NCBI RefSeq assembly: GCF_002847825.1
Contig: NZ_PKIZ01000006.1
Location: forward strand, 55,370 to 119,369
Direction: 5' to 3'
DNA: 64,000 bases
Source of the DNA: Kytococcus schroeteri
GTDB taxonomy: Bacteria > Actinomycetota > Actinomycetes > Actinomycetales > Dermatophilaceae
The notes below the pieces were generated by a model, which searched no databases, was not told the origin of the DNA, and worked only from the letters and a program-made list of their open reading frames with translations. Shown one piece after another: positions 1-64,000 of this stretch (position 1 is its first letter; every line of letters starts with the position of its first letter). The position numbers and the translations under genes were made by a program.

Positions 1-791
1 AAGAGCAGGCCGCGCAGCAGGCCCGTGACCAGGATGCCCAGCAGGGAGCTGCGGCTGATGTCCTGGACGGCCTCGATGCCGGTGTTGCCGGAGTCCACCA
101 GGCGGTGCGCGCCGGCGTAGATGATGTAGCCGCCGATGGTGCCTCCGACCAGCGTGGTGATGACGGTGGCGTCGATCGTGCTCGGGGCCACCGTGTTCTG
201 CAGGGCCTCGCCCACCGGGGGCTTGGACACGAACATCACGTAGGCCGTGAGGGCGATCATCAGCGCGCCGAGGAAGACCACGACGCGGTCCATGGCGGCA
301 CCGGCCCAGGCACTCAGGAAGATGCCCACGGCCAGCAGCGAGGAGATCGCCGCACCCACCGCGGGGCTCACACCGAGCAGGATGTTGAGGCCGGACCCCG
401 AGCCGCCGACGTTGCCGACGTTGAACGCCAGGCCGCCGATGAAGATGAGGGCGCTGAGCACCCAGCCCAGACCGGGCAGGACCTCGTTGGCCAGCTCCTG
501 GGCGCGGCGGCCGCTGATGCCGATGACGCGCCACACGTTGAGCTGCAGGGCGATGTCGATGAGGATCGACACGAGCACCGCGAAGGCGAACGCGGCGCCG
601 AGCTTGACGGTGAACTGGCCGGTCTGGGTGATGAACCCGGGGCCGATGGCGCTGGTGGCCATGAGGAACATGGCGCCGAGCAGTGCGGTGCGGGTGGCCT
701 TGCGGTCGCGGACGGGTGCGTCCGTGGTGCCACCGGTGCCCTCGTCGGCGAGCGTGGCGCCGCCGGAGGACTGGGGGTCGAGGGTGTTCAT
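1..791 (-). CDS. NRAMP-like divalent-metal/substrate symporter (partial, cut by window edge)
   Basis: Integral membrane transporter related to the NRAMP/MntH superfamily; about 263 N-terminal residues are present and the rest lies left of the window. The frame reads MNTLDPQSSGGATL, then hydrophobic segments of which the first contains TSAIGPGFITQTGQF. In true NRAMP metal transporters the first helix carries DPGN; here that motif is replaced by a GPGF-type sequence, so Mn/Fe transport should not be assumed, and the YcsG-like branch is a better match. It is transcribed divergently from the GntR gene. A perfect palindrome lies 14 bases before the ATG, so repression by that GntR protein is likely (inference). 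No clear Shine-Dalgarno is seen. Confidence 0.8.
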   Translation of the reverse strand, partial: MNTLDPQSSGGATLADEGTGGTTDAPVRDRKATRTALLGAMFLMATSAIGPGFITQTGQFTVKLGAAFAFAVLVSILIDIALQLNVWRVIGISGRRAQELANEVLPGLGWVLSALIFIGGLAFNVGNVGGSGSGLNILLGVSPAVGAAISSLLAVGIFLSAWAGAAMDRVVVFLGALMIALTAYVMFVSKPPVGEALQNTVAPSTIDATVITTLVGGTIGGYIIYAGAHRLVDSGNTGIEAVQDISRSSLLGILVTGLLRGLL

Positions 792-805
792 GGGCCGTAG
801 CGTAG

Positions 806-822
806 GCATTGTTGAACAATGC
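806..822. promoter_or_regulatory. Perfect palindromic operator, probably for the adjacent GntR regulator
   Basis: GCATTGTTGAACAATGC is an 8-bp perfect inverted repeat around one central base. It sits in the divergent region between the NRAMP-like gene and the GntR/FCD gene. TTGTnnnACAA-type palindromes are common for this regulator family. Its closeness to the transporter start (14 bases) suggests that binding blocks that promoter. Confidence 0.7.
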
Positions 823-946
823 GTGCAGGTGGTCCGGGGCGATCGTGACCCAACCGTGACGCTCCCTTGACCGATGGGGCGCCCCCGTCGCGGCTCGTCC
901 GTCCTCCCGCGGGGCCCGGAGGCGGTCCCCGTCCCAGGAGGGCAGA

Positions 947-1648
947 ATGCAGGCGATGACCGCGCAATCCCTGAGCCCCCGAGCGTCCCTCGCCAGGTCC
1001 GACGCCTCCGTGCCCGCCCGCCGGAGGGTGGCCGCCGCGGTGCGCGCCATGATCACGGCCGGCGAGATCGGGCCCGGCGAGCATCTCCGGGAGCTGGACC
1101 TGGCCGGCCGGCTGGGGGTCTCCCGCAACACCCTGCGCGAGGGCTTCCGCGAGCTGGCCGGCGACGGCCTGGTGCGCCACGAGCCCAACCGTGGCGTGTT
1201 CGTGGCCGCCCCCACCGCCGAGGACGTGCGCCGCCTCTACACCGCCCGCCGCATCCTGGAGTGCGGCGTGCTGCACGAGCAGGCCCGCACCCATGCCCTC
1301 AGCGGGCCCGGCGTCGCGGCCGAGGTGCTCGACGTGACCGCCCGTGCCCTCCACGCCGCGGAGCGCCAGGAGTGGCGCTTGGTGGGCGACCTCAACATGG
1401 ACTTCCACGCCGCCGTGGTGCGCCTGGGTGGCTCGGCGGTGCTCGATGCGGCCGCGGCCCCCCTCCTGGCGCACGCCCGCCTGGCCTTCCGCTCCCTCGA
1501 CCTGCCTGGTGCGCTCCACGCCCACTTCGTGGAGACCAACCGGAGCCTGGCCGAGACGATGCGCGACGGCGCCTGGGAGCAGGCGGCCGGGGACATGCGC
1601 TCCTACCTGCTGGCCGCCGAGGCCGAGCTCCTCGAGGGCCTGGGCTGA
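947..1648 (+). CDS. GntR-family transcriptional regulator, FCD subfamily
   Basis: DNA-binding regulator of 233 residues. The winged helix-turn-helix occupies roughly residues 27-87 (recognition helix near LAGRLGVSRNTLREGF, wing near RHEPNRGVFVA). An all-helical FCD ligand-binding domain follows, with DLNMDFHAAVVRL and FHAHFVETN-like histidine positions typical of its metal/carboxylate pocket. The ATG was chosen because AGGAGG lies 8 bases upstream; an in-frame ATG three codons later is possible. FCD regulators usually sense small organic acids or amino acids. Divergent placement and the palindrome at 806-822 suggest it controls the NRAMP-like transporter and itself. Confidence 0.9.
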   Translation: MQAMTAQSLSPRASLARSDASVPARRRVAAAVRAMITAGEIGPGEHLRELDLAGRLGVSRNTLREGFRELAGDGLVRHEPNRGVFVAAPTAEDVRRLYTARRILECGVLHEQARTHALSGPGVAAEVLDVTARALHAAERQEWRLVGDLNMDFHAAVVRLGGSAVLDAAAAPLLAHARLAFRSLDLPGALHAHFVETNRSLAETMRDGAWEQAAGDMRSYLLAAEAELLEGLG

Positions 1649-1710
1649 CCGCCACGGGGGCCCGGTCGCCGGTCCGCGGCACCGCGTGCAGCGGGCGTGG
1701 CGCAGGTCAC

Positions 1711-1745
1711 TATCCTGTGCCCGTCCCCTGGTGAAGAGAGGTGCC
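1711..1745 (+). promoter_or_regulatory. Candidate -10 (TATCCT) and RBS for the mutAB-meaB operon
   Basis: TATCCT at 1711-1716 resembles the -10 hexamers seen elsewhere in the window (TACCCT, TAGGCT). A purine-rich GAAGAGAGG follows and ends 4 bases before the mutA ATG, so unlike several other genes here mutA seems to have a short leader. The -35 is not convincing. Confidence 0.4.
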
Positions 1746-3791
1746 ATGAACGAGCCGTCCGCCGCCGCCACCGAGGCGACGCCCGAGGCGCCCCCCGCGG
1801 ACGTGGGGGAGGCCCACATCGACCTCATGGAGGGCTTCGACGCCCGCTCCGTGGAGTCCTGGGAGGCCAGCGCCGCCGCCGTCGTCAACAAGCCGCGCGG
1901 CGAGGGGCGCCAGTTGAGCGTCGAGGACGCGGTCGACTCGCTGCGCACCCGCACCCTGGACGACTACCGCGTGGAGCCGCTCTACACCGGCGCGAGCTCC
2001 CCGTCGGTGCCGCTGGAGGCGCCGGGCGAGTTCCCCTTCACCCGGGGCGGGTCCGTGCGACCGGCCGAGCTGCCGTGGGACGTGCGCCAGGCCTTCGACG
2101 ACCCCGACGCCGCCCGCACTGCCGAGCAGGTGGCGGCCGATCTCGAGCACGGCGTGAGCTCGGTGCACCTCGTGGTGGGGCGCACCGGCATCGCGCCCGA
2201 GCAGCTGGCCACCGCGCTGGAGCCGGTGCTCACCGACCTCGCGCCGGTCTCGCTGGCCGCCCCCGACCGCCACGCCTCCATCGCCGGGGCGCGGGCGCTC
2301 GCCGACCTCCTCGCCGGCCGCGAGGTGCTCACCCAGGCCCCCGAGGCCTCGGCACAGGGCTCCTTCGGTCTCGACCCGGTGGGCCACGCCGCGGTGGAGG
2401 GGCACGAGGGCCCGGTGACGCTGGACGAGGACTCCCTCGCCGTGGTGCGCGCCGCCCTCGACCTCGCCGAGGGGCGCGACCTGGCCCCGATGCGGGCGGT
2501 CACCGTGGACACGCTGCCGTGGCACGAGGCGGGCGCCTCCAACGTGCAGGAGCTCGCCGCCGCGGTGGCCACCGGCATCGCCACCGTGCGCCTGCTGGTG
2601 GGCGCCGGCATCGCGGCCCGGGACGCCTTCCGGCTCGTCGAGTTCCGCGTCTCGGCCACCCAGCAGCAGTTCCAGACCATCGCCCGCCTGCGCGCCCTGC
2701 GTCGGCTGTGGGCGCACGTGGCCGAGCAGGTGGCCACCGCCGAGGGGGCCGACTGGCACCGCGACCCGGCCGTGGCCGCCGCCCGCCAGCACGCCGTCAC
2801 CGGCCGCCGCATCATCACGCGCGACGACCCGAGCGTGAACATCCTGCGCGGCACCATCGCGTGCTTCGCCGCCGCCGCCGGCGGGGCCGAGGCGATCACC
2901 GTGCTGCCCTACGACACCGCCGCCGGCCTGCCCGACGCGCACAGCCGCCGCGTGGCCCGCAACACCCAGACCCTGTTGGCCGCCGAGGCCCACGTGGGTG
3001 CGGTGACCGACCCGGCCGGTGGCGCGTGGTTCGTGGAGTCGCTCACCGACCACTACGTGGACCTGGCCTGGAGGTACGTCCAGGGCCTGGAGTCCGGGGG
3101 CGGCCTGGCCGATGCCGGTATGCGCGCCCTGCTGCGCAGGAACGTGGTGGCCGTGGACCAGATGCGTCTGGACCGGCTGGCCACCCGCGAGCTGGGCCTC
3201 ACCGGCGTCTCGATGTTCCCACTGGCCGGCGAGGTGCCGCTGCAGCGCACTCCCCGCGCCGAGGCGGTGGCCCCCACGGGCACCGACGCCGCCACCGGCC
3301 AGGAGGCCGCCGCCGAGTTGGCCCTGCCGCGCAGCTGGGACTCGCTGCCCTTCGAGATGCTCCGCGACCGCACCGCGGCCACCGCCCTGGAGGCCGAGCG
3401 GCCCACCGTGGCGCTGGTGTGCGTGGGGGCCCGCAAGGACTTCGGTCCGCGCGAGACCTTCGCCGCCAACGTGCTCGGCGTGGCCGGCATCGTGCCGGTG
3501 GCCGTGGAGGTGGACCCCGCCGCCGACGACCTGGACGCGGCCGTGGCCGACGCGCTGCACGCCGCCTTCGAGCAGCGCGTGCCGCCGGTGGCCGTCGTGG
3601 CCGCCGCGCCGGCCGCCAACGCCGAGCACGGCGAGGCCGTGGCCGCCGCCCTCCGTGGGGCGGGCGTGGGGGGCGTCGTGGTGGCCGGCAAGGCCTCCGA
3701 GCTGCCCTCGGCGGACTCGTCGGTGGCCACCGGCGACGACGTCATCGCCTTCCTCACCCAGCTCCTCGACGCGATGGGAGTCTCCCGATGA
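1746..3791 (+). CDS. mutA: Methylmalonyl-CoA mutase small (beta) subunit
   Basis: Non-catalytic partner of the B12-dependent mutase that interconverts L-methylmalonyl-CoA and succinyl-CoA (propionate, odd-chain fatty acid and branched amino-acid breakdown). 681 residues: an N-terminal extension, a TIM-barrel-like mutase domain (conserved [21 protein letters not shown], then VARNTQTLL and [10 protein letters not shown]), and a degenerate C-terminal flavodoxin-like domain. In the family the small subunit does not bind cobalamin, and the DGHDRG motif is indeed absent here ([13 protein letters not shown] is at the matching place). ATG 1746 is preceded by a purine-rich RBS. The stop overlaps the mutB start (ATGA), implying translational coupling. 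Confidence 0.95.
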
Positions 3792-6058
3792 GTGCCCCGA
3801 CCCAGCAGCCCGGCGTGCCGGCGGGCTTCCCGGCGTTCCACGACGTGCCGGCCCCGGAGCGCCGCACCGAGGCGGCGACCCCGGCCGACGCCGAGCGCGC
3901 CATCGGCGAGAACCGCACCGGTGCCGATCTCGAGAGTCGAGTCCCGCACCGGTGCGGAACTGGTGCCGAGCGCGCCCCGTGGACCACGCCCGAGGGCATC
4001 GACGTGCCCCCGGTGTACGACGCCTCCGACCTGGCCGGCCTGGACTTCCTCGACACGGTGCCCGGTGCCCCGCCCTACCTGCGCGGCCCGTACCCCACCA
4101 TGTACGTCAACCAGCCGTGGACGGTGCGCCAGTACGCCGGCTTCTCCACCGCGCAGGAGTCCAACGCGTTCTACCGCCGCAACCTGGCCGCCGGGCAGAA
4201 GGGCCTCTCGGTGGCCTTCGACCTGGCCACCCACCGCGGCTACGACTCCGACCACCCCCGCGTGGCCGGTGACGTGGGCATGGCCGGCGTGGCCATCGAC
4301 TCCATCCTGGACATGCGCCAGCTGTTCGACGGCATCCCGCTGGACCGCATGAGCGTGTCCATGACCATGAACGGCGCGGTGCTGCCCATCCTGGCGCTCT
4401 ACGTCGTCGCGGCCGAGGAGCAGGGGGTGAGCCAGGGCCAGCTCTCGGGGACCATCCAGAACGACATCCTCAAGGAGTTCATGGTCCGCAACACCTACAT
4501 CTACCCGCCCGAGCCGTCGATGCGGATCATCAGCGACATCTTCGCCCACACCAGTGCGCACATGCCGCGGTTCAACTCGATCTCCATCTCCGGGTACCAC
4601 ATCCAGGAGGCCGGGGCCACGCAGGACCTCGAGCTGGCGTACACGCTGGCCGACGGCGTGGAGTACCTGCGCGCCGGCATCGAGGCCGGGCTGGACGTCG
4701 ACACCTTCGCGCCGCGCCTGAGCTTCTTCTGGGCCATCGGCATGAACTTCTCGATGGAGGTGGCCAAGCTCCGCGCGGCCCGGCTGCTCTGGGCGCGCCT
4801 GGTGCGGCAGTTCGAGCCGAGGAACCCCAAGTCGATGTCGCTGCGCACCCACAGCCAGACCTCCGGCTGGTCGCTGACCGCCCAGGACGTCTACAACAAC
4901 GTGGTGCGTACCTGCATCGAGGCCATGGCCGCCACGCAGGGGCACACGCAGAGCCTGCACACCAATGCCCTGGACGAGGCGATCGCGCTGCCCACGGACT
5001 TCTCCGCCCGCATCGCGCGCAACACCCAGCTGCTGCTGCAGCAGGAGTCCGGCACCACCCAGACCGTGGACCCGTGGGGCGGCAGCGCGTACATCGAGAC
5101 GCTCACCCACGACCTCGCGCAGCGGGCGTGGGCGCACATCCAGGAGGTGGAGGCCGCCGGCGGCATGGCCCAGGCCATCGAGGCCGGGCTGCCCAAGCTC
5201 CGCATCGAGGAGGCCGCCGCCCGCACCCAGGCGCGACTGGACTCCGGCCGCCAGGCGCTGGTGGGCGTGAACCTCTACCCGGTGGACGAGGACGAGCCCA
5301 TCGAGATCCTCAAGGTGGACAACGCCCGCGTGCGCGCCGAGCAGCTGGAGAAGCTGCAGCGGCTGCGCGCCGAGCGCGACGAGGACGCCTGCCGGGCCGC
5401 GCTGACCGCGCTCACCGAGGGGGCACGCGGTGACGGCAACCTGCTGGCCCTGTGCATCGAGGCCGCCCGGGCGCACGCCACCGTGGGCGAGATGAGCGAC
5501 GCGATGGAGGAGGTCTTCGGCCGCTACACCGCGCAGATCCGTACGATCTCCGGTGTGTACAGCAAGGAGGCCGGCGACGACGCCGCCATCGACGCCGCCC
5601 GCGAGGCCGTGGAGGCCTTCGCCGAGGAGGACGGCCGTCGCCCGCGCATCCTCGTGGCCAAGATGGGCCAGGACGGGCACGACCGCGGCCAGAAGGTGGT
5701 GGCCACCGCGTACGCCGACCTCGGCTTCGACGTGGACGTGGGCCCGCTCTTCCAGACCCCGCAGGAGGTGGCACGTCAGGCCGTGGAGGCCGACGTGCAC
5801 GTGGTGGGCGTGTCCTCGTTGGCGGCCGGGCACCTCACCCTCGTGCCGGCGCTGCGGGCCGAGCTCGACGCGCTCGACGGCCAGGACGTGTGCATCGTGG
5901 TCGGTGGCGTGATCCCCGAGCAGGACTTCGCCGAGCTGCGCGAGGCCGGGGCGGACGCGATCTACCCGCCGGGCACCGTCATCGCGAAGGCGGCGGTGGA
6001 CCTCATCGGGACGCTGCGTCGCAAGGCCGGGCACGCCACCGACCCCACCGGCGCCTGA
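3788..6058 (+). CDS. mutB: Methylmalonyl-CoA mutase large (alpha, catalytic) subunit
   Basis: Adenosylcobalamin-dependent catalytic subunit, 756 residues. The substrate barrel shows [29 protein letters not shown] and [15 protein letters not shown] (the YH pair is catalytic in the family). The C-terminal B12 domain has [13 protein letters not shown], with the cobalt-ligating His near residue 631, followed by GVSSLAAGH and [10 protein letters not shown]. It starts at the ATGA overlap with mutA; meaB follows 2 bases after the stop. Odd feature: residues about 41-59, before the conserved WTTPEGIDV, are encoded by a copy of a palindromic repeat found elsewhere in intergenic DNA. The catalytic parts look intact, so the enzyme is probably functional. 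Confidence 0.96.
3908..3964. repeat. Palindromic repeat family 1, copy inserted in frame inside mutB
   Basis: Two self-complementary GCACCGGTGC cores, each flanked by CC or GG, surround a CTCGAGAGTCGAG centre, giving a long imperfect hairpin. The same CCGCACCGGTGC units occur at 30946-31083 and 54853-54988, both intergenic. Here the element encodes about 19 residues (ENRTGADL...HRCGTG) without breaking the mutB frame. Confidence 0.85.
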
Positions 6059-6060
6059 CC

Positions 6061-7062
6061 GTGACGGCGGTGGACCCGGCGGCGCTGGCCGAGGGCGTCC
6101 TGGCGGGCAACCGCCGGGCCGTCGCGCGCGCCATCACGCTGGTGGAGTCGATGCGGCCGGACCGCCGCGAGCCGGCCAAGGAGCTGCTGCGCCGCATCGC
6201 GCCGGCCACGGGGGGCGCCGTGCGCGTGGGCATCTCGGGCATCCCCGGGGCGGGCAAGTCCACCACCATCGACGCCCTGGGGCAGCGCCTCATCGACGCC
6301 GGGCACCGCGTGGGCGTGGTGGCGGTGGACCCCTCCAGCGCCCGCACCGGCGGCTCCATCCTGGGCGACCGGACCCGGATGGGGGCGCTGGCCGCCCGCG
6401 ACGAGGCGTTCGTGCGGCCCAGCCCCACCGGCGACCACCTCGGCGGCGTCGCCCGGGCCACCCGCGAGTCGATGCTCGTGCTGGAGGCCGCGGGCTACGA
6501 CGTGGTGGTCGTGGAGACCGTGGGCGTGGGGCAGTCCGAGGTGGCCGTGGCCGGCATGGTGGACACCTTCCTGCTGCTCGGTCTGGCCCGCGGCGGTGAC
6601 CAGCTACAGGGCATCAAGCGGGGCATCCTCGAGATGGCCGACGTGGTGGCCATCAACAAGGCCGACGGCGACCACGCCCCGGAGGCCCGCGTGGCCGCCC
6701 GCGACCTGCGGCAGGCGCTGCACCTCATGCGACCGGAGGACACCCCGGTGGTGCTCACCTGCTCCGCGGTCACCGGCGACGGGCTCGACGAGCTGTGGCA
6801 GGCCGTGCTCGACCACCGGGAGGGGCTCGTCTCGGCCGGGCGGCTGGAGACGCGGCGGGCGGCCCAGCAGCGGGACTGGATGTGGTCCATGGTCGATGCC
6901 GAGCTGCGTGCCGCCGCGCGGACCACGCCGTCCGTGGCGGAGGGCCGGGGCGCGTGGGAGGGCGCGGTCACCCGCGGGGAGCTCGACGCCACCGAGGCAG
7001 CGGCGCGCGTCATCGAGGCACTGCGGGAGGACTGGACCGCTGCCACACGGCATCGCCGTTGA
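6061..7062 (+). CDS. meaB: MeaB/ArgK-family G-protein chaperone of methylmalonyl-CoA mutase
   Basis: GTPase of 333 residues that gates cobalamin loading and protects the mutase from inactivation. P-loop GIPGAGKST lies at residues 60-68, followed by VAVDPSSARTGGSILGDRTRM, the switch-like VVVETVGVGQSE, and the base-recognition motif INKADGD. Length matches the family (about 330). The GTG start is 2 bases after the mutB stop, so it is the third cistron of the operon. Its last 53 bases overlap the end of the convergent gene 7010-7714. Confidence 0.95.
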   Translation: MTAVDPAALAEGVLAGNRRAVARAITLVESMRPDRREPAKELLRRIAPATGGAVRVGISGIPGAGKSTTIDALGQRLIDAGHRVGVVAVDPSSARTGGSILGDRTRMGALAARDEAFVRPSPTGDHLGGVARATRESMLVLEAAGYDVVVVETVGVGQSEVAVAGMVDTFLLLGLARGGDQLQGIKRGILEMADVVAINKADGDHAPEARVAARDLRQALHLMRPEDTPVVLTCSAVTGDGLDELWQAVLDHREGLVSAGRLETRRAAQQRDWMWSMVDAELRAAARTTPSVAEGRGAWEGAVTRGELDATEAAARVIEALREDWTAATRHRR

Positions 7063-7714
7063 CCGTGACCAGGGCGGTGTGGGAGGGCTCGTCGGTGATG
7101 CCGGCGAGGTACCGCTCGAAGTCGGGGAAGCCGGTGGCCAGGGCCACGCGGACGCCGTCGGGGTCGGCGGTCCGTACGGCGCAGGTGGCGTCGCCCTCGA
7201 CCTGGCAGGACACCTCGGCGGCGGGGTCGACGTCGCGGGCCCGCCCCACGAGGTCGAGCCACCAGTCCACCGTCTCGCCGTCCACGGCCGGCTGGTGGGC
7301 CACGAGTCGCGCGTCGGCCGCGGGCATGTCGTAGACCACGCCGGCGGTGGAGGTCGGGCGGCTCCGGGTGCTCCCGGTCGCGTCCTCAGTGGGGTCCTCC
7401 GGGGTGTACTCGAGGCGAGGAGCCAGCTGGTCGGCGTGGTCGACGGCCGAGGGGGTGAGCGTCCACAGGCGGTGGTCGGCCCACTCGCGCGGGGTGGCGT
7501 CCGGGCCCAGGTCCTCCACCTCCTGGACGCCGGGCAGCTCGCGCAGTGGGTCGCGCTCGGCGGTGGCCCGCTCGGTCGGCGTGGCTCCGGGGTCACCCGC
7601 GTGCGTTCCGTGCTGCAGCCACATCGCCAGGCCGCCGAGCAGCAGCGCCACCGCCACCAGGGCCAGGACGAGGCGGCGGGCGCGCGTCGTCGCGGCGGCG
7701 GGGTCGGTCGGCAT
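7010..7714 (-). CDS. Single-pass membrane protein of unknown function
   Basis: 234 residues starting MPTDPAAATTRARR. One hydrophobic segment at about residues 15-35 (LVLALVAVALLLGGLAMWL) is followed by a soluble, acidic extracytoplasmic part with no motif I recognise. It contains two cysteines in SCQVEGDATCAVRT that could form a disulphide. The frame stays open upstream to 7930, but that extension runs through two intergenic repeats and looks like non-coding translation, so the ATG at 7714 was preferred. It overlaps the 3' end of meaB tail to tail. Confidence 0.65.
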   Translation of the reverse strand: MPTDPAAATTRARRLVLALVAVALLLGGLAMWLQHGTHAGDPGATPTERATAERDPLRELPGVQEVEDLGPDATPREWADHRLWTLTPSAVDHADQLAPRLEYTPEDPTEDATGSTRSRPTSTAGVVYDMPAADARLVAHQPAVDGETVDWWLDLVGRARDVDPAAEVSCQVEGDATCAVRTADPDGVRVALATGFPDFERYLAGITDEPSHTALVTVNGDAVWQRSSPPAVPR

Positions 7715-7733
7715 CCGCAGAGGGTAGGTGCGC

Positions 7734-7793
7734 GGCCCGGTCCGGCCCCAATCGGTGCATGGGGGCGTGGCCCGGTCCGGCCCCAATCGGTGC
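7734..7793. repeat. 25-bp direct repeat, two copies
   Basis: GGCCCGGTCCGGCCCCAATCGGTGC (described here in two parts, GGCCCGGTCCGG then CCCCAATCGGTGC) occurs at 7734-7758 and 7769-7793, spaced 35 bp apart. It lies just upstream of the 7010-7714 gene, so it could be a tandem operator or a remnant of a longer repeat. Confidence 0.75.
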
Positions 7794-7845
7794 GTGGCGG
7801 GATCGTGGCACCTCCGAGGCTCCCCGGGCGTGGGAGTGCCCTCGC

Positions 7846-7930
7846 GGGAGGGGTGTCCTATCAGCTGATAGGTCGACCGATTCCCAGTCGCCCGCCTGCG
7901 TTTCGGTCGACCTATCGCGCGATAGGTCAC
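7846..7930. repeat. Palindromic repeat family 2, copy A
   Basis: Contains CCTATCAGCTGATAGG and CCTATCGCGCGATAGG, two 16-bp palindromes, linked by GGTCGACCGA ... TCGGTCGACC and a conserved interior CCCAGTC-CCCGCCTGCGT. A closely similar 90-bp copy lies at 26751-26840. The outer right arm is degenerate here. The non-coding stretch 7715-8088 contains this element and the 25-bp direct repeat; nothing else was recognised in it. Confidence 0.8.
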
Positions 7931-8088
7931 GTCTCCATGGGGTCACCCCTGACGTCGCCCCGGGCCGCCGTCGCCCCGGGCCGCCGCCGCCACCGCGCGG
8001 AGCTGTGTGACGCCCTGCCGGCCGCGGTGCATCCCCGCCTGTGGACGACGCGCGGCGTGGGGCCGGCCTGTGGTGCGACGCTGGCCCG

Positions 8089-8676
8089 GTGGGCGGGCAG
8101 AAGGCACGGGCGGCGCGCAGGGCGAGGCGACGTGAGGAGCTGCGGCAGCAACGGTGGCAGGCCGCGGTCAGCGCAGCGACGGCGCTCGCGTGCGAGGGCG
8201 GCCGCGCAGCGGTGACGACGCGGGCCCTGGTGGCGCGGGTCGGGTTCAGCCAACCGGTCCTCTACGAGTCCATCGGGTCCATGGCCGACCTGTGGGAGGA
8301 GGTGACGCGGCGCGCCGTGCAGGTGCTGGGCGACGAGCTCGAGGTCCTCGACGGGCTCCCCACCCCCGAGGCCTTCCTGCTGCACCTCGTGTGGTTCGCC
8401 CGTGAGCGGCCGGGGCTCCACGACGCGATCTGGGTCGACGGGGTGGCTCCACCGTGGCTGACCGACTGGCTCGTCGAGAGCCGGGAGGCCGTCGGTGGTC
8501 CGCCCGCATCCACCTCGGGCGGGGTGCGGGCGCAGGCGGTCATCGCACTGGCGACGGTCCAGGGGCTCGTGCTGCGGGAGCGGTCGGGTCCCGGGTCGCC
8601 CGAGGAGTCCCGGGCCGCCGTCGCCGAGCTCGTCGCGCTGCTGGGGTGGACGGACCCTCAGGCGGCGCGCCAGTAG
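8089..8676 (+). CDS. TetR-family transcriptional regulator
   Basis: 195-residue repressor-type protein. The N-terminal helix-turn-helix is visible in AVTTRALVARVGFSQPVLYESIG, the typical TetR pattern ending with an aromatic Y before the second helix boundary. The C-terminal helical half is variable and gives no ligand clue. GTG 8089 (VGGQKARAARRARRR) was preferred because the upstream residues look non-coding; GTG 8041 in the same frame is the alternative. It converges on the siderophore-interacting protein and their 3' ends overlap by 19 bases. Its target is unknown; no divergent partner exists. Confidence 0.8.
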   Translation: MGGQKARAARRARRREELRQQRWQAAVSAATALACEGGRAAVTTRALVARVGFSQPVLYESIGSMADLWEEVTRRAVQVLGDELEVLDGLPTPEAFLLHLVWFARERPGLHDAIWVDGVAPPWLTDWLVESREAVGGPPASTSGGVRAQAVIALATVQGLVLRERSGPGSPEESRAAVAELVALLGWTDPQAARQ

Positions 8677-9386
8677 GCCAGCGCCGTCACGCGCTCCTTG
8701 GGCACGCCGACCTCCTTGCGCAGGTGCTTGCCCAGCTCGCGGCAGGTGGCGGCCTCCGGGGCCAGCCAGAACCAGTCGTCGGCCGGGTCGTGGCCGGCCT
8801 CCCGGCGGGCGGCCACGGCGGAGGTCACGGCATCGGGCAGGTGGCGGCCGGTGCCGCGCTCCAGGCGGTGCACCTCCACGTCCACCCGTGACGTGACGTG
8901 GATGCGCTGCTCGGAGGCGTCCTGCACCTCGAGCCAGACGGTGGCCGGTGTGGTGGGCAGCGCGTCGAGCACGGTGCGGATCGCCGGGATGCTCGCCGCG
9001 TCGCCCACCAGGTGCAGGTGCTCCACCTCGCCGTCGGGGGCGCGGAAGCCGGTGCCCTGCACGGTGGCCTCGAGCTCCAGGCCCGGTGCGGCGCCGGCCA
9101 AGGTGCGGGCGGCCACGCCGTCGTGCACGTGCACCTCGATGCTGAAGGTGCCGTCGGCCTGCGGGTCGATGACCGTGTAGGCGCGCTGGTGGGGCTTGCC
9201 GCGGTCGTCGGTGAACCACAGCCGCACCCACATGGTGGGGTGCCACTCCACGGCCCGCAGCAGCTCGGCGCCTTCGAGCCGGAGCCGCACGAAGGTGGGG
9301 GTGACCTGTGTGGACTCGAGCACGCGGACCCGGAAGTCCTTGGCGCCGTAGACCTTCAGGACGGCGCCCTGCCAGCCGCGATGCAT
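8658..9386 (-). CDS. Siderophore-interacting protein (FAD-dependent ferric-siderophore reductase, ViuB/SIP family)
   Basis: Cytoplasmic flavoprotein of 242 residues that reduces ferric siderophores to release Fe(II). The N-terminal beta-barrel FAD domain carries the diagnostic HQRAYTVID (R-x-Y-T/S), followed by an NAD(P)H-binding half with GDAASIPAIRTVL and WFWLAPEA. It reads away from the siderophore biosynthesis operon; an iron box lies in the shared divergent region, so both directions are likely derepressed under iron starvation. Confidence 0.92.
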   Translation of the reverse strand: MHRGWQGAVLKVYGAKDFRVRVLESTQVTPTFVRLRLEGAELLRAVEWHPTMWVRLWFTDDRGKPHQRAYTVIDPQADGTFSIEVHVHDGVAARTLAGAAPGLELEATVQGTGFRAPDGEVEHLHLVGDAASIPAIRTVLDALPTTPATVWLEVQDASEQRIHVTSRVDVEVHRLERGTGRHLPDAVTSAVAARREAGHDPADDWFWLAPEAATCRELGKHLRKEVGVPKERVTALAYWRAA

Positions 9387-9429
9387 GTGCTTCCTCCGTG
9401 GGATCGGGACCCGCCGCGCGGGAGTGCTG

Positions 9430-9448
9430 TTGAGGCAAGCCTAACCTG
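9430..9448. promoter_or_regulatory. DtxR/IdeR-type iron box between the SIP gene and the siderophore operon
   Basis: TTGAGGCAAGCCTAACCTG matches the TTAGGTTAGCCTAACCTAA consensus best in its right half (AGCCTAACCT). The core AGGCAAGCCT (9433-9442) recurs at the other two candidate iron boxes in this window. Confidence 0.75.
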
Positions 9449-9561
9449 TGTGGCAGGGTGCGGCCTCGGTCACGTGGCCGACCCGGCCATGCGGCCCGGT
9501 GTCCGCCCCACCCCGCCGGTCGGTGGCCGCACCGTCCCCCGCATCGACCAGGAAGGCACGC

Positions 9562-11025
9562 ATGTTCCTCACCTCCGCCTCCGGCCCGGCCTACGCCGAC
9601 GCCGTGCAGCAGGCCGCGCAGCTGGTGCAACGCCACCTGGGGCGCACCGACCGCCCCGCCACCGGTGGGCGTGCCGCCCCCGTGGACGAGGTGGTGGCGC
9701 GCGTCGAGGGGGTCGACCTCGACACCCCCGCCCCCGGCGGCCTGGCCGAGGTGCTGCAGGAGGTCGACGACCTGTTCGTGCGCGACAGCATCGCCTTCGC
9801 CGACCCCCGATACGTGGCGCACCTGAACTGCCCGGTGACCCTGAGCTCCGTGGCCGCCGACGTGGTGACCAGCGCGCTCAACCCGTCCGTGGACACCTGG
9901 GACCAGAGCGTGGGTGCCACCGCCATGGAGTGCCGCCTCGTGGAGTGGACCTGCGAGCGCCTCGGCCTGGTGGCCGGCGACGGCGTGTTCACCCCCGGGG
10001 GCACCCTGAGCAACCTGCAGGCCCTGGTGGTGGCCCGCGGCGAGGCGCTGGCGGCCGGGCACGACCTGGCCGACCTGCGCATCCTCACCAGTGCGCACAG
10101 CCACTTCAGCATCCTCAAGGCCGCGCGCCTGCTGGGTCTGGCGCCCGATGCCGTGGTGCCCGTGCCGCTGGCCGACCACCGCATCGACCCGGTCGCCCTG
10201 GCCGTTACCGTCGACCGGGTGCGCGCCGCCGGCCACGCCGTGATGGCGGTGGTGGCCACCGCCGGCACCACCGACCTGGGCGTCGTGGACCCCCTCGAGG
10301 AGGTGGGTCGCGTGTGCCGCCGGGCGGGGGTGTGGCTGCACGTCGACGCCGCGTACGGCGGGGGCCTGCTGGCCAGCCGTCGGCGCCGGGGGCTGCTGGC
10401 CGGCATCGAGCAGGCCGACTCGGTGACCGTGGACTTCCACAAGACCTTCTTCGTGCCCGTCTCGGCCAGCGCCGTGCTGGTGCGCGACCCCTCCACCCTG
10501 CGCCACGTGACCCACCACGCGGCGTACCTCAACCCGGCCACCGCCAGCGTGCCCAACCAGGTGGACAAGTCCCTGCAGACCACGCGGCGCTTCGACGCGC
10601 TCAAACTGTGGATGACGCTGCGCACCGATGGCGCGGACGCCCTGGGGGAGGCGTTCGACACCGCCATCGACAACGCGCACGCCGTGGCCCAGCTGCTGGA
10701 CGCCGACCCGGACTTCGAGATCGCGGCCGTGCCGCAGCTGTCCACCGTGGTGTTCCGGTACGCCCCGGCGCACCTGTCGGACTCCGCAGTGGACGTGCTG
10801 AACCCGCGCATCCGTGAGGAGCTCTTCGCCGACGGCGGGGCCATCGTGGCCGGGACGACCTTCGAGGGGCGGCCGTGGCTGAAGTTCACGGTGCTCAACC
10901 CGGCGAGCACGCCGGAGGTGCTGGCCGACGTGGTGGAGACCCTCCGCGAGACCGGGCGGATGCTCGCGCCGGTGGTGGGCGAGACCGCCGGAATGGCCCT
11001 CGAGCGCGAGGCGGCGGCCCGATGA
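9562..11025 (+). CDS. desA: PLP-dependent lysine (diamine-forming) decarboxylase of siderophore biosynthesis, DesA-like
   Basis: Group II pyridoxal-phosphate decarboxylase, 487 residues, predicted to convert lysine (or ornithine) to the diamine building block cadaverine (or putrescine). The PLP lysine is K294 in SVTVDFHKTFFVP; HVDAAYGG supplies the PLP-ring Asp, and the N-terminal CPVTLSSVAADV region is typical of the DesA/diaminobutyrate-decarboxylase group. ATG 9562 follows AGGAAGG. It is the first gene of the ATGA-coupled operon and lies downstream of the iron box. Substrate choice between lysine and ornithine is inferred from the hydroxamate context. Confidence 0.88.
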   Translation: MFLTSASGPAYADAVQQAAQLVQRHLGRTDRPATGGRAAPVDEVVARVEGVDLDTPAPGGLAEVLQEVDDLFVRDSIAFADPRYVAHLNCPVTLSSVAADVVTSALNPSVDTWDQSVGATAMECRLVEWTCERLGLVAGDGVFTPGGTLSNLQALVVARGEALAAGHDLADLRILTSAHSHFSILKAARLLGLAPDAVVPVPLADHRIDPVALAVTVDRVRAAGHAVMAVVATAGTTDLGVVDPLEEVGRVCRRAGVWLHVDAAYGGGLLASRRRRGLLAGIEQADSVTVDFHKTFFVPVSASAVLVRDPSTLRHVTHHAAYLNPATASVPNQVDKSLQTTRRFDALKLWMTLRTDGADALGEAFDTAIDNAHAVAQLLDADPDFEIAAVPQLSTVVFRYAPAHLSDSAVDVLNPRIREELFADGGAIVAGTTFEGRPWLKFTVLNPASTPEVLADVVETLRETGRMLAPVVGETAGMALEREAAAR

Positions 11026-12620
11026 GCAGCGCCCTGCGTTCCGCCCCGGTGGCCGGGTCCGCCCCGGCCGGTGCCCCCGTCCACGACGTGCTCGTCATCG
11101 GCGCCGGGCCGTTCGGCCTCGGGCTGGCGGCCCTGGCCGACGGCATCGCAGACGCCCCGCGCGGCGGTGCCGGCGCGCCGTCCGGCGGTGCAGCCCCGCT
11201 CGACCTGCGCGTGCTCGACGCGGCCCCCGGGTTCCGCTGGCACGGCGGCATGCTCATCGAGGGGGCGACGCTGCAGGTGCCCTTCCTGGCCGACCTCGTC
11301 ACCCTCGCCGACCCGACCAACCGGTGGAGCTTCCTCAACTGGCTGAAGCAGACCGGCCGGTTGTACCCCTTCTACATCCGCGAGGACTTCGCCCCGCTGC
11401 GCGCCGAGTACGACGCGTACTGCCGCTGGGTCGCCGAGGGCCTGCGCGCCCCGTCCGGGGAGCCGACCGTGGAGTTCGGCCGCGAGGTGGTGCGGGTGGT
11501 CTTCGACGAGGCCGCCGACGCGTTCGCGGTGACCTCCGTCGCGAGCCGTCGAGGCGCGGACGGCTGCCCCGTCGACCAGGGCACCGACTCCGCCACCGCG
11601 GCCGCCCCTCGCACCGCAGCCGTCGACGCCACCGAGCGCACGGACCTCACCCGACACCTCGTGCTCGCCACGGGTACCCGGCCGCGCGTGCCCGCACCGG
11701 CCCGGGCCCTCGTCGGCGAGGACGCCCCCGGGGCCGCGGCCCACCTGCACTCCTCGCAGTACATGCACCGTCGCGAGCACCTGGCCGGCGCCGAGCACGT
11801 CACCGTCATCGGCTCTGGGCAGTCGGCAGCCGAGATCTTCCTCGACCAGCTGGAGCGGCTCGACCTGGGCCGGCAGCACCTCAGCTGGCTCACGCGCTCG
11901 CCCCGCTTCTTCCCGATGGAGTACACCAAGCTCACCCTGGAAATGACCTCCCCGGAGTACACGCGCTACTTCCACGGCCTGCCCCAGTCCGAGCGCGACC
12001 GGCTGGGGCGCCAGAACCTGCCGCTGTACAAGGGCATCTCGGGCGACCTGGTGAACGCCATCCACGAGGCGCTGTACCGCCGCCGCGTGGAACGCGGTGC
12101 CGACCTGCCGGTGACCATGCGGACCGCCTGCGCCCTGGAGTCCAGCGAGCTCGTGGGCGACACCGCCCACCTGGCCTGGCGCCACACCGAGACCGGGACC
12201 CCCTTCACCACCACCTCGGACGCGACCGTCCTGGCCACCGGGTACGAGCACTGGGTGCCGGACTTCCTGGAGCCGGTGCGTGACCGCATCTCCTGGCTGC
12301 CCGACGGCCGGTACGACGTGGCGCTGGACTTCACCGTGGACGCCGCCCGCCGCATCCGTGTGCTCAACGGCGAGGAACACACGCACGGTCTGTCGGCGCC
12401 CGACCTGGGCATGGGCCCGTGGCGTGCCGCGCAGGTGCTCAACGACCTCACCGGCCGGGAGCTGTTCGCCGTCGAGCAGCAGATCGCCTTCCAGCAGTTC
12501 GGCGCGCCGGACCCGAGCGCTCCGTCCGCCGGGTCCGGCCTGGTCGCTGGGACCCAGGCCGCGTCCACCGATGTCACGCCCACCGATGCCGCCTCCGTCG
12601 AGGCAGGGGACCAGGCATGA
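11022..12620 (+). CDS. desB: FAD/NADPH-dependent diamine/lysine N-hydroxylase, DesB/IucD family
   Basis: Adds the N-hydroxyl group that later chelates iron. 532 residues with FAD site VIGAGPFGLGLA near residue 25, NADPH site VTVIGSGQSAAEIF, and the family ATGY motif in VLATGYEHWVPD. An Ala/Thr-rich insert near residues 185-205 and an extended, low-complexity C terminus (about 30 residues after QQFGAPDP) are longer than in relatives and probably disordered. The start overlaps the upstream stop (ATGA). Confidence 0.92.
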   Translation: MSSALRSAPVAGSAPAGAPVHDVLVIGAGPFGLGLAALADGIADAPRGGAGAPSGGAAPLDLRVLDAAPGFRWHGGMLIEGATLQVPFLADLVTLADPTNRWSFLNWLKQTGRLYPFYIREDFAPLRAEYDAYCRWVAEGLRAPSGEPTVEFGREVVRVVFDEAADAFAVTSVASRRGADGCPVDQGTDSATAAAPRTAAVDATERTDLTRHLVLATGTRPRVPAPARALVGEDAPGAAAHLHSSQYMHRREHLAGAEHVTVIGSGQSAAEIFLDQLERLDLGRQHLSWLTRSPRFFPMEYTKLTLEMTSPEYTRYFHGLPQSERDRLGRQNLPLYKGISGDLVNAIHEALYRRRVERGADLPVTMRTACALESSELVGDTAHLAWRHTETGTPFTTTSDATVLATGYEHWVPDFLEPVRDRISWLPDGRYDVALDFTVDAARRIRVLNGEEHTHGLSAPDLGMGPWRAAQVLNDLTGRELFAVEQQIAFQQFGAPDPSAPSAGSGLVAGTQAASTDVTPTDAASVEAGDQA

Positions 12621-15097
12621 GCCCCACCCGCATCGAGGGCCCCGTGGTCACCTGGACCGAGCTCACGGGCGAGCTCGTCGACACCCACGCGCCGCTGCTG
12701 CAGCGGTGGTTCGCCCACCCGCGCTCGCACTTCTGGGGCGCCTCCGAGCACACCGTGGAGCGCGTGGCCGCCGACTACGCCGCGGTGGACGCCGCCGACC
12801 ACCAGTGGGCCTGGCTGGGCACGGTGGACGGCGAGCCGATGGTGCTGGCCGAGACCTACGACCCCCGCCGCCACCCGCTGGCCGACCAGGCCACCGCCGT
12901 GGGCCTCGACCTGGTGGACGGCGACTGGGGCATGCACCTGCTCGTCGCCCCGCCCGCGCCCGACGCCACGGGTGAGCCCGCGCACCGGCCGGGGCTCACC
13001 GCATCGGCCATGACCGGTGTGGTGCGCGACCTGTGCCTGGGCCACCACGGTGCCCGCCGGGTGGTGGTGGAGCCCGACGTGGGCAACGACCGCATCCGTG
13101 CGCTCAACCGGCGCGTCGGGTTCCGCGAGCTGGGCGAGGTGACCTTCACCGACGGGGGCAACCCCAAGAGCGCGATGCTCTCGCTGCTGCGCCGCGAGGA
13201 GTTCGTGGACGTGCTCCCCGCCGACTCTCCCACCGCTCCCGCAGCGTCGTCCCGCCGGCCTGCGGCGGTCTCCCTCACCCCGCCGCACCTGGCCCCCGGC
13301 CCGATGCGGTGGGCCCACCGCCACGTGGCCGCCAAGGCACTCGGCGAGTTCGCCCACGAGCGCATCCTCGAGCCGACCGACCTCGGCGACGGCTGGTACG
13401 CGGTCACCTCCGATGACGGTGCCGCCACCTACCGTTACCGCGCCACCCGCCATGCGCTCGAGCACTGGGTGGTGGACCCCGACAGCATCGAGGTGGTGCG
13501 CGGTGAGGTGTCCGAGGAGGTCGACGCCCAGCGCCTGGTCACACGGGTGCGGCGGCGGGCCGGCATCCCCGACCACCTGCTGGGCACCTACCTGGAGGAG
13601 GTGGCCGCCACGCTGGCTGGCGCCGCGTGGAAGCGCGTGCACCGTGCCCTGCCGGCGGCCGACCTGGTGGGCGCCGACTTCCAGCAGGTGGAGGCCGCCA
13701 TGACCGAGGGCCACCCGGCGTTCGTGGCCAACAACGGACGCATCGGCTGGTCGCTGGCCGACCACGAGCGCTACGCCCCCGAGGCCGGGCAGCGTGTGGA
13801 GGTGCTGTGGCTGGCCGTGGCCCGCGGGGCCGCGCACCTGTCTCTTGGCGCCGGTCGCACCGAGGAGGCGCACTGGGCCGCGGAGTTCGACGCCCCCACG
13901 CGCGACCGCTTCGCGGCGACCCTGCGCGCCGCGGGCCACGACCCGGCCGACTACCTCTACCTGCCGGTGCACCCCTGGCAGTGGGAGCACAAGGTGGCCG
14001 TGACCTTCGCGCCCGAGGTGGCGCGGGGCGCCATCGTGCCGCTGGGGCCGGCCGACGGTTACCAGGCCCAGCAGTCCATCCGCACCTTCCTCAACACCGA
14101 CGCCCCCGAGCGGTGCTACGTGAAGACCGCGCTCTCGGTGCAGAACATGGGCTTCCTGCGCGGTCTCTCGCCGGCGTACATGCAGGTGACGCCGGCCATC
14201 AACGACTGGGTGCACACCGTGGTCTCGGGCGATCCGGCGCTCGCGGGGGACCCGTCCCACCCGGACCGCACCGACGCGCTGCCCACCGCCCGCGGCGGCT
14301 GCGGCCTGACCGTGCTCCGGGAGCTGGCCGCCATCGGCTACACCGGCGACGCCTACCACGAGGCCAACCTGTCCGGTCCCGCGCCGGCGCAGCGCAAGAT
14401 GCTCGCCGCGCTCTGGCGCGAGTCGCCGGTGCCGCAGCTGCAGCCGGGGGAGACCCTCGGCACGCTCGCCGCGGTGCTGCACACCGACCACGCCGGCCAC
14501 CACCTGGCCAGCGCGATGGTGCGCGCCTCCGGGCTGGAGCCGGCCGAGTGGGTGCGCCGCCTGCTGCACGCCTACCTGCGCCCCGTGGTGCACTGCCTGA
14601 CCGTTCATCGCCTGGCCTTCATGCCGCACACCGAGAACGTGATCATGGTGTGGCGCGACGGGTCCCCGGTGCGCGCGGTCTTCAAGGACATCGGCGAGGA
14701 GGTGGCCGTGTTCGCCGGTCCCCGGGCCGGGGGCGACCCGGCCGCCGTGCCCGAGGAGGCGCGCCGCATCGTGGTGGACGTGCCGGCGGACGAGGCCGCC
14801 CTGGCGGTGTTCACCGACGTGTACGACGGCGTGCTGCGCTTCCTGGCAGCGCGCCTGGAGGCCGACGGGCTGCTCACCGGCGAGGAGTTCTGGGGCCTGG
14901 TGCGCGAGTGCGTCCAGCAGCACCGGTCCGAGTTCCCCGAGCACCACTGGGTGGACCTGCTGGCCGGCGAGTTCGCGCACTCGTGCCTCAACCGGCTGCA
15001 GCTGCGCAACACCCTGCAGATGGTGGACCTGGCCGACCAGAGCTCCTCCCTGCTGTACTCCGGCACCCTCCCCAACCCCGCCGGGAGGCAGGCATGA
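12617..15097 (+). CDS. desD: Fusion: GNAT N-acyltransferase (DesC-like) plus IucA/IucC NIS siderophore synthetase (DesD-like)
   Basis: 826 residues. The first ~200 form a GNAT acyltransferase of the siderophore type (HFWGASEHTVERV, MHLLVAPP, RVVVEPDVGNDRIRALNRRVGF), predicted to acylate the hydroxylamine with succinyl- or acetyl-CoA. From about residue 225 an NRPS-independent siderophore synthetase follows, with the ATP-binding SIRT at about residue 487, HPWQWEHK, KTALSVQNMGF (K503) and HTENVIMVW. In Streptomyces these are two proteins, DesC and DesD; here they are one chain, which would couple acylation with oligomerisation and macrocyclisation. ATGA overlaps occur at both ends. Confidence 0.93.
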   Translation: MSPTRIEGPVVTWTELTGELVDTHAPLLQRWFAHPRSHFWGASEHTVERVAADYAAVDAADHQWAWLGTVDGEPMVLAETYDPRRHPLADQATAVGLDLVDGDWGMHLLVAPPAPDATGEPAHRPGLTASAMTGVVRDLCLGHHGARRVVVEPDVGNDRIRALNRRVGFRELGEVTFTDGGNPKSAMLSLLRREEFVDVLPADSPTAPAASSRRPAAVSLTPPHLAPGPMRWAHRHVAAKALGEFAHERILEPTDLGDGWYAVTSDDGAATYRYRATRHALEHWVVDPDSIEVVRGEVSEEVDAQRLVTRVRRRAGIPDHLLGTYLEEVAATLAGAAWKRVHRALPAADLVGADFQQVEAAMTEGHPAFVANNGRIGWSLADHERYAPEAGQRVEVLWLAVARGAAHLSLGAGRTEEAHWAAEFDAPTRDRFAATLRAAGHDPADYLYLPVHPWQWEHKVAVTFAPEVARGAIVPLGPADGYQAQQSIRTFLNTDAPERCYVKTALSVQNMGFLRGLSPAYMQVTPAINDWVHTVVSGDPALAGDPSHPDRTDALPTARGGCGLTVLRELAAIGYTGDAYHEANLSGPAPAQRKMLAALWRESPVPQLQPGETLGTLAAVLHTDHAGHHLASAMVRASGLEPAEWVRRLLHAYLRPVVHCLTVHRLAFMPHTENVIMVWRDGSPVRAVFKDIGEEVAVFAGPRAGGDPAAVPEEARRIVVDVPADEAALAVFTDVYDGVLRFLAARLEADGLLTGEEFWGLVRECVQQHRSEFPEHHWVDLLAGEFAHSCLNRLQLRNTLQMVDLADQSSSLLYSGTLPNPAGRQA

Positions 15098-17886
15098 CCG
15101 GCACGCCCAGCACCAGCACGACGCCCCAGCCGGGCCACCCGCACGACCCGCCCCGTCCGCACGACGTGCCCAGCCCACCCACGCCGCCCCGCGGCGAGGC
15201 GCGCCGCGACGCCGCGGGCGTCCCGCACGTGGTGGCCGCCACGGAGCCCGACCTGCTCCACACCCAGGGCTGGGTGACCGCCCGCGACCGCACCTGGCAG
15301 CTCGTCAGCGACCGCTGGCGCGCCCACGGCACCTGGGCCGAGGCGGTGCACCACCTGCGTGCCGCCGGGACCGAGGTGGCCGCCCCCGTGGCCGGCACCG
15401 CGGCCGAGTGGGACCGGTTCGCCCACCGCATCGGCGTCCGCGCCACCGCTGAGAGATCCCTGGCCGCCCTCACGCCGGAGACCCGGGAGTGGGTGGAGCA
15501 CTACGCCGAGGGCGTGCGCGACGGGCTGGCCACGGTGGCCGCCGCGGACGTGCCCGAGCTGCGTGCCTTGGTCGGCCGCGACGCGGGCCGCGTGCCCGGT
15601 TTCGAAGCGGTCTCGCCGGACGCGGACCCGCTCGACTGGCGCGCCTGGGACGCCGCCGACTGCCTGGCCGTCTTCTGGCTGCAGCAGGTGCTCTTCGGCG
15701 ACTGGCCGCACCAGCTCTGGCGCGAGCACGTCACCGAGCAGCTCGGTCCGGAGTGGGTGGACTGGCTGGCCGCTGACCCGAGCGCGCAGGCGTCGGGGTC
15801 CAACGCCATCGGCGTCGTGGGGGCCCGCTCGGCCACCGGGGCGCCGCTCCTGGCCAGCGACCCGCACCGCCTCCTGGAGGCCCCGAACGTCTACCAGCAG
15901 GTGCGCCTCACCGTGGAGCCGAGCGGTGGGAGCGAGGGGCCGGGCCTCGACGTGGCCGGCCTGGCCTTCCCCGGCGTGCCGGGGGTGCAGCACGTGGGTC
16001 ACGCCGGGTCGGTGGCCTGGTGCATCACCAACGCGATGGCCCGCACCCAGCAGCTCGTCCCGCTCTCGTCGGACGACCGCGCCGTGACGACGCCCGGCAC
16101 CACCCTGACGGAGTCCGGCGCCACCACCGGCGCTGCATCCGTGACCCGCCTCTGGGGCCGCCCCGGGGACCCGGGCGCGCGAGCGGTCCGACAGGCCGCA
16201 GACCTCTCCCCGGGGCTCGGGTTCGAGGCCCTGCCCCGGCTGTTCCACGCCCGCACCGCCCAGGACGCGATGACCGCCTGGGACCACTGGGTGGAGCCGG
16301 CCAACTGCGTGCTCGTCGCCGATGTGGACTCCCTGTGGGAGGGCGTTGCCGGCCGTCCGTTGGGGGTCCTCGACGTGGCTCGCCCGGAGGCGGCCCCGGC
16401 CACTGGCCCCACCCCGTCCGGCGACGGTGCGGGCCCGTCCGCATGGTCGACCCACCAGCCGTGGCGCCGGGTGGAGGGCGTCGCCGTCCACGCCAACCAC
16501 CGCCGCGACCAGACGGCCGCCTGGGGCGAGGCCTTCGCACCGCCCCACCGGGCCGACCGCATCCGAGAGCTCCTGTGCGCCGAACCTCTGGTCACCGGCG
16601 AGGACCTGAGCCGGATCCAACTCGACACCCGGTCGCAGGGCCTGCTGAACCTGCTGCGTCTCACGGGCGTCGTCGTGGGTGGCGTCCCCGACGCCCCGGG
16701 GCGTCCGAGCGTTCTCGGCGCGCCTGACCACCCCGTCGCCAAGGCGCTCGCGAACTTCGACGGCCACATGGACCCCGAGTCCGACCTGGCCCTGCTCGCA
16801 TGGCGCTGGCGCACGGCCCTGGCCCGCCGGGTGGCTGCCCTGCCCGCGTTGGCGCCGCTGCACGAGGACTCCTCCGTCACCGCCGCCGCGCGGGCCGAGT
16901 TCCCGGCCCTGTTCGAGCCGTGGCTCGACGTGACGGCGCGGGTCGGCCTGGGGCTGGAGTCCCTCGCCGCCGCGCTGCCCGAGGAGCTGCGCACCTGCGC
17001 CCGTCAGGCCTTGGACGACGTGGCCGATCACCTCCCCACCGCGGACCGGGCCGCTGACCGCTGGGGCGCCGAGCACCAGGCCTTCGGACTGCACGCGCTG
17101 GGCTGGCCGGTGCCGCTCGGCCCCGTGGGCGGAGACGTGGACTGCGTCGCCGCCACCTCCAGCGTGCCGGGTCGCACCGCATCGACCGTGCGTGGACCGG
17201 TCTGCCGCGCGGTCCTGGACCTCGCGGACCCGGGCGCCAGCCGGTGGGCCGTCCCCCTGGGTGCTCACGGCGTGCTCGACGTCCCCACCGCGCGGAACCA
17301 GACCGAGGCGTGGCGCACCGGGGAACTGCTGCCCGTGTTCAGTCAGCCGGACTCCGCGCCGCCGCCTCCGGAGCTGGTCTTCACGCCCGTGGTCCCAGAG
17401 GTGGACGGGCCAGTGATCCACGCCTGGGCCACCGAGCACCGCGGACGCTTCTGGGGCATGGGCGACTACTCCGTGCAGGACGTGGTGGAGGTGTACACGT
17501 GGCTTGACGCGAGCCCCCACCACCACGCGTGGATGGTGACCCACGAGGGGCAGCCGGTCGCCCTGTGGCAGACCTACGACCCTGCCCACGACCCGGTGGG
17601 GGAGGGCTACGAGGTGCGCCCCGGCGACGTGGGCATGCACCTGATGGTCGGCCCCCGCCGGCACGGCATCGCTGAGCTGCCGGCGCTGGTGGGTGCCCAG
17701 GGCGCGGCGATGGTGTTCGCCGACCCCGGCGCGCTCCGGCTGGTGGCCGAGCCCGACCAGCGCAACACGCCCGCCGTGCAGCGGCTGGTGCAGGCCGGCT
17801 TCACCCTTGGGCCCGTGGTGGACCTGGGGCACAAGGTGGCGCAGTTCGCCTTCCTCGAGCGCCCGCCGGGCGGCGTACTGGCCTGA
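15094..17886 (+). CDS. Fusion: penicillin-acylase-type Ntn hydrolase plus C-terminal GNAT acyltransferase
   Basis: 930 residues. Residues up to ~235 resemble the alpha chain of penicillin acylase (RDAAGVPHVVAATEPDLL, HTQGWVTARDRTWQL). Ser236 in SGSNAIGVVGAR is the expected autoproteolytic N-terminal nucleophile, followed by a beta-chain-like region (PLLASDPHR, FPGVPGVQHVGH). From about residue 770 there is a second siderophore-type GNAT domain (RFWGMGDYSVQDVVEV, GDVGMHLMVGP, PDQRNTPAVQRLVQAGF). No clear signal peptide is seen, unlike classical periplasmic acylases, so it may act in the cytoplasm. It is the last gene of the operon, ATGA-coupled. Acylase genes near desferrioxamine clusters are known to me from memory, but this fusion is not. 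A role in acyl exchange on the siderophore is inference. Confidence 0.85.
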   Translation: MTGTPSTSTTPQPGHPHDPPRPHDVPSPPTPPRGEARRDAAGVPHVVAATEPDLLHTQGWVTARDRTWQLVSDRWRAHGTWAEAVHHLRAAGTEVAAPVAGTAAEWDRFAHRIGVRATAERSLAALTPETREWVEHYAEGVRDGLATVAAADVPELRALVGRDAGRVPGFEAVSPDADPLDWRAWDAADCLAVFWLQQVLFGDWPHQLWREHVTEQLGPEWVDWLAADPSAQASGSNAIGVVGARSATGAPLLASDPHRLLEAPNVYQQVRLTVEPSGGSEGPGLDVAGLAFPGVPGVQHVGHAGSVAWCITNAMARTQQLVPLSSDDRAVTTPGTTLTESGATTGAASVTRLWGRPGDPGARAVRQAADLSPGLGFEALPRLFHARTAQDAMTAWDHWVEPANCVLVADVDSLWEGVAGRPLGVLDVARPEAAPATGPTPSGDGAGPSAWSTHQPWRRVEGVAVHANHRRDQTAAWGEAFAPPHRADRIRELLCAEPLVTGEDLSRIQLDTRSQGLLNLLRLTGVVVGGVPDAPGRPSVLGAPDHPVAKALANFDGHMDPESDLALLAWRWRTALARRVAALPALAPLHEDSSVTAAARAEFPALFEPWLDVTARVGLGLESLAAALPEELRTCARQALDDVADHLPTADRAADRWGAEHQAFGLHALGWPVPLGPVGGDVDCVAATSSVPGRTASTVRGPVCRAVLDLADPGASRWAVPLGAHGVLDVPTARNQTEAWRTGELLPVFSQPDSAPPPPELVFTPVVPEVDGPVIHAWATEHRGRFWGMGDYSVQDVVEVYTWLDASPHHHAWMVTHEGQPVALWQTYDPAHDPVGEGYEVRPGDVGMHLMVGPRRHGIAELPALVGAQGAAMVFADPGALRLVAEPDQRNTPAVQRLVQAGFTLGPVVDLGHKVAQFAFLERPPGGVLA

Positions 17887-17951
17887 CCCGGTCACGCACT
17901 CCCCGGGGCCGCGGGCACCGGCACGCAGCGTCTCGATCTCCCTGTGGCTGG

Positions 17952-19595
17952 TCATGGGTGTGCTGTGTGGAAGTGGACGGTCGTGGCGCCGTCGGGTCCG
18001 GTCGTGGTGGTGTGCGTGTACCGGGGGTCGTCCAGGCGGCGGTGGTGTCGTCCGCACAACGGGATGGCATTGGCCAGGTCGGTCCCGCCACCGGTGTCCT
18101 TCGCCCCGCGGTCACCGCGGTGATCGGGGTGATCGGGGTGATCGGGGTCGTTCCTGGGTGGTGCCGTACCGGCCCCGGTGCCCGGTGGCGGCCCCTCGGC
18201 TGCTGCCCGGGGCGTCCTGCGGGGTGTCCAAGGCGTGTCGTGATGGATCTCGCACCAGGCGAACGGTCGATCACAGTGCTCCTCGGCGCACGTGGAGTAG
18301 GTGACCGCGAGGGCCTTGCGTTGGGAGTCGGTGAACACCCGGGTCTGCCGGCCCAGGTCCAGGACGGCCGAGTCGCTGCCCATGACCACCGGGACGATCC
18401 CGGCCGTGGCGGCCAGGCGGCGGACCTGCCCGGCCGAGACCTCCTCGTCGTGGTCGGTGACCCCGACCCGGTCAGTGACCCCGCGGAGGGTGTCCAGGTC
18501 GGTGCGCACCAGCAGGATCGCGGTCGAGGGTGTGGACAGGTGGTCGGTGGGCAGGTGGGAGACGAGCTCGGCGAAGGCCTTGCCCTGCTCGTGGGCCCAG
18601 TCCACCTCACGCTCGCCCCACGGCAAACCCTCCTGCCCGTCGGCGGTCGCGGTGGTGGTGGTCCGGTGGCGTGCGAGTCGGCGGGGGCTGGTCATGGCCT
18701 GCAGGACCTTGGCCAGCATCCGGCCCTGGAGGACCGGGAGGGTGAACCGTCCGGTCATCGTCCCGTCACCCTCCTCGCGGATCCAGAACGACGCGGCCGC
18801 CCACGCCTTGTCCTCCTGGGCAGCCACCCGGGTGTTCTCGTGGGTGTCAGCCACGGCGGTGGTGTACCCGAGGTCCTCCAGGACGCGGCGTGCCGCGCGC
18901 CGCAACGCCCGCACCGAGAGCTTCTGGGCCCTGACCGTGAGGACCTCCTCGGCGCGCAACCGCTCGGCGGGGGTCACGTGGTCGGGCAGGGCCTCGAGCT
19001 CACGGACGACGACCAGGGCCCGGTCGGCATCCACCAACCCCGCGTCCACCGCGCGAGCCAACGGACGCAGCACCCGATCACCGGCCGGACCACCACCCGT
19101 GCCACCGCCGGCACCGTCAATACTGGGACCGGGCTGCCCGGTGGCCTGGCCGGGCGCAACGGGCGGGGGCTCGGCCAGGGCACCGGCGAGCTCGGCCTCC
19201 CGGCGGGTCTGCCCCGCGGCACGCCCGGTCTTGGCCGCGACGAACTGCGCGTCGTCGTCGTGGGCCACCCGCCCCGCCTGGCGGGCGGCGCGTAGGACGT
19301 CGAACGACCGTCCTCGCACCCGCTCACCCCGGGCCGCCACCCTGGCTGCTTCCGTGGTCAGCCAGTCCAGCTCGACCGGGCCCACCGGCAGGCCCTCCTG
19401 GCCCGCGGCAGCGGCCAACGCCGACAACACCCGCCCCACCGCGGAGTCCAACCCCGCGAACGCCTCCACGACCTCACCCCACACCACCGCGGCAGCAGGG
19501 CCACCACCCCCACCGGGCACCGGCGTCTCGTTCGTCGTCCTGGGCACGGGCACCACCCCCTCGATGGCCAACCACTGGTCGAACCCCCTGTCCAA
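17952..19595 (-). CDS. DUF222 / 13E12-type protein with C-terminal HNH endonuclease domain
   Basis: 547 residues. A long helical DUF222 region comes first; the C terminus carries an HNH nuclease: CAEEHCDRPFAWCEIHHD followed by NAIPLCGRHHRRLDD, where Cys pairs bind zinc and the HH/H residues catalyse. A DHPDHPDH repeat is encoded by a tandem gatcggggt run near 18120. These are multi-copy, mobile-like genes in actinobacteria with no established role. The only start near the frame opening is TTG 19595, one codon after an in-frame stop and downstream of a TACTAGT-like -10; the true start is uncertain. Confidence 0.82.
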   Translation of the reverse strand: MDRGFDQWLAIEGVVPVPRTTNETPVPGGGGGPAAAVVWGEVVEAFAGLDSAVGRVLSALAAAAGQEGLPVGPVELDWLTTEAARVAARGERVRGRSFDVLRAARQAGRVAHDDDAQFVAAKTGRAAGQTRREAELAGALAEPPPVAPGQATGQPGPSIDGAGGGTGGGPAGDRVLRPLARAVDAGLVDADRALVVVRELEALPDHVTPAERLRAEEVLTVRAQKLSVRALRRAARRVLEDLGYTTAVADTHENTRVAAQEDKAWAAASFWIREEGDGTMTGRFTLPVLQGRMLAKVLQAMTSPRRLARHRTTTTATADGQEGLPWGEREVDWAHEQGKAFAELVSHLPTDHLSTPSTAILLVRTDLDTLRGVTDRVGVTDHDEEVSAGQVRRLAATAGIVPVVMGSDSAVLDLGRQTRVFTDSQRKALAVTYSTCAEEHCDRPFAWCEIHHDTPWTPRRTPRAAAEGPPPGTGAGTAPPRNDPDHPDHPDHRGDRGAKDTGGGTDLANAIPLCGRHHRRLDDPRYTHTTTTGPDGATTVHFHTAHP

Positions 19596-19910
19596 CCACC
19601 TACCCCCACACTAGTACACATAACCGACCTACTGCAACCCCACCATCGAACATGTGGACGACCTGATGCACGCGCCCGCACCACCACCCACCCTGTGGAC
19701 AACCCCCCCTCGCGCCCTCGCCGGCCTCGCCCTCCGGGGTGACCGTGACACGGCGCTGGCCAGGCATGCCGCCGCCGCGGCCGCCGCCCTGGGGATCGTC
19801 CGCCCGGAGGGGTCGGGTGAGTGGGTGGTCACCTGCGTCGCCCTCGGTGTGGGAGCCCTCGTGGGCCAGTGGTCCCGCCTCGACGCGGGCCGGGCCAGAA
19901 CCGCTCCGCC
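19596..19910. other. Non-coding gap between HNH gene and pheA
   Basis: About 315 bases. It holds the presumptive HNH promoter (TACTAGT on the minus strand near 19610). Two short overlapping open frames, 19654-19947 plus and 19629-19832 minus, show no motifs, no RBS and only composition-driven translations. No terminator or repeat was recognised. Confidence 0.4.
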
Positions 19911-20750
19911 TCAGTGCCTCCCGTCCCGCCAGGGGGACGCCGGGTAGGTGCCCAGCACGCGCGTGTCGGTGGTGAAGAAGGTCAGCTCCTCCAGCGCCCC
20001 GGCCAGGGCAGGCTCCTCGGGGTGGCCGTCCACCTCGGCGAGGAACATCGTGGCCGTGAACCGCCCGTCGAGCATGTAGCTCTCCAGCTTGGTCATGTTG
20101 ATGCCGCTGGTGGCAAAGGCGCCCAGCGCCTTGTACAGGGCGGCCGGGTGGTTGCGCACGGTGAACACGAACGTGGTCACCAGCGGCCCGGCGTCGCGCG
20201 GCGGCACGACGGCCTCGCGGCTGAGCACCACGAACCGGGTGGTGTTGTGCGCGGCGTCCTCCACGCCCTCGGCCAGCACCTGCAGCCCGTGGATCTCCGC
20301 GGCCAGCGGCGGGGCGAGTGCCGCCCGGGCGGGGTCGCCGGCCTCGGCCACCTCGCGGGCGGCGCCCGCGGTGTCGCCGGCCACCACGGTGTCCCAGCCG
20401 TGCTCGCGGATGATGTGGCGGCACTGCCCCAGCGCGTGCACGTGGCTGGCCACGGTGCGCACCCCGTCCAGCGTGGCGCCGGGAAGGCCCAGGAGCGAGA
20501 ACCGGATGCGCAGGAAGTGCTCGCCCACGATGTGCAGCCCGCTGGCCGGCAGCAGGTGGTGGATGTCCGCCACGCGCCCGGCCAGGGAGTTGTCGATGGG
20601 GATGACGGCCAGCTCGCACTCGCCGTCGGTCACCCGCGTGAAGGCCTCCTCGAAGGAGGCGCAGGGCACCGTCTGTGCGTCCGGGTGGTTCTCGCGGACG
20701 ACGAGGTGTGAGTTGGACCCGGGCTCTCCCTGGATGGCGATGTGCTGCAT
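19911..20750 (-). CDS. pheA: Prephenate dehydratase
   Basis: Makes phenylpyruvate from prephenate in phenylalanine biosynthesis; 279 residues. The catalytic domain starts [17 protein letters not shown], contains [12 protein letters not shown] and [17 protein letters not shown], and ends with the key TRF motif in [12 protein letters not shown]-terminal ACT domain ([21 protein letters not shown]) should bind phenylalanine for feedback control, although the usual ESRP is ESYM here. The open frame extends 24 codons further upstream, but the ATG at 20750 matches the conserved family start. Confidence 0.94.
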
Positions 20751-20851
20751 CGTCAGATCGTTCCACGCGCAGTCGGTGCCGACTGCCAGACTGCCTCCAC
20801 GCCCTCCTCCCGCGTCGCCCACGACGCCTCCGCCCTCGCCGGATCGACCCC

Positions 20852-21118
20852 GTCATCGAGGTCCGGGGCCTGGTCAAGGCCCTCGGCCACGCGCGGGCCC
20901 TGGACGGCCTGGACCACACGGTCGCCCCCGGCGAGGTGCACGGATTCCTGGGCCCCAACGGGGCGGGCAAGTCCACCACCATCCGCGTCCTGCTGGGCCT
21001 GATGCGGGCCGATGCGGGCACCGTCCGCCTCTTCGGCGGGGACCCGTGGGCCGATGCCGCGGCCCTGCCCCGGGTGCTCGAGGGGCGTGTGGCCGGCACC
21101 GACACCTCGGTGGGGTGA
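20852..21118 (+). pseudogene. Truncated ABC exporter ATPase (DrrA-like) remnant
   Basis: The frame shows a normal beginning, [19 protein letters not shown], a complete Walker A in [12 protein letters not shown] and the segment [16 protein letters not shown], then ends after about 90 residues. The signature, Walker B and His switch are absent, so it cannot work as a pump ATPase. No proper start codon is evident at the expected place. It lies head to head with pheA and directly before permease relics, consistent with a deletion through a DrrAB-type operon. Confidence 0.8.
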
Positions 21119-21520
21119 TGGCCAACGAGTTCGCCATGGTCGTGGCCTTCGGGGCGGATGCCCGGGGTGCGGCGGTCTACGGTGCCGGCCTGTTCGGTCT
21201 GGGGTTGGGCCACGCCGCTGGGCTGGGTGGACCAGGCCCGTGCCTTCGGGGACGCCCGCTGGTGGCCGGTGGGCCTGCTGCTGGTGACTGCCACGTTCCT
21301 CGTGGCCGCGGCGGTGGCGCTGCACGCCCGCCGTGACGTGGACGCCGCCCTGCTGCGCGCCCGCCCGCGCCCGGACCGCGCGTCGTCCCTGCTGCGCACC
21401 CCGTTCGGGCTGGCGCTGCACGAGCACCGTGGGGCCCTGCTGGGCTGGACCCTCGGGCCCTTCGTGCTGGTGGCCGCCGGGTTCGCGGGCTTCCGGCGCC
21501 GCGACGTCCCGCGCGGCTGA
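21119..21520 (+). pseudogene. Degraded ABC-2 permease (antibiotic-exporter type) fragments
   Basis: Two frames carry permease scraps. FGADARGAAVYGAGLFGLG is in one; PLGWVDQARAFGDARWWPV, LLRTPFGLALHEHRGALLGW and the C-terminal-like AGFAGFRRRDV are in another. Order and wording match the middle and end of large polyketide-antibiotic exporter permeases, but several hundred residues are missing and the frame shifts between pieces. Together with the preceding ATPase scrap this is a dead exporter locus. Confidence 0.72.
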
Positions 21521-21538
21521 GCGGCGCCCGCCGCCCCC

Positions 21539-23287
21539 TCACTCCACCCGCACGCGCCCGTCCTCGTCGAGGTCCACGGTCTGCACCTCCACCAGCACCG
21601 GGTGGTCGTGGTCGCCGTCGCGCACCTCGCCGGTCCACCAGCTGGCCTCCAGCTCCTCCCCGTCCACCCGCAGCAGCGCCACGTTGTTGGTGAACCACGG
21701 CCCGGCCACGTCGCGCCACCGCCAGGGCTGCGCCGGCACGTGCGCCGAGCGCCCCGCCATCGCCCCCAGCGGCACGGCCAGTCCGTGGGCCAGCACGGCC
21801 GTCGCGTAGCGCATCACGGTGGGCAGCGGGTTGCGGATGGGGCTGCACACCAGCTGCAGCACGCGCATCTCCGGCGCCTCCCCGGCGGCCGCCTGGGCCC
21901 GCTCGTCGTCGGTGAGGTCGTGGTCGTCCAGCAGCGACGCGGACTCCACCTCGGACACGTACGAGTGGTGCACGTCGCCACTGAGGAAGAGCACGGACCG
22001 CGGCACCGGCCCCCGCTCACCGCGCGCCAGCTCGCCCACCATCGCGCACACGCGCAGGAACGAGGCGTGGAACGCCGCCCAGTGCTCCAGGTCCACGGTG
22101 GTGCGCAGCCACTCGGCCACGGCCGCGGCGCGCTCCCCGAAGACCCCGTTGCCCACGGCCTCGTTCCACGCCTCCAGGTGGTGCAGGCCGCGCGGCAGCA
22201 GGAAGGGCAGCGAGGTGCCCACCACCACGTGCTCGATGCCGTCGGCGCCCCGCAGCTGGTCGCTGAGCCACTGCATCTCGCGCTCGTCGAGCATCTGCCG
22301 CTCGCCCCGCTCCATCACCCGTGCGGCGCGGGAGTCCACCACGACCAGGCGGGTGGCGCCGATGTCGCGGGCGTAGGACCACCGGTAGGTGTCGGGGTGC
22401 TGGTCCACACGTTCGGCGAAGGCGTCGAGCACCTCGGTGACGTCCGGGTGGGGGTCGGTGCGCTGCCGCGAGACCACCTCCCGCCAGATCTCGTCCTGGG
22501 CGCGCTCGGCCACCGAGAGATTGCCCAGGTGCTGGTACACCCAGTACGAGCCCAGCGCCGCCACGATGCGGTCGTGCCACCAGTCGGTGGCCTCCATCTC
22601 CTCGCGCCAGGCGGCGGAGGTGTTCCAGTCGTCGCGCACGTCGTGGTCGTCGAAGATCATGAGGGTCGGCAGGCTGGCCAGCAGCCACCGCACCCACGGC
22701 TCGCCCCAGGCCAGGGAGTACAGGTGCGCGTACTCCTCGTAGTCGGCCAGCTCCTTGCCGGGCCCCTCGTCGAGCGAGCGGCGCGAGGCGATGAACTCCT
22801 GCATCGCCTCGCTCGTGGCGTCGGCGTACACCTGGTCGCCGAGCAGCAGCATCATCTCCGGCAGGGCGGGTGCGTCCTCCCGGCCGAGGGCGTTCGCCAT
22901 GCCCAGGGTGCGCAGCGCGTCCACGCCGTGGGTGCGGTGCCCCTTCGCGTCGTGGCTCACCGAGGTGCGGCACGAGCCGAAGCCGAGGTCCACCGCGGCG
23001 CCGGGCGTCAGCGTGTTGAGCCGCGGCGCGGGGCGGGGGTCGTCGGCCTCGGGCCAGGCGCGGGCGTCGTCCACGAGCACCTCGTAGGTGCTGTCCAGGC
23101 CGGAAGGGAGCCCGGTGAGCTCCACGACGGCGTAGTGGTGCCCGTGCGCGCTGAAGGTGCTGGCCGATGCCGTGTGCTCCCCGGCGCGCACCTCCACCCG
23201 GGCGGGGGCGTCGGTCTCCACCCAGATCGCGGCGGACCCGTGGTCCACGTGGCGCAGCAGGGGGCCGATGACGATGGAGGCAGCCAT
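21539..23287 (-). CDS. PhoD-like alkaline phosphatase D family phosphoesterase
   Basis: Metallophosphoesterase of 582 residues. A short Fn3-like N-terminal domain starting MAASIVIGPLLRHVD precedes the catalytic core: FGSCR, LLLGDQVYAD, FDDHDVRDDWN and FLSGDVHHSYV, which together supply the metal ligands of the PhoD group. No Tat or Sec signal is visible at the chosen start, so a cytoplasmic location is suggested, unlike secreted PhoD. Length and motifs match the cytosolic PhoD-like branch. The ATG 23287 fixes the conserved N terminus; the frame is open further upstream. Substrate unknown. Confidence 0.86.
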   Translation of the reverse strand: MAASIVIGPLLRHVDHGSAAIWVETDAPARVEVRAGEHTASASTFSAHGHHYAVVELTGLPSGLDSTYEVLVDDARAWPEADDPRPAPRLNTLTPGAAVDLGFGSCRTSVSHDAKGHRTHGVDALRTLGMANALGREDAPALPEMMLLLGDQVYADATSEAMQEFIASRRSLDEGPGKELADYEEYAHLYSLAWGEPWVRWLLASLPTLMIFDDHDVRDDWNTSAAWREEMEATDWWHDRIVAALGSYWVYQHLGNLSVAERAQDEIWREVVSRQRTDPHPDVTEVLDAFAERVDQHPDTYRWSYARDIGATRLVVVDSRAARVMERGERQMLDEREMQWLSDQLRGADGIEHVVVGTSLPFLLPRGLHHLEAWNEAVGNGVFGERAAAVAEWLRTTVDLEHWAAFHASFLRVCAMVGELARGERGPVPRSVLFLSGDVHHSYVSEVESASLLDDHDLTDDERAQAAAGEAPEMRVLQLVCSPIRNPLPTVMRYATAVLAHGLAVPLGAMAGRSAHVPAQPWRWRDVAGPWFTNNVALLRVDGEELEASWWTGEVRDGDHDHPVLVEVQTVDLDEDGRVRVE

Positions 23288-23394
23288 GCGGCCAGTCTCG
23301 CAGCCACCGGGAGGTTGTCGGTGCCGGCTGCCACGCTGTGGGTTCAGCACCCTGGTGGCCACCGGGGCGCCGGCCACCAGCCCAGGAGGATGCC

Positions 23395-23979
23395 GTGTAC
23401 CTGCCCGCCCAGCACGACGAGCCCACCACCCACGCCGAGTACGTCCGCCAGCTCGCGGAGTCGCTCCGGGCAAGCACGTACGGCCTCACCGAGGAGCAGG
23501 CCCGCCTCACGCCCTGCCGCAGCGCGCTGAGCATCGGCGGCCTGCTCAAGCACCTGGTGCACGTGTACGCCGAGGTCGTGGGCGCGGAGGTCGTGCACCC
23601 GGACCGGGTCCCGGCGGACCCGGTCGAGGCGTTCATGGCCAGCTTCACCCTCCGCGAGGACGAGACGCTCGCGCTGACCCTGGCCCGTTTCGACGAGGTG
23701 ATGGAGGCCCTCGTGGAGAACCTGCGCACGGCCGACCCGGGCGAGGTGGTGGAGCAGCCGGCCATGCCCTGGTTCGGTGTGGACGCCCCTGCGCGGGTGT
23801 GCGCGCGCTACCAGCACGTGCACGTGGTGGAGGAGCTCGCGCGCCACGCCGGGCACGCCGACATCGTCCGGGAGCAGATCGACGGCGCGACCTCTCCGGA
23901 GCTGCTGCTCGCGGTCTGGGGCCAGCCGGGCAACGACTTCGTGCAGCCGTGGCGCCCGGCCGGGGAACGGGGCGCCTGA
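23395..23979 (+). CDS. DinB/DUF664-family protein
   Basis: 194 residues forming the four-helix DinB-like fold, with putative metal ligands in LLKHLVHVYAEV and VVEELARHAGHADIVREQIDG. Family members are thiol (mycothiol or bacillithiol)-dependent transferases or unknown metalloenzymes; actinobacterial DUF664 proteins are suspected mycothiol S-transferases. GTG 23395 is preceded 4 bases earlier by AGGAGGA. Its TGA overlaps the ATG of the next gene (TGATG), so the two are probably co-translated. Confidence 0.82.
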   Translation: MYLPAQHDEPTTHAEYVRQLAESLRASTYGLTEEQARLTPCRSALSIGGLLKHLVHVYAEVVGAEVVHPDRVPADPVEAFMASFTLREDETLALTLARFDEVMEALVENLRTADPGEVVEQPAMPWFGVDAPARVCARYQHVHVVEELARHAGHADIVREQIDGATSPELLLAVWGQPGNDFVQPWRPAGERGA

Positions 23980-24296
23980 TGCCCTCCTACCGCCTCGTCG
24001 CCGACGTGCTCGCCGTCCGGGGTGACACCCCGCCCTCGAAGGTGCTCGACATCGCCCGGGAGGTGGTGGGCCGCACCCACCTGGTGGAGAAGGTGTCCCT
24101 CGACATGCCCCGTGGCGTGCCCCAGGTGACCGTGCGCTGCGTGGTGGCCGAGTCCAACGACGACGCCGAGGACCACGAGGCGTTCGACTTGGCAGCGCGC
24201 TATCTCGCGGAGATGTCCGAGGTGGTCCAGATGCCCCGGGTGGAGGTCCGGCGGCGCGTCAAGGGGCGGTTCGTGCCCGTCAACCGCCCGCGCTGA
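23979..24296 (+). CDS. Small conserved-looking protein of unknown function
   Basis: 105 residues starting MPSYRLVADVLAVRGDTPP. I do not recognise a family. It has alternating beta/alpha-like composition with a basic C terminus (VEVRRRVKGRFVPVNRPR) and no membrane segment or cysteine cluster. The TGATG overlap with the DinB gene argues that it is real and coupled to it. Confidence 0.62.
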   Translation: MPSYRLVADVLAVRGDTPPSKVLDIAREVVGRTHLVEKVSLDMPRGVPQVTVRCVVAESNDDAEDHEAFDLAARYLAEMSEVVQMPRVEVRRRVKGRFVPVNRPR

Positions 24297-24334
24297 GGGC
24301 GCCCGGGGCGTCCTGCCACCCCACCCCTCCCGGC

Positions 24335-24362
24335 GTGACCTGCATCACGCGGGGAGTAGGCT
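24335..24362 (+). promoter_or_regulatory. Crp-type palindrome and leaderless -10 of the mmsB promoter
   Basis: GTGACCTGCATCAC (24335-24348) fits GTGA-N6-TCAC of Crp/GlxR-like regulators. TAGGCT at 24357-24362 is followed by exactly 6 bases and the ATG, so the mRNA should be leaderless. The site lies only 8 bases upstream of the -10, which would suit repression more than activation. Confidence 0.5.
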
Positions 24363-24368
24363 CGCGGC

Positions 24369-25259
24369 ATGAAGATCGCGTTCCTGGGACTCGGAAACAT
24401 GGGTGGCCCGATGGCCGCCAACCTCGTCAAGGCCGGCCACGAGGTCACGGGCTTCGACCCCGTGCCCGCCGCCCGTGAGACCGCGCAGGGCAACGGCGTC
24501 ACCGTGGCCGAGAGCGGCGCGCAGGCCGTGGCCGACGCCGAGGTCGTCATCACGATGCTGCCCAACGGCCAGCTGGTGCTGGACTCCTACGGCGAGATCG
24601 TCCCGGCTGTGACCGGTCAGGACGTCCTGTTCATCGACTCCTCCACCATCGACGTGGAGTCTGCCCGCAAGGCCGCCGACATGGTGCGCGAGGCGGGCCA
24701 CTCCAGCATCGACGCCCCGGTCTCCGGCGGTGTGGTGGGTTCCGAGGCCGGCACGCTCACCTTCATGGTCGGCGGCACCGACGAGGCCTTCTCCCGTGCC
24801 GAGCCGGTCCTGCAGGCCATGGGCCGCAAGATCGTGCACTGCGGCGGTGCGGGCAATGGCCAGGCCGCCAAGATCTGCAACAACATGCTGCTGGGTGTGC
24901 AGATGATCGCCGTCTCCGAGGCCTTCGTGCTCGGCGAGAAGCTCGGCCTGGACCCGCAGGCCTTCTTCGATGTCGCCTCCACCAGCTCCGGCCGCTGCTG
25001 GGCCCTGGACACCAACTGCCCGGTGCCGGGCCCGGTCGAGGGATCGCCGGCCAACCGCGACTTCGAGGGCGGCTTCGCCTCGGGCCTCATGCTCAAGGAC
25101 CTGAACCTCGCGCAGGACGCCTCCGAGCTGGCCGGCGTGGACACCGCCTTCGGTCGAGCGGCCCGCGACGCCTACGAGCGCTTCGTCGACATCGACGGTC
25201 CCCGGCGCGACTTCGGGGCCGTCATCACCGCCATCGAGAGCGACACGCTCAACGGCTGA
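24369..25259 (+). CDS. mmsB: 3-hydroxyisobutyrate dehydrogenase
   Basis: NAD-dependent oxidoreductase of valine breakdown (3-hydroxyisobutyrate to methylmalonate semialdehyde), 296 residues. The Rossmann start FLGLGNMGGPMAANLVKAGH is diagnostic; the substrate motif APVSGGVVGSEAGTL and the catalytic lysine K168 in GNGQAAKICNNMLL are present, as is the C-terminal FGRAARDAYERF region. A hairpin terminator follows. Valine catabolism feeds propionyl-CoA, which links this gene to mutAB functionally, though not by position. Confidence 0.93.
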   Translation: MKIAFLGLGNMGGPMAANLVKAGHEVTGFDPVPAARETAQGNGVTVAESGAQAVADAEVVITMLPNGQLVLDSYGEIVPAVTGQDVLFIDSSTIDVESARKAADMVREAGHSSIDAPVSGGVVGSEAGTLTFMVGGTDEAFSRAEPVLQAMGRKIVHCGGAGNGQAAKICNNMLLGVQMIAVSEAFVLGEKLGLDPQAFFDVASTSSGRCWALDTNCPVPGPVEGSPANRDFEGGFASGLMLKDLNLAQDASELAGVDTAFGRAARDAYERFVDIDGPRRDFGAVITAIESDTLNG

Positions 25260-25262
25260 CCG

Positions 25263-25291
25263 CACGGCACCGCCGCCCCGGCGGTGCCGTG
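25263..25291 (+). terminator. Hairpin terminator after mmsB
   Basis: CACGGCACCGCC and GGCGGTGCCGTG pair perfectly (12 bp) around GCCCC. It begins 3 bases after the mmsB stop; no U-tract, as is common in high-GC actinobacteria. Confidence 0.75.
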
Positions 25292-25348
25292 GCGCCGGAC
25301 CGGAGGGCCTCCACCCCGCCGGGGGTACCGGGCGGAGCGGGGCCCTCC

Positions 25349-25354
25349 TACCCT
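25349..25354 (+). promoter_or_regulatory. -10 TACCCT of a leaderless promoter
   Basis: TACCCT is followed by 6 bases and then the GTG start codon of the CAAX protease gene, the same spacing as at mmsB, the AAA ATPase and the acyl-CoA dehydrogenase. It supports GTG 25361 as the start. Confidence 0.6.
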
Positions 25355-25360
25355 GTGCGG

Positions 25361-26500
25361 GTGAATCAGCAGCCCGGCCAGCCCCATCCGCAGCACCCCC
25401 AGGGTCCGCCGCAGAACCCTTACGCCCCGCAGCCGCCGTACGGGCAGTACGCCCACCCTGCCCCGACGGGGTACGCACCGGGGCCGTACGCCCCGCCCCC
25501 TTACGCGCCGGGGCCGTACGGCCCGCCGGCCCCCGTCTCGTCGGTGCGTCCGGACGCCGAGTTCCACGAGCTCACCCGTGGCCCCCGCCGTGCCTGGTGG
25601 CGCCCCGTCGTGGCCCTGCTCCTGTGGATCCCGGTCGGCATCGTGGTGGCACTCGTCGCCATCGTGGCCATGCTCGCCCCGATGCTGTCCATCGAGAGCC
25701 AGCGGCAGGGGTTCGAGCAGGGTGGTGACGGCATGCCGGAGGTCTTCCACCCGCTGACCTTCCTGGGCATGAACGCCGGCCTGGCCGTCCTCGTGCCGGC
25801 GGCCGTCGGCGTGCTCGCCCTGGCCTACTGGATGCGGCCGGGCTTCGCCTCCTCGGTGGCGGGGCGCTTCCGCTGGGGCTGGGCGCTGCGTGTGCTCGTG
25901 GTGCTCACGCCGTGGTGGGTGCTCTACCTGCTCGGGACGGCCGCGCTGGCCGGGGAGAGCTTCACGCCGCACCCGCACCGGTACTTCTGGTGGATGCTGC
26001 TCGTGGTGGTGCTGACCACGCCCCTGCAGGCGGCCGGCGAGGAGTACCTGTTCCGCGGCTTCGTGATGCAGTGGTTCGGCAGCTGGATCCCGTGGACGTG
26101 GCTGGCCCTGGGGCTGTCCACGGTCACCTCGGTGAGTCTCTTCGCCCTCGCGCACGGCTCGTTGGACCCCTGGGTGCTCGCCGACCTGGGCCTGTTCGCC
26201 CTCGTGGCCCTGGTGATGATCGTGCGCACCGGCGGCATGGAGGCGGCCGTGGTCATGCACTCGGTCAACAACGTGACGCTCATGGTCATCTCGCTGTTCT
26301 TCGGCGGTTTCGAGGACGGCTTCGTGGGCGGCGACACCACCTCCACCCCGGCGGTCCTGCTCATGAGCGTGCTGCTGCAGGGCGTGGGCCTGGCGCTGGT
26401 GGAGTGGCAGTGGCGCCGCAGCGGGCTGGGCAACCGCACCGCCGCCGACCTGCAGGAGCTGCTGCACCCCCGCGACCGCGTGGGGGCCGCCGCCCGCTGA
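25361..26500 (+). CDS. CPBP (CAAX/Abi) family intramembrane metalloprotease
   Basis: 379 residues. A Pro/Tyr/Gly-rich cytoplasmic N terminus with repeated PYAP/PPYG units (residues 1-65) leads into about eight membrane segments. The glutamate pair E227-E228 in AAGEEYLFRGFVM, then FALAHG and VVMHSVNN, supply the catalytic/metal residues of the family. Such proteins are linked to peptide maturation or self-immunity, but no partner gene sits nearby. The leaderless TACCCT promoter supports the start, and a very strong hairpin lies downstream. Confidence 0.88.
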   Translation: MNQQPGQPHPQHPQGPPQNPYAPQPPYGQYAHPAPTGYAPGPYAPPPYAPGPYGPPAPVSSVRPDAEFHELTRGPRRAWWRPVVALLLWIPVGIVVALVAIVAMLAPMLSIESQRQGFEQGGDGMPEVFHPLTFLGMNAGLAVLVPAAVGVLALAYWMRPGFASSVAGRFRWGWALRVLVVLTPWWVLYLLGTAALAGESFTPHPHRYFWWMLLVVVLTTPLQAAGEEYLFRGFVMQWFGSWIPWTWLALGLSTVTSVSLFALAHGSLDPWVLADLGLFALVALVMIVRTGGMEAAVVMHSVNNVTLMVISLFFGGFEDGFVGGDTTSTPAVLLMSVLLQGVGLALVEWQWRRSGLGNRTAADLQELLHPRDRVGAAAR

Positions 26501-26521
26501 CCACGCACGGCCGCTGGCCGG

Positions 26522-26573
26522 CACGCACTGAAGGGGCCGGAGCGCATCAGCGCTCCGGCCCCTTCAGTGCGTG
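26522..26573. terminator. 24-bp perfect hairpin terminator, probably bidirectional
   Basis: Arms 26522-26545 and 26550-26573 pair perfectly around an ATCA loop (core GGGGCCGGAGCGC). It ends transcription of the CAAX protease gene and, on the minus strand, would also end the candidate small RNA that starts near 26637. Confidence 0.88.
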
Positions 26574-26637
26574 GAGGGCGGGGAACCACCACCCGGTCCC
26601 GTCCTCCGGTACCGCTCGGGCCCCTGCGCCCTGCGAT
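26522..26637 (-). ncRNA. Candidate iron-regulated small RNA (about 116 nt)
   Basis: On the minus strand an iron box overlaps a promoter-like pair, -35 TTGCCT (26672-26667) and -10 TACTGT (26649-26644), spaced exactly 17 bp. Transcription from about 26637 would meet the 24-bp hairpin at 26573-26522, giving a short RNA with no convincing open frame. No gene lies downstream of the box in either direction to explain it otherwise. This is inference from site arrangement; a decayed regulatory relic is the alternative. Confidence 0.35.
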
Positions 26638-26643
26638 GCCTGA

Positions 26644-26677
26644 ACAGTACCCAACTCGCTAAGGCAAGGCAAGCCTT
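26644..26677 (-). promoter_or_regulatory. Iron box overlapping a minus-strand promoter
   Basis: AAGGCAAGCCTT (26666-26677) is a perfect 5-bp inverted repeat around AA and shares the core AGGCAAGCCT with the box at 9430. TTGCCT and TACTGT, 17 bp apart, form a good sigma-A-like promoter on the minus strand, with the box covering the -35. Confidence 0.55.
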
Positions 26678-26750
26678 ACTCGACGATGCGGTGAGAGGTG
26701 AGCTGTGGGCCGGTCGGGCGGGCTGGCGGGGCTGCGGGAGGTGGTGGTCC

Positions 26751-26840
26751 GGAGGGGTGTCCTATCGGCCGATAGGTCGACCGAATCCCAGTCACCCGCC
26801 TGCGTATCGGTCGACCTATCACGCGATAGGACACCCCTCC
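26751..26840. repeat. Palindromic repeat family 2, copy B (90 bp with 16-bp terminal inverted repeats)
   Basis: Ends are GGAGGGGTGTCCTATC and its exact complement GATAGGACACCCCTCC. Inside are CCTATCGGCCGATAGG, CCTATCACGCGATAGG and GGTCGACCGA ... TCGGTCGACC around a conserved interior shared with copy A at 7846. It lies 33 bases from the end of the siderophore ABC ATPase gene. The gap 26501-26873 otherwise holds only the hairpin, the iron-box promoter and this element. Confidence 0.85.
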
Positions 26841-26873
26841 CACGAGGGCCGGGGTCGCCTCACGGCCACGTGG

Positions 26874-27673
<800 letters not shown>

Positions 27674-27677
<4 letters not shown>

Positions 27678-28666
27678 GAGGACATCCACCTCCGAGAGGT
27701 CAGGAGCAGGCCGAGCAGGAAGGGGCCGCCGGCCAGGCCGGTCACGATGCCCACGGGCAGGTTGCCGCCGGGGGCCAGGTAGGCGCCGGTGTAGTCGGCC
27801 GCCAGGAAGATGCAGGCGCCCACCAGCCCGGCGCCCAGCACCGTGGTGCGCCCCTGGTTGAGGGCGCGCGCGATGGGGCCGGCCAGGAAGGCGAGGAAGG
27901 CCACCGGGCCGCACACGGCGGTGGCGGCGGCCACGAGCAGCACGGCCAGCAGCATTGCCAGGCCACGCAGGCGGGTGGGGTGCTCGCCGAGGCCGGTGGC
28001 GAGGTCGTCGCCCAGCTCCAGCACGCCCAGGCGCGCGGTGGTGGCCACGAGCAGCGGGAGCAGCACCGCGACCAGCAGCGCCAGCACCCCGATCTCGCGC
28101 CACAGCACGTCGTTGACGCTGCCGGAGAGCCACACCACCGCGTCCTGCGCCTTGTGCAGCTCCGTGCGCAGCAGCAGCCAGTGGATCCCCGCCATGAGGG
28201 CGGCCGAGAGCCCGATGCCGGTGAGCACCATGGTGTGCGCGGCGGCATCGGCCGGGCCGCGCCGTGAGAGCAGCACCAGCAGGCCGGTCACCGCCAGCCC
28301 CCCGCCGGCTGCGGAGAGGGCCACGGCCGGGCCGGTCCAGTCCAGCACCACGAGGGCGAAGAGCGCCCCGAAGCTGGCGCCCACGCTCACGCCCACCACG
28401 TCCGGGCTGGCCAGCGGGTTGCGCAGCACCGACTGGAAGGTGGCGCCGGCGGCCCCGAAGGCCAGCCCGGCCACCACGGCGGCCGCCGCGCGGGGCAGCT
28501 TGGACTCCATCACCAGGAAGCTGGCCACGGGGATGTTCTCCCCGCCCAGGATGCGCAGGAAGTCCGGCAGGGTGACGGTGTAGTCGCCCAGCAGCACGCG
28601 GGCGGCGAACAGCGCCAGCAGCAGCACGGCCAGGCCACCCAGCACGATGCCGTGGCGGCGCCCCAC
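27674..28666 (-). CDS. Ferric-siderophore ABC transporter permease (FecCD family), frame broken at its 5' end
   Basis: About 330 residues from GTG 28666, with nine to ten membrane segments and family motifs LPRAAAAVVAGLAFGAAGATFQ, RNPLASPDVVGVSVGASFG, GPVAFLAFLAGPIAR and the C-terminal PVGIVTGLAGGPFL. The expected coupled start, ATG 28752 overlapping the previous stop, is in a different frame: adding one G (or removing two) at the G8 tract (28729-28736) would join MSATTRG to AERAGAPAPQSAP and on into the permease. Either the gene is phase-variable or frameshifted, or translation begins at GTG 28666. Confidence 0.85.
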
Positions 28667-28728
28667 CGCGCGCAGCGTCCGCCGCGGGCTCGGGGCGGAC
28701 TGCGGTGCCGGCGCCCCCGCGCGCTCGG

Positions 28729-28736
28729 CCCCCCCC
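28729..28736. other. Homopolymer tract (G8 on the coding strand) at the frame break of the siderophore permease
   Basis: Eight C on the plus strand, read as eight G in the mRNA, five codons after the coupled ATG. The upstream frame (MSATTRGG) and the permease frame differ here by one position, exactly what slippage in a homopolymer, or a sequencing indel, would produce. Confidence 0.8.
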
Positions 28737-28748
28737 GCGTCGTGGCAC

Positions 28749-29762
28749 TCATGTGTGCACCCTTCGACGGGCCACCAGCAGCACCAGCGCGGGTGCCCCG
28801 ATGACGGCGGTCATGATCCCCACGGGCACCTCCGTGGGCGGCAGCACCACGCGGCCCAGGGTGTCGGCGGCCACCACGAGGGCCGCGCCGAACACCGCGC
28901 TGCCCAGCATCACGCGGCGCTCGTCGGGGCCGGTCAGCGAGCGCACCAGGTGCGGCACCACGAGCCCCACGAACGCGATCGGCCCCGCCAGCGCCGTGCC
29001 GGCGGCGCACAGCATCACCGCGCCGGCGGCCACCACCAGCCGCACCAGCCCCACGCGCTGCCCCAGGCCGCGCGCCAGGTCGTCGCCCAGCGCCAGGGTG
29101 TTGAGCCACCCGCCGGCCGGCAGGGTGAGCACGAACCCGGCCACCAGCACCGGCGCCACGGAGGCCACCAGGCCCAGGTCGCGCCCGGCCACGGTGCCCA
29201 CCTGCCACACCCGGAACACGTCGAGCGCGGCCAGGTCCACCACCATCAGCCCCGAGCCGAGCGACCCGGCGGTGGCCGCGAAGGCCGCCCCGGCGATGGT
29301 GAGCGTCACCGGCTGCGCCCCGCCCGGTCCAGCCGCGGCGATGCCGTAGACCACCACGGCGGCCAGCGCCGCCCCGGCCAGGGCGAACCACACGTACTGG
29401 CCCTGCTCGTGCAGTACCCCGGTGGTGAGCCCGAGCACCACGGCCAGCGCCGCGCCGGAGTTGACGCCGAGGATGCCGGGGTCGGCCAGGGGGTTGCGGG
29501 TGAGGGCCTGCATCGCGGCCCCGGCGCACCCCATCGCGGCACCGACGAGCACGCCGAGCACGGTGCGGTCCACGCGCGCCTCGACGATGCCGGCCGCCTC
29601 GCCGCCGCCCCCGCGCAGCGCCGACCAGACGGCATCGACGGGCACCATCGTGGCACCCACCGCCAGCGAGGCGAGGACGGCGACGGCCACGGCCACCAGC
29701 CCGCCCCCCAGCAGGAGGGCGAGCCGGCGGCCGTGGCCGTGCGGTGCGAGGTGCGAGGTCAC
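28749..29762 (-). CDS. Ferric-siderophore ABC transporter permease (FecCD family)
   Basis: 337 residues. The first inner-membrane permease of the importer: DRTVLGVLVGAAMGCAGAAM, RNPLADPGILGVNSGAALAVV, GPIAFVGLVVPHLVR and PTEVPVGIMTAVIGAPALV are the conserved BtuC/FhuB blocks. The GTG start (VRRVTSHLAP begins slightly upstream; GTG 29762 chosen) overlaps the stop of the binding-protein gene, and its own stop overlaps the ATG of the next permease, so the operon is tightly coupled. Confidence 0.94.
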   Translation of the reverse strand: MTSHLAPHGHGRRLALLLGGGLVAVAVAVLASLAVGATMVPVDAVWSALRGGGGEAAGIVEARVDRTVLGVLVGAAMGCAGAAMQALTRNPLADPGILGVNSGAALAVVLGLTTGVLHEQGQYVWFALAGAALAAVVVYGIAAAGPGGAQPVTLTIAGAAFAATAGSLGSGLMVVDLAALDVFRVWQVGTVAGRDLGLVASVAPVLVAGFVLTLPAGGWLNTLALGDDLARGLGQRVGLVRLVVAAGAVMLCAAGTALAGPIAFVGLVVPHLVRSLTGPDERRVMLGSAVFGAALVVAADTLGRVVLPPTEVPVGIMTAVIGAPALVLLVARRRVHT

Positions 29763-30859
29763 TCGGCGGACGACGCCCCGGCCGAGGAGCCCTCGCTCGA
29801 GCCCTTGGCCTTCTCGGCGGCCCTGGCCAGCTCGGGCACGAACTTCTCCAGCGCGGTCGGGATGCTCAGCGGGGTGGGGCTGGGCATCGGGAAGGAGGCC
29901 ACCGGGTCGGTGGCTGCCACGTACGAGCCGCGCTGGAAGGCCGGGATGGCGGCCAGCTGCTTGTTGCCGGTGACGGCCTTCTCGGTGCCGGCCTCGTCGG
30001 CGTAGAACACCACCACGTCGGCGTCCACGGTCCTGGCCTTCTCCGCGGAGACGTCCACCTGGAAGGTCTTCTCGTCCTTGCTCAGCTCGCCGATGAGGGG
30101 CGCGTTGACCATGCCCAGCTCCTCGAGCATGCGCGGGCGGTTGTCGGTGGTGGTGTACAGCGCGAACGTGGACAGGTCGGTGGGGGAGAAGGAGGCCCAC
30201 GCCACGGTGGCGCCCTTGAGCGCCGGGTACTTCGCGGCGGTCTCCTCCACCTGCTTCTCGGTGTCGGCGATGACCTTCTCGGCCTCGTCCGAGTTGCCCA
30301 GGGCCTGGCCGGTCATCTTCGTGGAGTCCTGCCAGCTGGTGCCCCAGGTCACCTCGGGGTAGGCCACCACGGGGGCGATCTTGCTGAGCTTCTCGTACTC
30401 CTCGGGCGTCACGCCGGAGTTGGTGGCCAGGATGACGTCGGGCTGCAGCTTGACGATCTCGTCCACCGGGGCGCCGTCGGCGTCGGAGTAGCGGGTGATC
30501 TCGGCCTTCGGGTCGAGCTCGTTGACCTTCTTGTCGAACCAGTCGGTGGACTTCTTGGCATTGCCGCCCCAGGTGATCTGCGGGGCGCCGGTGGGCACGA
30601 CACCCAGAGCGGCCACCACGTCGTGGTCGGACCAGCCGAGGGTGGCCACCTTGGTGGGCTGCTGCTCGATGGTGGTCTCGCCCAGGGCGTGCTTGACGGT
30701 CACCGGGAAGGCGGCGTCCCCGCCCTCGGAACCGCTGCTCTGACTGGAGCTGCCGGAGGCGCCCTCGGAGGGCTTCTCCTCACCGGCGGGACCGGTGGAG
30801 CAGGCGGTCAGGGTCAGGCTGGCGGCGGCCAGGACGGCGCCGGTACGCACGATGCGCAT
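29759..30859 (-). CDS. Siderophore-binding lipoprotein (periplasmic-binding-protein class III)
   Basis: 366 residues. The signal peptide ends in the lipobox LTAC at residues 17-20, so Cys20 is lipid-anchored outside the membrane. A Ser/Gly linker follows, then the FepB/FhuD-like fold: TKVATLGWSDHDVVAALG, VDEIVKLQPDVILATNSG and the C-terminal VASFPMPSPTPLSIP. It captures the ferric siderophore for the permease pair. The C terminus is Ser/Ala-rich and probably disordered. RBS GAGGAG precedes the ATG, and an iron box lies about 45 bases upstream. Confidence 0.94.
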   Translation of the reverse strand: MRIVRTGAVLAAASLTLTACSTGPAGEEKPSEGASGSSSQSSGSEGGDAAFPVTVKHALGETTIEQQPTKVATLGWSDHDVVAALGVVPTGAPQITWGGNAKKSTDWFDKKVNELDPKAEITRYSDADGAPVDEIVKLQPDVILATNSGVTPEEYEKLSKIAPVVAYPEVTWGTSWQDSTKMTGQALGNSDEAEKVIADTEKQVEETAAKYPALKGATVAWASFSPTDLSTFALYTTTDNRPRMLEELGMVNAPLIGELSKDEKTFQVDVSAEKARTVDADVVVFYADEAGTEKAVTGNKQLAAIPAFQRGSYVAATDPVASFPMPSPTPLSIPTALEKFVPELARAAEKAKGSSEGSSAGASSAE

Positions 30860-30899
30860 GGGTCTCCTCGGGATCTACCGACGCGCCACCTCGATGCGA

Positions 30900-30919
30900 G
30901 GGGAAGGCAAACCTGACCC
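30900..30919. promoter_or_regulatory. Iron box upstream of the siderophore importer operon
   Basis: The GGAAGGCAAACCTGACCCT region contains AGGCAAACCT (30905-30914), one base different from the core shared by the boxes at 9433 and 26667. It is placed in front of the binding-protein gene on the minus strand. Confidence 0.6.
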
Positions 30920-30945
30920 TTGCGATGCGGTGGGCGCCGGCGCCC

Positions 30946-31083
30946 GAACTCCGCACCGGTGCTGATCTCGCCCTGCCACCCGCGCCGAACTCCGCACCGG
31001 TGCCGAATTCGCCCTGCCACCCGCGCCCAATTCCGCACCGGTGCTGAACTCGACAGTCGAGTTCAGCACCGGTGCGGAATTGG
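30946..31083. repeat. Palindromic repeat family 1, tandem cluster ending in a 57-nt perfect palindrome
   Basis: Two 41-bp direct repeats (30946-30986, 30987-31027) begin GAACTCCGCACCGGTGC and end CCCTGCCACCCGCGCC. A third unit folds back on itself: arms 31027-31054 and 31056-31083 are perfectly complementary (28 bp) around a single A. On the minus strand the hairpin follows the MFS gene stop and could act as its terminator, but the family also occurs inside mutB and before ung. Confidence 0.9.
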
Positions 31084-31105
31084 TGGTGGGCCCCCGCCGG
31101 GCGCC

Positions 31106-32401
31106 TCAGCCGCGCGACACCTCCGGCAGCCGCAGCCCGAGTGCCGATCCCAGCACGCCCAGCGCCGCCAGGAAGGCCAGCGGCCACCAGGGCGTCACTG
31201 TGGCCAGGGCGCCGGCCACCGCGCCGGCGGCCAGCAGCACCACCCCGATGATCGTGTTGCCCGCTGCGGTGTAGGCGGTGCGGGTGTCGCCCGCGGCCAT
31301 GTCCACCAGGTAGGTCTTGCGGCCGGTGCGCACCCCGGTGTGGGCCAGCGTCACCAGGAAGTAGGCCACCGGCAGCACCCACGCCATCGGCCCCGGGGGC
31401 AGCACGGCGGCCAGCAGCAGCACCACCAGCACCACCGCGGTGGCCGCCCCGGAGGCCACGGCCATGAGGCGCCGGCTGGAGCGGTCTGCCGCGCGCCCCA
31501 CCAGCCGCCCGCCCACGAGCGAGGCCAGGCCGGTGCCCAGCACGAAGGGAGCCAGCCCGGTCAGGGGAGTGGTGCCCTGCGTGGCGGCCGCGGCCACCAG
31601 GAAGGTGGGTGTCAGGGCGGTCACCAGCAGCAGGGCGCGAACGGTGACGAAGGCCCGGAAGTCCGGCGCATCGCGCCACAGCGCCCACGGGCTCACCGGG
31701 GTGTCGGCCTTCCGGGTGTCACCGGCCGGCTCCTCCACCCGGTTCCACAGCACCGCCGTGCCCACGAACAGCAGCGCCGCGCCGGCCGCCAGCCAGGCCA
31801 GGTGTTGCGGCGAGGTGCCCTCGCCGGCCAGGCGCAGCCCCACGCCCACCGTGAGCGCCAGGGCGCCGGCCACCACGGTGGCGGTGCCGGTGAGCTGCCC
31901 GCGCTGCCCCTTGGGCACGGTGCGCCCCTGGGTGTCCTTGCTCGCCAGCGAGGTCAGGGCGCGCCCGCTGGCCAGTACCGCCAGACCGGCCAGCACGCCG
32001 AGCCCGGCGCCCAGCCCGGTGAGCAGGGCCAGTGCCAGCGCGATGCCGGCCGCGCCCACCGCCTGCGCGAGGCCCCCGACGGCCACCAGCCCGTGGCGCC
32101 GCCGGTGCGAGACCACCCACGGCGTGAGCGCGGCCTGCGGCAGCATCGACCCGGACTCGCGCACCGGCACGAGCAGGCCGACGGTCCACCCCGGCGCACC
32201 GAGGCCGGTGAGGGCCCAGGTGAGCACGGTGGGGGCGTGCACCAGCTGGTCGGCGGCGTTGAGCAGCGAGGTGGCCCCCAGGATGCGCAGGCCGTTGCGG
32301 GGCAGGGCCTCGGCGGCGGTGGGCTCCAGCTGCTCGGTGCCGGCGTCGGGGTCCTCCACCACGGCGTCCCACGCCCGGCTGAACTCGCGGTCACTCACCA
32401 T
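31106..32401 (-). CDS. Major facilitator superfamily transporter
   Basis: 431 residues with about twelve membrane segments after a 40-residue acidic N terminus. The loop motif RLVGRAADRSSRRLMA and the N-terminal half AALTPWVVSHRRRHGLV fit drug-exporter-like MFS proteins, but no substrate can be assigned. Its first 11 bases overlap the end of the TetR gene, so both share a transcript from the divergent promoter at 33006-33098. Being downstream of a TetR repressor, it is probably an inducible efflux pump (inference). Confidence 0.86.
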   Translation of the reverse strand: MVSDREFSRAWDAVVEDPDAGTEQLEPTAAEALPRNGLRILGATSLLNAADQLVHAPTVLTWALTGLGAPGWTVGLLVPVRESGSMLPQAALTPWVVSHRRRHGLVAVGGLAQAVGAAGIALALALLTGLGAGLGVLAGLAVLASGRALTSLASKDTQGRTVPKGQRGQLTGTATVVAGALALTVGVGLRLAGEGTSPQHLAWLAAGAALLFVGTAVLWNRVEEPAGDTRKADTPVSPWALWRDAPDFRAFVTVRALLLVTALTPTFLVAAAATQGTTPLTGLAPFVLGTGLASLVGGRLVGRAADRSSRRLMAVASGAATAVVLVVLLLAAVLPPGPMAWVLPVAYFLVTLAHTGVRTGRKTYLVDMAAGDTRTAYTAAGNTIIGVVLLAAGAVAGALATVTPWWPLAFLAALGVLGSALGLRLPEVSRG

Positions 32402-33005
32402 CGGGGGTCTCCTCCGGGGTCGGCCAGAGGGCCTCCACGGCGGCGCGGAAGTCCTCGGGGGACGGGGTGCCCAGCAGGGTGCTCTGCACGATGAAGCCCT
32501 GCCCCAGGGCGAGCAGCGCCGGCAGGGCCCGGCGGGCCTCGGTGGCGGCCGCCGCGGGGGTCAGGCCGCGCCCGTGGGTGAACCACGCCTCGAGGTAGGT
32601 CAGCGCCCCCTGGCTCACCTCGGCGAACACCGCGCCGGTGCGCTCGCGCAGCGCCTCGTGGTGCGCGGCCGAGGCCCAGATGTCCAGCACCAGGGCGGCC
32701 TCGCGCCCCTGGGGCAGCTGGCCGACGAAGGCGCCCAGCGCGGCGGTGGGGTGGGGCACGGGGCGCTCCTCGGCGAGGGTGGCCATGCTCGCCAGCCGGG
32801 TGCGGATCACCTCCACGGCCACGGCCACCACCAGCTCGTCCTTGCTGGCGAAGTAGCCGTAGATGGCACCGGCCGAGAGGCCCGACTCCTCGATGACGCG
32901 GGCCATCGACGTGGCCTGCAATCCGTCGCGGAGCATGGCGGTGCGGGCGGCGTCGACGATGCGCTGGCGCTGCGCCTCGCGGCGCTGGGGGGTGAGGCGG
33001 GGCAT
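32391..33005 (-). CDS. TetR-family transcriptional regulator
   Basis: 204 residues. The helix-turn-helix is clear: RIVDAARTAMLRDGLQATSM, then GLSAGAIYGYFASKDELV. The C-terminal domain resembles repressors of multidrug exporters. It is divergent from the exporter-type operon starting at 33099 and co-transcribed with the MFS gene; two related operator-like sites sit between the divergent starts, so it likely represses both directions. Confidence 0.9.
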   Translation of the reverse strand: MPRLTPQRREAQRQRIVDAARTAMLRDGLQATSMARVIEESGLSAGAIYGYFASKDELVVAVAVEVIRTRLASMATLAEERPVPHPTAALGAFVGQLPQGREAALVLDIWASAAHHEALRERTGAVFAEVSQGALTYLEAWFTHGRGLTPAAAATEARRALPALLALGQGFIVQSTLLGTPSPEDFRAAVEALWPTPEETPDGE

Positions 33006-33020
33006 GTGAGACACCTTACA

Positions 33021-33079
33021 GAGCGGTCGTTCTTTTTGCGCTCGGGGTGCCGCGGTCTTACGCTGGCGAACGATCGTTC
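33021..33079. promoter_or_regulatory. Two TetR operator-like sites in the divergent promoter region
   Basis: GAACGATCGTTC (33068-33079) is a perfect 12-bp palindrome. GAGCGGTCGTTC (33021-33032) is a degenerate copy. Both are followed by the identical TTTTTG, making a 15-base direct repeat CGRTCGTTCTTTTTG. One lies next to each divergent gene start. Confidence 0.72.
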
Positions 33080-33098
33080 TTTTTGTGAAGGGGCCCCC

Positions 33099-34223
33099 AT
33101 GGCGCCGTCCACCAGCCTCACCGCGCCCGAGCGCGCCGAGCACCCCACCCCGACCTACGAGAAGGTCGACCGCCGCAGCCCCTGGGGCACCGCCCTGCGC
33201 ACCGCCGCCCTGGCCGCCACCGTGGTCACCCTGGTACTGCTGGCCTTCCTGTGGCCCACCGTCACCTCCACCCCCAAGGACCTGCCGGTCGCCGTCGTGG
33301 GCGACCAGGCCACCGTCGACCGCATCCAGGCCGGCATGGAGCAGCAGGCCGAGCACACCGGCGGCCAGGTGCCCTTCGACCTGCAGCGCGTCGACTCCCG
33401 CGAGGCCGCCGTGCAGGGCATCCGGGAGCGCGAGCTCTACGGCGCGTTCGTCGCGCCGAAGGCCCCCACCGACCGCCTCGAGGTGCTCACCGCCGGCGCG
33501 GCCAACGCCTCGGTGGCCCAGATGCTCACCTCCGCCGGGCAGGGCATGAGCACCGCCGTCGCGCAGCAGGTGGCCCAGCAGGTGCCGGCCCAGAAGAAGG
33601 CCGCTGTGCTTCAGCAGGCGCTCGCCGGCCCGCGGGTGACTGACGTCGTGCCCCTCACCGAGGGCGACCCCCGCGGTGCCGGCCTGGCCGTGGCCTCCCT
33701 GCCGCTCACCATCGGTGGTCTGCTCGGCGGTGTGCTGCTGAGCAGCGGCGTGCGCGGCACCTGGCGCCGCCTCGTGGGCGTGCTCGCCTACGCCGCGCTC
33801 GGCGGCCTGGCGATGGTGGCCGTGCTCGACTGGTGGTTCAACCTCCTGCCCGCCCCGGGGCTCGCGCTGTGGGCCTCCATCGCGCTGAGCCTGGGTGCCA
33901 CGGTGGCCCTCATCGTGGGGCTGCACAGCGCCATCGGCGCCCCCGGCATCGGCATCGGTGCGCTGCTGACCATGCTCATCGGCAACCCGATCTCCGGCGC
34001 GCAGTCCCCGGCCGAGTTCCTCCCCGGCGCGTGGGGCGCCATCGGGCAGTTCTTCGTGCCCGGCGCCACCGGCACCCTGGTGCGCGACCTGGCCTACTTC
34101 CCCGACGCGTCCACGCTGCAGCCGTGGCTGGTGCTGGCCGGCTGGCTCGCGCTGGGGCTGCTGCTCGTGGTGGTGGGCCACCACCGCACCGGCGGCCACG
34201 GGCACGAGCACGTGGAGGCCTGA
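33099..34223 (+). CDS. Membrane protein, ABC-2/YhgE-like exporter component
   Basis: 374 residues. One N-terminal membrane helix (about residues 31-50), an extracytoplasmic domain of ~150 residues (LPVAVVGDQATVDRIQAGMEQ ... LEVLTAGAANASVAQM), then about five membrane helices with GIGIGALLTMLIGNPISGAQ. This is the layout of YhgE/Pip and DUF3533-type ABC-2 permeases. Its stop overlaps the ATG of the ATPase gene, and the whole unit is divergent from TetR. A function in TetR-controlled export is inferred. It is intact, whereas its two partners are broken. Confidence 0.75.
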   Translation: MAPSTSLTAPERAEHPTPTYEKVDRRSPWGTALRTAALAATVVTLVLLAFLWPTVTSTPKDLPVAVVGDQATVDRIQAGMEQQAEHTGGQVPFDLQRVDSREAAVQGIRERELYGAFVAPKAPTDRLEVLTAGAANASVAQMLTSAGQGMSTAVAQQVAQQVPAQKKAAVLQQALAGPRVTDVVPLTEGDPRGAGLAVASLPLTIGGLLGGVLLSSGVRGTWRRLVGVLAYAALGGLAMVAVLDWWFNLLPAPGLALWASIALSLGATVALIVGLHSAIGAPGIGIGALLTMLIGNPISGAQSPAEFLPGAWGAIGQFFVPGATGTLVRDLAYFPDASTLQPWLVLAGWLALGLLLVVVGHHRTGGHGHEHVEA

Positions 34224-35028
34224 TGTCCGCCTCGCGCCTGACCAAGCCCTCCCCGCGCCCGCTCGAAGCGGGGGAACCCGCCGCCGCCCCGGCCGTCACC
34301 GTCCGCGGGCTGCGGGTGGTGCGCGACGGGCGTGAGGTGCTGCCCGGCATCGACCTGGAACTGCCCGCCGGGCGGGTCACCGGGCTGCTGGGCCCCTCGG
34401 GCAGCGGCAAGTCCACGTTCATCCGCGCCGTGGTGGGCGTGCAGAGGGTGACCGCCGGCGAGGTGACCGTGCTCGGGGAGCCCGCCGGGTCGCCGGCCAA
34501 CCGGGCCCGCGTCGGGTACGTCACCCAGTCGCCCGCGGTGTACGCCGACCTCCCGGTGCGCGCCAACCTGCGCTACTTCGCCGCGATGGCGGGGCTCTCC
34601 GGGGCCGCCGCGCGCGATGCGGTGGAGCGGACCCTGGCGCAGGTCGACCTCACCTCCCGCGCCGACGCCCGCGTCTCGTCGCTCTCCGGAGGCCAGGCCT
34701 CCCGGGTGTCGCTGGCTGCAGCCCTGGTGGCCGACCCGCAGCTCCTCGTGCTCGACGAGCCGACGGTGGGCCTGGACCCGGTGCTGCGGCGCTCGCTGTG
34801 GGAGCTCTTCGACCGCCTCGCCGGCGAGGGGCGCACCCTGTTGGTGAGCAGTCACGTCATGGACGAGGCCACCCGTTGCGACCACCTCGTGCTGCTGCGC
34901 GAGGGGCGCGTGCTGGCCGGCCTCACGCCGGCCGAGCTGCTGGCCCGCACCGGTGCGTCCGATGCCGAGGGGCCTTCCTGCGCCTGGTGGAGCAGGGTGC
35001 CGACCACACCCCGGAGGAGACCCGATGA
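34223..35028 (+). pseudogene. ABC exporter ATPase with a C-terminal frameshift
   Basis: Complete NBD: Walker A GPSGSGKST at residues 57-65, signature LSGGQASRVSLAAALV, Walker B LLVLDEPTVGLDP, switch SSHVMDEA. At the GGGG run 34969-34972 one base is missing: the read frame becomes PSCAWWSRVP and stays open into the riboswitch at 35761, while the shifted frame gives AFLRLVEQGADHTPEETR and stops at 35028, overlapping the next ATG. All catalytic motifs precede the shift, so some activity is conceivable. A sequencing error is possible. Confidence 0.8.
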
Positions 35029-35459
35029 GCCCCCGCCGCACCCTGGCCACGGCCGTGCGCGTGCTGCGCCAGCTGGCCGGCGACCCCCGCACCGTGGCCC
35101 TGCTGGTGGTGGTGCCGGCCGCCCTGTTGGCCCTGCTCGGCTGGGTCTTCGACTTCTCCGGCGCCTACGACCGCATCGGCCCGGTGCTGCTGCCGGTCTT
35201 CCCCTTCGTGGTGATGTTCATCGTCACCTCCGTCGCCACCCTGGGGGAGCGGCAGTCCGGAACCCTGGAGCGCCTGCTCACCACGCCGATGGCACGGGTG
35301 GACCTGTTGGGCGGGTACGCCCTGGCGTTCACGGTGATGACGGTCCTGCAGATCGCGGCCACCTCGCTGGTGGCGTGGTGGGTGGGGCTGAAGGTGGCCG
35401 GTCCGTGGTGGGCCCTGGTGCTCGGGGCCCTGTTCTGGCAGAGGCGGGTGGGCGACTGA
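35025..35459 (+). pseudogene. ABC-2 permease truncated to its first half
   Basis: Starts MSPRRTLATAVRVLRQLAGD with a normal DrrB-like N terminus; the hallmark ERQSGTLERLLTTPMARVDLL is intact, but the protein ends after 144 residues at ALFWQRRVGD, where relatives have about 240-250. The missing part contains three to four membrane helices. The following sequence does not look like permease in any frame; the nrdA promoter begins about 40 bases later. A deletion fused the operon end to the nrd regulatory region. Confidence 0.8.
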
Positions 35460-35500
35460 ATCTCGCCTGCCCGGATCCGCAGCCTGCCGCCACGCACGCC

Positions 35501-35546
35501 CCCCACAAGATGTGGGGTTGGCGCCACCCGGGAAGCCCCGTATATG
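35501..35546 (+). promoter_or_regulatory. nrdAB promoter with overlapping palindrome (candidate NrdR or other operator)
   Basis: TTGGCG (35518-35523) and TATATG (35541-35546) are 17 bp apart, a near-ideal promoter. CCCCACA-AGA-TGTGGGG (35501-35517) is a 7-bp perfect inverted repeat abutting the -35. The size and place fit an NrdR box, but I cannot confirm a consensus match. Confidence 0.6.
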
Positions 35547-35554
35547 GTGCTCGT

Positions 35555-35800
35555 GCTGGTCCTCCCCGGCACCGCCACGCGCCCCCGAGCGGGCGCCTAG
35601 GGCATCGCGGGGGAGGGGCAAGAGGGAACCCGGTGCGAGTCCGGGACTGCCCCGCAGCGGTATTCGGGAACGACCGCCGTCACACAGCACTGGGTGCAGC
35701 CAGCACCTGGGAAGCGACGGCCAGTAGGCACCCGTCCGGCACCTGCCGGACGCCTCGGTGACGAGGACGCCCGTGAGTCCGAAGACCTGCCAGCGCCCGG
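35555..35800 (+). promoter_or_regulatory. Cobalamin (B12) riboswitch controlling nrdAB
   Basis: The leader contains the conserved core GAGGGAACCCGGTGCGAGTC (35622-35641), then CCGGGACTGCCCCGCAGCGG, and the B12-box-like AGTCCGAAGACCTGCC at 35776-35791. Spacing is normal for a cobalamin aptamer. In Streptomyces a B12 riboswitch turns off class Ia RNR when B12 is available for the class II enzyme; the same logic is expected here. The stretch 35460-35950 contains the promoter, this element and a leader but no gene. Confidence 0.93.
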
Positions 35801-35950
35801 CCGCGACCGCGGCCGGTCCGTCGAGCCGCGCGGGACGGCTGGCAGACGCACGTCCGGACACGGGCGCCGGCACCGCCGTGCCGCGCGCCCACCGCTGCCC
35901 GGCCGGCCGACGCCCCCACCCCTCGCGGCGCGAGCTCGCGAGGAGAGGGC

Positions 35951-38551
35951 ATGACCACCCACACCGCCGGCCCCGGCACCCCCGCCCAGCCCACCCTGGA
36001 CGGCACCCCCACCACCTCCCGCCACCCGATGCGCGTCGTCAAGCGCAGCGGTGAGCACGAGGAGGTCGACCTGGCCAAGATCGTCACCGCCATCGAGCGC
36101 TGCACCGACGGCCTGCCCGAGGTAGACCCCATGCGCGTGGCCACCCGCACCATCGCCGGCCTCTACGACGGCGCCACCACCGCCGAACTGGACAAGCTCG
36201 CCATCGCCACCGCTGCGGAGATGACCGCCACCGAGCCGCAGTACTCCCGCCTGGCCGGACGGCTGCTGGCCGGCACCATCGACAAGGAGGTGCGCGGCCA
36301 GGGCATCGCCACCTTCAGCCAGGCCGTGCGTACCGGCCACGAGCAGGGCCTCATCGGCGACGTGACCGCCGCCTTCGTCGCCGAGCACGCCAGCCTCCTG
36401 GACGATGCCGTGCACCGCGCTCAAGCCGCCCACGCCGACTGGCGCTTCGACTACTTCGGCCTGCGCACCGTGTACGACCGCTACCTGCTGCGCCACCCCC
36501 TCACGCGGGCGGTCATCGAGTCGCCCCAGTACTGGCTGATGCGCGTGGCCGCCGGGCTCTCGCGCACCGCGCCGGAGGCGGTGGAGTTCTACGAGCTGCT
36601 CTCCTCCCTGGCCTACCTGCCCAGCTCGCCGACCCTGTTCAACTCCGGCACCCGGCACACGCAGATGTCCAGCTGCTACCTCATCGACTCCCCGCGCGAC
36701 GACCTCGACTCCATCTACGAGCGCTACCACCAGGTGGCCAAGCTCTCGAAGTTCGCCGGCGGCATCGGCCTGGCCTTCTCCCGCATCCGCTCCCGCGGGG
36801 CGCTGATCCGCGGCACCAACGGCCACTCCAACGGCATCGTGCCGTGGCTGCGCACGTTGGACTCCTCGGTGGCGGCGGTCAACCAGGGCGGCCGGCGCAA
36901 GGGTGCGGCGTGCATCTACCTCGAGCCGTGGCACCCGGACGTCGAGGAGTTCCTCGAGCTGCGCGACAACACCGGCGAGGACGCCCGCCGCACGCACAAC
37001 CTCAACCTGGCCCACTGGATCCCCGACGAGTTCATGCGCCGTGTGGAGGCTGATGGGGAGTGGTCCCTCATCGACCCCGATGCCGTGCCGGAGCTGCCCG
37101 ACCTGTGGGGCCCGGCCTTCGACGCCGCCTACCGCGCCGCCGAGGAGCGCGGTGACGTGGTGCGCACCGTCTCGGCGCGCTACCTCTACGGACGCATGAT
37201 GCGGACCCTGGCCCAGACCGGCCAGGGGTGGATGACCTTCAAGGACGCCTCCAACCGGGCGTGCAACCAGACCAGCGACGACCAGACGCCGCGGGTGGCC
37301 GCCGACGGCACCGTCCAGCCGGCCCCGGTGGTGCACCTGAGCAACCTGTGCACCGAGATCATCGAGGTCACCAGCAACGACGAGACCGCCGTGTGCAACC
37401 TGGGGTCGGTGAACCTCGCCCAGCACCTCCGATGGAGTGACGGCACCACGGGTGCCCGCCCGCAGGACGCCGCCGCACGCGCGGTCGGCGTGGACGAGGA
37501 GAAGCTGCGCGCCACGGTGCGGCTGGCGGTCACCTACCTGGACCGCGTCATCGACATCAACTACTACCCCTCCGAGCAGGCGGCGGCGTCCAACCCGCGC
37601 TGGCGCCCCATCGGCCTGGGCTCGATGGGTTTGCAGGACGTGTTCTTCGCCCTGCGGATGCCGTTCGACTCGCCGGAGGCGCGCGAGCTGAGCACCCGGA
37701 TCGCCGAGGAGATCCAGCTCTCCGCGCTGGAACGCTCGGCCGAGCTCGCCGAGCAGCTCGGGGCACACCCGAGCTTCGACGAGACGCGGGCTGCGAAGGG
37801 CCAGCTGCAGCACGACCTGTACGGGGTGACCCCCACGCAGACCGAGCGGTGGGCGGCGGTGCGCGCCCGCATCGCCGAGCACGGCCTGCGCAACTCGCTG
37901 ATGATCGCCATCGCGCCCACGGCGACGATCGCCAGCATCGCCGGCTGCTACGAGTGCACCGAGCCGCAGGTGAGCAACCTGTTCAAGCGCGAGACGCTCT
38001 CGGGGGAGTTCATGCAGGTGAACACCGCGCTGGTGGGCGAGCTGAAGTCCCTGGGTCTGTGGACCGACACGGTGCGCGAGAAGCTCAAGGCCGACAACGG
38101 GTCGGTGGCCGGCATCGCCGACCTGCCGGAGGAGGCCCGGCGGCTGTTCCGCACCGCGTGGGAGCTGCCGCAGAAGGCGCTCATCGAGATGGCCGCGGCC
38201 CGCCAGGCGTACGTGGACCAGAGCCAGAGCCTGAACCTGTTCATGGAGAGCCCCCACATCGGCAAGCTGAGCTCGATGTACCTGTACGCGTGGAAGGCCG
38301 GGCTGAAGACCACGTACTACCTGCGCAGCCGGCCGGCCACCCGCATCCAGCAGGCCACCGTGTCCGGTGTGCGTGCCGGCGCGAGCTGGGGCGCCGCGAC
38401 GGGTGCCCCGGGCGCCAGCCAGCCCACGGCCCCTGGTGCGCCGGGCGTGGTCGGCGGGCTCACCGCATCGGAGCCGGTGCGGACCTTCACCGATGCCGAG
38501 GCGCTCGCCTGCTCGCTGGAGAACCCCGAGGCCTGTGAGGCCTGCGAGTAA
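35951..38551 (+). CDS. nrdA: Class I (Ia-type) ribonucleoside-diphosphate reductase, alpha subunit
   Basis: 866 residues; reduces NDPs to dNDPs. An N-terminal ATP-cone (RVVKRSGEHEEVDLAKIVTAI through VRGQG, about residues 28-118) gives allosteric activity control. The barrel carries PSSPTLFNSGTRHTQMSSCY (active-site Cys), NLCTEI with the radical Cys in the NLC region, and YECTEPQVSNLF. The C-terminal CEACE supplies the thioredoxin-reducible pair, C862 and C865. RBS AGGAGAGGG precedes the ATG. Expression is under the upstream B12 riboswitch, and nrdB follows after a strong hairpin. Confidence 0.95.
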   Translation: MTTHTAGPGTPAQPTLDGTPTTSRHPMRVVKRSGEHEEVDLAKIVTAIERCTDGLPEVDPMRVATRTIAGLYDGATTAELDKLAIATAAEMTATEPQYSRLAGRLLAGTIDKEVRGQGIATFSQAVRTGHEQGLIGDVTAAFVAEHASLLDDAVHRAQAAHADWRFDYFGLRTVYDRYLLRHPLTRAVIESPQYWLMRVAAGLSRTAPEAVEFYELLSSLAYLPSSPTLFNSGTRHTQMSSCYLIDSPRDDLDSIYERYHQVAKLSKFAGGIGLAFSRIRSRGALIRGTNGHSNGIVPWLRTLDSSVAAVNQGGRRKGAACIYLEPWHPDVEEFLELRDNTGEDARRTHNLNLAHWIPDEFMRRVEADGEWSLIDPDAVPELPDLWGPAFDAAYRAAEERGDVVRTVSARYLYGRMMRTLAQTGQGWMTFKDASNRACNQTSDDQTPRVAADGTVQPAPVVHLSNLCTEIIEVTSNDETAVCNLGSVNLAQHLRWSDGTTGARPQDAAARAVGVDEEKLRATVRLAVTYLDRVIDINYYPSEQAAASNPRWRPIGLGSMGLQDVFFALRMPFDSPEARELSTRIAEEIQLSALERSAELAEQLGAHPSFDETRAAKGQLQHDLYGVTPTQTERWAAVRARIAEHGLRNSLMIAIAPTATIASIAGCYECTEPQVSNLFKRETLSGEFMQVNTALVGELKSLGLWTDTVREKLKADNGSVAGIADLPEEARRLFRTAWELPQKALIEMAAARQAYVDQSQSLNLFMESPHIGKLSSMYLYAWKAGLKTTYYLRSRPATRIQQATVSGVRAGASWGAATGAPGASQPTAPGAPGVVGGLTASEPVRTFTDAEALACSLENPEACEACE

Positions 38552-38588
38552 GGCACCCGCGCACCCCACCCCCCGCGCACCCCCCCAC

Positions 38589-38649
38589 GTTGAGTCGTCG
38601 TTCTCCGGGGTCCGGAGGGCTGATTCACCCCGAGGAACGACGACTCAAC
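38589..38649. repeat. Long hairpin between nrdA and nrdB
   Basis: GTTGAGTCGTCGTTC (38589-38603) pairs perfectly with GAACGACGACTCAAC (38635-38649); the stem continues inward with one mismatch to about 22 bp around a 17-base loop. It ends 18 bases before the nrdB GTG. It could attenuate or stabilise parts of the nrdAB mRNA, or be a third intergenic repeat family; no second copy was noticed in this window. Confidence 0.8.
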
Positions 38650-38667
38650 ATCGATGAGGAGACTCCC

Positions 38668-39777
38668 GTGACCCAGCCGACCGACCCGACCAACCAGACC
38701 GTCACCAAGAACCAGGCCGCCGCCACCCACACCGACCACGTGGAGGCCGACCTGCACGACGCCGTGGCCCAGGGCTCCCGCCTGCTCGACCCCGGCATGT
38801 CGCTCACCCTGCGGCCGATGCGCTACCCGCAGTTCTACGAGATGTTCCGCGACGCCATCAAGAACACGTGGACGGTCGAGGAGATCGACCTCCACAGCGA
38901 CCTGTCGGACCTGCACACCAAGCTGACCCCCGCCGAGCGCCACCTCGTGAGCCGCCTGGTGGCCTTCTTCGCCACCGGCGACACGATCGTGGCCAACAAC
39001 CTGGTGCTCAACCTGTACCAGCACGTCAACTCCCCGGAGGCGCGCCTGTACCTCAGCCGGCAGCTGTTCGAGGAGGGCGTCCACATCCAGTTCTACCTGA
39101 CCCTGCTCGACACCTACGTCCCGGACGAGGCCGAGCGCTTCGAGGCCTTCGCCGCCGTGGAGAACATCCCCTCCATCCGCAAGAAGGCCGAGTTCTGCTT
39201 CCGGTGGATCGACTCCATCCAGGACCTGGACCGCCTGGAGACCAAGGAGCAGCGCCGCCAGTTCCTGCTGAACCTCATCTGCTTCGGCACCTGCATCGAG
39301 GGCCTGTTCTTCTACGGCGCGTTCGCCTACGTGTACTTCCTGCGCAGCCGGGGTCTGCTCAACGGTCTCGCCTCGGGCACCAACTGGGTGTTCCGCGACG
39401 AGTCGATGCACATGGCCTTCGCCTTCGAGGTGGTGGAGACCGTGCGCACCGAGGAGCCCGACCTGTTCGATGCGGAGATGGCCGGCCAGGTGCGGCAGAT
39501 GCTCATGGAGGCCGTCGACGCGGAGGCGCAGTTCGCCGAGGACCTGCTGGGTGGCGGCGTGGCCGGGCTGTCGGTGGCCGACATGCGCGCCTACCTGGAG
39601 AACGTGGCCGACCGCCGCGCCGTGCAGCTGGGCATGCCGGAGATCTACGGCACCAAGAACCCGTTGGCGTTCATGGAGCTCCAGGACGTGCAGGAGCTGA
39701 GCAACTTCTTCGAGCGCCGCGTGTCCGCGTACCAGGTGGGCGTGGAGGGCAGCGTCTCGTTCGACGAGGACTTCTGA
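38668..39777 (+). CDS. nrdB: Class I ribonucleoside-diphosphate reductase, beta subunit
   Basis: 369 residues; di-iron/tyrosyl-radical ferritin-like protein. Metal ligands are seen in ERHLVSRLVAFF, FEEGVHIQFY (E and H, with the radical Tyr four positions after His) and FRDESMHMAFAFEVV. The C-terminal tail VSFDEDF is the R1-docking peptide. The GTG start follows GAGGAGA. It is co-transcribed with nrdA and separated from it by about 115 bases with a hairpin. Confidence 0.95.
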   Translation: MTQPTDPTNQTVTKNQAAATHTDHVEADLHDAVAQGSRLLDPGMSLTLRPMRYPQFYEMFRDAIKNTWTVEEIDLHSDLSDLHTKLTPAERHLVSRLVAFFATGDTIVANNLVLNLYQHVNSPEARLYLSRQLFEEGVHIQFYLTLLDTYVPDEAERFEAFAAVENIPSIRKKAEFCFRWIDSIQDLDRLETKEQRRQFLLNLICFGTCIEGLFFYGAFAYVYFLRSRGLLNGLASGTNWVFRDESMHMAFAFEVVETVRTEEPDLFDAEMAGQVRQMLMEAVDAEAQFAEDLLGGGVAGLSVADMRAYLENVADRRAVQLGMPEIYGTKNPLAFMELQDVQELSNFFERRVSAYQVGVEGSVSFDEDF

Positions 39778-39803
39778 GCCGCTGACTCAGAACCCGCACT
39801 GCC

Positions 39804-39843
39804 CGATGGGGGGGGGTCGCCACGTGGCGACCACCCCCCATCG
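39804..39843. terminator. Bidirectional hairpin terminator between nrdB and the Tat-secreted protein gene
   Basis: CGATGGGGGG (39804-39813) pairs with CCCCCCATCG (39834-39843), with an inner TCGCCACGTGGCGA palindrome. It lies between two convergent genes. Confidence 0.85.
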
Positions 39844-39879
39844 GCGTCGTGCCCGTCCAGGGGCCGGGCTGGACGCGCG

Positions 39880-40899
39880 TCAGACGCGGACCGGCTCCGG
39901 TGCCCGCAGCTGGTTGTCCTCGTCGTTGGTCTCGGACTCGTCGAAGCCGATGCCGCCGTAGGAGGCCGTGGGGACGGGGTCGGCGCTGGTCGCCTTGCCG
40001 GTGGCGCTGATCTGCAGCTGCAGCACGGAACCGGCCGGGATCGGCTGGTTGAGGGACCAGTCGGTGTCGAGGCCCGCGCTGTCGCGCCTGGTCTCCAGCG
40101 TGACCGGCTGGCCGTCGAGGGTCGCGGACTCGCACCGGAAGGTCTCGAAGTACTCCCCCCAGGTGTGGACGTTGCCATCATCCACGTAGGTGGAGTTGGC
40201 GAAGTAGTACACCGAGATGTCGGCGGGAACGGGGTTCGGGCCGTCACTGGTGACGGTGATCGTCGAGGGGTAGGCGATGTCGGCGGCGCCATCGCTGCAC
40301 TCCACGCGCACGGTGTCGAAGGTGCCGGAGATGGCACCGTTCCACGGGGTCACCTCGCCGTATTTCACCTCCAGCACCCGGGTGTCGTTGGACGGGTCGG
40401 CGTCCGGCACCTGGGTTGCGATGTCGATCGTCATCGGCAGGTAGTCCTGCCGCACCTCGGTCACGCCGTCCTCGGGCATCTCGGAGAAGGCGATGTCCAT
40501 GCTCGGACCCTCGTACTGCCCGGGCTCCACCGCAGCGATGACGGCGAACACGGCGGTCACCAGGTCACCATCCGTGGTGGTGGTCGGCTCGGAGAGCAGC
40601 GCCGGGTTGTAGTCCGTCAGGTCGCCCCACAGGCGCCGGTCCCAGGAGACGGTCAGGGTCACCCCGGTGGCGGGGGAGGCAGTGGTCCCGGTGTTCTCCA
40701 GCGTCCATACCCCGAGGTTGGCGCGGTTCCAGGCGTCCCGCTCGGGGGTGTACCAGGTGATCATCTGGCCCTTGTAGCTGGCTGCATTCAGGTCGTAGGT
40801 GGCCCCGCTGGCCGCGACCGCCGGAGCGGCGCCGGCGGCCAGGACGACCGGAGCGCTCCACGCTCCGGTCCTCACGAGGGTGCGACGGGTCAGGTTCAT
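39880..40899 (-). CDS. Tat-exported protein of unknown function
   Basis: 339 residues. The N terminus MNLTRRTLVRTGAWSAPVV has a twin-arginine and a hydrophobic stretch ending AAPAVAASG, a probable Tat signal with cleavage near residue 30. The mature part looks like two to three beta-sandwich domains, the first with NTGTTASPATGVTLTVSWD, reminiscent of DUF11/CARDB-like surface modules. It has almost no cysteine (one each in VECSDG and FRCES, possibly a disulphide). No LPXTG or membrane anchor is present, so it is probably secreted. I do not recognise a specific family. Confidence 0.78.
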   Translation of the reverse strand: MNLTRRTLVRTGAWSAPVVLAAGAAPAVAASGATYDLNAASYKGQMITWYTPERDAWNRANLGVWTLENTGTTASPATGVTLTVSWDRRLWGDLTDYNPALLSEPTTTTDGDLVTAVFAVIAAVEPGQYEGPSMDIAFSEMPEDGVTEVRQDYLPMTIDIATQVPDADPSNDTRVLEVKYGEVTPWNGAISGTFDTVRVECSDGAADIAYPSTITVTSDGPNPVPADISVYYFANSTYVDDGNVHTWGEYFETFRCESATLDGQPVTLETRRDSAGLDTDWSLNQPIPAGSVLQLQISATGKATSADPVPTASYGGIGFDESETNDEDNQLRAPEPVRV

Positions 40900-41039
40900 G
40901 GTTCCCCCTGGTGGGTCGACGACGAGTGCCGGATGCCCCCGGCGGCTCGATGTTAAAGCGATCCGGGAGTCCCGTGACCCGCCGACGGGCGGACCCCTGC
41001 GCGGTGTGCCTGCACCTTCGGTGGGGGCGGCCGCCACGG

Positions 41040-41483
41040 CGCTCAGCCGCGCGCCGATGTGCACCAGCGCGTTGCCGGCGTTGACCAGCGGCATCCCGGT
41101 GCGCCCCACCACCATCCCGTCGCGGTCGGCCTTGACCACGGCCAGGGCGCGCCCGAACGAGTTCCCCAGGCCCCCCAGGCGGTCACCCCGGGTGACCTCC
41201 TGGCCCAGGGCGCACTCCACCTGGAGGATGCCGGTGCGCCGCGCTCGCGGGCCGCCTGCCGCAGCGACCTGTCGCGGATCTGCGCGTGCAGCATCGCCGG
41301 CGCACCGAACGCGGTGGCCAACCGGCGGGTCAGGTCGTCGTCCAGGTCGGCCCGCACCCGTCGGATCACCTCCACGCCCACCACCTCGGCCCCGGTGACG
41401 GTGCGCGTCACCGGCAGCTCCACCTTCTGGGCACGCCCGGCACGCACCCGCACCGGCCCGATGCCGAAGCTCTCGCGGGCCAC
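41040..41483 (-). pseudogene. Relic of succinylglutamate desuccinylase/aspartoacylase-type carboxypeptidase
   Basis: From GTG 41483 the frame reads MARESFGIGPVRVRAGRAQKV as in the family start, but the catalytic HGDE region is missing and the text jumps to VEVIRRVRADLDDDLTRRLA. Near 41235 the frame shifts; the other frame continues ECALGQEVTRGDRLGGLGNSF and GMPLVNAGNALVHIG, the recognisable C terminus. It has both an internal deletion and a frameshift. It overlaps the preceding relic by GTGA/TGA, showing that the ancestral genes were coupled. Confidence 0.75.
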
Positions 41484-41600
41484 TCAGCGCCCCCGGTTGC
41501 GGCGGCGGTCGTGCACCGGACGGGTCACCTCCACCGCGTCGGCCTCGGACTCCTGCCAGGGGTTCACCCAGAAGGTCACCTGCTCGGTGCCGTCGGCGTC
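41484..41600 (-). pseudogene. Fragment of RimK/LysX-associated ATP-dependent zinc protease family (COG4067-like)
   Basis: Reads DADGTEQVTFWVNPWQESE then ADAVEVTRPVHDRRR, which matches the middle of COG4067-type proteins and stops where relatives continue. Such genes stand next to rimK and an aspartoacylase-like gene in many actinobacteria, and relics of both occur on either side here. Family assignment is from memory of the motif, so moderate confidence. Confidence 0.55.
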
Positions 41601-41804
41601 GGGCAGGGCGACGAGTTCCGCTCCACCGTGCACCGCGGCGGCAGCGTGGAGCCGGTCACCCTCGCCCCGGCCTACGAGGAGACCGCGGTGTGCGCCGCCC
41701 AGATCATGGGCCTGCGGGTGGCCGGCGTGGCCGAGCTGCTCGTGCACGCCGGCCACGAGCTGGTGGGCCGCACCCTGGCCGACTCCGGCCTCAGCGCAGG
41801 CTGA
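41601..41804 (+). pseudogene. Fragment of RimK-type ATP-grasp glutamate ligase, inverted
   Basis: On the plus strand DEFRSTVHRGGSVEPVTL is followed by AYEETAVCAAQIMGLRVAGV, the conserved ATP-grasp segment of RimK just before its catalytic E-x-N. The rest of the gene is missing. Orientation is opposite to the two neighbouring relics, so an inversion accompanied the decay. The end overlaps the 3' end of the first subtilase gene by 14 bases. Confidence 0.7.
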
Positions 41805-43524
41805 GGTCGTCCACGAGGAAGGACGTCTGGCCGCCGGAGTCCTCGGTGGCGGTGAGCTCCAGCACCACGGTCTGCCCCGCCCACCGGGCCAGGTCGGCGG
41901 TGCGGGTGGTGTAGGTGCTGCCGTGGTCGGCATTGGAGAAGGAGGCCACGGTGCCCAGCAGGCGGCCGTCGGTGCCCAGCACGCGCACCTGCATGCGGTC
42001 GTACGGCTGGGAGCGGTAGTACTCCGAGCTGTCCACGCGCAGGCGGAAGGCGAGCGTGGTGGCCCCCTGCGGCACGGTCACCCTCTGGCGCACGGTCTCG
42101 GTGCGGGCCTGCCCGTAGCCGCCGAGCCACAGCTTGGAGCTGCCGCTGGCCGCGGTGTACTGCGCGGAGTTGATGGTCCACGTGTCGCCGGTCCAGCCGG
42201 TGGTCCCGGCCTCGAAGTCGCCGTTGACGATGCCGCCGGTGGGCTGCGGGTCGGTCGTGGTGCCCCCGGCGGTGAGGGCGGTGGTGTCCAGCAGCAGGTT
42301 GGGCGAGCCGTAGGTGCCGCTGACCATGCCCTGGGTGGCGGTCTGCCGCAGGGCGGAGGCCACCTGCTGCACGGTGGCGGTGGGGTTCTTCTGCAGGTAG
42401 AGCGCCGCCGCGCCGGCCACGTGCGGGGCGGCCATGGAGGTGCCGCTCATGGTGGCCCAGCTGGCGTCGCCGGAGATGCCGGCCGAGAGCACGTTGCTGC
42501 CCGGGGCGAGCAGGTTGACGCACTGGCCGTAGTTGGAGAACCCGGAGAGCCGGTCGTACCGGTCGGTGGAGCCGACGGTGAACGCCCCGGAGGCACGCCC
42601 CGGCGAGGTGGAGCAGGCGTCGGCGGAGTAGTTGCCGGCGGCCACCACGGAGAGCACCCCGCTGGCGTTGAGGCGGTTGACGGCGGCGTCCACCGAGCTG
42701 TTGGCCGGGCCCTGGATGCTCAGGTTGGCCACCGACGGGCCGGAGTGGTTCTGCGCCACCCAGTCGATGCCGCCGATGATCCCCGCCCAGGAGCCCTGGT
42801 TGTCGCAGCCCAGCACCCGCACCGGCACGATGCTGACGTCCTTGGCCACGCCGTAGGTCTCGCCGCCGACGGTGCCGGCCACGTGGGTGCCGTGCCCGGC
42901 GCAGTCGTTGGTGCCCCAGCCGTCGTTGACGAAGGTCACGCCCTGGCGCACGCGGCCGGAGAAGTCCTGGTGGCTGGCCCGCACCCCGGTGTCGATGACG
43001 TAGGCCGTCACCCCGGCCCCGGTCTGCTGGAACGAGTAGGTCCCCGAGAGCGGCAGCCGGTCCTGGTCCACGCGGTCCAGGCCCCACGGGGCGTTGGCCT
43101 GCGTGCCACTGCCGGTCACCACGGCATCGGGCGCCACGCTGGCGATGCCGGGGGTGCGGCGCAGCTCCGCGGCCTCGGCGTCGGTGAGCTCCACGGTGTA
43201 GCCACCCACGCCGCGGAAGCGCTGGGAGACCTCCAGGCCGCGCCCGCGGGCACGGTCCGCCTGGCGGTCGGTGGCCCGGGCGACGGCGGCCCGGGCGGTG
43301 GGCGAGGCCATCGCGGCCGGCCCACGGCGTGCGGCGTCGGGCAGGTCCACCATCACGATGTGGAGGCGGCCGCCGTCGGTGTCGGCGGACCCGGCAGCGG
43401 CGGGCGCGAGGTCGGAGGATCCGCCCACCGGCGCGGCGGGCAGCGGCAGGGCGGTGGCAGCGGTGGTGGCGCCGGCCAGGGAGGCGACGGTCAGGGCGAG
43501 CAGGGAGCGGGTCAGTGTGCGCAC
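41791..43524 (-). CDS. Secreted S8 subtilisin-like protease 1, with C-terminal beta-sandwich domain
   Basis: 577 residues from GTG 43524 (AAGGA RBS; ATG 43542 also in frame). Signal peptide VRTLTRSLLALTVASLAG..., inhibitor I9 propeptide (LHIVMVDLPD ... YTVELTDAEAAEL), then the catalytic domain with Asp in AYVIDTGVRASH, His in [16 protein letters not shown] and Ser in [15 protein letters not shown]. After a TTTDPQPTG linker a ~140-residue beta-sandwich (NGDFEAGTTGWTGDTW ... SFLVDDLSLR) probably binds substrate or cell surface. It is closest to protease 3 in the catalytic part and to protease 2 in the C-terminal domain. Confidence 0.93.
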   Translation of the reverse strand: MRTLTRSLLALTVASLAGATTAATALPLPAAPVGGSSDLAPAAAGSADTDGGRLHIVMVDLPDAARRGPAAMASPTARAAVARATDRQADRARGRGLEVSQRFRGVGGYTVELTDAEAAELRRTPGIASVAPDAVVTGSGTQANAPWGLDRVDQDRLPLSGTYSFQQTGAGVTAYVIDTGVRASHQDFSGRVRQGVTFVNDGWGTNDCAGHGTHVAGTVGGETYGVAKDVSIVPVRVLGCDNQGSWAGIIGGIDWVAQNHSGPSVANLSIQGPANSSVDAAVNRLNASGVLSVVAAGNYSADACSTSPGRASGAFTVGSTDRYDRLSGFSNYGQCVNLLAPGSNVLSAGISGDASWATMSGTSMAAPHVAGAAALYLQKNPTATVQQVASALRQTATQGMVSGTYGSPNLLLDTTALTAGGTTTDPQPTGGIVNGDFEAGTTGWTGDTWTINSAQYTAASGSSKLWLGGYGQARTETVRQRVTVPQGATTLAFRLRVDSSEYYRSQPYDRMQVRVLGTDGRLLGTVASFSNADHGSTYTTRTADLARWAGQTVVLELTATEDSGGQTSFLVDDLSLR

Positions 43525-43579
43525 GGCGGGGTCCTTCGGCATCGAGGGGGAGGGGAGGACGGCAAGGGGTGGTGCACGA

Positions 43580-43611
43580 GGTGCGGGGTGCCCCTCAGGA
43601 CACCCCGCACC
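43580..43611 (-). terminator. Hairpin terminator after protease 2
   Basis: GGTGCGGGGTG (43580-43590) pairs with CACCCCGCACC (43601-43611), an 11-bp stem with a 10-base loop, 20 bases after the stop of protease 2. Confidence 0.7.
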
Positions 43612-43630
43612 GTTCACACGTGGCGGGAGG

Positions 43631-45355
<1,725 letters not shown>

Positions 45356-45492
45356 CGGAACTCCTTGTGCGAGGGGTGGCCGGGCGAGGGGGGAGGGGGT
45401 GTGCGAGCCCGGCCGGTAGACGGAGTTTCTGGTGCGGTGTGGGAGGAGGACAGGTACCTGACCAAGTCTTGACCCGTTCTTGGGCAAAGCGG

Positions 45493-45530
45493 GACGGGGT
45501 GACCGGTCCTCCTTGACCGATCACCCCGTC
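45493..45530 (-). terminator. Hairpin terminator after protease 3
   Basis: GACGGGGTGA (45493-45502) pairs with TCACCCCGTC (45521-45530); the stem extends inward with GGT/ACC. Located 15 bases downstream of the protease 3 stop on the minus strand. Confidence 0.7.
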
Positions 45531-45544
45531 GGGGGGGGTGGTGC

Positions 45545-46813
45545 TCAGGCCGAGGGTTGACCCATCTCGGCGGCGTCGAGCAGCAGGTTGGGCGACCCGT
45601 TGGTGCCGCCCACCGCATCGGGGGTGGCGGTCCGCTGCAGGGCCGAGGTGAGATCGGCGACCGTGGCCTCGGGGTGCTGCTGCAGGTGCAGCGCGGCAGC
45701 GCCGGCCACGTGTGGGGCGGCCATCGAGGTGCCGCTCATGGTGGTCCAGGCCGTGTCCCCGGCGATGCCGGCCGAGACCACGTCGCTGCCCGGGGCGAGC
45801 AGGTTGACGCACTGGCCGTAGTTGGAGAAGTCCGAGAGCCGGTCGGCGGAGTCGGTGGAGCCCACGCTCAGCGCGCCCTCGGCACGGCCCGGGGAGGTGG
45901 AGCAGGCGTCGGCCGAGAAGTTGCCGGCGGCCACCACCGAGAGCACCCCGCTGGCGGTGAGGCGGTTCACCGCCTCGTCCACGGCCTCGTTGGCCGGGCC
46001 CTGGATGCTCAGGTTGGCCACCGACGGGCCGGAGTGGTTCTGCGCCACCCAGTCGATCCCGGCGATGATGCCGTCCCACGACCCGCGGTTGTCGCAGCCC
46101 AGCACGCGCACCGGCACCAGGGACACGTCCTTGGCCACGCCGTAGGTCTCTCCGCCGACGGTGCCGGCCACGTGCGTGCCGTGCCCGGCGCAGTCCTCGG
46201 TGCCCCACCCGTCCTCGACGAAGCCCGCCCCCTGGCCGACGCGACCCGAGAGGTCCTGGTGGGTGGAGCGGATGCCGGTGTCGATGACGTAGGCGGTGAC
46301 GCCCTCGCCGGTGGACTCGTAGCTGTACGAGCCGTCCAGCGGCAGGGCCTCCTGGTCCACGCGGTCCAGGCCCCACGGGGCGTCGGCCTGCGTCTCGGCG
46401 CCGCCCACCGCGCCGTCGCGGGAGACCGCGGCCACGCCGGGGGCCCTACGCAGCGCCTCGGCCTGCGCGGGGGTGGCGCGCACGGTGTACCCGCCGATGC
46501 CGTGCAGGCGGCGGCCCACCTCCAGGCCGCGGGCGGTGGCCTCCTCGGCGCGCTGGTCGGTGGTGCGGGCCACGGCGGCGCGTGCGGTGGGGGCGGCCAG
46601 GGACCCGGCGGCGGAGGCCTGCGCGGGCAGGTCGAGCACCACCAGCCAGGTGGTGCGGCCCGAGGCGTCCAGTGCGCCGGGGGCCGTGGGAGCAGCGGGG
46701 GCCGGGGCGCCGGCATCGAGCAGGGGTGCCGCGGTGGAGGCGGCGGGTGCGGGCACCAGGCCCAGCACGGCCAGGGCGACGAACGGGCGGGAGGGGTGGT
46801 GCGAGCGGTTCAC
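45545..46813 (-). CDS. Secreted S8 subtilisin-like protease 3, catalytic domain only
   Basis: 422 residues from GTG 46813. Signal-like start [20 protein letters not shown], Ala/Pro-rich spacer, I9 propeptide, then Asp [12 protein letters not shown], His [16 protein letters not shown] and Ser [18 protein letters not shown]. No C-terminal domain is present. It shares with protease 1 the long identical stretch around [19 protein letters not shown] and [17 protein letters not shown], so the two are recent duplicates. Confidence 0.93.
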
Positions 46814-46859
46814 GGGGGTCTCCGGGGTGTGAGGGGTGAGAGCCGTGGGAGCGGGGATG

Positions 46860-46897
46860 CGTCGTGCCGGGCCCCGGGTCCGGGACCCGGCACGACG
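46860..46897 (-). terminator. Hairpin terminator after protease 4
   Basis: CGTCGTGCCGGG (46860-46871) pairs with CCCGGCACGACG (46886-46897), a 12-bp stem with a GC-rich inner part, 15 bases after the protease 4 stop. Confidence 0.75.
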
Positions 46898-46911
46898 GGT
46901 GGGGCGCTGCC

Positions 46912-48168
46912 TCAGGCCTGGAAGGCCTTGAGCGCGTTGAGCAGCAGGTTGGGCGAACCGTTCACCTTGTCGATCGCGTCCTTCGTGGCGGTCGTGGTGA
47001 GGGTCTCCTTCACCTGGTCAGCGGTGGCCTCGGGGTTCTTCTGCAGCGCCAGGGCGGCCGCACCGGCCACGTGCGGGGAGGCCATCGAGGTGCCGGAGAT
47101 GGTCTTGGTGGCGTCGTCGGAGTCCTTCCACGCCGAGGTGATGTCCACGCCCGGGGCCAGGATGTCCACGCACTCACCGAAGTTGGAGAACTCGGCCAGC
47201 ACGTCGGTGTTGTCCGTGGCACCCACGGTGATGGCCTTCTGGGAGGCGGCCGGGGAGTGCTGGCAGGCGTCCTCGGTGTCGTTGCCGGCGGCCACGGCGG
47301 TCACCACGCCGGCGTCGCTCATGCGGTCCACGGCCTCGTCCATGGCCCCGAGCTTGGTGCCGCCCAGGCTCATGTTGGCCACGTCCGGGCCCTCGGTGGC
47401 GGCGGCCTCGTCCATGACCCACTCCATCGCGGCCAGGATGCCCAGCACGGAGCCCGAGCCGTCGCACTCCAGCACGCGGACCGGCTCCAGCTTCACGTCC
47501 TTGGCCACGCCGTAGGTGGTGCCACCCACGGTGGCGGCCACGTGGGTGCCGTGGCCCTGGCAGTCGTTGGTGCCCTCGCCGTCCTGCACGACGGTGTGGC
47601 CCTCGCCCACGCGGCCGGCCAGGTCCTTGTGGGTGGCGCGGATGCCGGTGTCGATGATGAAGGCGGTCACGCCCTCGCCGGTGCCCTCGTAGGTGTAGGT
47701 CTTGTCCAGCTCGGCCGCCTCCTGGTCCACGCGGTCCAGGCCCCACGGGGCGTCGGCCTGCTCCTCGTCGATGCTGACGCGCGCGTCGCGCTCCACCGAC
47801 GCCACGGCCGGGTCGGCCTCCAGCGCGGCCACCTGCTCGGGGGTGAGGTCCGCGGCGGTCACGGCGCCCAGGGTGTCGAGCTGCGCACGGACGTCCACGC
47901 CCTGCGCGGAGAAGCGGGAGGCGGCCGACGCGGTGGCGGTGGCCACGGCCGTGCGCGCGGAGGAGGTGGTCAGCGCGCGGTCGCCGGTGGCCTCCTCGGG
48001 CAGCTCCAGCATGACGATCCAGTCGCCGGCGGTGGCGGCGTCGAACTGCGTGGACGAGGCGCCGGAGGGGGTGGCCTCGAGGGTCAGCGGGGAGGCGGTG
48101 GCGGCGCCGGTGCCCAGGGTCAGGGCGGTGGGGGCGGCCAGGGCGAGGGCGGTGCGGGTGGTCTTCAC
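46912..48168 (-). CDS. Secreted S8 subtilisin-like protease 4, catalytic domain only
   Basis: 418 residues from GTG 48168 (GGAGA RBS). Signal peptide [21 protein letters not shown]9 propeptide ([10 protein letters not shown] ... [16 protein letters not shown]); Asp [12 protein letters not shown], His [16 protein letters not shown], Ser [18 protein letters not shown]. More acidic than proteases 1 and 3 and closest to protease 5 ([11 protein letters not shown] end). An insertion [10 protein letters not shown] follows the VMEW-like helix. Confidence 0.93.
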
Positions 48169-48243
48169 GGGGGTCTCCAGGTGGGTGCGGAGGGGGTGGT
48201 ACCTGAGGTGTGTGCGTCGGGCCGGCGGCACGGGGCCGGGCCG

Positions 48244-48280
48244 GGACGTGCCGGGCCCCCGAGGGGAGCCCGGCACGTCC
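48244..48280 (-). terminator. Hairpin terminator after protease 5
   Basis: GGACGTGCCGGGC (48244-48256) pairs with GCCCGGCACGTCC (48268-48280), a 13-bp perfect stem, about 25 bases after the protease 5 stop. Confidence 0.78.
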
Positions 48281-48305
48281 AGTGGGGAGATGTCCTGCCG
48301 TCAGG

Positions 48306-49553
48306 TCAGCCGGCGGAGACCTTCAGCGCGTTCAGCAGCAGGTTCGGCGAGCCGTTCACACCGTCGATCGCGTCCTTCGTGGCGGTCTCGGTCAGGGTGG
48401 CCGTGACCTCCTCCACGGTGGCCTGCGGGTTCTTCTCCAGGGCCAGGGCGGCGCCACCGGCGACGTGCGGGGAGGCCATCGAGGTACCGGAAATGGTGTT
48501 GGTGGCCTCGTCGTCGTCCATCCAGGCCGAGGTGATGTCGGTGCCAGGGGCCAGGATGTCGACGCAGTCACCGAAGTTCGAGAAGTCGGACAGCGCGTCA
48601 CCCTCGGCGGTCGAACCCACGGTGATGGCGGACTCCGCACGGGCCGGCGAGTAGTTGCAGGCGTCGTCGGTGTCGTTGCCGGCGGCCACGGCGGTCACGA
48701 TGCCGGCCTCGGTCATGCGGCCGATGGCCTCGTCGAGCACCTGGTCGGCGCCACCACCCAGGGACATGTTGGCGACCGACGGGGTGTCGCCCTTGTTCTC
48801 GATGACCCAGTCCATGGCGGTGATGATGCCGTCGGTGGAGCCGGAGCCCTCGCAGCTCAGCACGCGCACCGGGATGAGGTTGGTGCCCTTGGCGACGCCG
48901 AACTCCTTGCCGCCCATGGTGCCGGCGACGTGGGTGCCGTGACCGTTGCAGTCGTCGGTGCCCATGCCGTCGTCGATGGCGGAGAAGCCCTCGCCGACGC
49001 GGCCCTCGAAGTCGGAGTGGGTGGCGCGCACGCCGGTGTCGATGACGTAGGAGTTCACGCCCTCGCCGGTGCCCTCGTAGTTGTAGGTCTGGTCCAGCTC
49101 GGGGGCCTCCTGGTCCACGCGGTCCAGGCCCCAGGTGGCGTCCGTCTGCGCCTCGGTGGCGTGGACGGTGCGGCTCTTGGTCACCGAGGCCACGGCCGGG
49201 TCGGCCTCGAGCTCGGCGACCTGCTCCGGGGTCAGGTTGGCGGTGAAGCCACCCAGGGACTTGAGTTCGTTCTTGACGTCGGCGCCCTTCGCGGCGTACT
49301 TGGCGGCGGTGGCCTCGGTGGTGGAGGCGACGGCAGCCTTGGCGTCGGCGGACTTCATGCCCTGGGCGCCCATGGCCTGCTGCGGGAGCTCCAGCATGAC
49401 GATGTAGTCGGCGGCCTGCGAGGCGCTCATCACGGTCGCGCCCTGCTCGGAGCCGGCGTTCACGTCGAAGGCGGTCGGCGCGGCCGTGGCGGTGGTGCCC
49501 AGCGCGAGGGTGGCAGCAGCAGTGAGGCCGAAGACGGTACGAACGGTGGTCAT
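48306..49553 (-). CDS. Secreted S8 subtilisin-like protease 5, catalytic domain only
   Basis: 415 residues from ATG 49553 with the strongest RBS of the group (AAGGAGGAAA). Sec signal MTTVRTVFGLTAAATLALGT; I9 propeptide (YIVMLELPQQ ... NLTPEQVAELEADPAV); Asp SYVIDTGVRATH, His [16 protein letters not shown], Ser [18 protein letters not shown]. The protein is markedly acidic and the codons are strongly biased to C-ending forms, suggesting this copy is highly expressed. It stands first in the tandem array (furthest upstream). Confidence 0.93.
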   Translation of the reverse strand: MTTVRTVFGLTAAATLALGTTATAAPTAFDVNAGSEQGATVMSASQAADYIVMLELPQQAMGAQGMKSADAKAAVASTTEATAAKYAAKGADVKNELKSLGGFTANLTPEQVAELEADPAVASVTKSRTVHATEAQTDATWGLDRVDQEAPELDQTYNYEGTGEGVNSYVIDTGVRATHSDFEGRVGEGFSAIDDGMGTDDCNGHGTHVAGTMGGKEFGVAKGTNLIPVRVLSCEGSGSTDGIITAMDWVIENKGDTPSVANMSLGGGADQVLDEAIGRMTEAGIVTAVAAGNDTDDACNYSPARAESAITVGSTAEGDALSDFSNFGDCVDILAPGTDITSAWMDDDEATNTISGTSMASPHVAGGAALALEKNPQATVEEVTATLTETATKDAIDGVNGSPNLLLNALKVSAG

Positions 49554-49706
49554 GAGTTTCCTCCTTGACGTCGATGGCGGAGTCCCGCCGTCGTGGCGGT
49601 TGGTCCGCCGGTGAGATCGATCGTGGGTCAACTCACTTTGCGTACCAACCCCTTTGACCATTCCTTGGGTCAACCGTGGTCTGCTGTGAGGGGCTCTTGG
49701 GGCGCA

Positions 49707-49744
49707 CCCAAGAACGCCCCCGGTGGGCCGGGGGCGTTCTTGGG
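49707..49744. terminator. Hairpin terminator downstream of the MFS gene
   Basis: CCCAAGAACGCCCCCGG (49707-49723) pairs perfectly over 17 bp with its complement (49728-49744) around TGGG. It ends the acyl-CoA dehydrogenase-SDR-MFS operon on the minus strand. Confidence 0.85.
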
Positions 49745-49787
49745 AGAAGGGGTGCCGACGGGGTCCGACGGCGGCTCGGGCGGGCCG

Positions 49788-51134
49788 TCAGCGGCGGCCG
49801 GTGAGCCGGGGCCAGTTGCGGTTGCCCACCTCGCGGCGCCACACCTCGCGCCAGGTGGGCACCGTCAGCCCGTGCACGTGGCGGGCGCGGCGGCGGGTGA
49901 GCACGATGCCCAGCGGACCGAGCAGGTAGGGCACGAGCACCACCGCCCAAGCCCGGCGGAAGGCCTCCAGCGAGTACCCGCCGCCCTGCAGGTCCAGGGA
50001 CAGGCCGATGCCGAGGATGGTCAGCAGCGTGACCCCAAAGCCGGTCATGATGATGACGCCGGTGGCCGTACCCAGCCGCTCCGAGGGGGAGAAGGTGCGG
50101 GCGAAGTCGAAGGCCACCGCCGACCCCGGGCCACCGAGTGAGAGCCCCACCACCCAGGCCACCAGCAGCCACACCGGCGCCGGGCCGGGCCACAGCATCA
50201 CCGCGGTCCAGGGCAGCGCGGTGGCGGCCACCACGAGCAGCGCCAGGGTGGAGCGGCGCAACGGGTGGCGCTGGGTCAGGAAGCCGACCGTCGGTCCGGC
50301 CACGACGCCCAGCAGCACCAGCAGGGTGAGCAGCCCCGAGGCGGTAGCGTCGCTGCGCCCCTCGGCCTGCGTGAGGTAGGGGAAGCCCCACATCATGGCG
50401 AAGGTCATGGGAGCGAACACGGTGGAGGCGTGGGTGAACGCGCCCAGCCAGGTACCGGGGTGGCGCAGCACGGCGCCCATGCCCGTGCGCGGCCGACGGG
50501 GTGCTGCCGGGTCGGCCTCCTGCGAGCCGTCGGGGCGGCGCGGGTGGTCGCGCACCAGCATGAAGGTGGTCACCGCGGAGAAGGCCGCGGTGAGGGCGGC
50601 CAGCAGGTAGGCGCTCGTCCAGCCGGTGGTGCGCAGCAGCCACACCAGGGGCAGCGCCGAGACCACCTGGCCGAACTGGCCCGTCAGACCGGTCACCTGC
50701 GTCATCACCGGCACGCGGTGGCTGGGGAACCACGCCGGCACGAGGCGGATCACCGAGGCGAAGGTCATCGCGTCGCCGACGCCCACCAGCACGCGGGCGG
50801 CGATGGCCCAGCCTAGGTCCGGCAGCAGGGCCATGCCGGTCTGGCCCAGCGCCATGCACACCGCACCGGCGGTGATGAGGCGCCGGGAGCCCCATCGGTC
50901 CAGGGCCAGACCCACGGGGATCTGCGCGCCGGAGTAGACCAGCAACTGCACCACCACGAAGGTGGCCACCACCGAGGCGCCCACGCCGAAGCGCTCCGCG
51001 GCGGGCACGGCGGCCACGCCCAGGGAGCTGCGGTGGAAGACGGCCACCGCAAAGGCGAAGACGCCGGCGGCCCAGACCATCCAGGCCAGGCGCGGCGTCT
51101 CCTGCGGGGTGCTGCTCGCGGTGGAACGGCTCAC
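49788..51134 (-). CDS. Major facilitator superfamily transporter
   Basis: 448 residues, about twelve membrane segments. Motif A-like LALDRWGSRRLITAGAVCMAL between helices 2 and 3 and a second copy VGFLTQRHPLRRS are visible; the central loop (DHPRRPDGSQEADP) is charged. It resembles anion/cation- or organic-acid-type MFS carriers. GTG 51134 overlaps the stop of the SDR gene, so it is the third cistron after the acyl-CoA dehydrogenase and SDR genes, suggesting uptake or efflux of a carboxylate handled by them (inference). Confidence 0.87.
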   Translation of the reverse strand: MSRSTASSTPQETPRLAWMVWAAGVFAFAVAVFHRSSLGVAAVPAAERFGVGASVVATFVVVQLLVYSGAQIPVGLALDRWGSRRLITAGAVCMALGQTGMALLPDLGWAIAARVLVGVGDAMTFASVIRLVPAWFPSHRVPVMTQVTGLTGQFGQVVSALPLVWLLRTTGWTSAYLLAALTAAFSAVTTFMLVRDHPRRPDGSQEADPAAPRRPRTGMGAVLRHPGTWLGAFTHASTVFAPMTFAMMWGFPYLTQAEGRSDATASGLLTLLVLLGVVAGPTVGFLTQRHPLRRSTLALLVVAATALPWTAVMLWPGPAPVWLLVAWVVGLSLGGPGSAVAFDFARTFSPSERLGTATGVIIMTGFGVTLLTILGIGLSLDLQGGGYSLEAFRRAWAVVLVPYLLGPLGIVLTRRRARHVHGLTVPTWREVWRREVGNRNWPRLTGRR

Positions 51135-51925
51135 TTGGGCGGCATGCGCAGTGCGCCGTCGAGGCGGATGACCTCGCCGTTGAGCAGCGGGTTCTCCACC
51201 AGGTGGGTCACCAGGGCGGCGTACTCCTCCGGCTTGCCGAGGCGGGCCGGGTGGGGGACGAGGGCCTCCAGGGTCTCCTTCACGTCACCGGGCATGCCGG
51301 CCATCATCGGGGTCTCCATGACGCCCGGGGCGATGGTCATGACGCGGATCTGGCTGGGGGCCAGGTCGCGGGCGGCCGGCAGGGTGAGGGCGGCGATGGC
51401 GCCCTTGGAGGAGGCGTAGGCGGCCTGGCCGATCTGGCCGTCGTACGCGGCCACCGACGCGGTGTTCACGATCAGGCCGCGGTCGCCCTGGCCGCGCTCG
51501 TCGGCCACCGGCTCGTTGGCGGCCATGGCCTCGGCAGCCAGGCGCAGCACGTTGAAGGTGCCCACCAGGTTGATGTCGATGACCGTCCGGTAGGTCTCCA
51601 GCGGCAGCACGCCCTTGCGGCCCAGGATCTTGCCCGGGGTGGCCACGCCGGCGCAGTTCACCGCCAGGCGCAGGGTGCCCAGCTGCTGGGCGGCGGCCAC
51701 GGCGGCTGCCACCTGCTCCTCGTCGCGCACGTCGGCGCCGGCGAAGAACGCCCGGCCGTCACCGAACTCCTCGGTGAACGCGGCGGCGGCCTTCTCGCCG
51801 GCCTCGCCCGGCAGGTCGACGAGCACCACGCGGGCGCCGGCCTCGAGCAGGCGGCGGGCGGTGCTGTTGCCCAGGCCCTGGGCGCCGCCGGTGATGAGGG
51901 CGACGAAGTCCTCGGTGATCTGCAT
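51131..51925 (-). CDS. Short-chain dehydrogenase, 3-hydroxyacyl-CoA dehydrogenase type II-like
   Basis: 264 residues. The NAD site TGGAQGLG is at 12-19, the NCAG motif at 90-93, and the catalytic S157, Y170 and K174 in YASSKGAI. The VDLPGEAG segment after beta-2 indicates NAD preference. Similar to HSD17B10-type enzymes that oxidise 3-hydroxyacyl-CoAs, including 2-methyl-3-hydroxybutyryl-CoA of isoleucine breakdown. Placed directly after an acyl-CoA dehydrogenase gene, which fits beta-oxidation. Confidence 0.9.
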
Positions 51926-51991
51926 CAGGTGTCCCTTCTGGCGTGGCCGCGCCGCCCGGTGGCGGGCGGCGCAGCGGGGTGTGGAGGTGGG

Positions 51992-53167
51992 TCAGCCCAG
52001 CGACTTGAGCATGTCGCGGGCGATGACCATGCGCTGGATCTGGTTGGTGCCCTCGAAGATCTGGGTGATCTTGGCGTCGCGGAAGTAGCGCTCGGCCGGG
52101 AAGTCGGTGGTGTAGCCGTAGCCGCCCAGCACCTGGATGGCGTCGGTGGTCACCTTCATCGCGGTGTCGCTGGCGAACATCTTGGCGATGGCGGCCTCGC
52201 GGCCGAACGGCTTGCCGGCGTCCTTGAGGCGGGCGGCGTGCAGGTAGGTGCTGCGCGCCGCGGTGGTCTGTGCCTGCGTGTCGGCCAGCATGAACTGCAG
52301 TCCCTGGTTGCTGATGATCGGCTTGCCGAACTGCTCGCGCTCTGCGGCGTACTTCAGTGCCAGGTCGGTGGCGGCCTGGGCCAGGCCGGTGGAGGCCGCG
52401 GCGATGCCCAGGCGGCCGGAGTCCAGCGCGGCCAGGGCGATGTTCAGACCCTTGCCGGGGGTGCCGATGAGGTTCTCACCCGGCACGGTGACCTTGTCGT
52501 AGAGCACCTCGCGGACGGTGTCGGAGTGCAGGCCCATCTTGCGCTCGGGCTCGGCGAAGGTGAGGCCCTCGGTGCCGGCCGGGACGTGGAAGCAGCTGAT
52601 GCCCTTGCCGTCGTTCTCCCCGGTGCGGGCGAAGGTGGTGTAGAAGTCCGCGTGGCCGGCGTGGGAGATCCACATCTTGCCGCCGGAGATGGCGTAGGAC
52701 TCCGACCGGCCGGTCTCGTCGACCTCGCCGCTGCCCACGGCCTTGGTCTTCATCGAGGCGACGTCGGAGCCGGCGGCCGGCTCGGACAGGCAGTAGGAGC
52801 CGAACCACTGCCCGCCCACCATGTCCGGCAGCAGGCGCTGCTTCTGCTCCTCGGTGCCGTAGTTGAAGACCGGGAAGCAGGTGAGGGCGTGGATGGAGAC
52901 GCCCACACCGATGGCCATCCAGGCGCTGGAGAGCTCCTCGATGCACTGCAGATACACCTCGTACGGCTGCCCGGCGCCCCCGTACTCCTCGGGGTAGGGC
53001 AGGCCCAGCAGTCCGGCCTCGCCGAGGGTCTTGAACACCTCGGCGGGGAACTCGGCATTCTTCTCGTACTCGTCGGCCTTCGGGGCGATCTCCTTGGCGG
53101 CGATGTCGCGGACGAGGGCGATGAGGTCTTCCGACTCGGGCGTCGGCATCAAGCGGGTCACGGGCAT
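51992..53167 (-). CDS. Acyl-CoA dehydrogenase
   Basis: 391 residues. Flavoenzyme forming the alpha-beta double bond of acyl-CoAs. Family signatures AGLLGLPYPEEYGGAGQPY, CLSEPAAGSDVASMKT, KMWISHAGHADFY and DAIQVLGGYGYTTDFPAER are present; the catalytic base is the Glu in IFEGTNQIQR, the short/branched-chain position. ATG 53167 was chosen because TACCCT lies exactly 6 bases upstream (leaderless); GTG 53173 is an alternative. First gene of the operon with SDR and MFS genes. With mmsB and mutAB it suggests branched-chain amino-acid or fatty-acid catabolism. Confidence 0.94.
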   Translation of the reverse strand: MPVTRLMPTPESEDLIALVRDIAAKEIAPKADEYEKNAEFPAEVFKTLGEAGLLGLPYPEEYGGAGQPYEVYLQCIEELSSAWMAIGVGVSIHALTCFPVFNYGTEEQKQRLLPDMVGGQWFGSYCLSEPAAGSDVASMKTKAVGSGEVDETGRSESYAISGGKMWISHAGHADFYTTFARTGENDGKGISCFHVPAGTEGLTFAEPERKMGLHSDTVREVLYDKVTVPGENLIGTPGKGLNIALAALDSGRLGIAAASTGLAQAATDLALKYAAEREQFGKPIISNQGLQFMLADTQAQTTAARSTYLHAARLKDAGKPFGREAAIAKMFASDTAMKVTTDAIQVLGGYGYTTDFPAERYFRDAKITQIFEGTNQIQRMVIARDMLKSLG

Positions 53168-53173
53168 GCACAC

Positions 53174-53179
53174 AGGGTA
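53174..53179 (-). promoter_or_regulatory. -10 TACCCT of the acyl-CoA dehydrogenase operon
   Basis: Minus-strand TACCCT, then GTGTGC, then ATG 53167: the same leaderless spacing as at the CAAX protease gene. Confidence 0.6.
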
Positions 53180-53248
53180 ACGAGGGTCACACGGCGGTCG
53201 TGCCGCGCCCGGCCTGTGAGTCGCCCGGAGGCGTGCCAGGGCGGGTGC

Positions 53249-54136
53249 TCACCCCATCGGCCAGGCGGTGAGCTCCGGGAGCTTGCCGGTGCGTCCGTCA
53301 CCCGAGGAGCGGCCGGTGACGCGCCGCCTCACCCACGGGCCGAGGTGGGTGCGGGTCCAGTCGCGGTGCTCGGCCCAGGTGCGCACCGGGGCGTCGGCGG
53401 GGTCGAGCGGCTCGCGGAAGGCGCCCCCGTCGGCCTCCTCGAAGCCCAGCGCGGCGTGCGCGGCGAGCGCGACGCGGCGGTGGCCCTCGGGGGTCATGTG
53501 GATGCGGTCCTCGCCCCACATGCGCCAGTCCTTGAGGAAGTCGCAGTCCCACTGGTTGAGCAGGTGGCAGCCGTGGCGGCCGGCGATGCTCACCAGGTGG
53601 GCGATGTACTGGCCCACCCGGCCGCGCGTGGCCGAGATGAGCGGCGCCCCGGCCGGGTCGGTGGGGGTGGCCAGCAGCACGTCGGCCGCCGCGGCCCGCA
53701 GGCGGATGACGGCCCGCTCCAGCTCGCGGGCCAGGGCGTCGGTGTCGGCACGGGGGCGCAGGATGTCGTTGCCGCCGCCCACGATGCTCACGAGCACGGG
53801 TGCGTCCGGGCGCTCGGCGCGGGCCTGCTCCACCAGGCGCAGGGCGGCCTCGGTCTGCGGGCCCGCCACGTCGGCCAGCTTGCGGCCGCGCACGGCGAGG
53901 TTCGCGTAGCGGAAGCGCGGGGTGCTGCTGCCGGCGGGCGGCGCCGGGGCGGTGGTGGCCAGCAGCGTGGCGAGGCGGTCCGCCCAGCCACCGAACTCGC
54001 CGACCGCGGGGGCCTCGTCGTCGCACATGCCCTCGGTGAACGAGTCGCCCAGGGCGACGTACGTGGCCCACGGACGCGGCGTGCTGGCCAGGTGCTGCAG
54101 CGGGCCGGGGACGGTGTGCAGGGGGTGGGTGCTCAC
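53249..54136 (-). CDS. SGNH/GDSL-family esterase or lipase
   Basis: 295 residues, cytoplasmic by absence of a signal peptide. Block [10 protein letters not shown] has the nucleophilic Ser; block III GGGNDIL provides the oxyanion Asn; block [11 protein letters not shown] has the Asp-x-x-His. The C terminus ([21 protein letters not shown]) is basic. GTG 54136 overlaps the ung stop, so the two are co-transcribed, a pairing with no obvious functional logic. Confidence 0.9.
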
Positions 54137-54822
54137 GGCAGGCTCCAGTCCACGGGGTCGGCGCCCTGCTCGGCGAGCAGCGCGTTGGTGCGGGTGAACG
54201 GGCGGGAGCCGAAGAAGCCCCGGCTCGCGCTCAACGGGGAGGGGTGTGGGGACTCGACGCACGGCATCGGGGCAAGGTGGGGCGCCAGGTTGCGGGCGTC
54301 GCGGCCCCAGAGGATGGCCGCCATGGGCTGGCCGTCGCGGGCGCGCTCGGCCAGGGCGCGGATGGCCAGCTCGGTGACCTGCTCCCAGCCGCGGCCGCGG
54401 TGCGACCCCGCCTCGCCTGGCTGCACGGTGAGGCAGCGGTTGAGCAGTAGCACGCCCTGGTGGAACCACGGGGAGAGGTCGCCGCGGGTGGGGCGCTCGC
54501 AGCCGGTGTCGTCCACGAGCTCGGTGAAGATGTTGGCCAGGCTGCGGGGCACGGGCTGCACCTCGGGGGCCACGGAGAAGCTCAGCCCCACGGCGTGCCC
54601 GGGGGTGGGGTACGGGTCCTGGCCCACCACCAGCACGCGCACCCGGTCCAGCGGCAGGGAGAAGGCGCGCAGCACGTTCTCGCCGGCCGGGAGGTAGCCC
54701 CGGCCGGCGGCGATCTCCTCGCGGAGGAAGACGCCCAGCCCGGCGAGGGTCTCGGCGGCGGGTTCGAGCGCCGGCACCCAGGACTCGTGGACCCTGCCGG
54801 CGAAGGTGGGGGCGTCGTTCAC
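54133..54822 (-). CDS. ung: Uracil-DNA glycosylase (family 1)
   Basis: Removes uracil from DNA; 229 residues. Water-activating motif GQDPYP at 67-72 (catalytic D69), LLLNRCLTV, and the minor-groove loop [13 protein letters not shown] with the catalytic His are all present, as is [13 protein letters not shown] 54822 was chosen at the family start; the frame is open upstream through the repeat cluster at 54853-54988. Located near two other DNA-damage genes (tag relic and alkB at 56419-57722). Confidence 0.95.
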
Positions 54823-54852
54823 GCGGGCCACGGTACGTCGTGCCGCCGGGGC

Positions 54853-54988
54853 CGGTTCCGCACCGGTGCTGATCTCGTCCTGCCACCGGTCCGAACTCCG
54901 CACCGGTGCGCAAGTCGACTGTCGAGATCCGCACCGGTGCGGGTCTGGGAGAGGTGGGCAGTCGAGAACCGCACCGGTGCCGGTCTCG
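54853..54988. repeat. Palindromic repeat family 1, cluster before ung
   Basis: Four CCGCACCGGTGC cores within about 135 bp, linked by GATCTCGTCCTGCCAC, AAGTCGACTGTCGAGAT and GGCAGTCGAGAA-type spacers; the centre AGTCGACTGTCGAG matches the centre of the palindrome at 31055. It fills the divergent region between ung and the DUF3263 gene and may affect both promoters. Confidence 0.85.
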
Positions 54989-55081
54989 GTCCGGCGATGG
55001 GTGGTGAACGGCCTCGTGTGAGGGCCCACCCTGGCGCGGGCGGACGCCCCGCGGGCGAATCACACGCATGTGGTTCGCCGG

Positions 55082-55087
55082 TAGACT
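55082..55087 (+). promoter_or_regulatory. -10 TAGACT of the DUF3263 gene
   Basis: TAGACT is followed by 7 bases and the ATG, again the leaderless pattern seen elsewhere in this window. Confidence 0.55.
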
Positions 55088-55094
55088 GGCCCCC

Positions 55095-55382
55095 ATGGGA
55101 GCAGTTGAGCAGACGACCGGGGCCGCGGGGGAGCTGTCGGCCCGGGACCGCGAGATCCTCGCCTTCGAGCGACAGGCCTGGCGCTACGCCGGCGCCAAGG
55201 AGCAGGAGATCCGCGAGCTGTTCGGCCTCACCACCACGCAGTACTACCAGCGCCTCAACCAGCTGCTGGACACCGAGGCCGCCCTGGCTGCGGACCCGCT
55301 GCTGGTCAAGCGCCTGCGCCGCCAGCGCGACGCCCGGCACAGCACCCGCCTGCAGGCGCGCACCCGCGCCCGCGGCCACTGA
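55095..55382 (+). CDS. DUF3263 family protein
   Basis: 95 residues, a small actinobacterial protein with a helix-turn-helix-like core: LSARDREILAFERQAWRYAG, EIRELFGLTTTQYYQRL, NQLLDTEAALAADPLLVKRL, and a basic tail. The pattern (sigma-70 region 4-like recognition helix FGLTTTQYYQRLN) suggests DNA binding. In many actinobacteria it sits beside ung, as here. Function unestablished. Confidence 0.9.
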   Translation: MGAVEQTTGAAGELSARDREILAFERQAWRYAGAKEQEIRELFGLTTTQYYQRLNQLLDTEAALAADPLLVKRLRRQRDARHSTRLQARTRARGH

Positions 55383-55390
55383 CCGCCTCG

Positions 55391-56416
55391 GTGGGGGCGG
55401 AGCGCGCCGAGGGCGCGACGGGCCAGGAGCCCGAAGGCATGACGCAGGACCAGTCCGCGGCGGTCGGCGACGACGCGGCGGGGGCCACGGCCGAGGACGA
55501 GGCCACCGCCTACGAGGAGGCTGAGCGCTGGTCCACCGTGGTGCACGGGCACCACGTGGAGGGGCGCTTCCACAAGAGCTGGCCGGAGAAGAAGGCCTGG
55601 CTCGTCGTCGACGGCACGTGCGTGGGCCGGGCCGAGGACGACGGCGTGCTGCGGATCCGCGCCACCAGCGGCGCCCTGGCCAACGCCGGGTGGACGCTCG
55701 AGGAGCGCCGGGGCACCCCGTTCACCAGCGGCGCCACCCTCGAGGTGCGCCACGCCCGCGGGCGGCCCTACGACATGGACCTCGTGCCTGGCGCCGGAGC
55801 GGTCCCGGGGCCGTCCGCCATCGCCCGCACCGTGGGGCTCACACCGCCGGCCGGCAGCCGTGCCGAGCGCTTCCAGGCGCTCCGCTCCCGGCGCCCCCGG
55901 GTGGCGGCCGCCCGCTTCCTGGTGATGAAGCTCGGCTGGCTGGTCTGGCCGCTGCTCGTGCTGCTGTTCGGCCCGCTCGTCGACCGCATCATCGCGTGGC
56001 TGGAGCAGTTCCTGCCGGACCTGCCGGACATCCCCTGGCCCCGCATCCCCTGGCCCGACATCCACTGGCCCCGGATCCCGTGGCCGGACCTACCCCGCAT
56101 CCCGCGGCCCGACCTGCCGGACATCCCCTGGCCGGACCTGTCGTGGCTGTTCGCCTGGCTGGCGCCGCTGAAGCCGGTGATCCTGTGGGTGCTGGACCAC
56201 GACAAGCTCATCTGGGGCGTCGTGCTCGGCCTGGTCCTGGCGCGCGGTGAGCTCAAGCGGCAGCGGGCCCGCGACGAGGCGGCGGAGGCCGAGCGCCGGG
56301 CCGAGCTGGCCCGGCTCGCCCGCGCGATGCGGGACGTGGCGCAGCGCGGCGGCGGAGCCCGCGTCACCCACGCCCTGCGCCAGCGGGCCGAGCAGGTCCA
56401 GCGCGGCGAGGACTGA
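55391..56416 (+). CDS. Membrane protein with Pro-Trp (IPWPxIPWP) repeats, function unknown
   Basis: 341 residues from GTG 55391 (ATG 55439 also possible). Acidic N terminus; a beta-rich domain WSTVVHGHHVEGRFHKSWPE ... TLEVRHARGRPYDMDL; a membrane segment LVMKLGWLVWPLLVLLFG near residue 180; then about seven short repeats of the form D(I/L)PWPRIPWPDIHWP in residues ~215-250; a second hydrophobic segment; and a charged coiled-coil end. The repeats space Trp and Pro every three to four residues, as in polyproline-type or membrane-interface helices. I recognise no family. Confidence 0.78.
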   Translation: MGAERAEGATGQEPEGMTQDQSAAVGDDAAGATAEDEATAYEEAERWSTVVHGHHVEGRFHKSWPEKKAWLVVDGTCVGRAEDDGVLRIRATSGALANAGWTLEERRGTPFTSGATLEVRHARGRPYDMDLVPGAGAVPGPSAIARTVGLTPPAGSRAERFQALRSRRPRVAAARFLVMKLGWLVWPLLVLLFGPLVDRIIAWLEQFLPDLPDIPWPRIPWPDIHWPRIPWPDLPRIPRPDLPDIPWPDLSWLFAWLAPLKPVILWVLDHDKLIWGVVLGLVLARGELKRQRARDEAAEAERRAELARLARAMRDVAQRGGGARVTHALRQRAEQVQRGED

Positions 56417-56418
56417 CC

Positions 56419-57042
56419 TCAGTCCGGCCAGAGGCCGCTGCACCCGCGCCTGTGGGACCCCAGCAGGTGGGTGTCCACCATCCCGACGGCCTCCATCAGC
56501 GCGTACATCGTCGTGGGCCCCACGAAGGCGAAGCCGCGCTGCTTGAGCGCCTTCGACAGCGCCACCGACTCCACCGACTGCGTGGGCACCTCGGCCACCC
56601 GCAGCGGATGCGGGGTCTCGGCGGGCTGATGGGACCAGAGGAGGTCCACCAGCCCGCCGTCCTGTCGCAGCGCGAGGGTGGCCCGGGCGTTGCCGATGGT
56701 CGCCTCGATCTTGCGCCGGTTGCGCACGATGCGGTCGTCGGCCATGAGGCGCTCGACCTCGGCCGGGCCGAAGGCCGCCACCGCCTCGGCGTCGAACCCG
56801 GCGAAGGCCTCCCGGAAGGCGGGGCGCTTGCGCAGGATGGTGGCCTACGACAGGCCGGACTGGAAGGCCTCCAGGCTGAGCCGCTCGAACAGCCCGGTCT
56901 CGTCGCGCACCGGCAGGCCCCACTCGGTGTCGTAGTAGTGGCGCAGCAGGTCGCTGCCCTCGGCCCACGGCGTGCGGGCCAGCCCGTCGGCGCCCACCAC
57001 CACCTCGGAGCCGGCCGGGACGGCGAGCCCACGGGCGCTCAC
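56419..57042 (-). pseudogene. tag: DNA-3-methyladenine glycosylase I interrupted by an in-frame amber codon
   Basis: The frame from GTG 57042 to 56419 encodes 207 residues typical of Tag: HYYDTEWGLPVRDETGLFE, LSLEAFQSGLS, then TAG (56845-56847, codon 66), then ATILRKRPAFREAFAGFDAE, RKIEATIGNAR and GFAFVGPTTMYALMEAVGMV. In relatives the codon after GLS is Trp (TGG), so a single G-to-A change on the coding strand made the stop. The rest is intact, which suggests a recent loss, suppression, or a sequencing error. GTG 57042 overlaps the alkB stop. Confidence 0.88.
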
Positions 57043-57722
57043 CGCTGCATCCCCGTCACACGCAGGGTGAGGTTCAGGCGCCCCGGCAGTCCCACCCGCT
57101 CCTGCTCGGCGGCCACGGGTCCCGGTGCGGTGCCCCCGTGGACGGCCGGCACCCCGTGGAAGGCGCGGCGGGCCGCCCCGCCGAAGACCACGAGGTCGCC
57201 TCCCTCCAGACGCAGGTCGGTCCACGGCCGGGTGCGGGTGGTGGTGTTGCCGAAGCGGAAGGTGCACGCGTCCCCCACCGAGAGGCTCACCACGGGGTCC
57301 TCGGTGCGTTCGTCGGCGTCGCGGTGCATCCCCATCGACGTGCCGGGTGCGTAGTGGTTGAGCAGCGCCGCGTCCGGGGCGGGACCGGGGTCCTCGTCCG
57401 CCCGCCGCCACCCGGTGGCCACGAGGGCGCGGTGGTACAGGCGCGTCATCCAGGCCGGCACGGGCAGCGGCACGGCGCCCGATGCGGGGTCGAGCGCCGC
57501 GTACCCCCGGGCCGTCCACACCCAGCCGAAGGGCACCATCGTCACGCGCATGCGTCCACCGTGGACCTCCGGGGCGTGCGCGGGCACCGGGCCGGCTGCC
57601 CAGTCGGCGTGGTGACGCACGAGCCAGCACTGCTGCTCGGCGGTGAGCCACCCCGGCACCCAGTGGCAGCCCGGGGACACCTCCTGCGCGGGGCGGGGGA
57701 GCAGCTCGTCGCCGAAGAGCAC
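57039..57722 (-). CDS. alkB: AlkB-type 2-oxoglutarate/Fe(II)-dependent DNA repair dioxygenase
   Basis: 227 residues; oxidatively demethylates 1-methyladenine/3-methylcytosine. Iron ligands H133 and D135 (SMGMHRDADE) and H189 (RRAFHGV), with 2-oxoglutarate-binding R215 and R221 region in GRLNLTLRV; NHYAPGTSMG is the classical block. GTG 57722 was chosen because it matches the short LFGDE-like AlkB start and avoids overlap with the HAD gene; ATG 57776 is the longer option. It lies between the HAD and tag genes, forming an alkylation-repair pair alkB-tag. Confidence 0.9.
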   Translation of the reverse strand: MLFGDELLPRPAQEVSPGCHWVPGWLTAEQQCWLVRHHADWAAGPVPAHAPEVHGGRMRVTMVPFGWVWTARGYAALDPASGAVPLPVPAWMTRLYHRALVATGWRRADEDPGPAPDAALLNHYAPGTSMGMHRDADERTEDPVVSLSVGDACTFRFGNTTTRTRPWTDLRLEGGDLVVFGGAARRAFHGVPAVHGGTAPGPVAAEQERVGLPGRLNLTLRVTGMQR

Positions 57723-57723
57723 G

Positions 57724-58464
57724 TCAGGCGGTGGGGGCGGGTCCGTCGTGCGTCGCGTCGGCGTGGGCGGCCCCATCGAGCACCCCGGTGGACTCCAGCA
57801 CCTCGCGGAAGGCCTCGACGCCCTGGGTGAAGTGGTACTGCCGCGCCCGGATGCCGATGGCGGCCGCCCCCTCGACGTTGTCCGCGCGGTCGTCCACGAA
57901 GACCACCTCGCCCGGCTCCACCGGGTGCCCGGCTTCGGCCTCGGCGCGCAGGATCGCCCGGAAGAAGTCCGGCTCCGGCTTGGCCACGCCCAGGCGCGAG
58001 GAGGTGTAGACCTCGTCGGCCAGGTCGGCGAAGGCGCCGCTGTCGGTGAGCCAGGCCGCGCGATGCGGCTGCTGGTTGGTGGCCATGGCCACGCGCACCC
58101 CGCCCTGGCGGGCGGTGGCCACCATCGCCCGCTCCTCGGCCAGCGGCTCGGTGCGGTGCCACAGGCGGGCCACCTGCTCGGCGTCGGTGGAGTTGCCGTG
58201 GCCCTCCAGGATGCCGGCGATGGTCTCCGGGAAGGTCAGGTCGGTCTCCTGCCCGGTGAGCAGGAACACCTCGGCCACGAAGACCTCGTCGAGCACGGCC
58301 TGGGCGCGGCCCCACAGCGCGGGGTCGTCGGCCACGCCACCGGCCGGGGCGCCCCACCCGGTGGCCAGGAGGGTGATGGCCTCGTCCTTCCAGCCGTCGG
58401 GCATGCGCTGGATCACGGCATCGGCGTCGAGCAGGAGGAGGCGCACGGCGTCAGGAGTCGGCAT
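57724..58464 (-). CDS. HAD-superfamily hydrolase
   Basis: 246 residues. Nucleophile motif LLLDADAV (D13, D15), motif II near VAMATNQQ, motif III lysine in LGVAKPEPDFF, motif IV VVFVDDRADNVEGA. The helical cap between residues 20 and 110 marks subfamily IA, phosphatase or dehalogenase-like. First gene of the HAD-alkB-tag run; the alkB start lies within 2 bases of its stop. Substrate unknown. Confidence 0.9.
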   Translation of the reverse strand: MPTPDAVRLLLLDADAVIQRMPDGWKDEAITLLATGWGAPAGGVADDPALWGRAQAVLDEVFVAEVFLLTGQETDLTFPETIAGILEGHGNSTDAEQVARLWHRTEPLAEERAMVATARQGGVRVAMATNQQPHRAAWLTDSGAFADLADEVYTSSRLGVAKPEPDFFRAILRAEAEAGHPVEPGEVVFVDDRADNVEGAAAIGIRARQYHFTQGVEAFREVLESTGVLDGAAHADATHDGPAPTA

Positions 58465-58547
58465 GGGGCGATCCTCCCACTGATCGGCCGTGCGGCCGAG
58501 TCGCGCGGGCGTGCCGGGCGGGGCGGCAGGAGGCCCGCGCCCCGCGC

Positions 58548-58573
58548 TTTGCACTCTCCGGGGGCGAGTGCCA
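58548..58573. promoter_or_regulatory. CIRCE element 1 (HrcA operator) upstream of groEL
   Basis: TTTGCACTC, nine bases, GAGTGCCAG: matches TTAGCACTC-N9-GAGTGCTAA. Together with the second copy it lies in the 334-base gap 58465-58798, which holds no gene. Confidence 0.88.
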
Positions 58574-58582
58574 GAATCGCAC

Positions 58583-60436
<1,854 letters not shown>

Positions 60437-60471
60437 TCCCACCGGCTGCCGGGCCCCGCGCCCGCGGCTGA

Positions 60472-60509
60472 CGACGGGCGGTTCCTCCTGCGGGAGGGGC
60501 CGCCCGTCG
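60472..60509 (+). terminator. Hairpin terminator after groEL
   Basis: CGACGGGCGG (60472-60481) pairs with CCGCCCGTCG (60500-60509), and an inner CCTCC-TGC-GGGAGG closes the loop. Confidence 0.78.
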
Positions 60510-60598
60510 GCGTGCGGGAGCGGTGGCGAGCGGCGCCGGGCGCACGGTCCACCACCGGGATGAGGGGTGGCCGGCGGTAGTGGTGCGAATCTCGCCCC

Positions 60599-62644
60599 AT
60601 GGACCCGATGGACATGCGCACCTGCGAGCAGCTCATGGCCCAGCACCGGTTCGCCGAGCTCGAGCAGCTCCTGGACCGTCTGGCCCCCACCCACGCCCAC
60701 GACCCCCTGTTCCACGTCACCTCCGCCTGGCACCTCCGCGCGACCCAGCAGCCGCGGGAGGCCGAGGAGGCCGCGCGCCGGGCCGTGGCCCTGGACCCCC
60801 AGGGGGTGAACCCGCTGCGCTGCTTGGCTGAGACGCTCCTGCAGAACCGGCAGTGGTCCGCGGCCCGGGTGGCGCTGGACGACCTGCACCGGGTGCGGCC
60901 GGACTGGTCGCCGGTGCACCAGATGTACGCCTATGCGCTGCGGGGCCTGGGTGACCTGGGCAACGCGCGACGTGCCGGCATCGAGGCGGTGCGGCTCGAC
61001 GGGGCCGACCCCGCGGCGCACCTGGCCCTGGGGCGTGCGGTCTCCGTGGTGGACCCCGCCCTGGCCGAGCGGGCCTACCGCGAGGTGCTGGCCCGGGACC
61101 CGGAGCACGCGCAGGCGCGGCAGGGCCTCGAGCGGGAGCAGGAGTACCTGCGGCCGACCGGCCCGGGCGTGGATGGCGACCCGCGGCGCCGGCAGGTGCG
61201 GGCGTTCATGGAGGAGGGGCTGCTCGACGAGGCCGCCCGGGTGCTGCAGTCGCTGACGGACGCGTATCCGGACGCGGTCTCCCTGCAGACCGCGTGGACG
61301 GCGCTGCACTCTCGGCGGGGGGACCTGGGGGCGGCCGAGCACGCGGCCCGAGAGGTGGTGCGCCGGGAGCCGGGCTGGGTCGTGGGGCGGGTCAACCTGG
61401 CCAACCTCCTGCTCGACCAGCAGCGCCCCCAGGAGGCCCAGCAGGTGGCCCGGGAGGGCCTGGACATCGACCCGCGCAGTGCGCTGGCCCACGATGTGAT
61501 GGCGGTGGCTCTCGAGCGGTCCGGGGACGTGCCAGGGGCGCTCCACCACGCCCGCGAGGCCCTGCGCTGCGCCGCGGACGACCCGCAGGTGCTCCAGGGG
61601 GTGCCGCGGTCGGCCCGGCTGGTGGAGCACCTGGCCGACGCGGGGCTGGCCAAGGACGACCCCCGCGTGGTGGAGCTTTTCCACCTGGCCACGCGGGGCG
61701 AGCACACCGCGCTGGACGAGGCGGTGGCGCGCCTCCTGGCCGACCATCCCGACACCGCGTCGGCCCACCACGTGTGGGCGCAGTCCCTGGCCCAGCGGGG
61801 GCGTTTCCAGGATGCCGCGGCGGAGGCGGAGCGGGCGGCCGAGCTGGAGCCGGGGGCCCGCGGCATCCGGGCCACGGCGGCGCGGTGCTGCCTGGCGGCG
61901 GGGCACCTGCTGGAGGGGGCGCACCACGCGCGGGCCACCGTCGAGCTCGCCCCGGACGACGTGGCGGCCCAGCTGCTGCTCTCCGAGGTCCTGGACCTGC
62001 TGGGCGACCACGAGGGGTCGGTGCGGGCGGCCGAGCAGGCGGTGGAGCTCGCCCCGGACGACCTGCGGGCCCGCGAGGCCGCCGGTTTCGCCGCGCGCGT
62101 GACCGACCGTGAGCGGTGCCTGGCCCACCTGCGGGCCGTGGTGGAGGCCGACCCGGGGAACGAGCACGCACGCGGTGCCTTGGCGGCCTTCGAGCAGGGC
62201 GAGGGGATCGGGCCCTCGCGCCGCACCATCGACTACCTGATCCGGCTCTCCGAGGCGCGGCGCCACGACGACGTGGCGGCCATCGCCGCGCGGCTGGTCG
62301 AGGCCTTCCCCGACGACGCCCGCGGGCTGATCCACCTCGCCATCGCGCGGCTCAACCAGGGGCGGCCCGAGGAGGCCGAGGCCGCCCAGCGGCGGGTCCT
62401 CGAGCTGGAGCCGGGGCTGCCGACGCACCACCTCTACCTGGCGATCATCCTGCGCCGCCAGGGACGCCACGAGGACGCGCTGGAGCCGTTGACGCGGGCG
62501 GCCGCGCTCGACCCCACCGACGTCATCGCCCACCGGGAGCTCGCGGAGGTCCACGGCCTCCTGGGAGACACCGAGCAGGCCGAGTTCCACGCCGAGCAGG
62601 CACGCGCGCTGGAGCCCGGTGGTCCCGCCAGAAACGCTGGTTAG
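60599..62644 (+). CDS. Tetratricopeptide-repeat protein
   Basis: 681 residues, nearly all TPR-like helical pairs (for example QPREAEEAARRAVALDPQGV, GRFQDAAAEAERAAELEPGA, GRPEEAEAAQRRVLELEPGL). About fourteen to sixteen repeats can be counted, with a less regular centre near residues 330-370. No signal peptide or membrane helix, so a cytoplasmic scaffold. It directly precedes the AAA ATPase gene, whose own N terminus is also TPR-like; the pair probably form one complex. Partner proteins are unknown. Confidence 0.85.
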   Translation: MDPMDMRTCEQLMAQHRFAELEQLLDRLAPTHAHDPLFHVTSAWHLRATQQPREAEEAARRAVALDPQGVNPLRCLAETLLQNRQWSAARVALDDLHRVRPDWSPVHQMYAYALRGLGDLGNARRAGIEAVRLDGADPAAHLALGRAVSVVDPALAERAYREVLARDPEHAQARQGLEREQEYLRPTGPGVDGDPRRRQVRAFMEEGLLDEAARVLQSLTDAYPDAVSLQTAWTALHSRRGDLGAAEHAAREVVRREPGWVVGRVNLANLLLDQQRPQEAQQVAREGLDIDPRSALAHDVMAVALERSGDVPGALHHAREALRCAADDPQVLQGVPRSARLVEHLADAGLAKDDPRVVELFHLATRGEHTALDEAVARLLADHPDTASAHHVWAQSLAQRGRFQDAAAEAERAAELEPGARGIRATAARCCLAAGHLLEGAHHARATVELAPDDVAAQLLLSEVLDLLGDHEGSVRAAEQAVELAPDDLRAREAAGFAARVTDRERCLAHLRAVVEADPGNEHARGALAAFEQGEGIGPSRRTIDYLIRLSEARRHDDVAAIAARLVEAFPDDARGLIHLAIARLNQGRPEEAEAAQRRVLELEPGLPTHHLYLAIILRRQGRHEDALEPLTRAAALDPTDVIAHRELAEVHGLLGDTEQAEFHAEQARALEPGGPARNAG

Positions 62645-62647
62645 GCT
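62642..62647 (+). promoter_or_regulatory. -10 TAGGCT of the AAA ATPase gene, overlapping the upstream stop codon
   Basis: TAGGCTCGCGGCATG is identical over 15 bases to the mmsB start region (24357-24371). The TAG of the -10 is also the stop of the TPR gene, so the ATPase may have its own leaderless promoter. Confidence 0.55.
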
Positions 62648-62653
62648 CGCGGC

Positions 62654-63907
62654 ATGTCTGACCAGATCATCGAGTCCCTCGGGCGCGCCGTGCAGGCGAG
62701 CCCCGACGACATCGCGCTGCGACTCCACCTGGCGGACCTGCTGGTGGGGGCCGGCCGGGGTGACGAGGCGGTGGCCCACTGCGCCACCGTGCTGCAGCAG
62801 GACCCCACCAGCGGCCAGGCCCGTGCGCTGATGGCCCGTGCCCTCGGTGGGGGCGCACCCACCACGCCCCCGGCGGGCACGATGCCGGCCGCGGAGGCGA
62901 GCACCTCCGACCAGGCCCCTGTGCAGGGCGGGGCGTCGACCGGTGGGGGTGGGGCCTCGACCGACGGGTACGACTGGTCGGCTGCCGAGGAGCAGTTCCC
63001 GGACGCCCCCGGGCCGATGTTCGTGGAGCCCGCCGAGGGCGGGGTCGCCGGTGCTCCGGGCGGGGGCGGCCACGGCGAGCCGCAGCGCGTACCCGTGCAG
63101 GGCGAGCCGGCGGGCGTGGAGGACCTCTTCGAGGTGGAGCGTGCCGGCGTGACCCTGGCCGACGTGGGCGGCATGCAGGAGGTGAAGGACCGCCTCGAGG
63201 TGTCCTTCCTGGGCCCGATGCGCAGCCCCGAGATGCGGCGCATGTACGGCAAGAGCCTCCGTGGGGGGCTGCTGCTCTACGGGCCACCCGGGGTGGGCAA
63301 GACCTACATCGCACGGGCCGTGGCCGGCGAGATGGGGGCCGGCTTCATCAACGTGCGTCTCTCGGACGTGCTGGACATGTACATCGGCCAGTCCGAGGGC
63401 AACCTGCACGGCCTGTTCGAGCTGGCCCGCCGCAGCGCGCCGGCCGTGCTCTTCCTCGACGAGGTGGACGCCATCGGGCAGAAGCGCACCCGGCACGACA
63501 TGGGGGCCATGCGCGGCGTGGTCAACCAGCTGCTGCAGGAGCTGGACGGCGTGGGCTCGGACAACGACGGCGTGTACGTGCTGGCGGCCACCAACGCGCC
63601 GTGGGACATCGACCCCGCGCTGCGCCGCCCGGGCCGCCTGGACCGCACGCTGCTGGTGCTGCCGCCGGACGACGCCGCGCGCGAGCAGATCCTGCGCGGC
63701 TACCTCTCCCGGCGCCCGGTGGAGGGGGTGGACCTGCGCCGCCTGGTGAAGGGCACCGACGGGCTGACCGGGGCCGACCTGGCCCACCTCGTGGACACCG
63801 CCGCCGAGCGGGCGATGATGGACAGCGTGCGCAGCGGTACGCCGCGCATGATCACCCAGCGCGATCTCGAGGCCGCCCTGGGGGAGGTGCGGGCTCATCC
63901 GATCTGA
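62654..63907 (+). CDS. AAA+ ATPase (Cdc48/Vps4-like domain) with N-terminal TPR, C terminus cut by an insertion sequence
   Basis: 417 residues. Residues 1-65 form a TPR-like helical pair, 66-155 a disordered Gly/Pro/Ala linker, 160-410 one AAA domain: Walker A GPPGVGKT (210-217), Walker B LFLDEVDAIG, sensor/arginine-finger region ALRRPGRLDR, and lid GLTGADLAHLVDTAAERAM. Relatives continue after ALGEVR for some tens of residues; here the last residues AHPI are encoded within sequence that belongs to the IS end, and the gene ends 13 bases into the transposase frame. The ATPase core is intact. Confidence 0.86.
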   Translation: MSDQIIESLGRAVQASPDDIALRLHLADLLVGAGRGDEAVAHCATVLQQDPTSGQARALMARALGGGAPTTPPAGTMPAAEASTSDQAPVQGGASTGGGGASTDGYDWSAAEEQFPDAPGPMFVEPAEGGVAGAPGGGGHGEPQRVPVQGEPAGVEDLFEVERAGVTLADVGGMQEVKDRLEVSFLGPMRSPEMRRMYGKSLRGGLLLYGPPGVGKTYIARAVAGEMGAGFINVRLSDVLDMYIGQSEGNLHGLFELARRSAPAVLFLDEVDAIGQKRTRHDMGAMRGVVNQLLQELDGVGSDNDGVYVLAATNAPWDIDPALRRPGRLDRTLLVLPPDDAAREQILRGYLSRRPVEGVDLRRLVKGTDGLTGADLAHLVDTAAERAMMDSVRSGTPRMITQRDLEAALGEVRAHPI

Positions 63908-64000
63908 GGGTGTAGTCGTGGTCTGAAGCCGCCGGCTTCGAGGAGGGATCGGGCGACGTAGTGGGTCAGGTTGCGGAAGCCGAGGGCGGACCCTCGGAGG
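63895..64000 (-). mobile_element. C-terminal end of an ISL3-type transposase (partial, cut by window edge)
   Basis: Minus strand reads LRGSALGFRNLTHYVARSLL, EAGGFRPRLHPQIG, stop. This is the conserved C-terminal end of ISL3-family transposases. The left boundary of the IS is probably within a few bases of 63891 (GGGCTCATCC), which would be its terminal inverted repeat. Most of the element lies right of the window. Confidence 0.82.

Follow-up and report, generated by a model that had tools for sequence, protein, structure and literature searches.

A candidate iron-repressed small RNA conserved in structure between two Kytococcus species

The intergenic stretch 26501-26873 of the Kytococcus schroeteri DNA analyzed here (64,000 nucleotides with a G+C content of 74%; hereafter, the window) probably encodes, to judge from its sequence, an iron-repressed and likely trans-acting small RNA (sRNA) of about 116 nt with predicted seeds and iron control. 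The predicted RNA lies on the minus strand (26522..26637), its start at A26637 being placed from the -10 element and its end at a hairpin that finishes at 26522. The stretch is bounded on one side by a convergent plus-strand gene for a CPBP/Rce1-like protease (25289..26500), found at this position in each of the three Kytococcus-type loci that were compared. On the other side is a minus-strand siderophore importer operon comprising a binding protein (29759-30859, with PF01497 relatives, the nearest named ones being from Kytococcus at 69-71% identity), two permease-like genes named from their translations, and, as the final gene, an ABC ATPase (26874..27692) that ends at 26874, upstream of the RNA and on the same strand. 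Between the importer and the iron box described below is a large imperfect inverted repeat (26751..26840, with 41-nt arms, 85%), which contains CCTATC...GATAGG palindromes and is probably the importer terminator, perhaps more. Upstream of the binding-protein gene, at 30940-31085, a short repeat of the GCACCGGTGC type recurs several times (TTCCGCACCGGTGC and variants).

The DtxR/IdeR-type iron box, TAAGGCAAGGCAAGCCTTA (26660..26678), overlaps the -35 element of the predicted promoter, fits the 19-bp DtxR/IdeR pattern with 0 mismatches, and is the best box found in the window. This pattern, which was built on the DtxR/IdeR consensus and drawn up once the site had been seen, has 3 matches with ≤3 mismatches in the whole window versus 0.03 expected; two of them are the 26660-26678 site read on either strand, and the third is in the importer promoter (30898, 3 mismatches). 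An earlier, sequence-only reading of the region had pointed to a core shared with the siderophore operon, and the 10-bp core AGGCAAGCCT is indeed present in the siderophore operon promoter at 9433; taken alone, this 10-mer is at chance level (3 matches with ≤1 mismatch versus 2.75 expected). The site at 9433 falls within a hydroxamate-type siderophore cluster (8658-15097), in which Pfam identifies SIP, PLP decarboxylase, lysine/ornithine monooxygenase, and IucA/IucC synthetase domains. The minus-strand promoter that the same reading had placed over the box can likewise be read from the letters, as a -35 element TTGCCT (26667..26672) and a -10 element TACTGT (26644..26649) separated by 17 bp. 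A sigma-70 scan returned zero sites in 25000-31500, missing this promoter because TACTGT matches 3 of the 6 consensus letters and is thus weak by consensus.

The RNA itself is predicted to begin with a nearly invariant stem-loop 1 region (26608..26640, minus strand), with the loop GCAGGG at 26622-26627. This is followed by stem-loop 2 (26573..26607, minus strand), whose stem carries five double compensatory changes from one species to the other and whose conserved tip CCGGGUGGUGGU (26585-26596, minus strand; loop at 26589-26593) is a putative seed. At the end is a terminator-like hairpin (26522..26573), previously described as perfect and about 65 nt downstream of the promoter; its arms, 26522-26545 and 26550-26573, are 100% complementary over 24 bp around a 4-nt loop. 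There is no T-run behind this hairpin, and hence a terminator scan lists none there; it could serve both the sRNA and the convergent CPBP gene. When folded separately, the window RNA and its counterpart from a second Kytococcus genome (G085) give three matching stem-loops, i.e., stem-loop 1 (loop GCAGGG), stem-loop 2 (loop GGUGG, plus a bulge of 2 nt), and the terminator hairpin, with z scores of -7.4 and -6.0, respectively, when the terminator is included. Without the terminator, the folds only mildly beat shuffles (window, z of -1.65, 34 of 500 as stable; G085, z of -2.19, 15 of 500). The fold of the opposite strand is just as good or better (window, z of -2.94, 3 of 500; G085, z of -2.28, 7 of 500), so the strand call rests on the promoter and on a conserved block that lies mainly on one side of the box.

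Comparison within Kytococcus covered two genomes, G085 and G086, and the element was found in two sequences only, those of the window and G085. In G085, the matching element is situated 3' of the CPBP gene, and its box, TTAGGCTTGCCTCACCTAA (like that of the window, a site predicted from the consensus), also overlaps the -35, which is an identical TTGCCT; a 17-bp spacer, a TATGGT -10, and an A at +7 from the -10 follow. The two elements share the 10-bp box core and the start region, as well as the -35 and the 17-bp spacer. The RNA core aligns by blastn at 86% over 57 nt (E of 3.2e-10), and the adjoining CPBP proteins are ~60% identical between the two species. Within the core, GGCATCGCA.GGGCGCAGGGGCCC is identical except for one inserted base and is followed by two changed bases and then by GCGGT, again common to both species; further, the 12-mer CCGGGTGGTGGT is identical within a surrounding stem that has changed. 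In the alignment overall, with the structure used for pair counts taken from one of the two sequences, 9 of 47 pairs are changed on both sides versus 4.5 in shuffles (0 of 500 shuffles as high), and 95.5% of the cells are paired, as against 39-44% after sliding partners. Among the 13 pairs of stem-loop 2, 5 are changed on both sides, 5 are invariant, 1 has a change on a single side, and 2 do not pair in G085; the terminator has 23 pairs, 4 of them changed on both sides and 6 in gaps.

What has been kept across the two species is a predicted noncoding structured RNA, with compensatory changes and no common open reading frame (ORF). The box had been described as an orphan, with no ORF between it and the hairpin, and this stands, in that no reading frame is conserved between the window and G085: frames from GTG or ATG codons inside the RNA stay open past it in both species, with no common peptide. 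The proposed sRNA passes the comparative test that the sequence-only reading had set for it: in G085, the box, promoter, 17-bp spacer, start region, and RNA core are all kept, and the terminator hairpin retains its fold on a shorter stem of partly, though not wholly, different sequence. The box, promoter spacing, hairpin, conservation, and compensatory changes can be read directly in the two sequences. An element that retains its box, promoter geometry, start, stem pairing, and G-rich tip beside a changing neighbor and a partly changing terminator looks like a trans-acting iron-repressed sRNA.

A tie to the siderophore importer, which the sequence-only reading had also drawn, is not needed. 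Around the G085 element, the importer is absent within the 16 kb fetched, and a homoserine dehydrogenase gene is found on the far side. Conversely, G086 has an importer without a detectable RNA: the importer stop and the CPBP stop are ~46 bp apart, a DNA search of this genome for the element gave a best match with an E of 0.19, and the whole-RNA model gave a best E of 0.095, with no box, while a model of the promoter and stem-loops 1 and 2 gave no match. Since each is found without the other, we reject a dependence of the RNA on the importer. By position, an ancestor may have carried both between the 31106-type gene and the CPBP gene.

We searched 186 family genomes with two models. The model of the whole RNA, which includes G085 by construction, hit 18 of these at an E of ≤1 per genome (G085, 1.5e-11), the best after G085 being 0.0014 (G112), 0.0027 and 0.0053 (G014), and 0.0055 (G184); across its 23 loci, a box at ≤3 mismatches is present only in the G085 element (L128). 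The model of the promoter and stem-loops 1 and 2 had matches in 11 genomes (G085, 1.6e-24; next best, 0.063); across its 12 loci, besides G085, L209 has a 3-mismatch site off the expected upstream place, and the others have 4 mismatches or none. Neither model yielded a convincing relative among the other family genomes, in searches that scored at most the best 19-20 candidates per genome under stricter filters and can therefore miss diverged relatives. A seed-plus-box pattern was matched in 1 of 396 order genomes (a sample not listing G085), at locus L151 of G313, which we rejected as a relative: there (L151:1500-1600), a perfect iron box, TTAGGTCAGCCTCACCTAA, directly precedes a short ORF rich in Lys and Cys (MGVKKAKKKCCKDK...), whose product may be a small protein regulated by iron. 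Orphan iron boxes are rare in other genera: a survey with a crude gene caller of 60 boxes (≤2 mismatches) from 55 of 80 importer loci, 59 of which were judged, called a single orphan, itself doubtful, with an ATG 112 nt downstream. Rfam scans of the RNA gave 8 and 1 subthreshold matches, 8 of the 9 to microRNA models and 1 to ar35. The only match above threshold in the whole window is a cobalamin riboswitch (RF00174, 66 bits) elsewhere than the RNA locus, at 35623-35788, before a large predicted gene (35951-38551). The open-access literature yielded no report of a Kytococcus sRNA and no DtxR-controlled sRNA outside mycobacteria, MrsI being the sole actinobacterial DtxR/IdeR-linked one found there.

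Several other explanations have to be set against a trans-acting sRNA. One is cis action, whereby a transcript without targets runs from the iron box head-on into the CPBP gene and lowers its expression in iron starvation. The CPBP gene is indeed convergent and adjacent in both species with the element, and the hairpin lies between the two transcripts; however, viewed from CPBP, the best conserved parts (the 5' stem-loop and the G-rich tip) are on the far side of the hairpin, and the compensatory change of stem-loop 2 is more than interference by itself would require, making this explanation unlikely. Alternatively, an iron-regulated gene once served by the box could have been lost and its promoter left behind; the conserved block would then be either a remnant or some structured element unrelated to it. 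The lack of the element in G086, where so little separates the importer and CPBP stops, and the rearranged locus would suit such a relic, but one would not expect it to retain the box, the spacer, the start, and a 12-nt loop without any change while CPBP identity has dropped to ~60%, and the stem still pairs despite five double changes. We consider a relic quite improbable.

It is highly improbable that the transcript encodes a small protein, a possibility suggested by GTG codons in the conserved GGGTGGTGGT of both species, by a GGAGG ~10 nt upstream in the window, and by the iron box before a short ORF in the distant G313. The frames from those codons are open beyond the terminator and yield no common peptide, G085 is without GGAGG at that place, and the changes follow stem and loop. 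Just as little probability attaches to the G085 box serving the divergent homoserine dehydrogenase gene with the downstream block being incidental: the box is palindromic and that gene (start at L114:7035, ~145 bp from the box) reads away from it, but the window, with no predicted gene reading away on that side, nevertheless keeps the box, promoter, and block, and conservation past the box on that side is slight.

For a trans-acting sRNA, we infer a repressor, a transcript, an iron response, a seed role, and targets along the following lines. When iron is plentiful, a DtxR/IdeR-family repressor would presumably occupy the box and, with it, the -35. As iron falls, it would leave, and a minus-strand RNA of two stem-loops plus terminator would be made, beginning near A26637 and running through the hairpin at 26522-26573; the siderophore operon and the importer, whose promoters have related boxes (9433 and 30898), would be expressed at the same time. 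The unchanged G-rich tip, and perhaps the loop GCAGGG too, would most likely act as seeds for CACC-rich stretches in mRNA leaders, and this pairing would lower the translation of iron-using or iron-storing proteins.

By analogy, such an RNA would work like MrsI, IsrR, or RyhB, a likeness that is proposed for function rather than for family. RyhB, PrrF, and FsrA are controlled by Fur and come from other phyla. They use various chaperones, and Rfam scans gave no match of the Kytococcus RNA to any of the three. They are described as iron-repressed trans-acting RNAs of the iron-sparing response, and the staphylococcal IsrR as an iron-repressed RNA with stem-loops and a terminator, in which single-stranded loop motifs are conserved and the 3' parts less so (PMC9410917). 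The Kytococcus RNA resembles IsrR, so described, in that its loop motifs are kept and its terminator is poorly conserved; however, IsrR is Fur-controlled and has C-rich motifs in AT-rich genomes, whereas the Kytococcus RNA has a G-rich tip in its G+C-rich setting and would pair with CACC-type stretches. MrsI (ncRv11846) of mycobacteria is ~100-106 nt long, has an IdeR site in its promoter, is induced by iron starvation, has a six-nucleotide seed, and represses bfrA, hypF, and fprA (PMC8628891, PMC7029489). As described, it is similar to the predicted Kytococcus RNA in length and in the IdeR-type promoter site, and it differs in its gene neighborhood, between blaI and Rv1847. From what these sources say of MrsI and IsrR, we infer iron sparing by the Kytococcus RNA (PMC8628891, PMC7029489, PMC9410917). 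The Streptomyces s-SodF is another metal-responsive actinobacterial sRNA (PMC3919588), but it is processed from the sodF 3' untranslated region under nickel/Nur control, whereas the Kytococcus RNA gene has its own promoter and iron box.

To look for targets, we counted complements of the 12-nt seed (≤1 mismatch): G085 has 250 versus 133 for the reversed pattern, G086, which has no detectable RNA, has 236 versus 224, and the window has 11, of which the RNA gene itself accounts for one, versus 1.7 expected. These counts carry no codon-bias control. Among the 14 exact G085 seed sites listed, with the RNA's own omitted, 12 are in predicted frames, 10 of these antisense, and the other 2 are at L154 and L166. 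When 316 leaders from 400 kb of G085 were scanned, iron genes did not stand out (sufC, rank 3; aconitase, rank 62; ferritin, rank 111). For ferritin, a first duplex energy looked huge, yet the above rank was all that remained once accessibility was counted. The 58-nt gap before sufC in G085 (L187:15133-15190) contains ACCACCCACCACCCC, complementary to the conserved RNA tip; in G086 and G184 the gaps before sufC are shorter (~30 nt) and without ACCACCCACCACCCC, and G025 is without the double site. We treat sufC as a target lead only, not a significant one, because 9 of the 316 leaders score -11 or better and it was noticed after the fact. An SDH locus was also found, and a scan of 46 window genes gave no iron-gene target lead.

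A more far-reaching proposal, which we regard as speculative and rather doubtful, is that of a new RNA family: a DtxR-controlled Kytococcus iron-sparing sRNA, independent of MrsI, with a G-rich apical seed that pairs with CACC-rich leaders; these would include the one before sufC in the Fe-S assembly operon, whose double site is missing from the compared species without the RNA. The RNA sequence has so far been seen in two loci, and the kind to which it appears to belong, the DtxR/IdeR-repressed sRNAs, is already known. It seems that iron-sparing RNAs have evolved repeatedly and are not homologous to one another. If the reading as a trans-acting, iron-repressed RNA is correct, this would be a second DtxR/IdeR-linked sRNA, in Micrococcales, and the DtxR/IdeR regulon, like that of Fur, would have acquired an RNA arm in one more lineage. 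With a sister species that does not have it, RNA gain, RNA loss, and target turnover would become directly testable.
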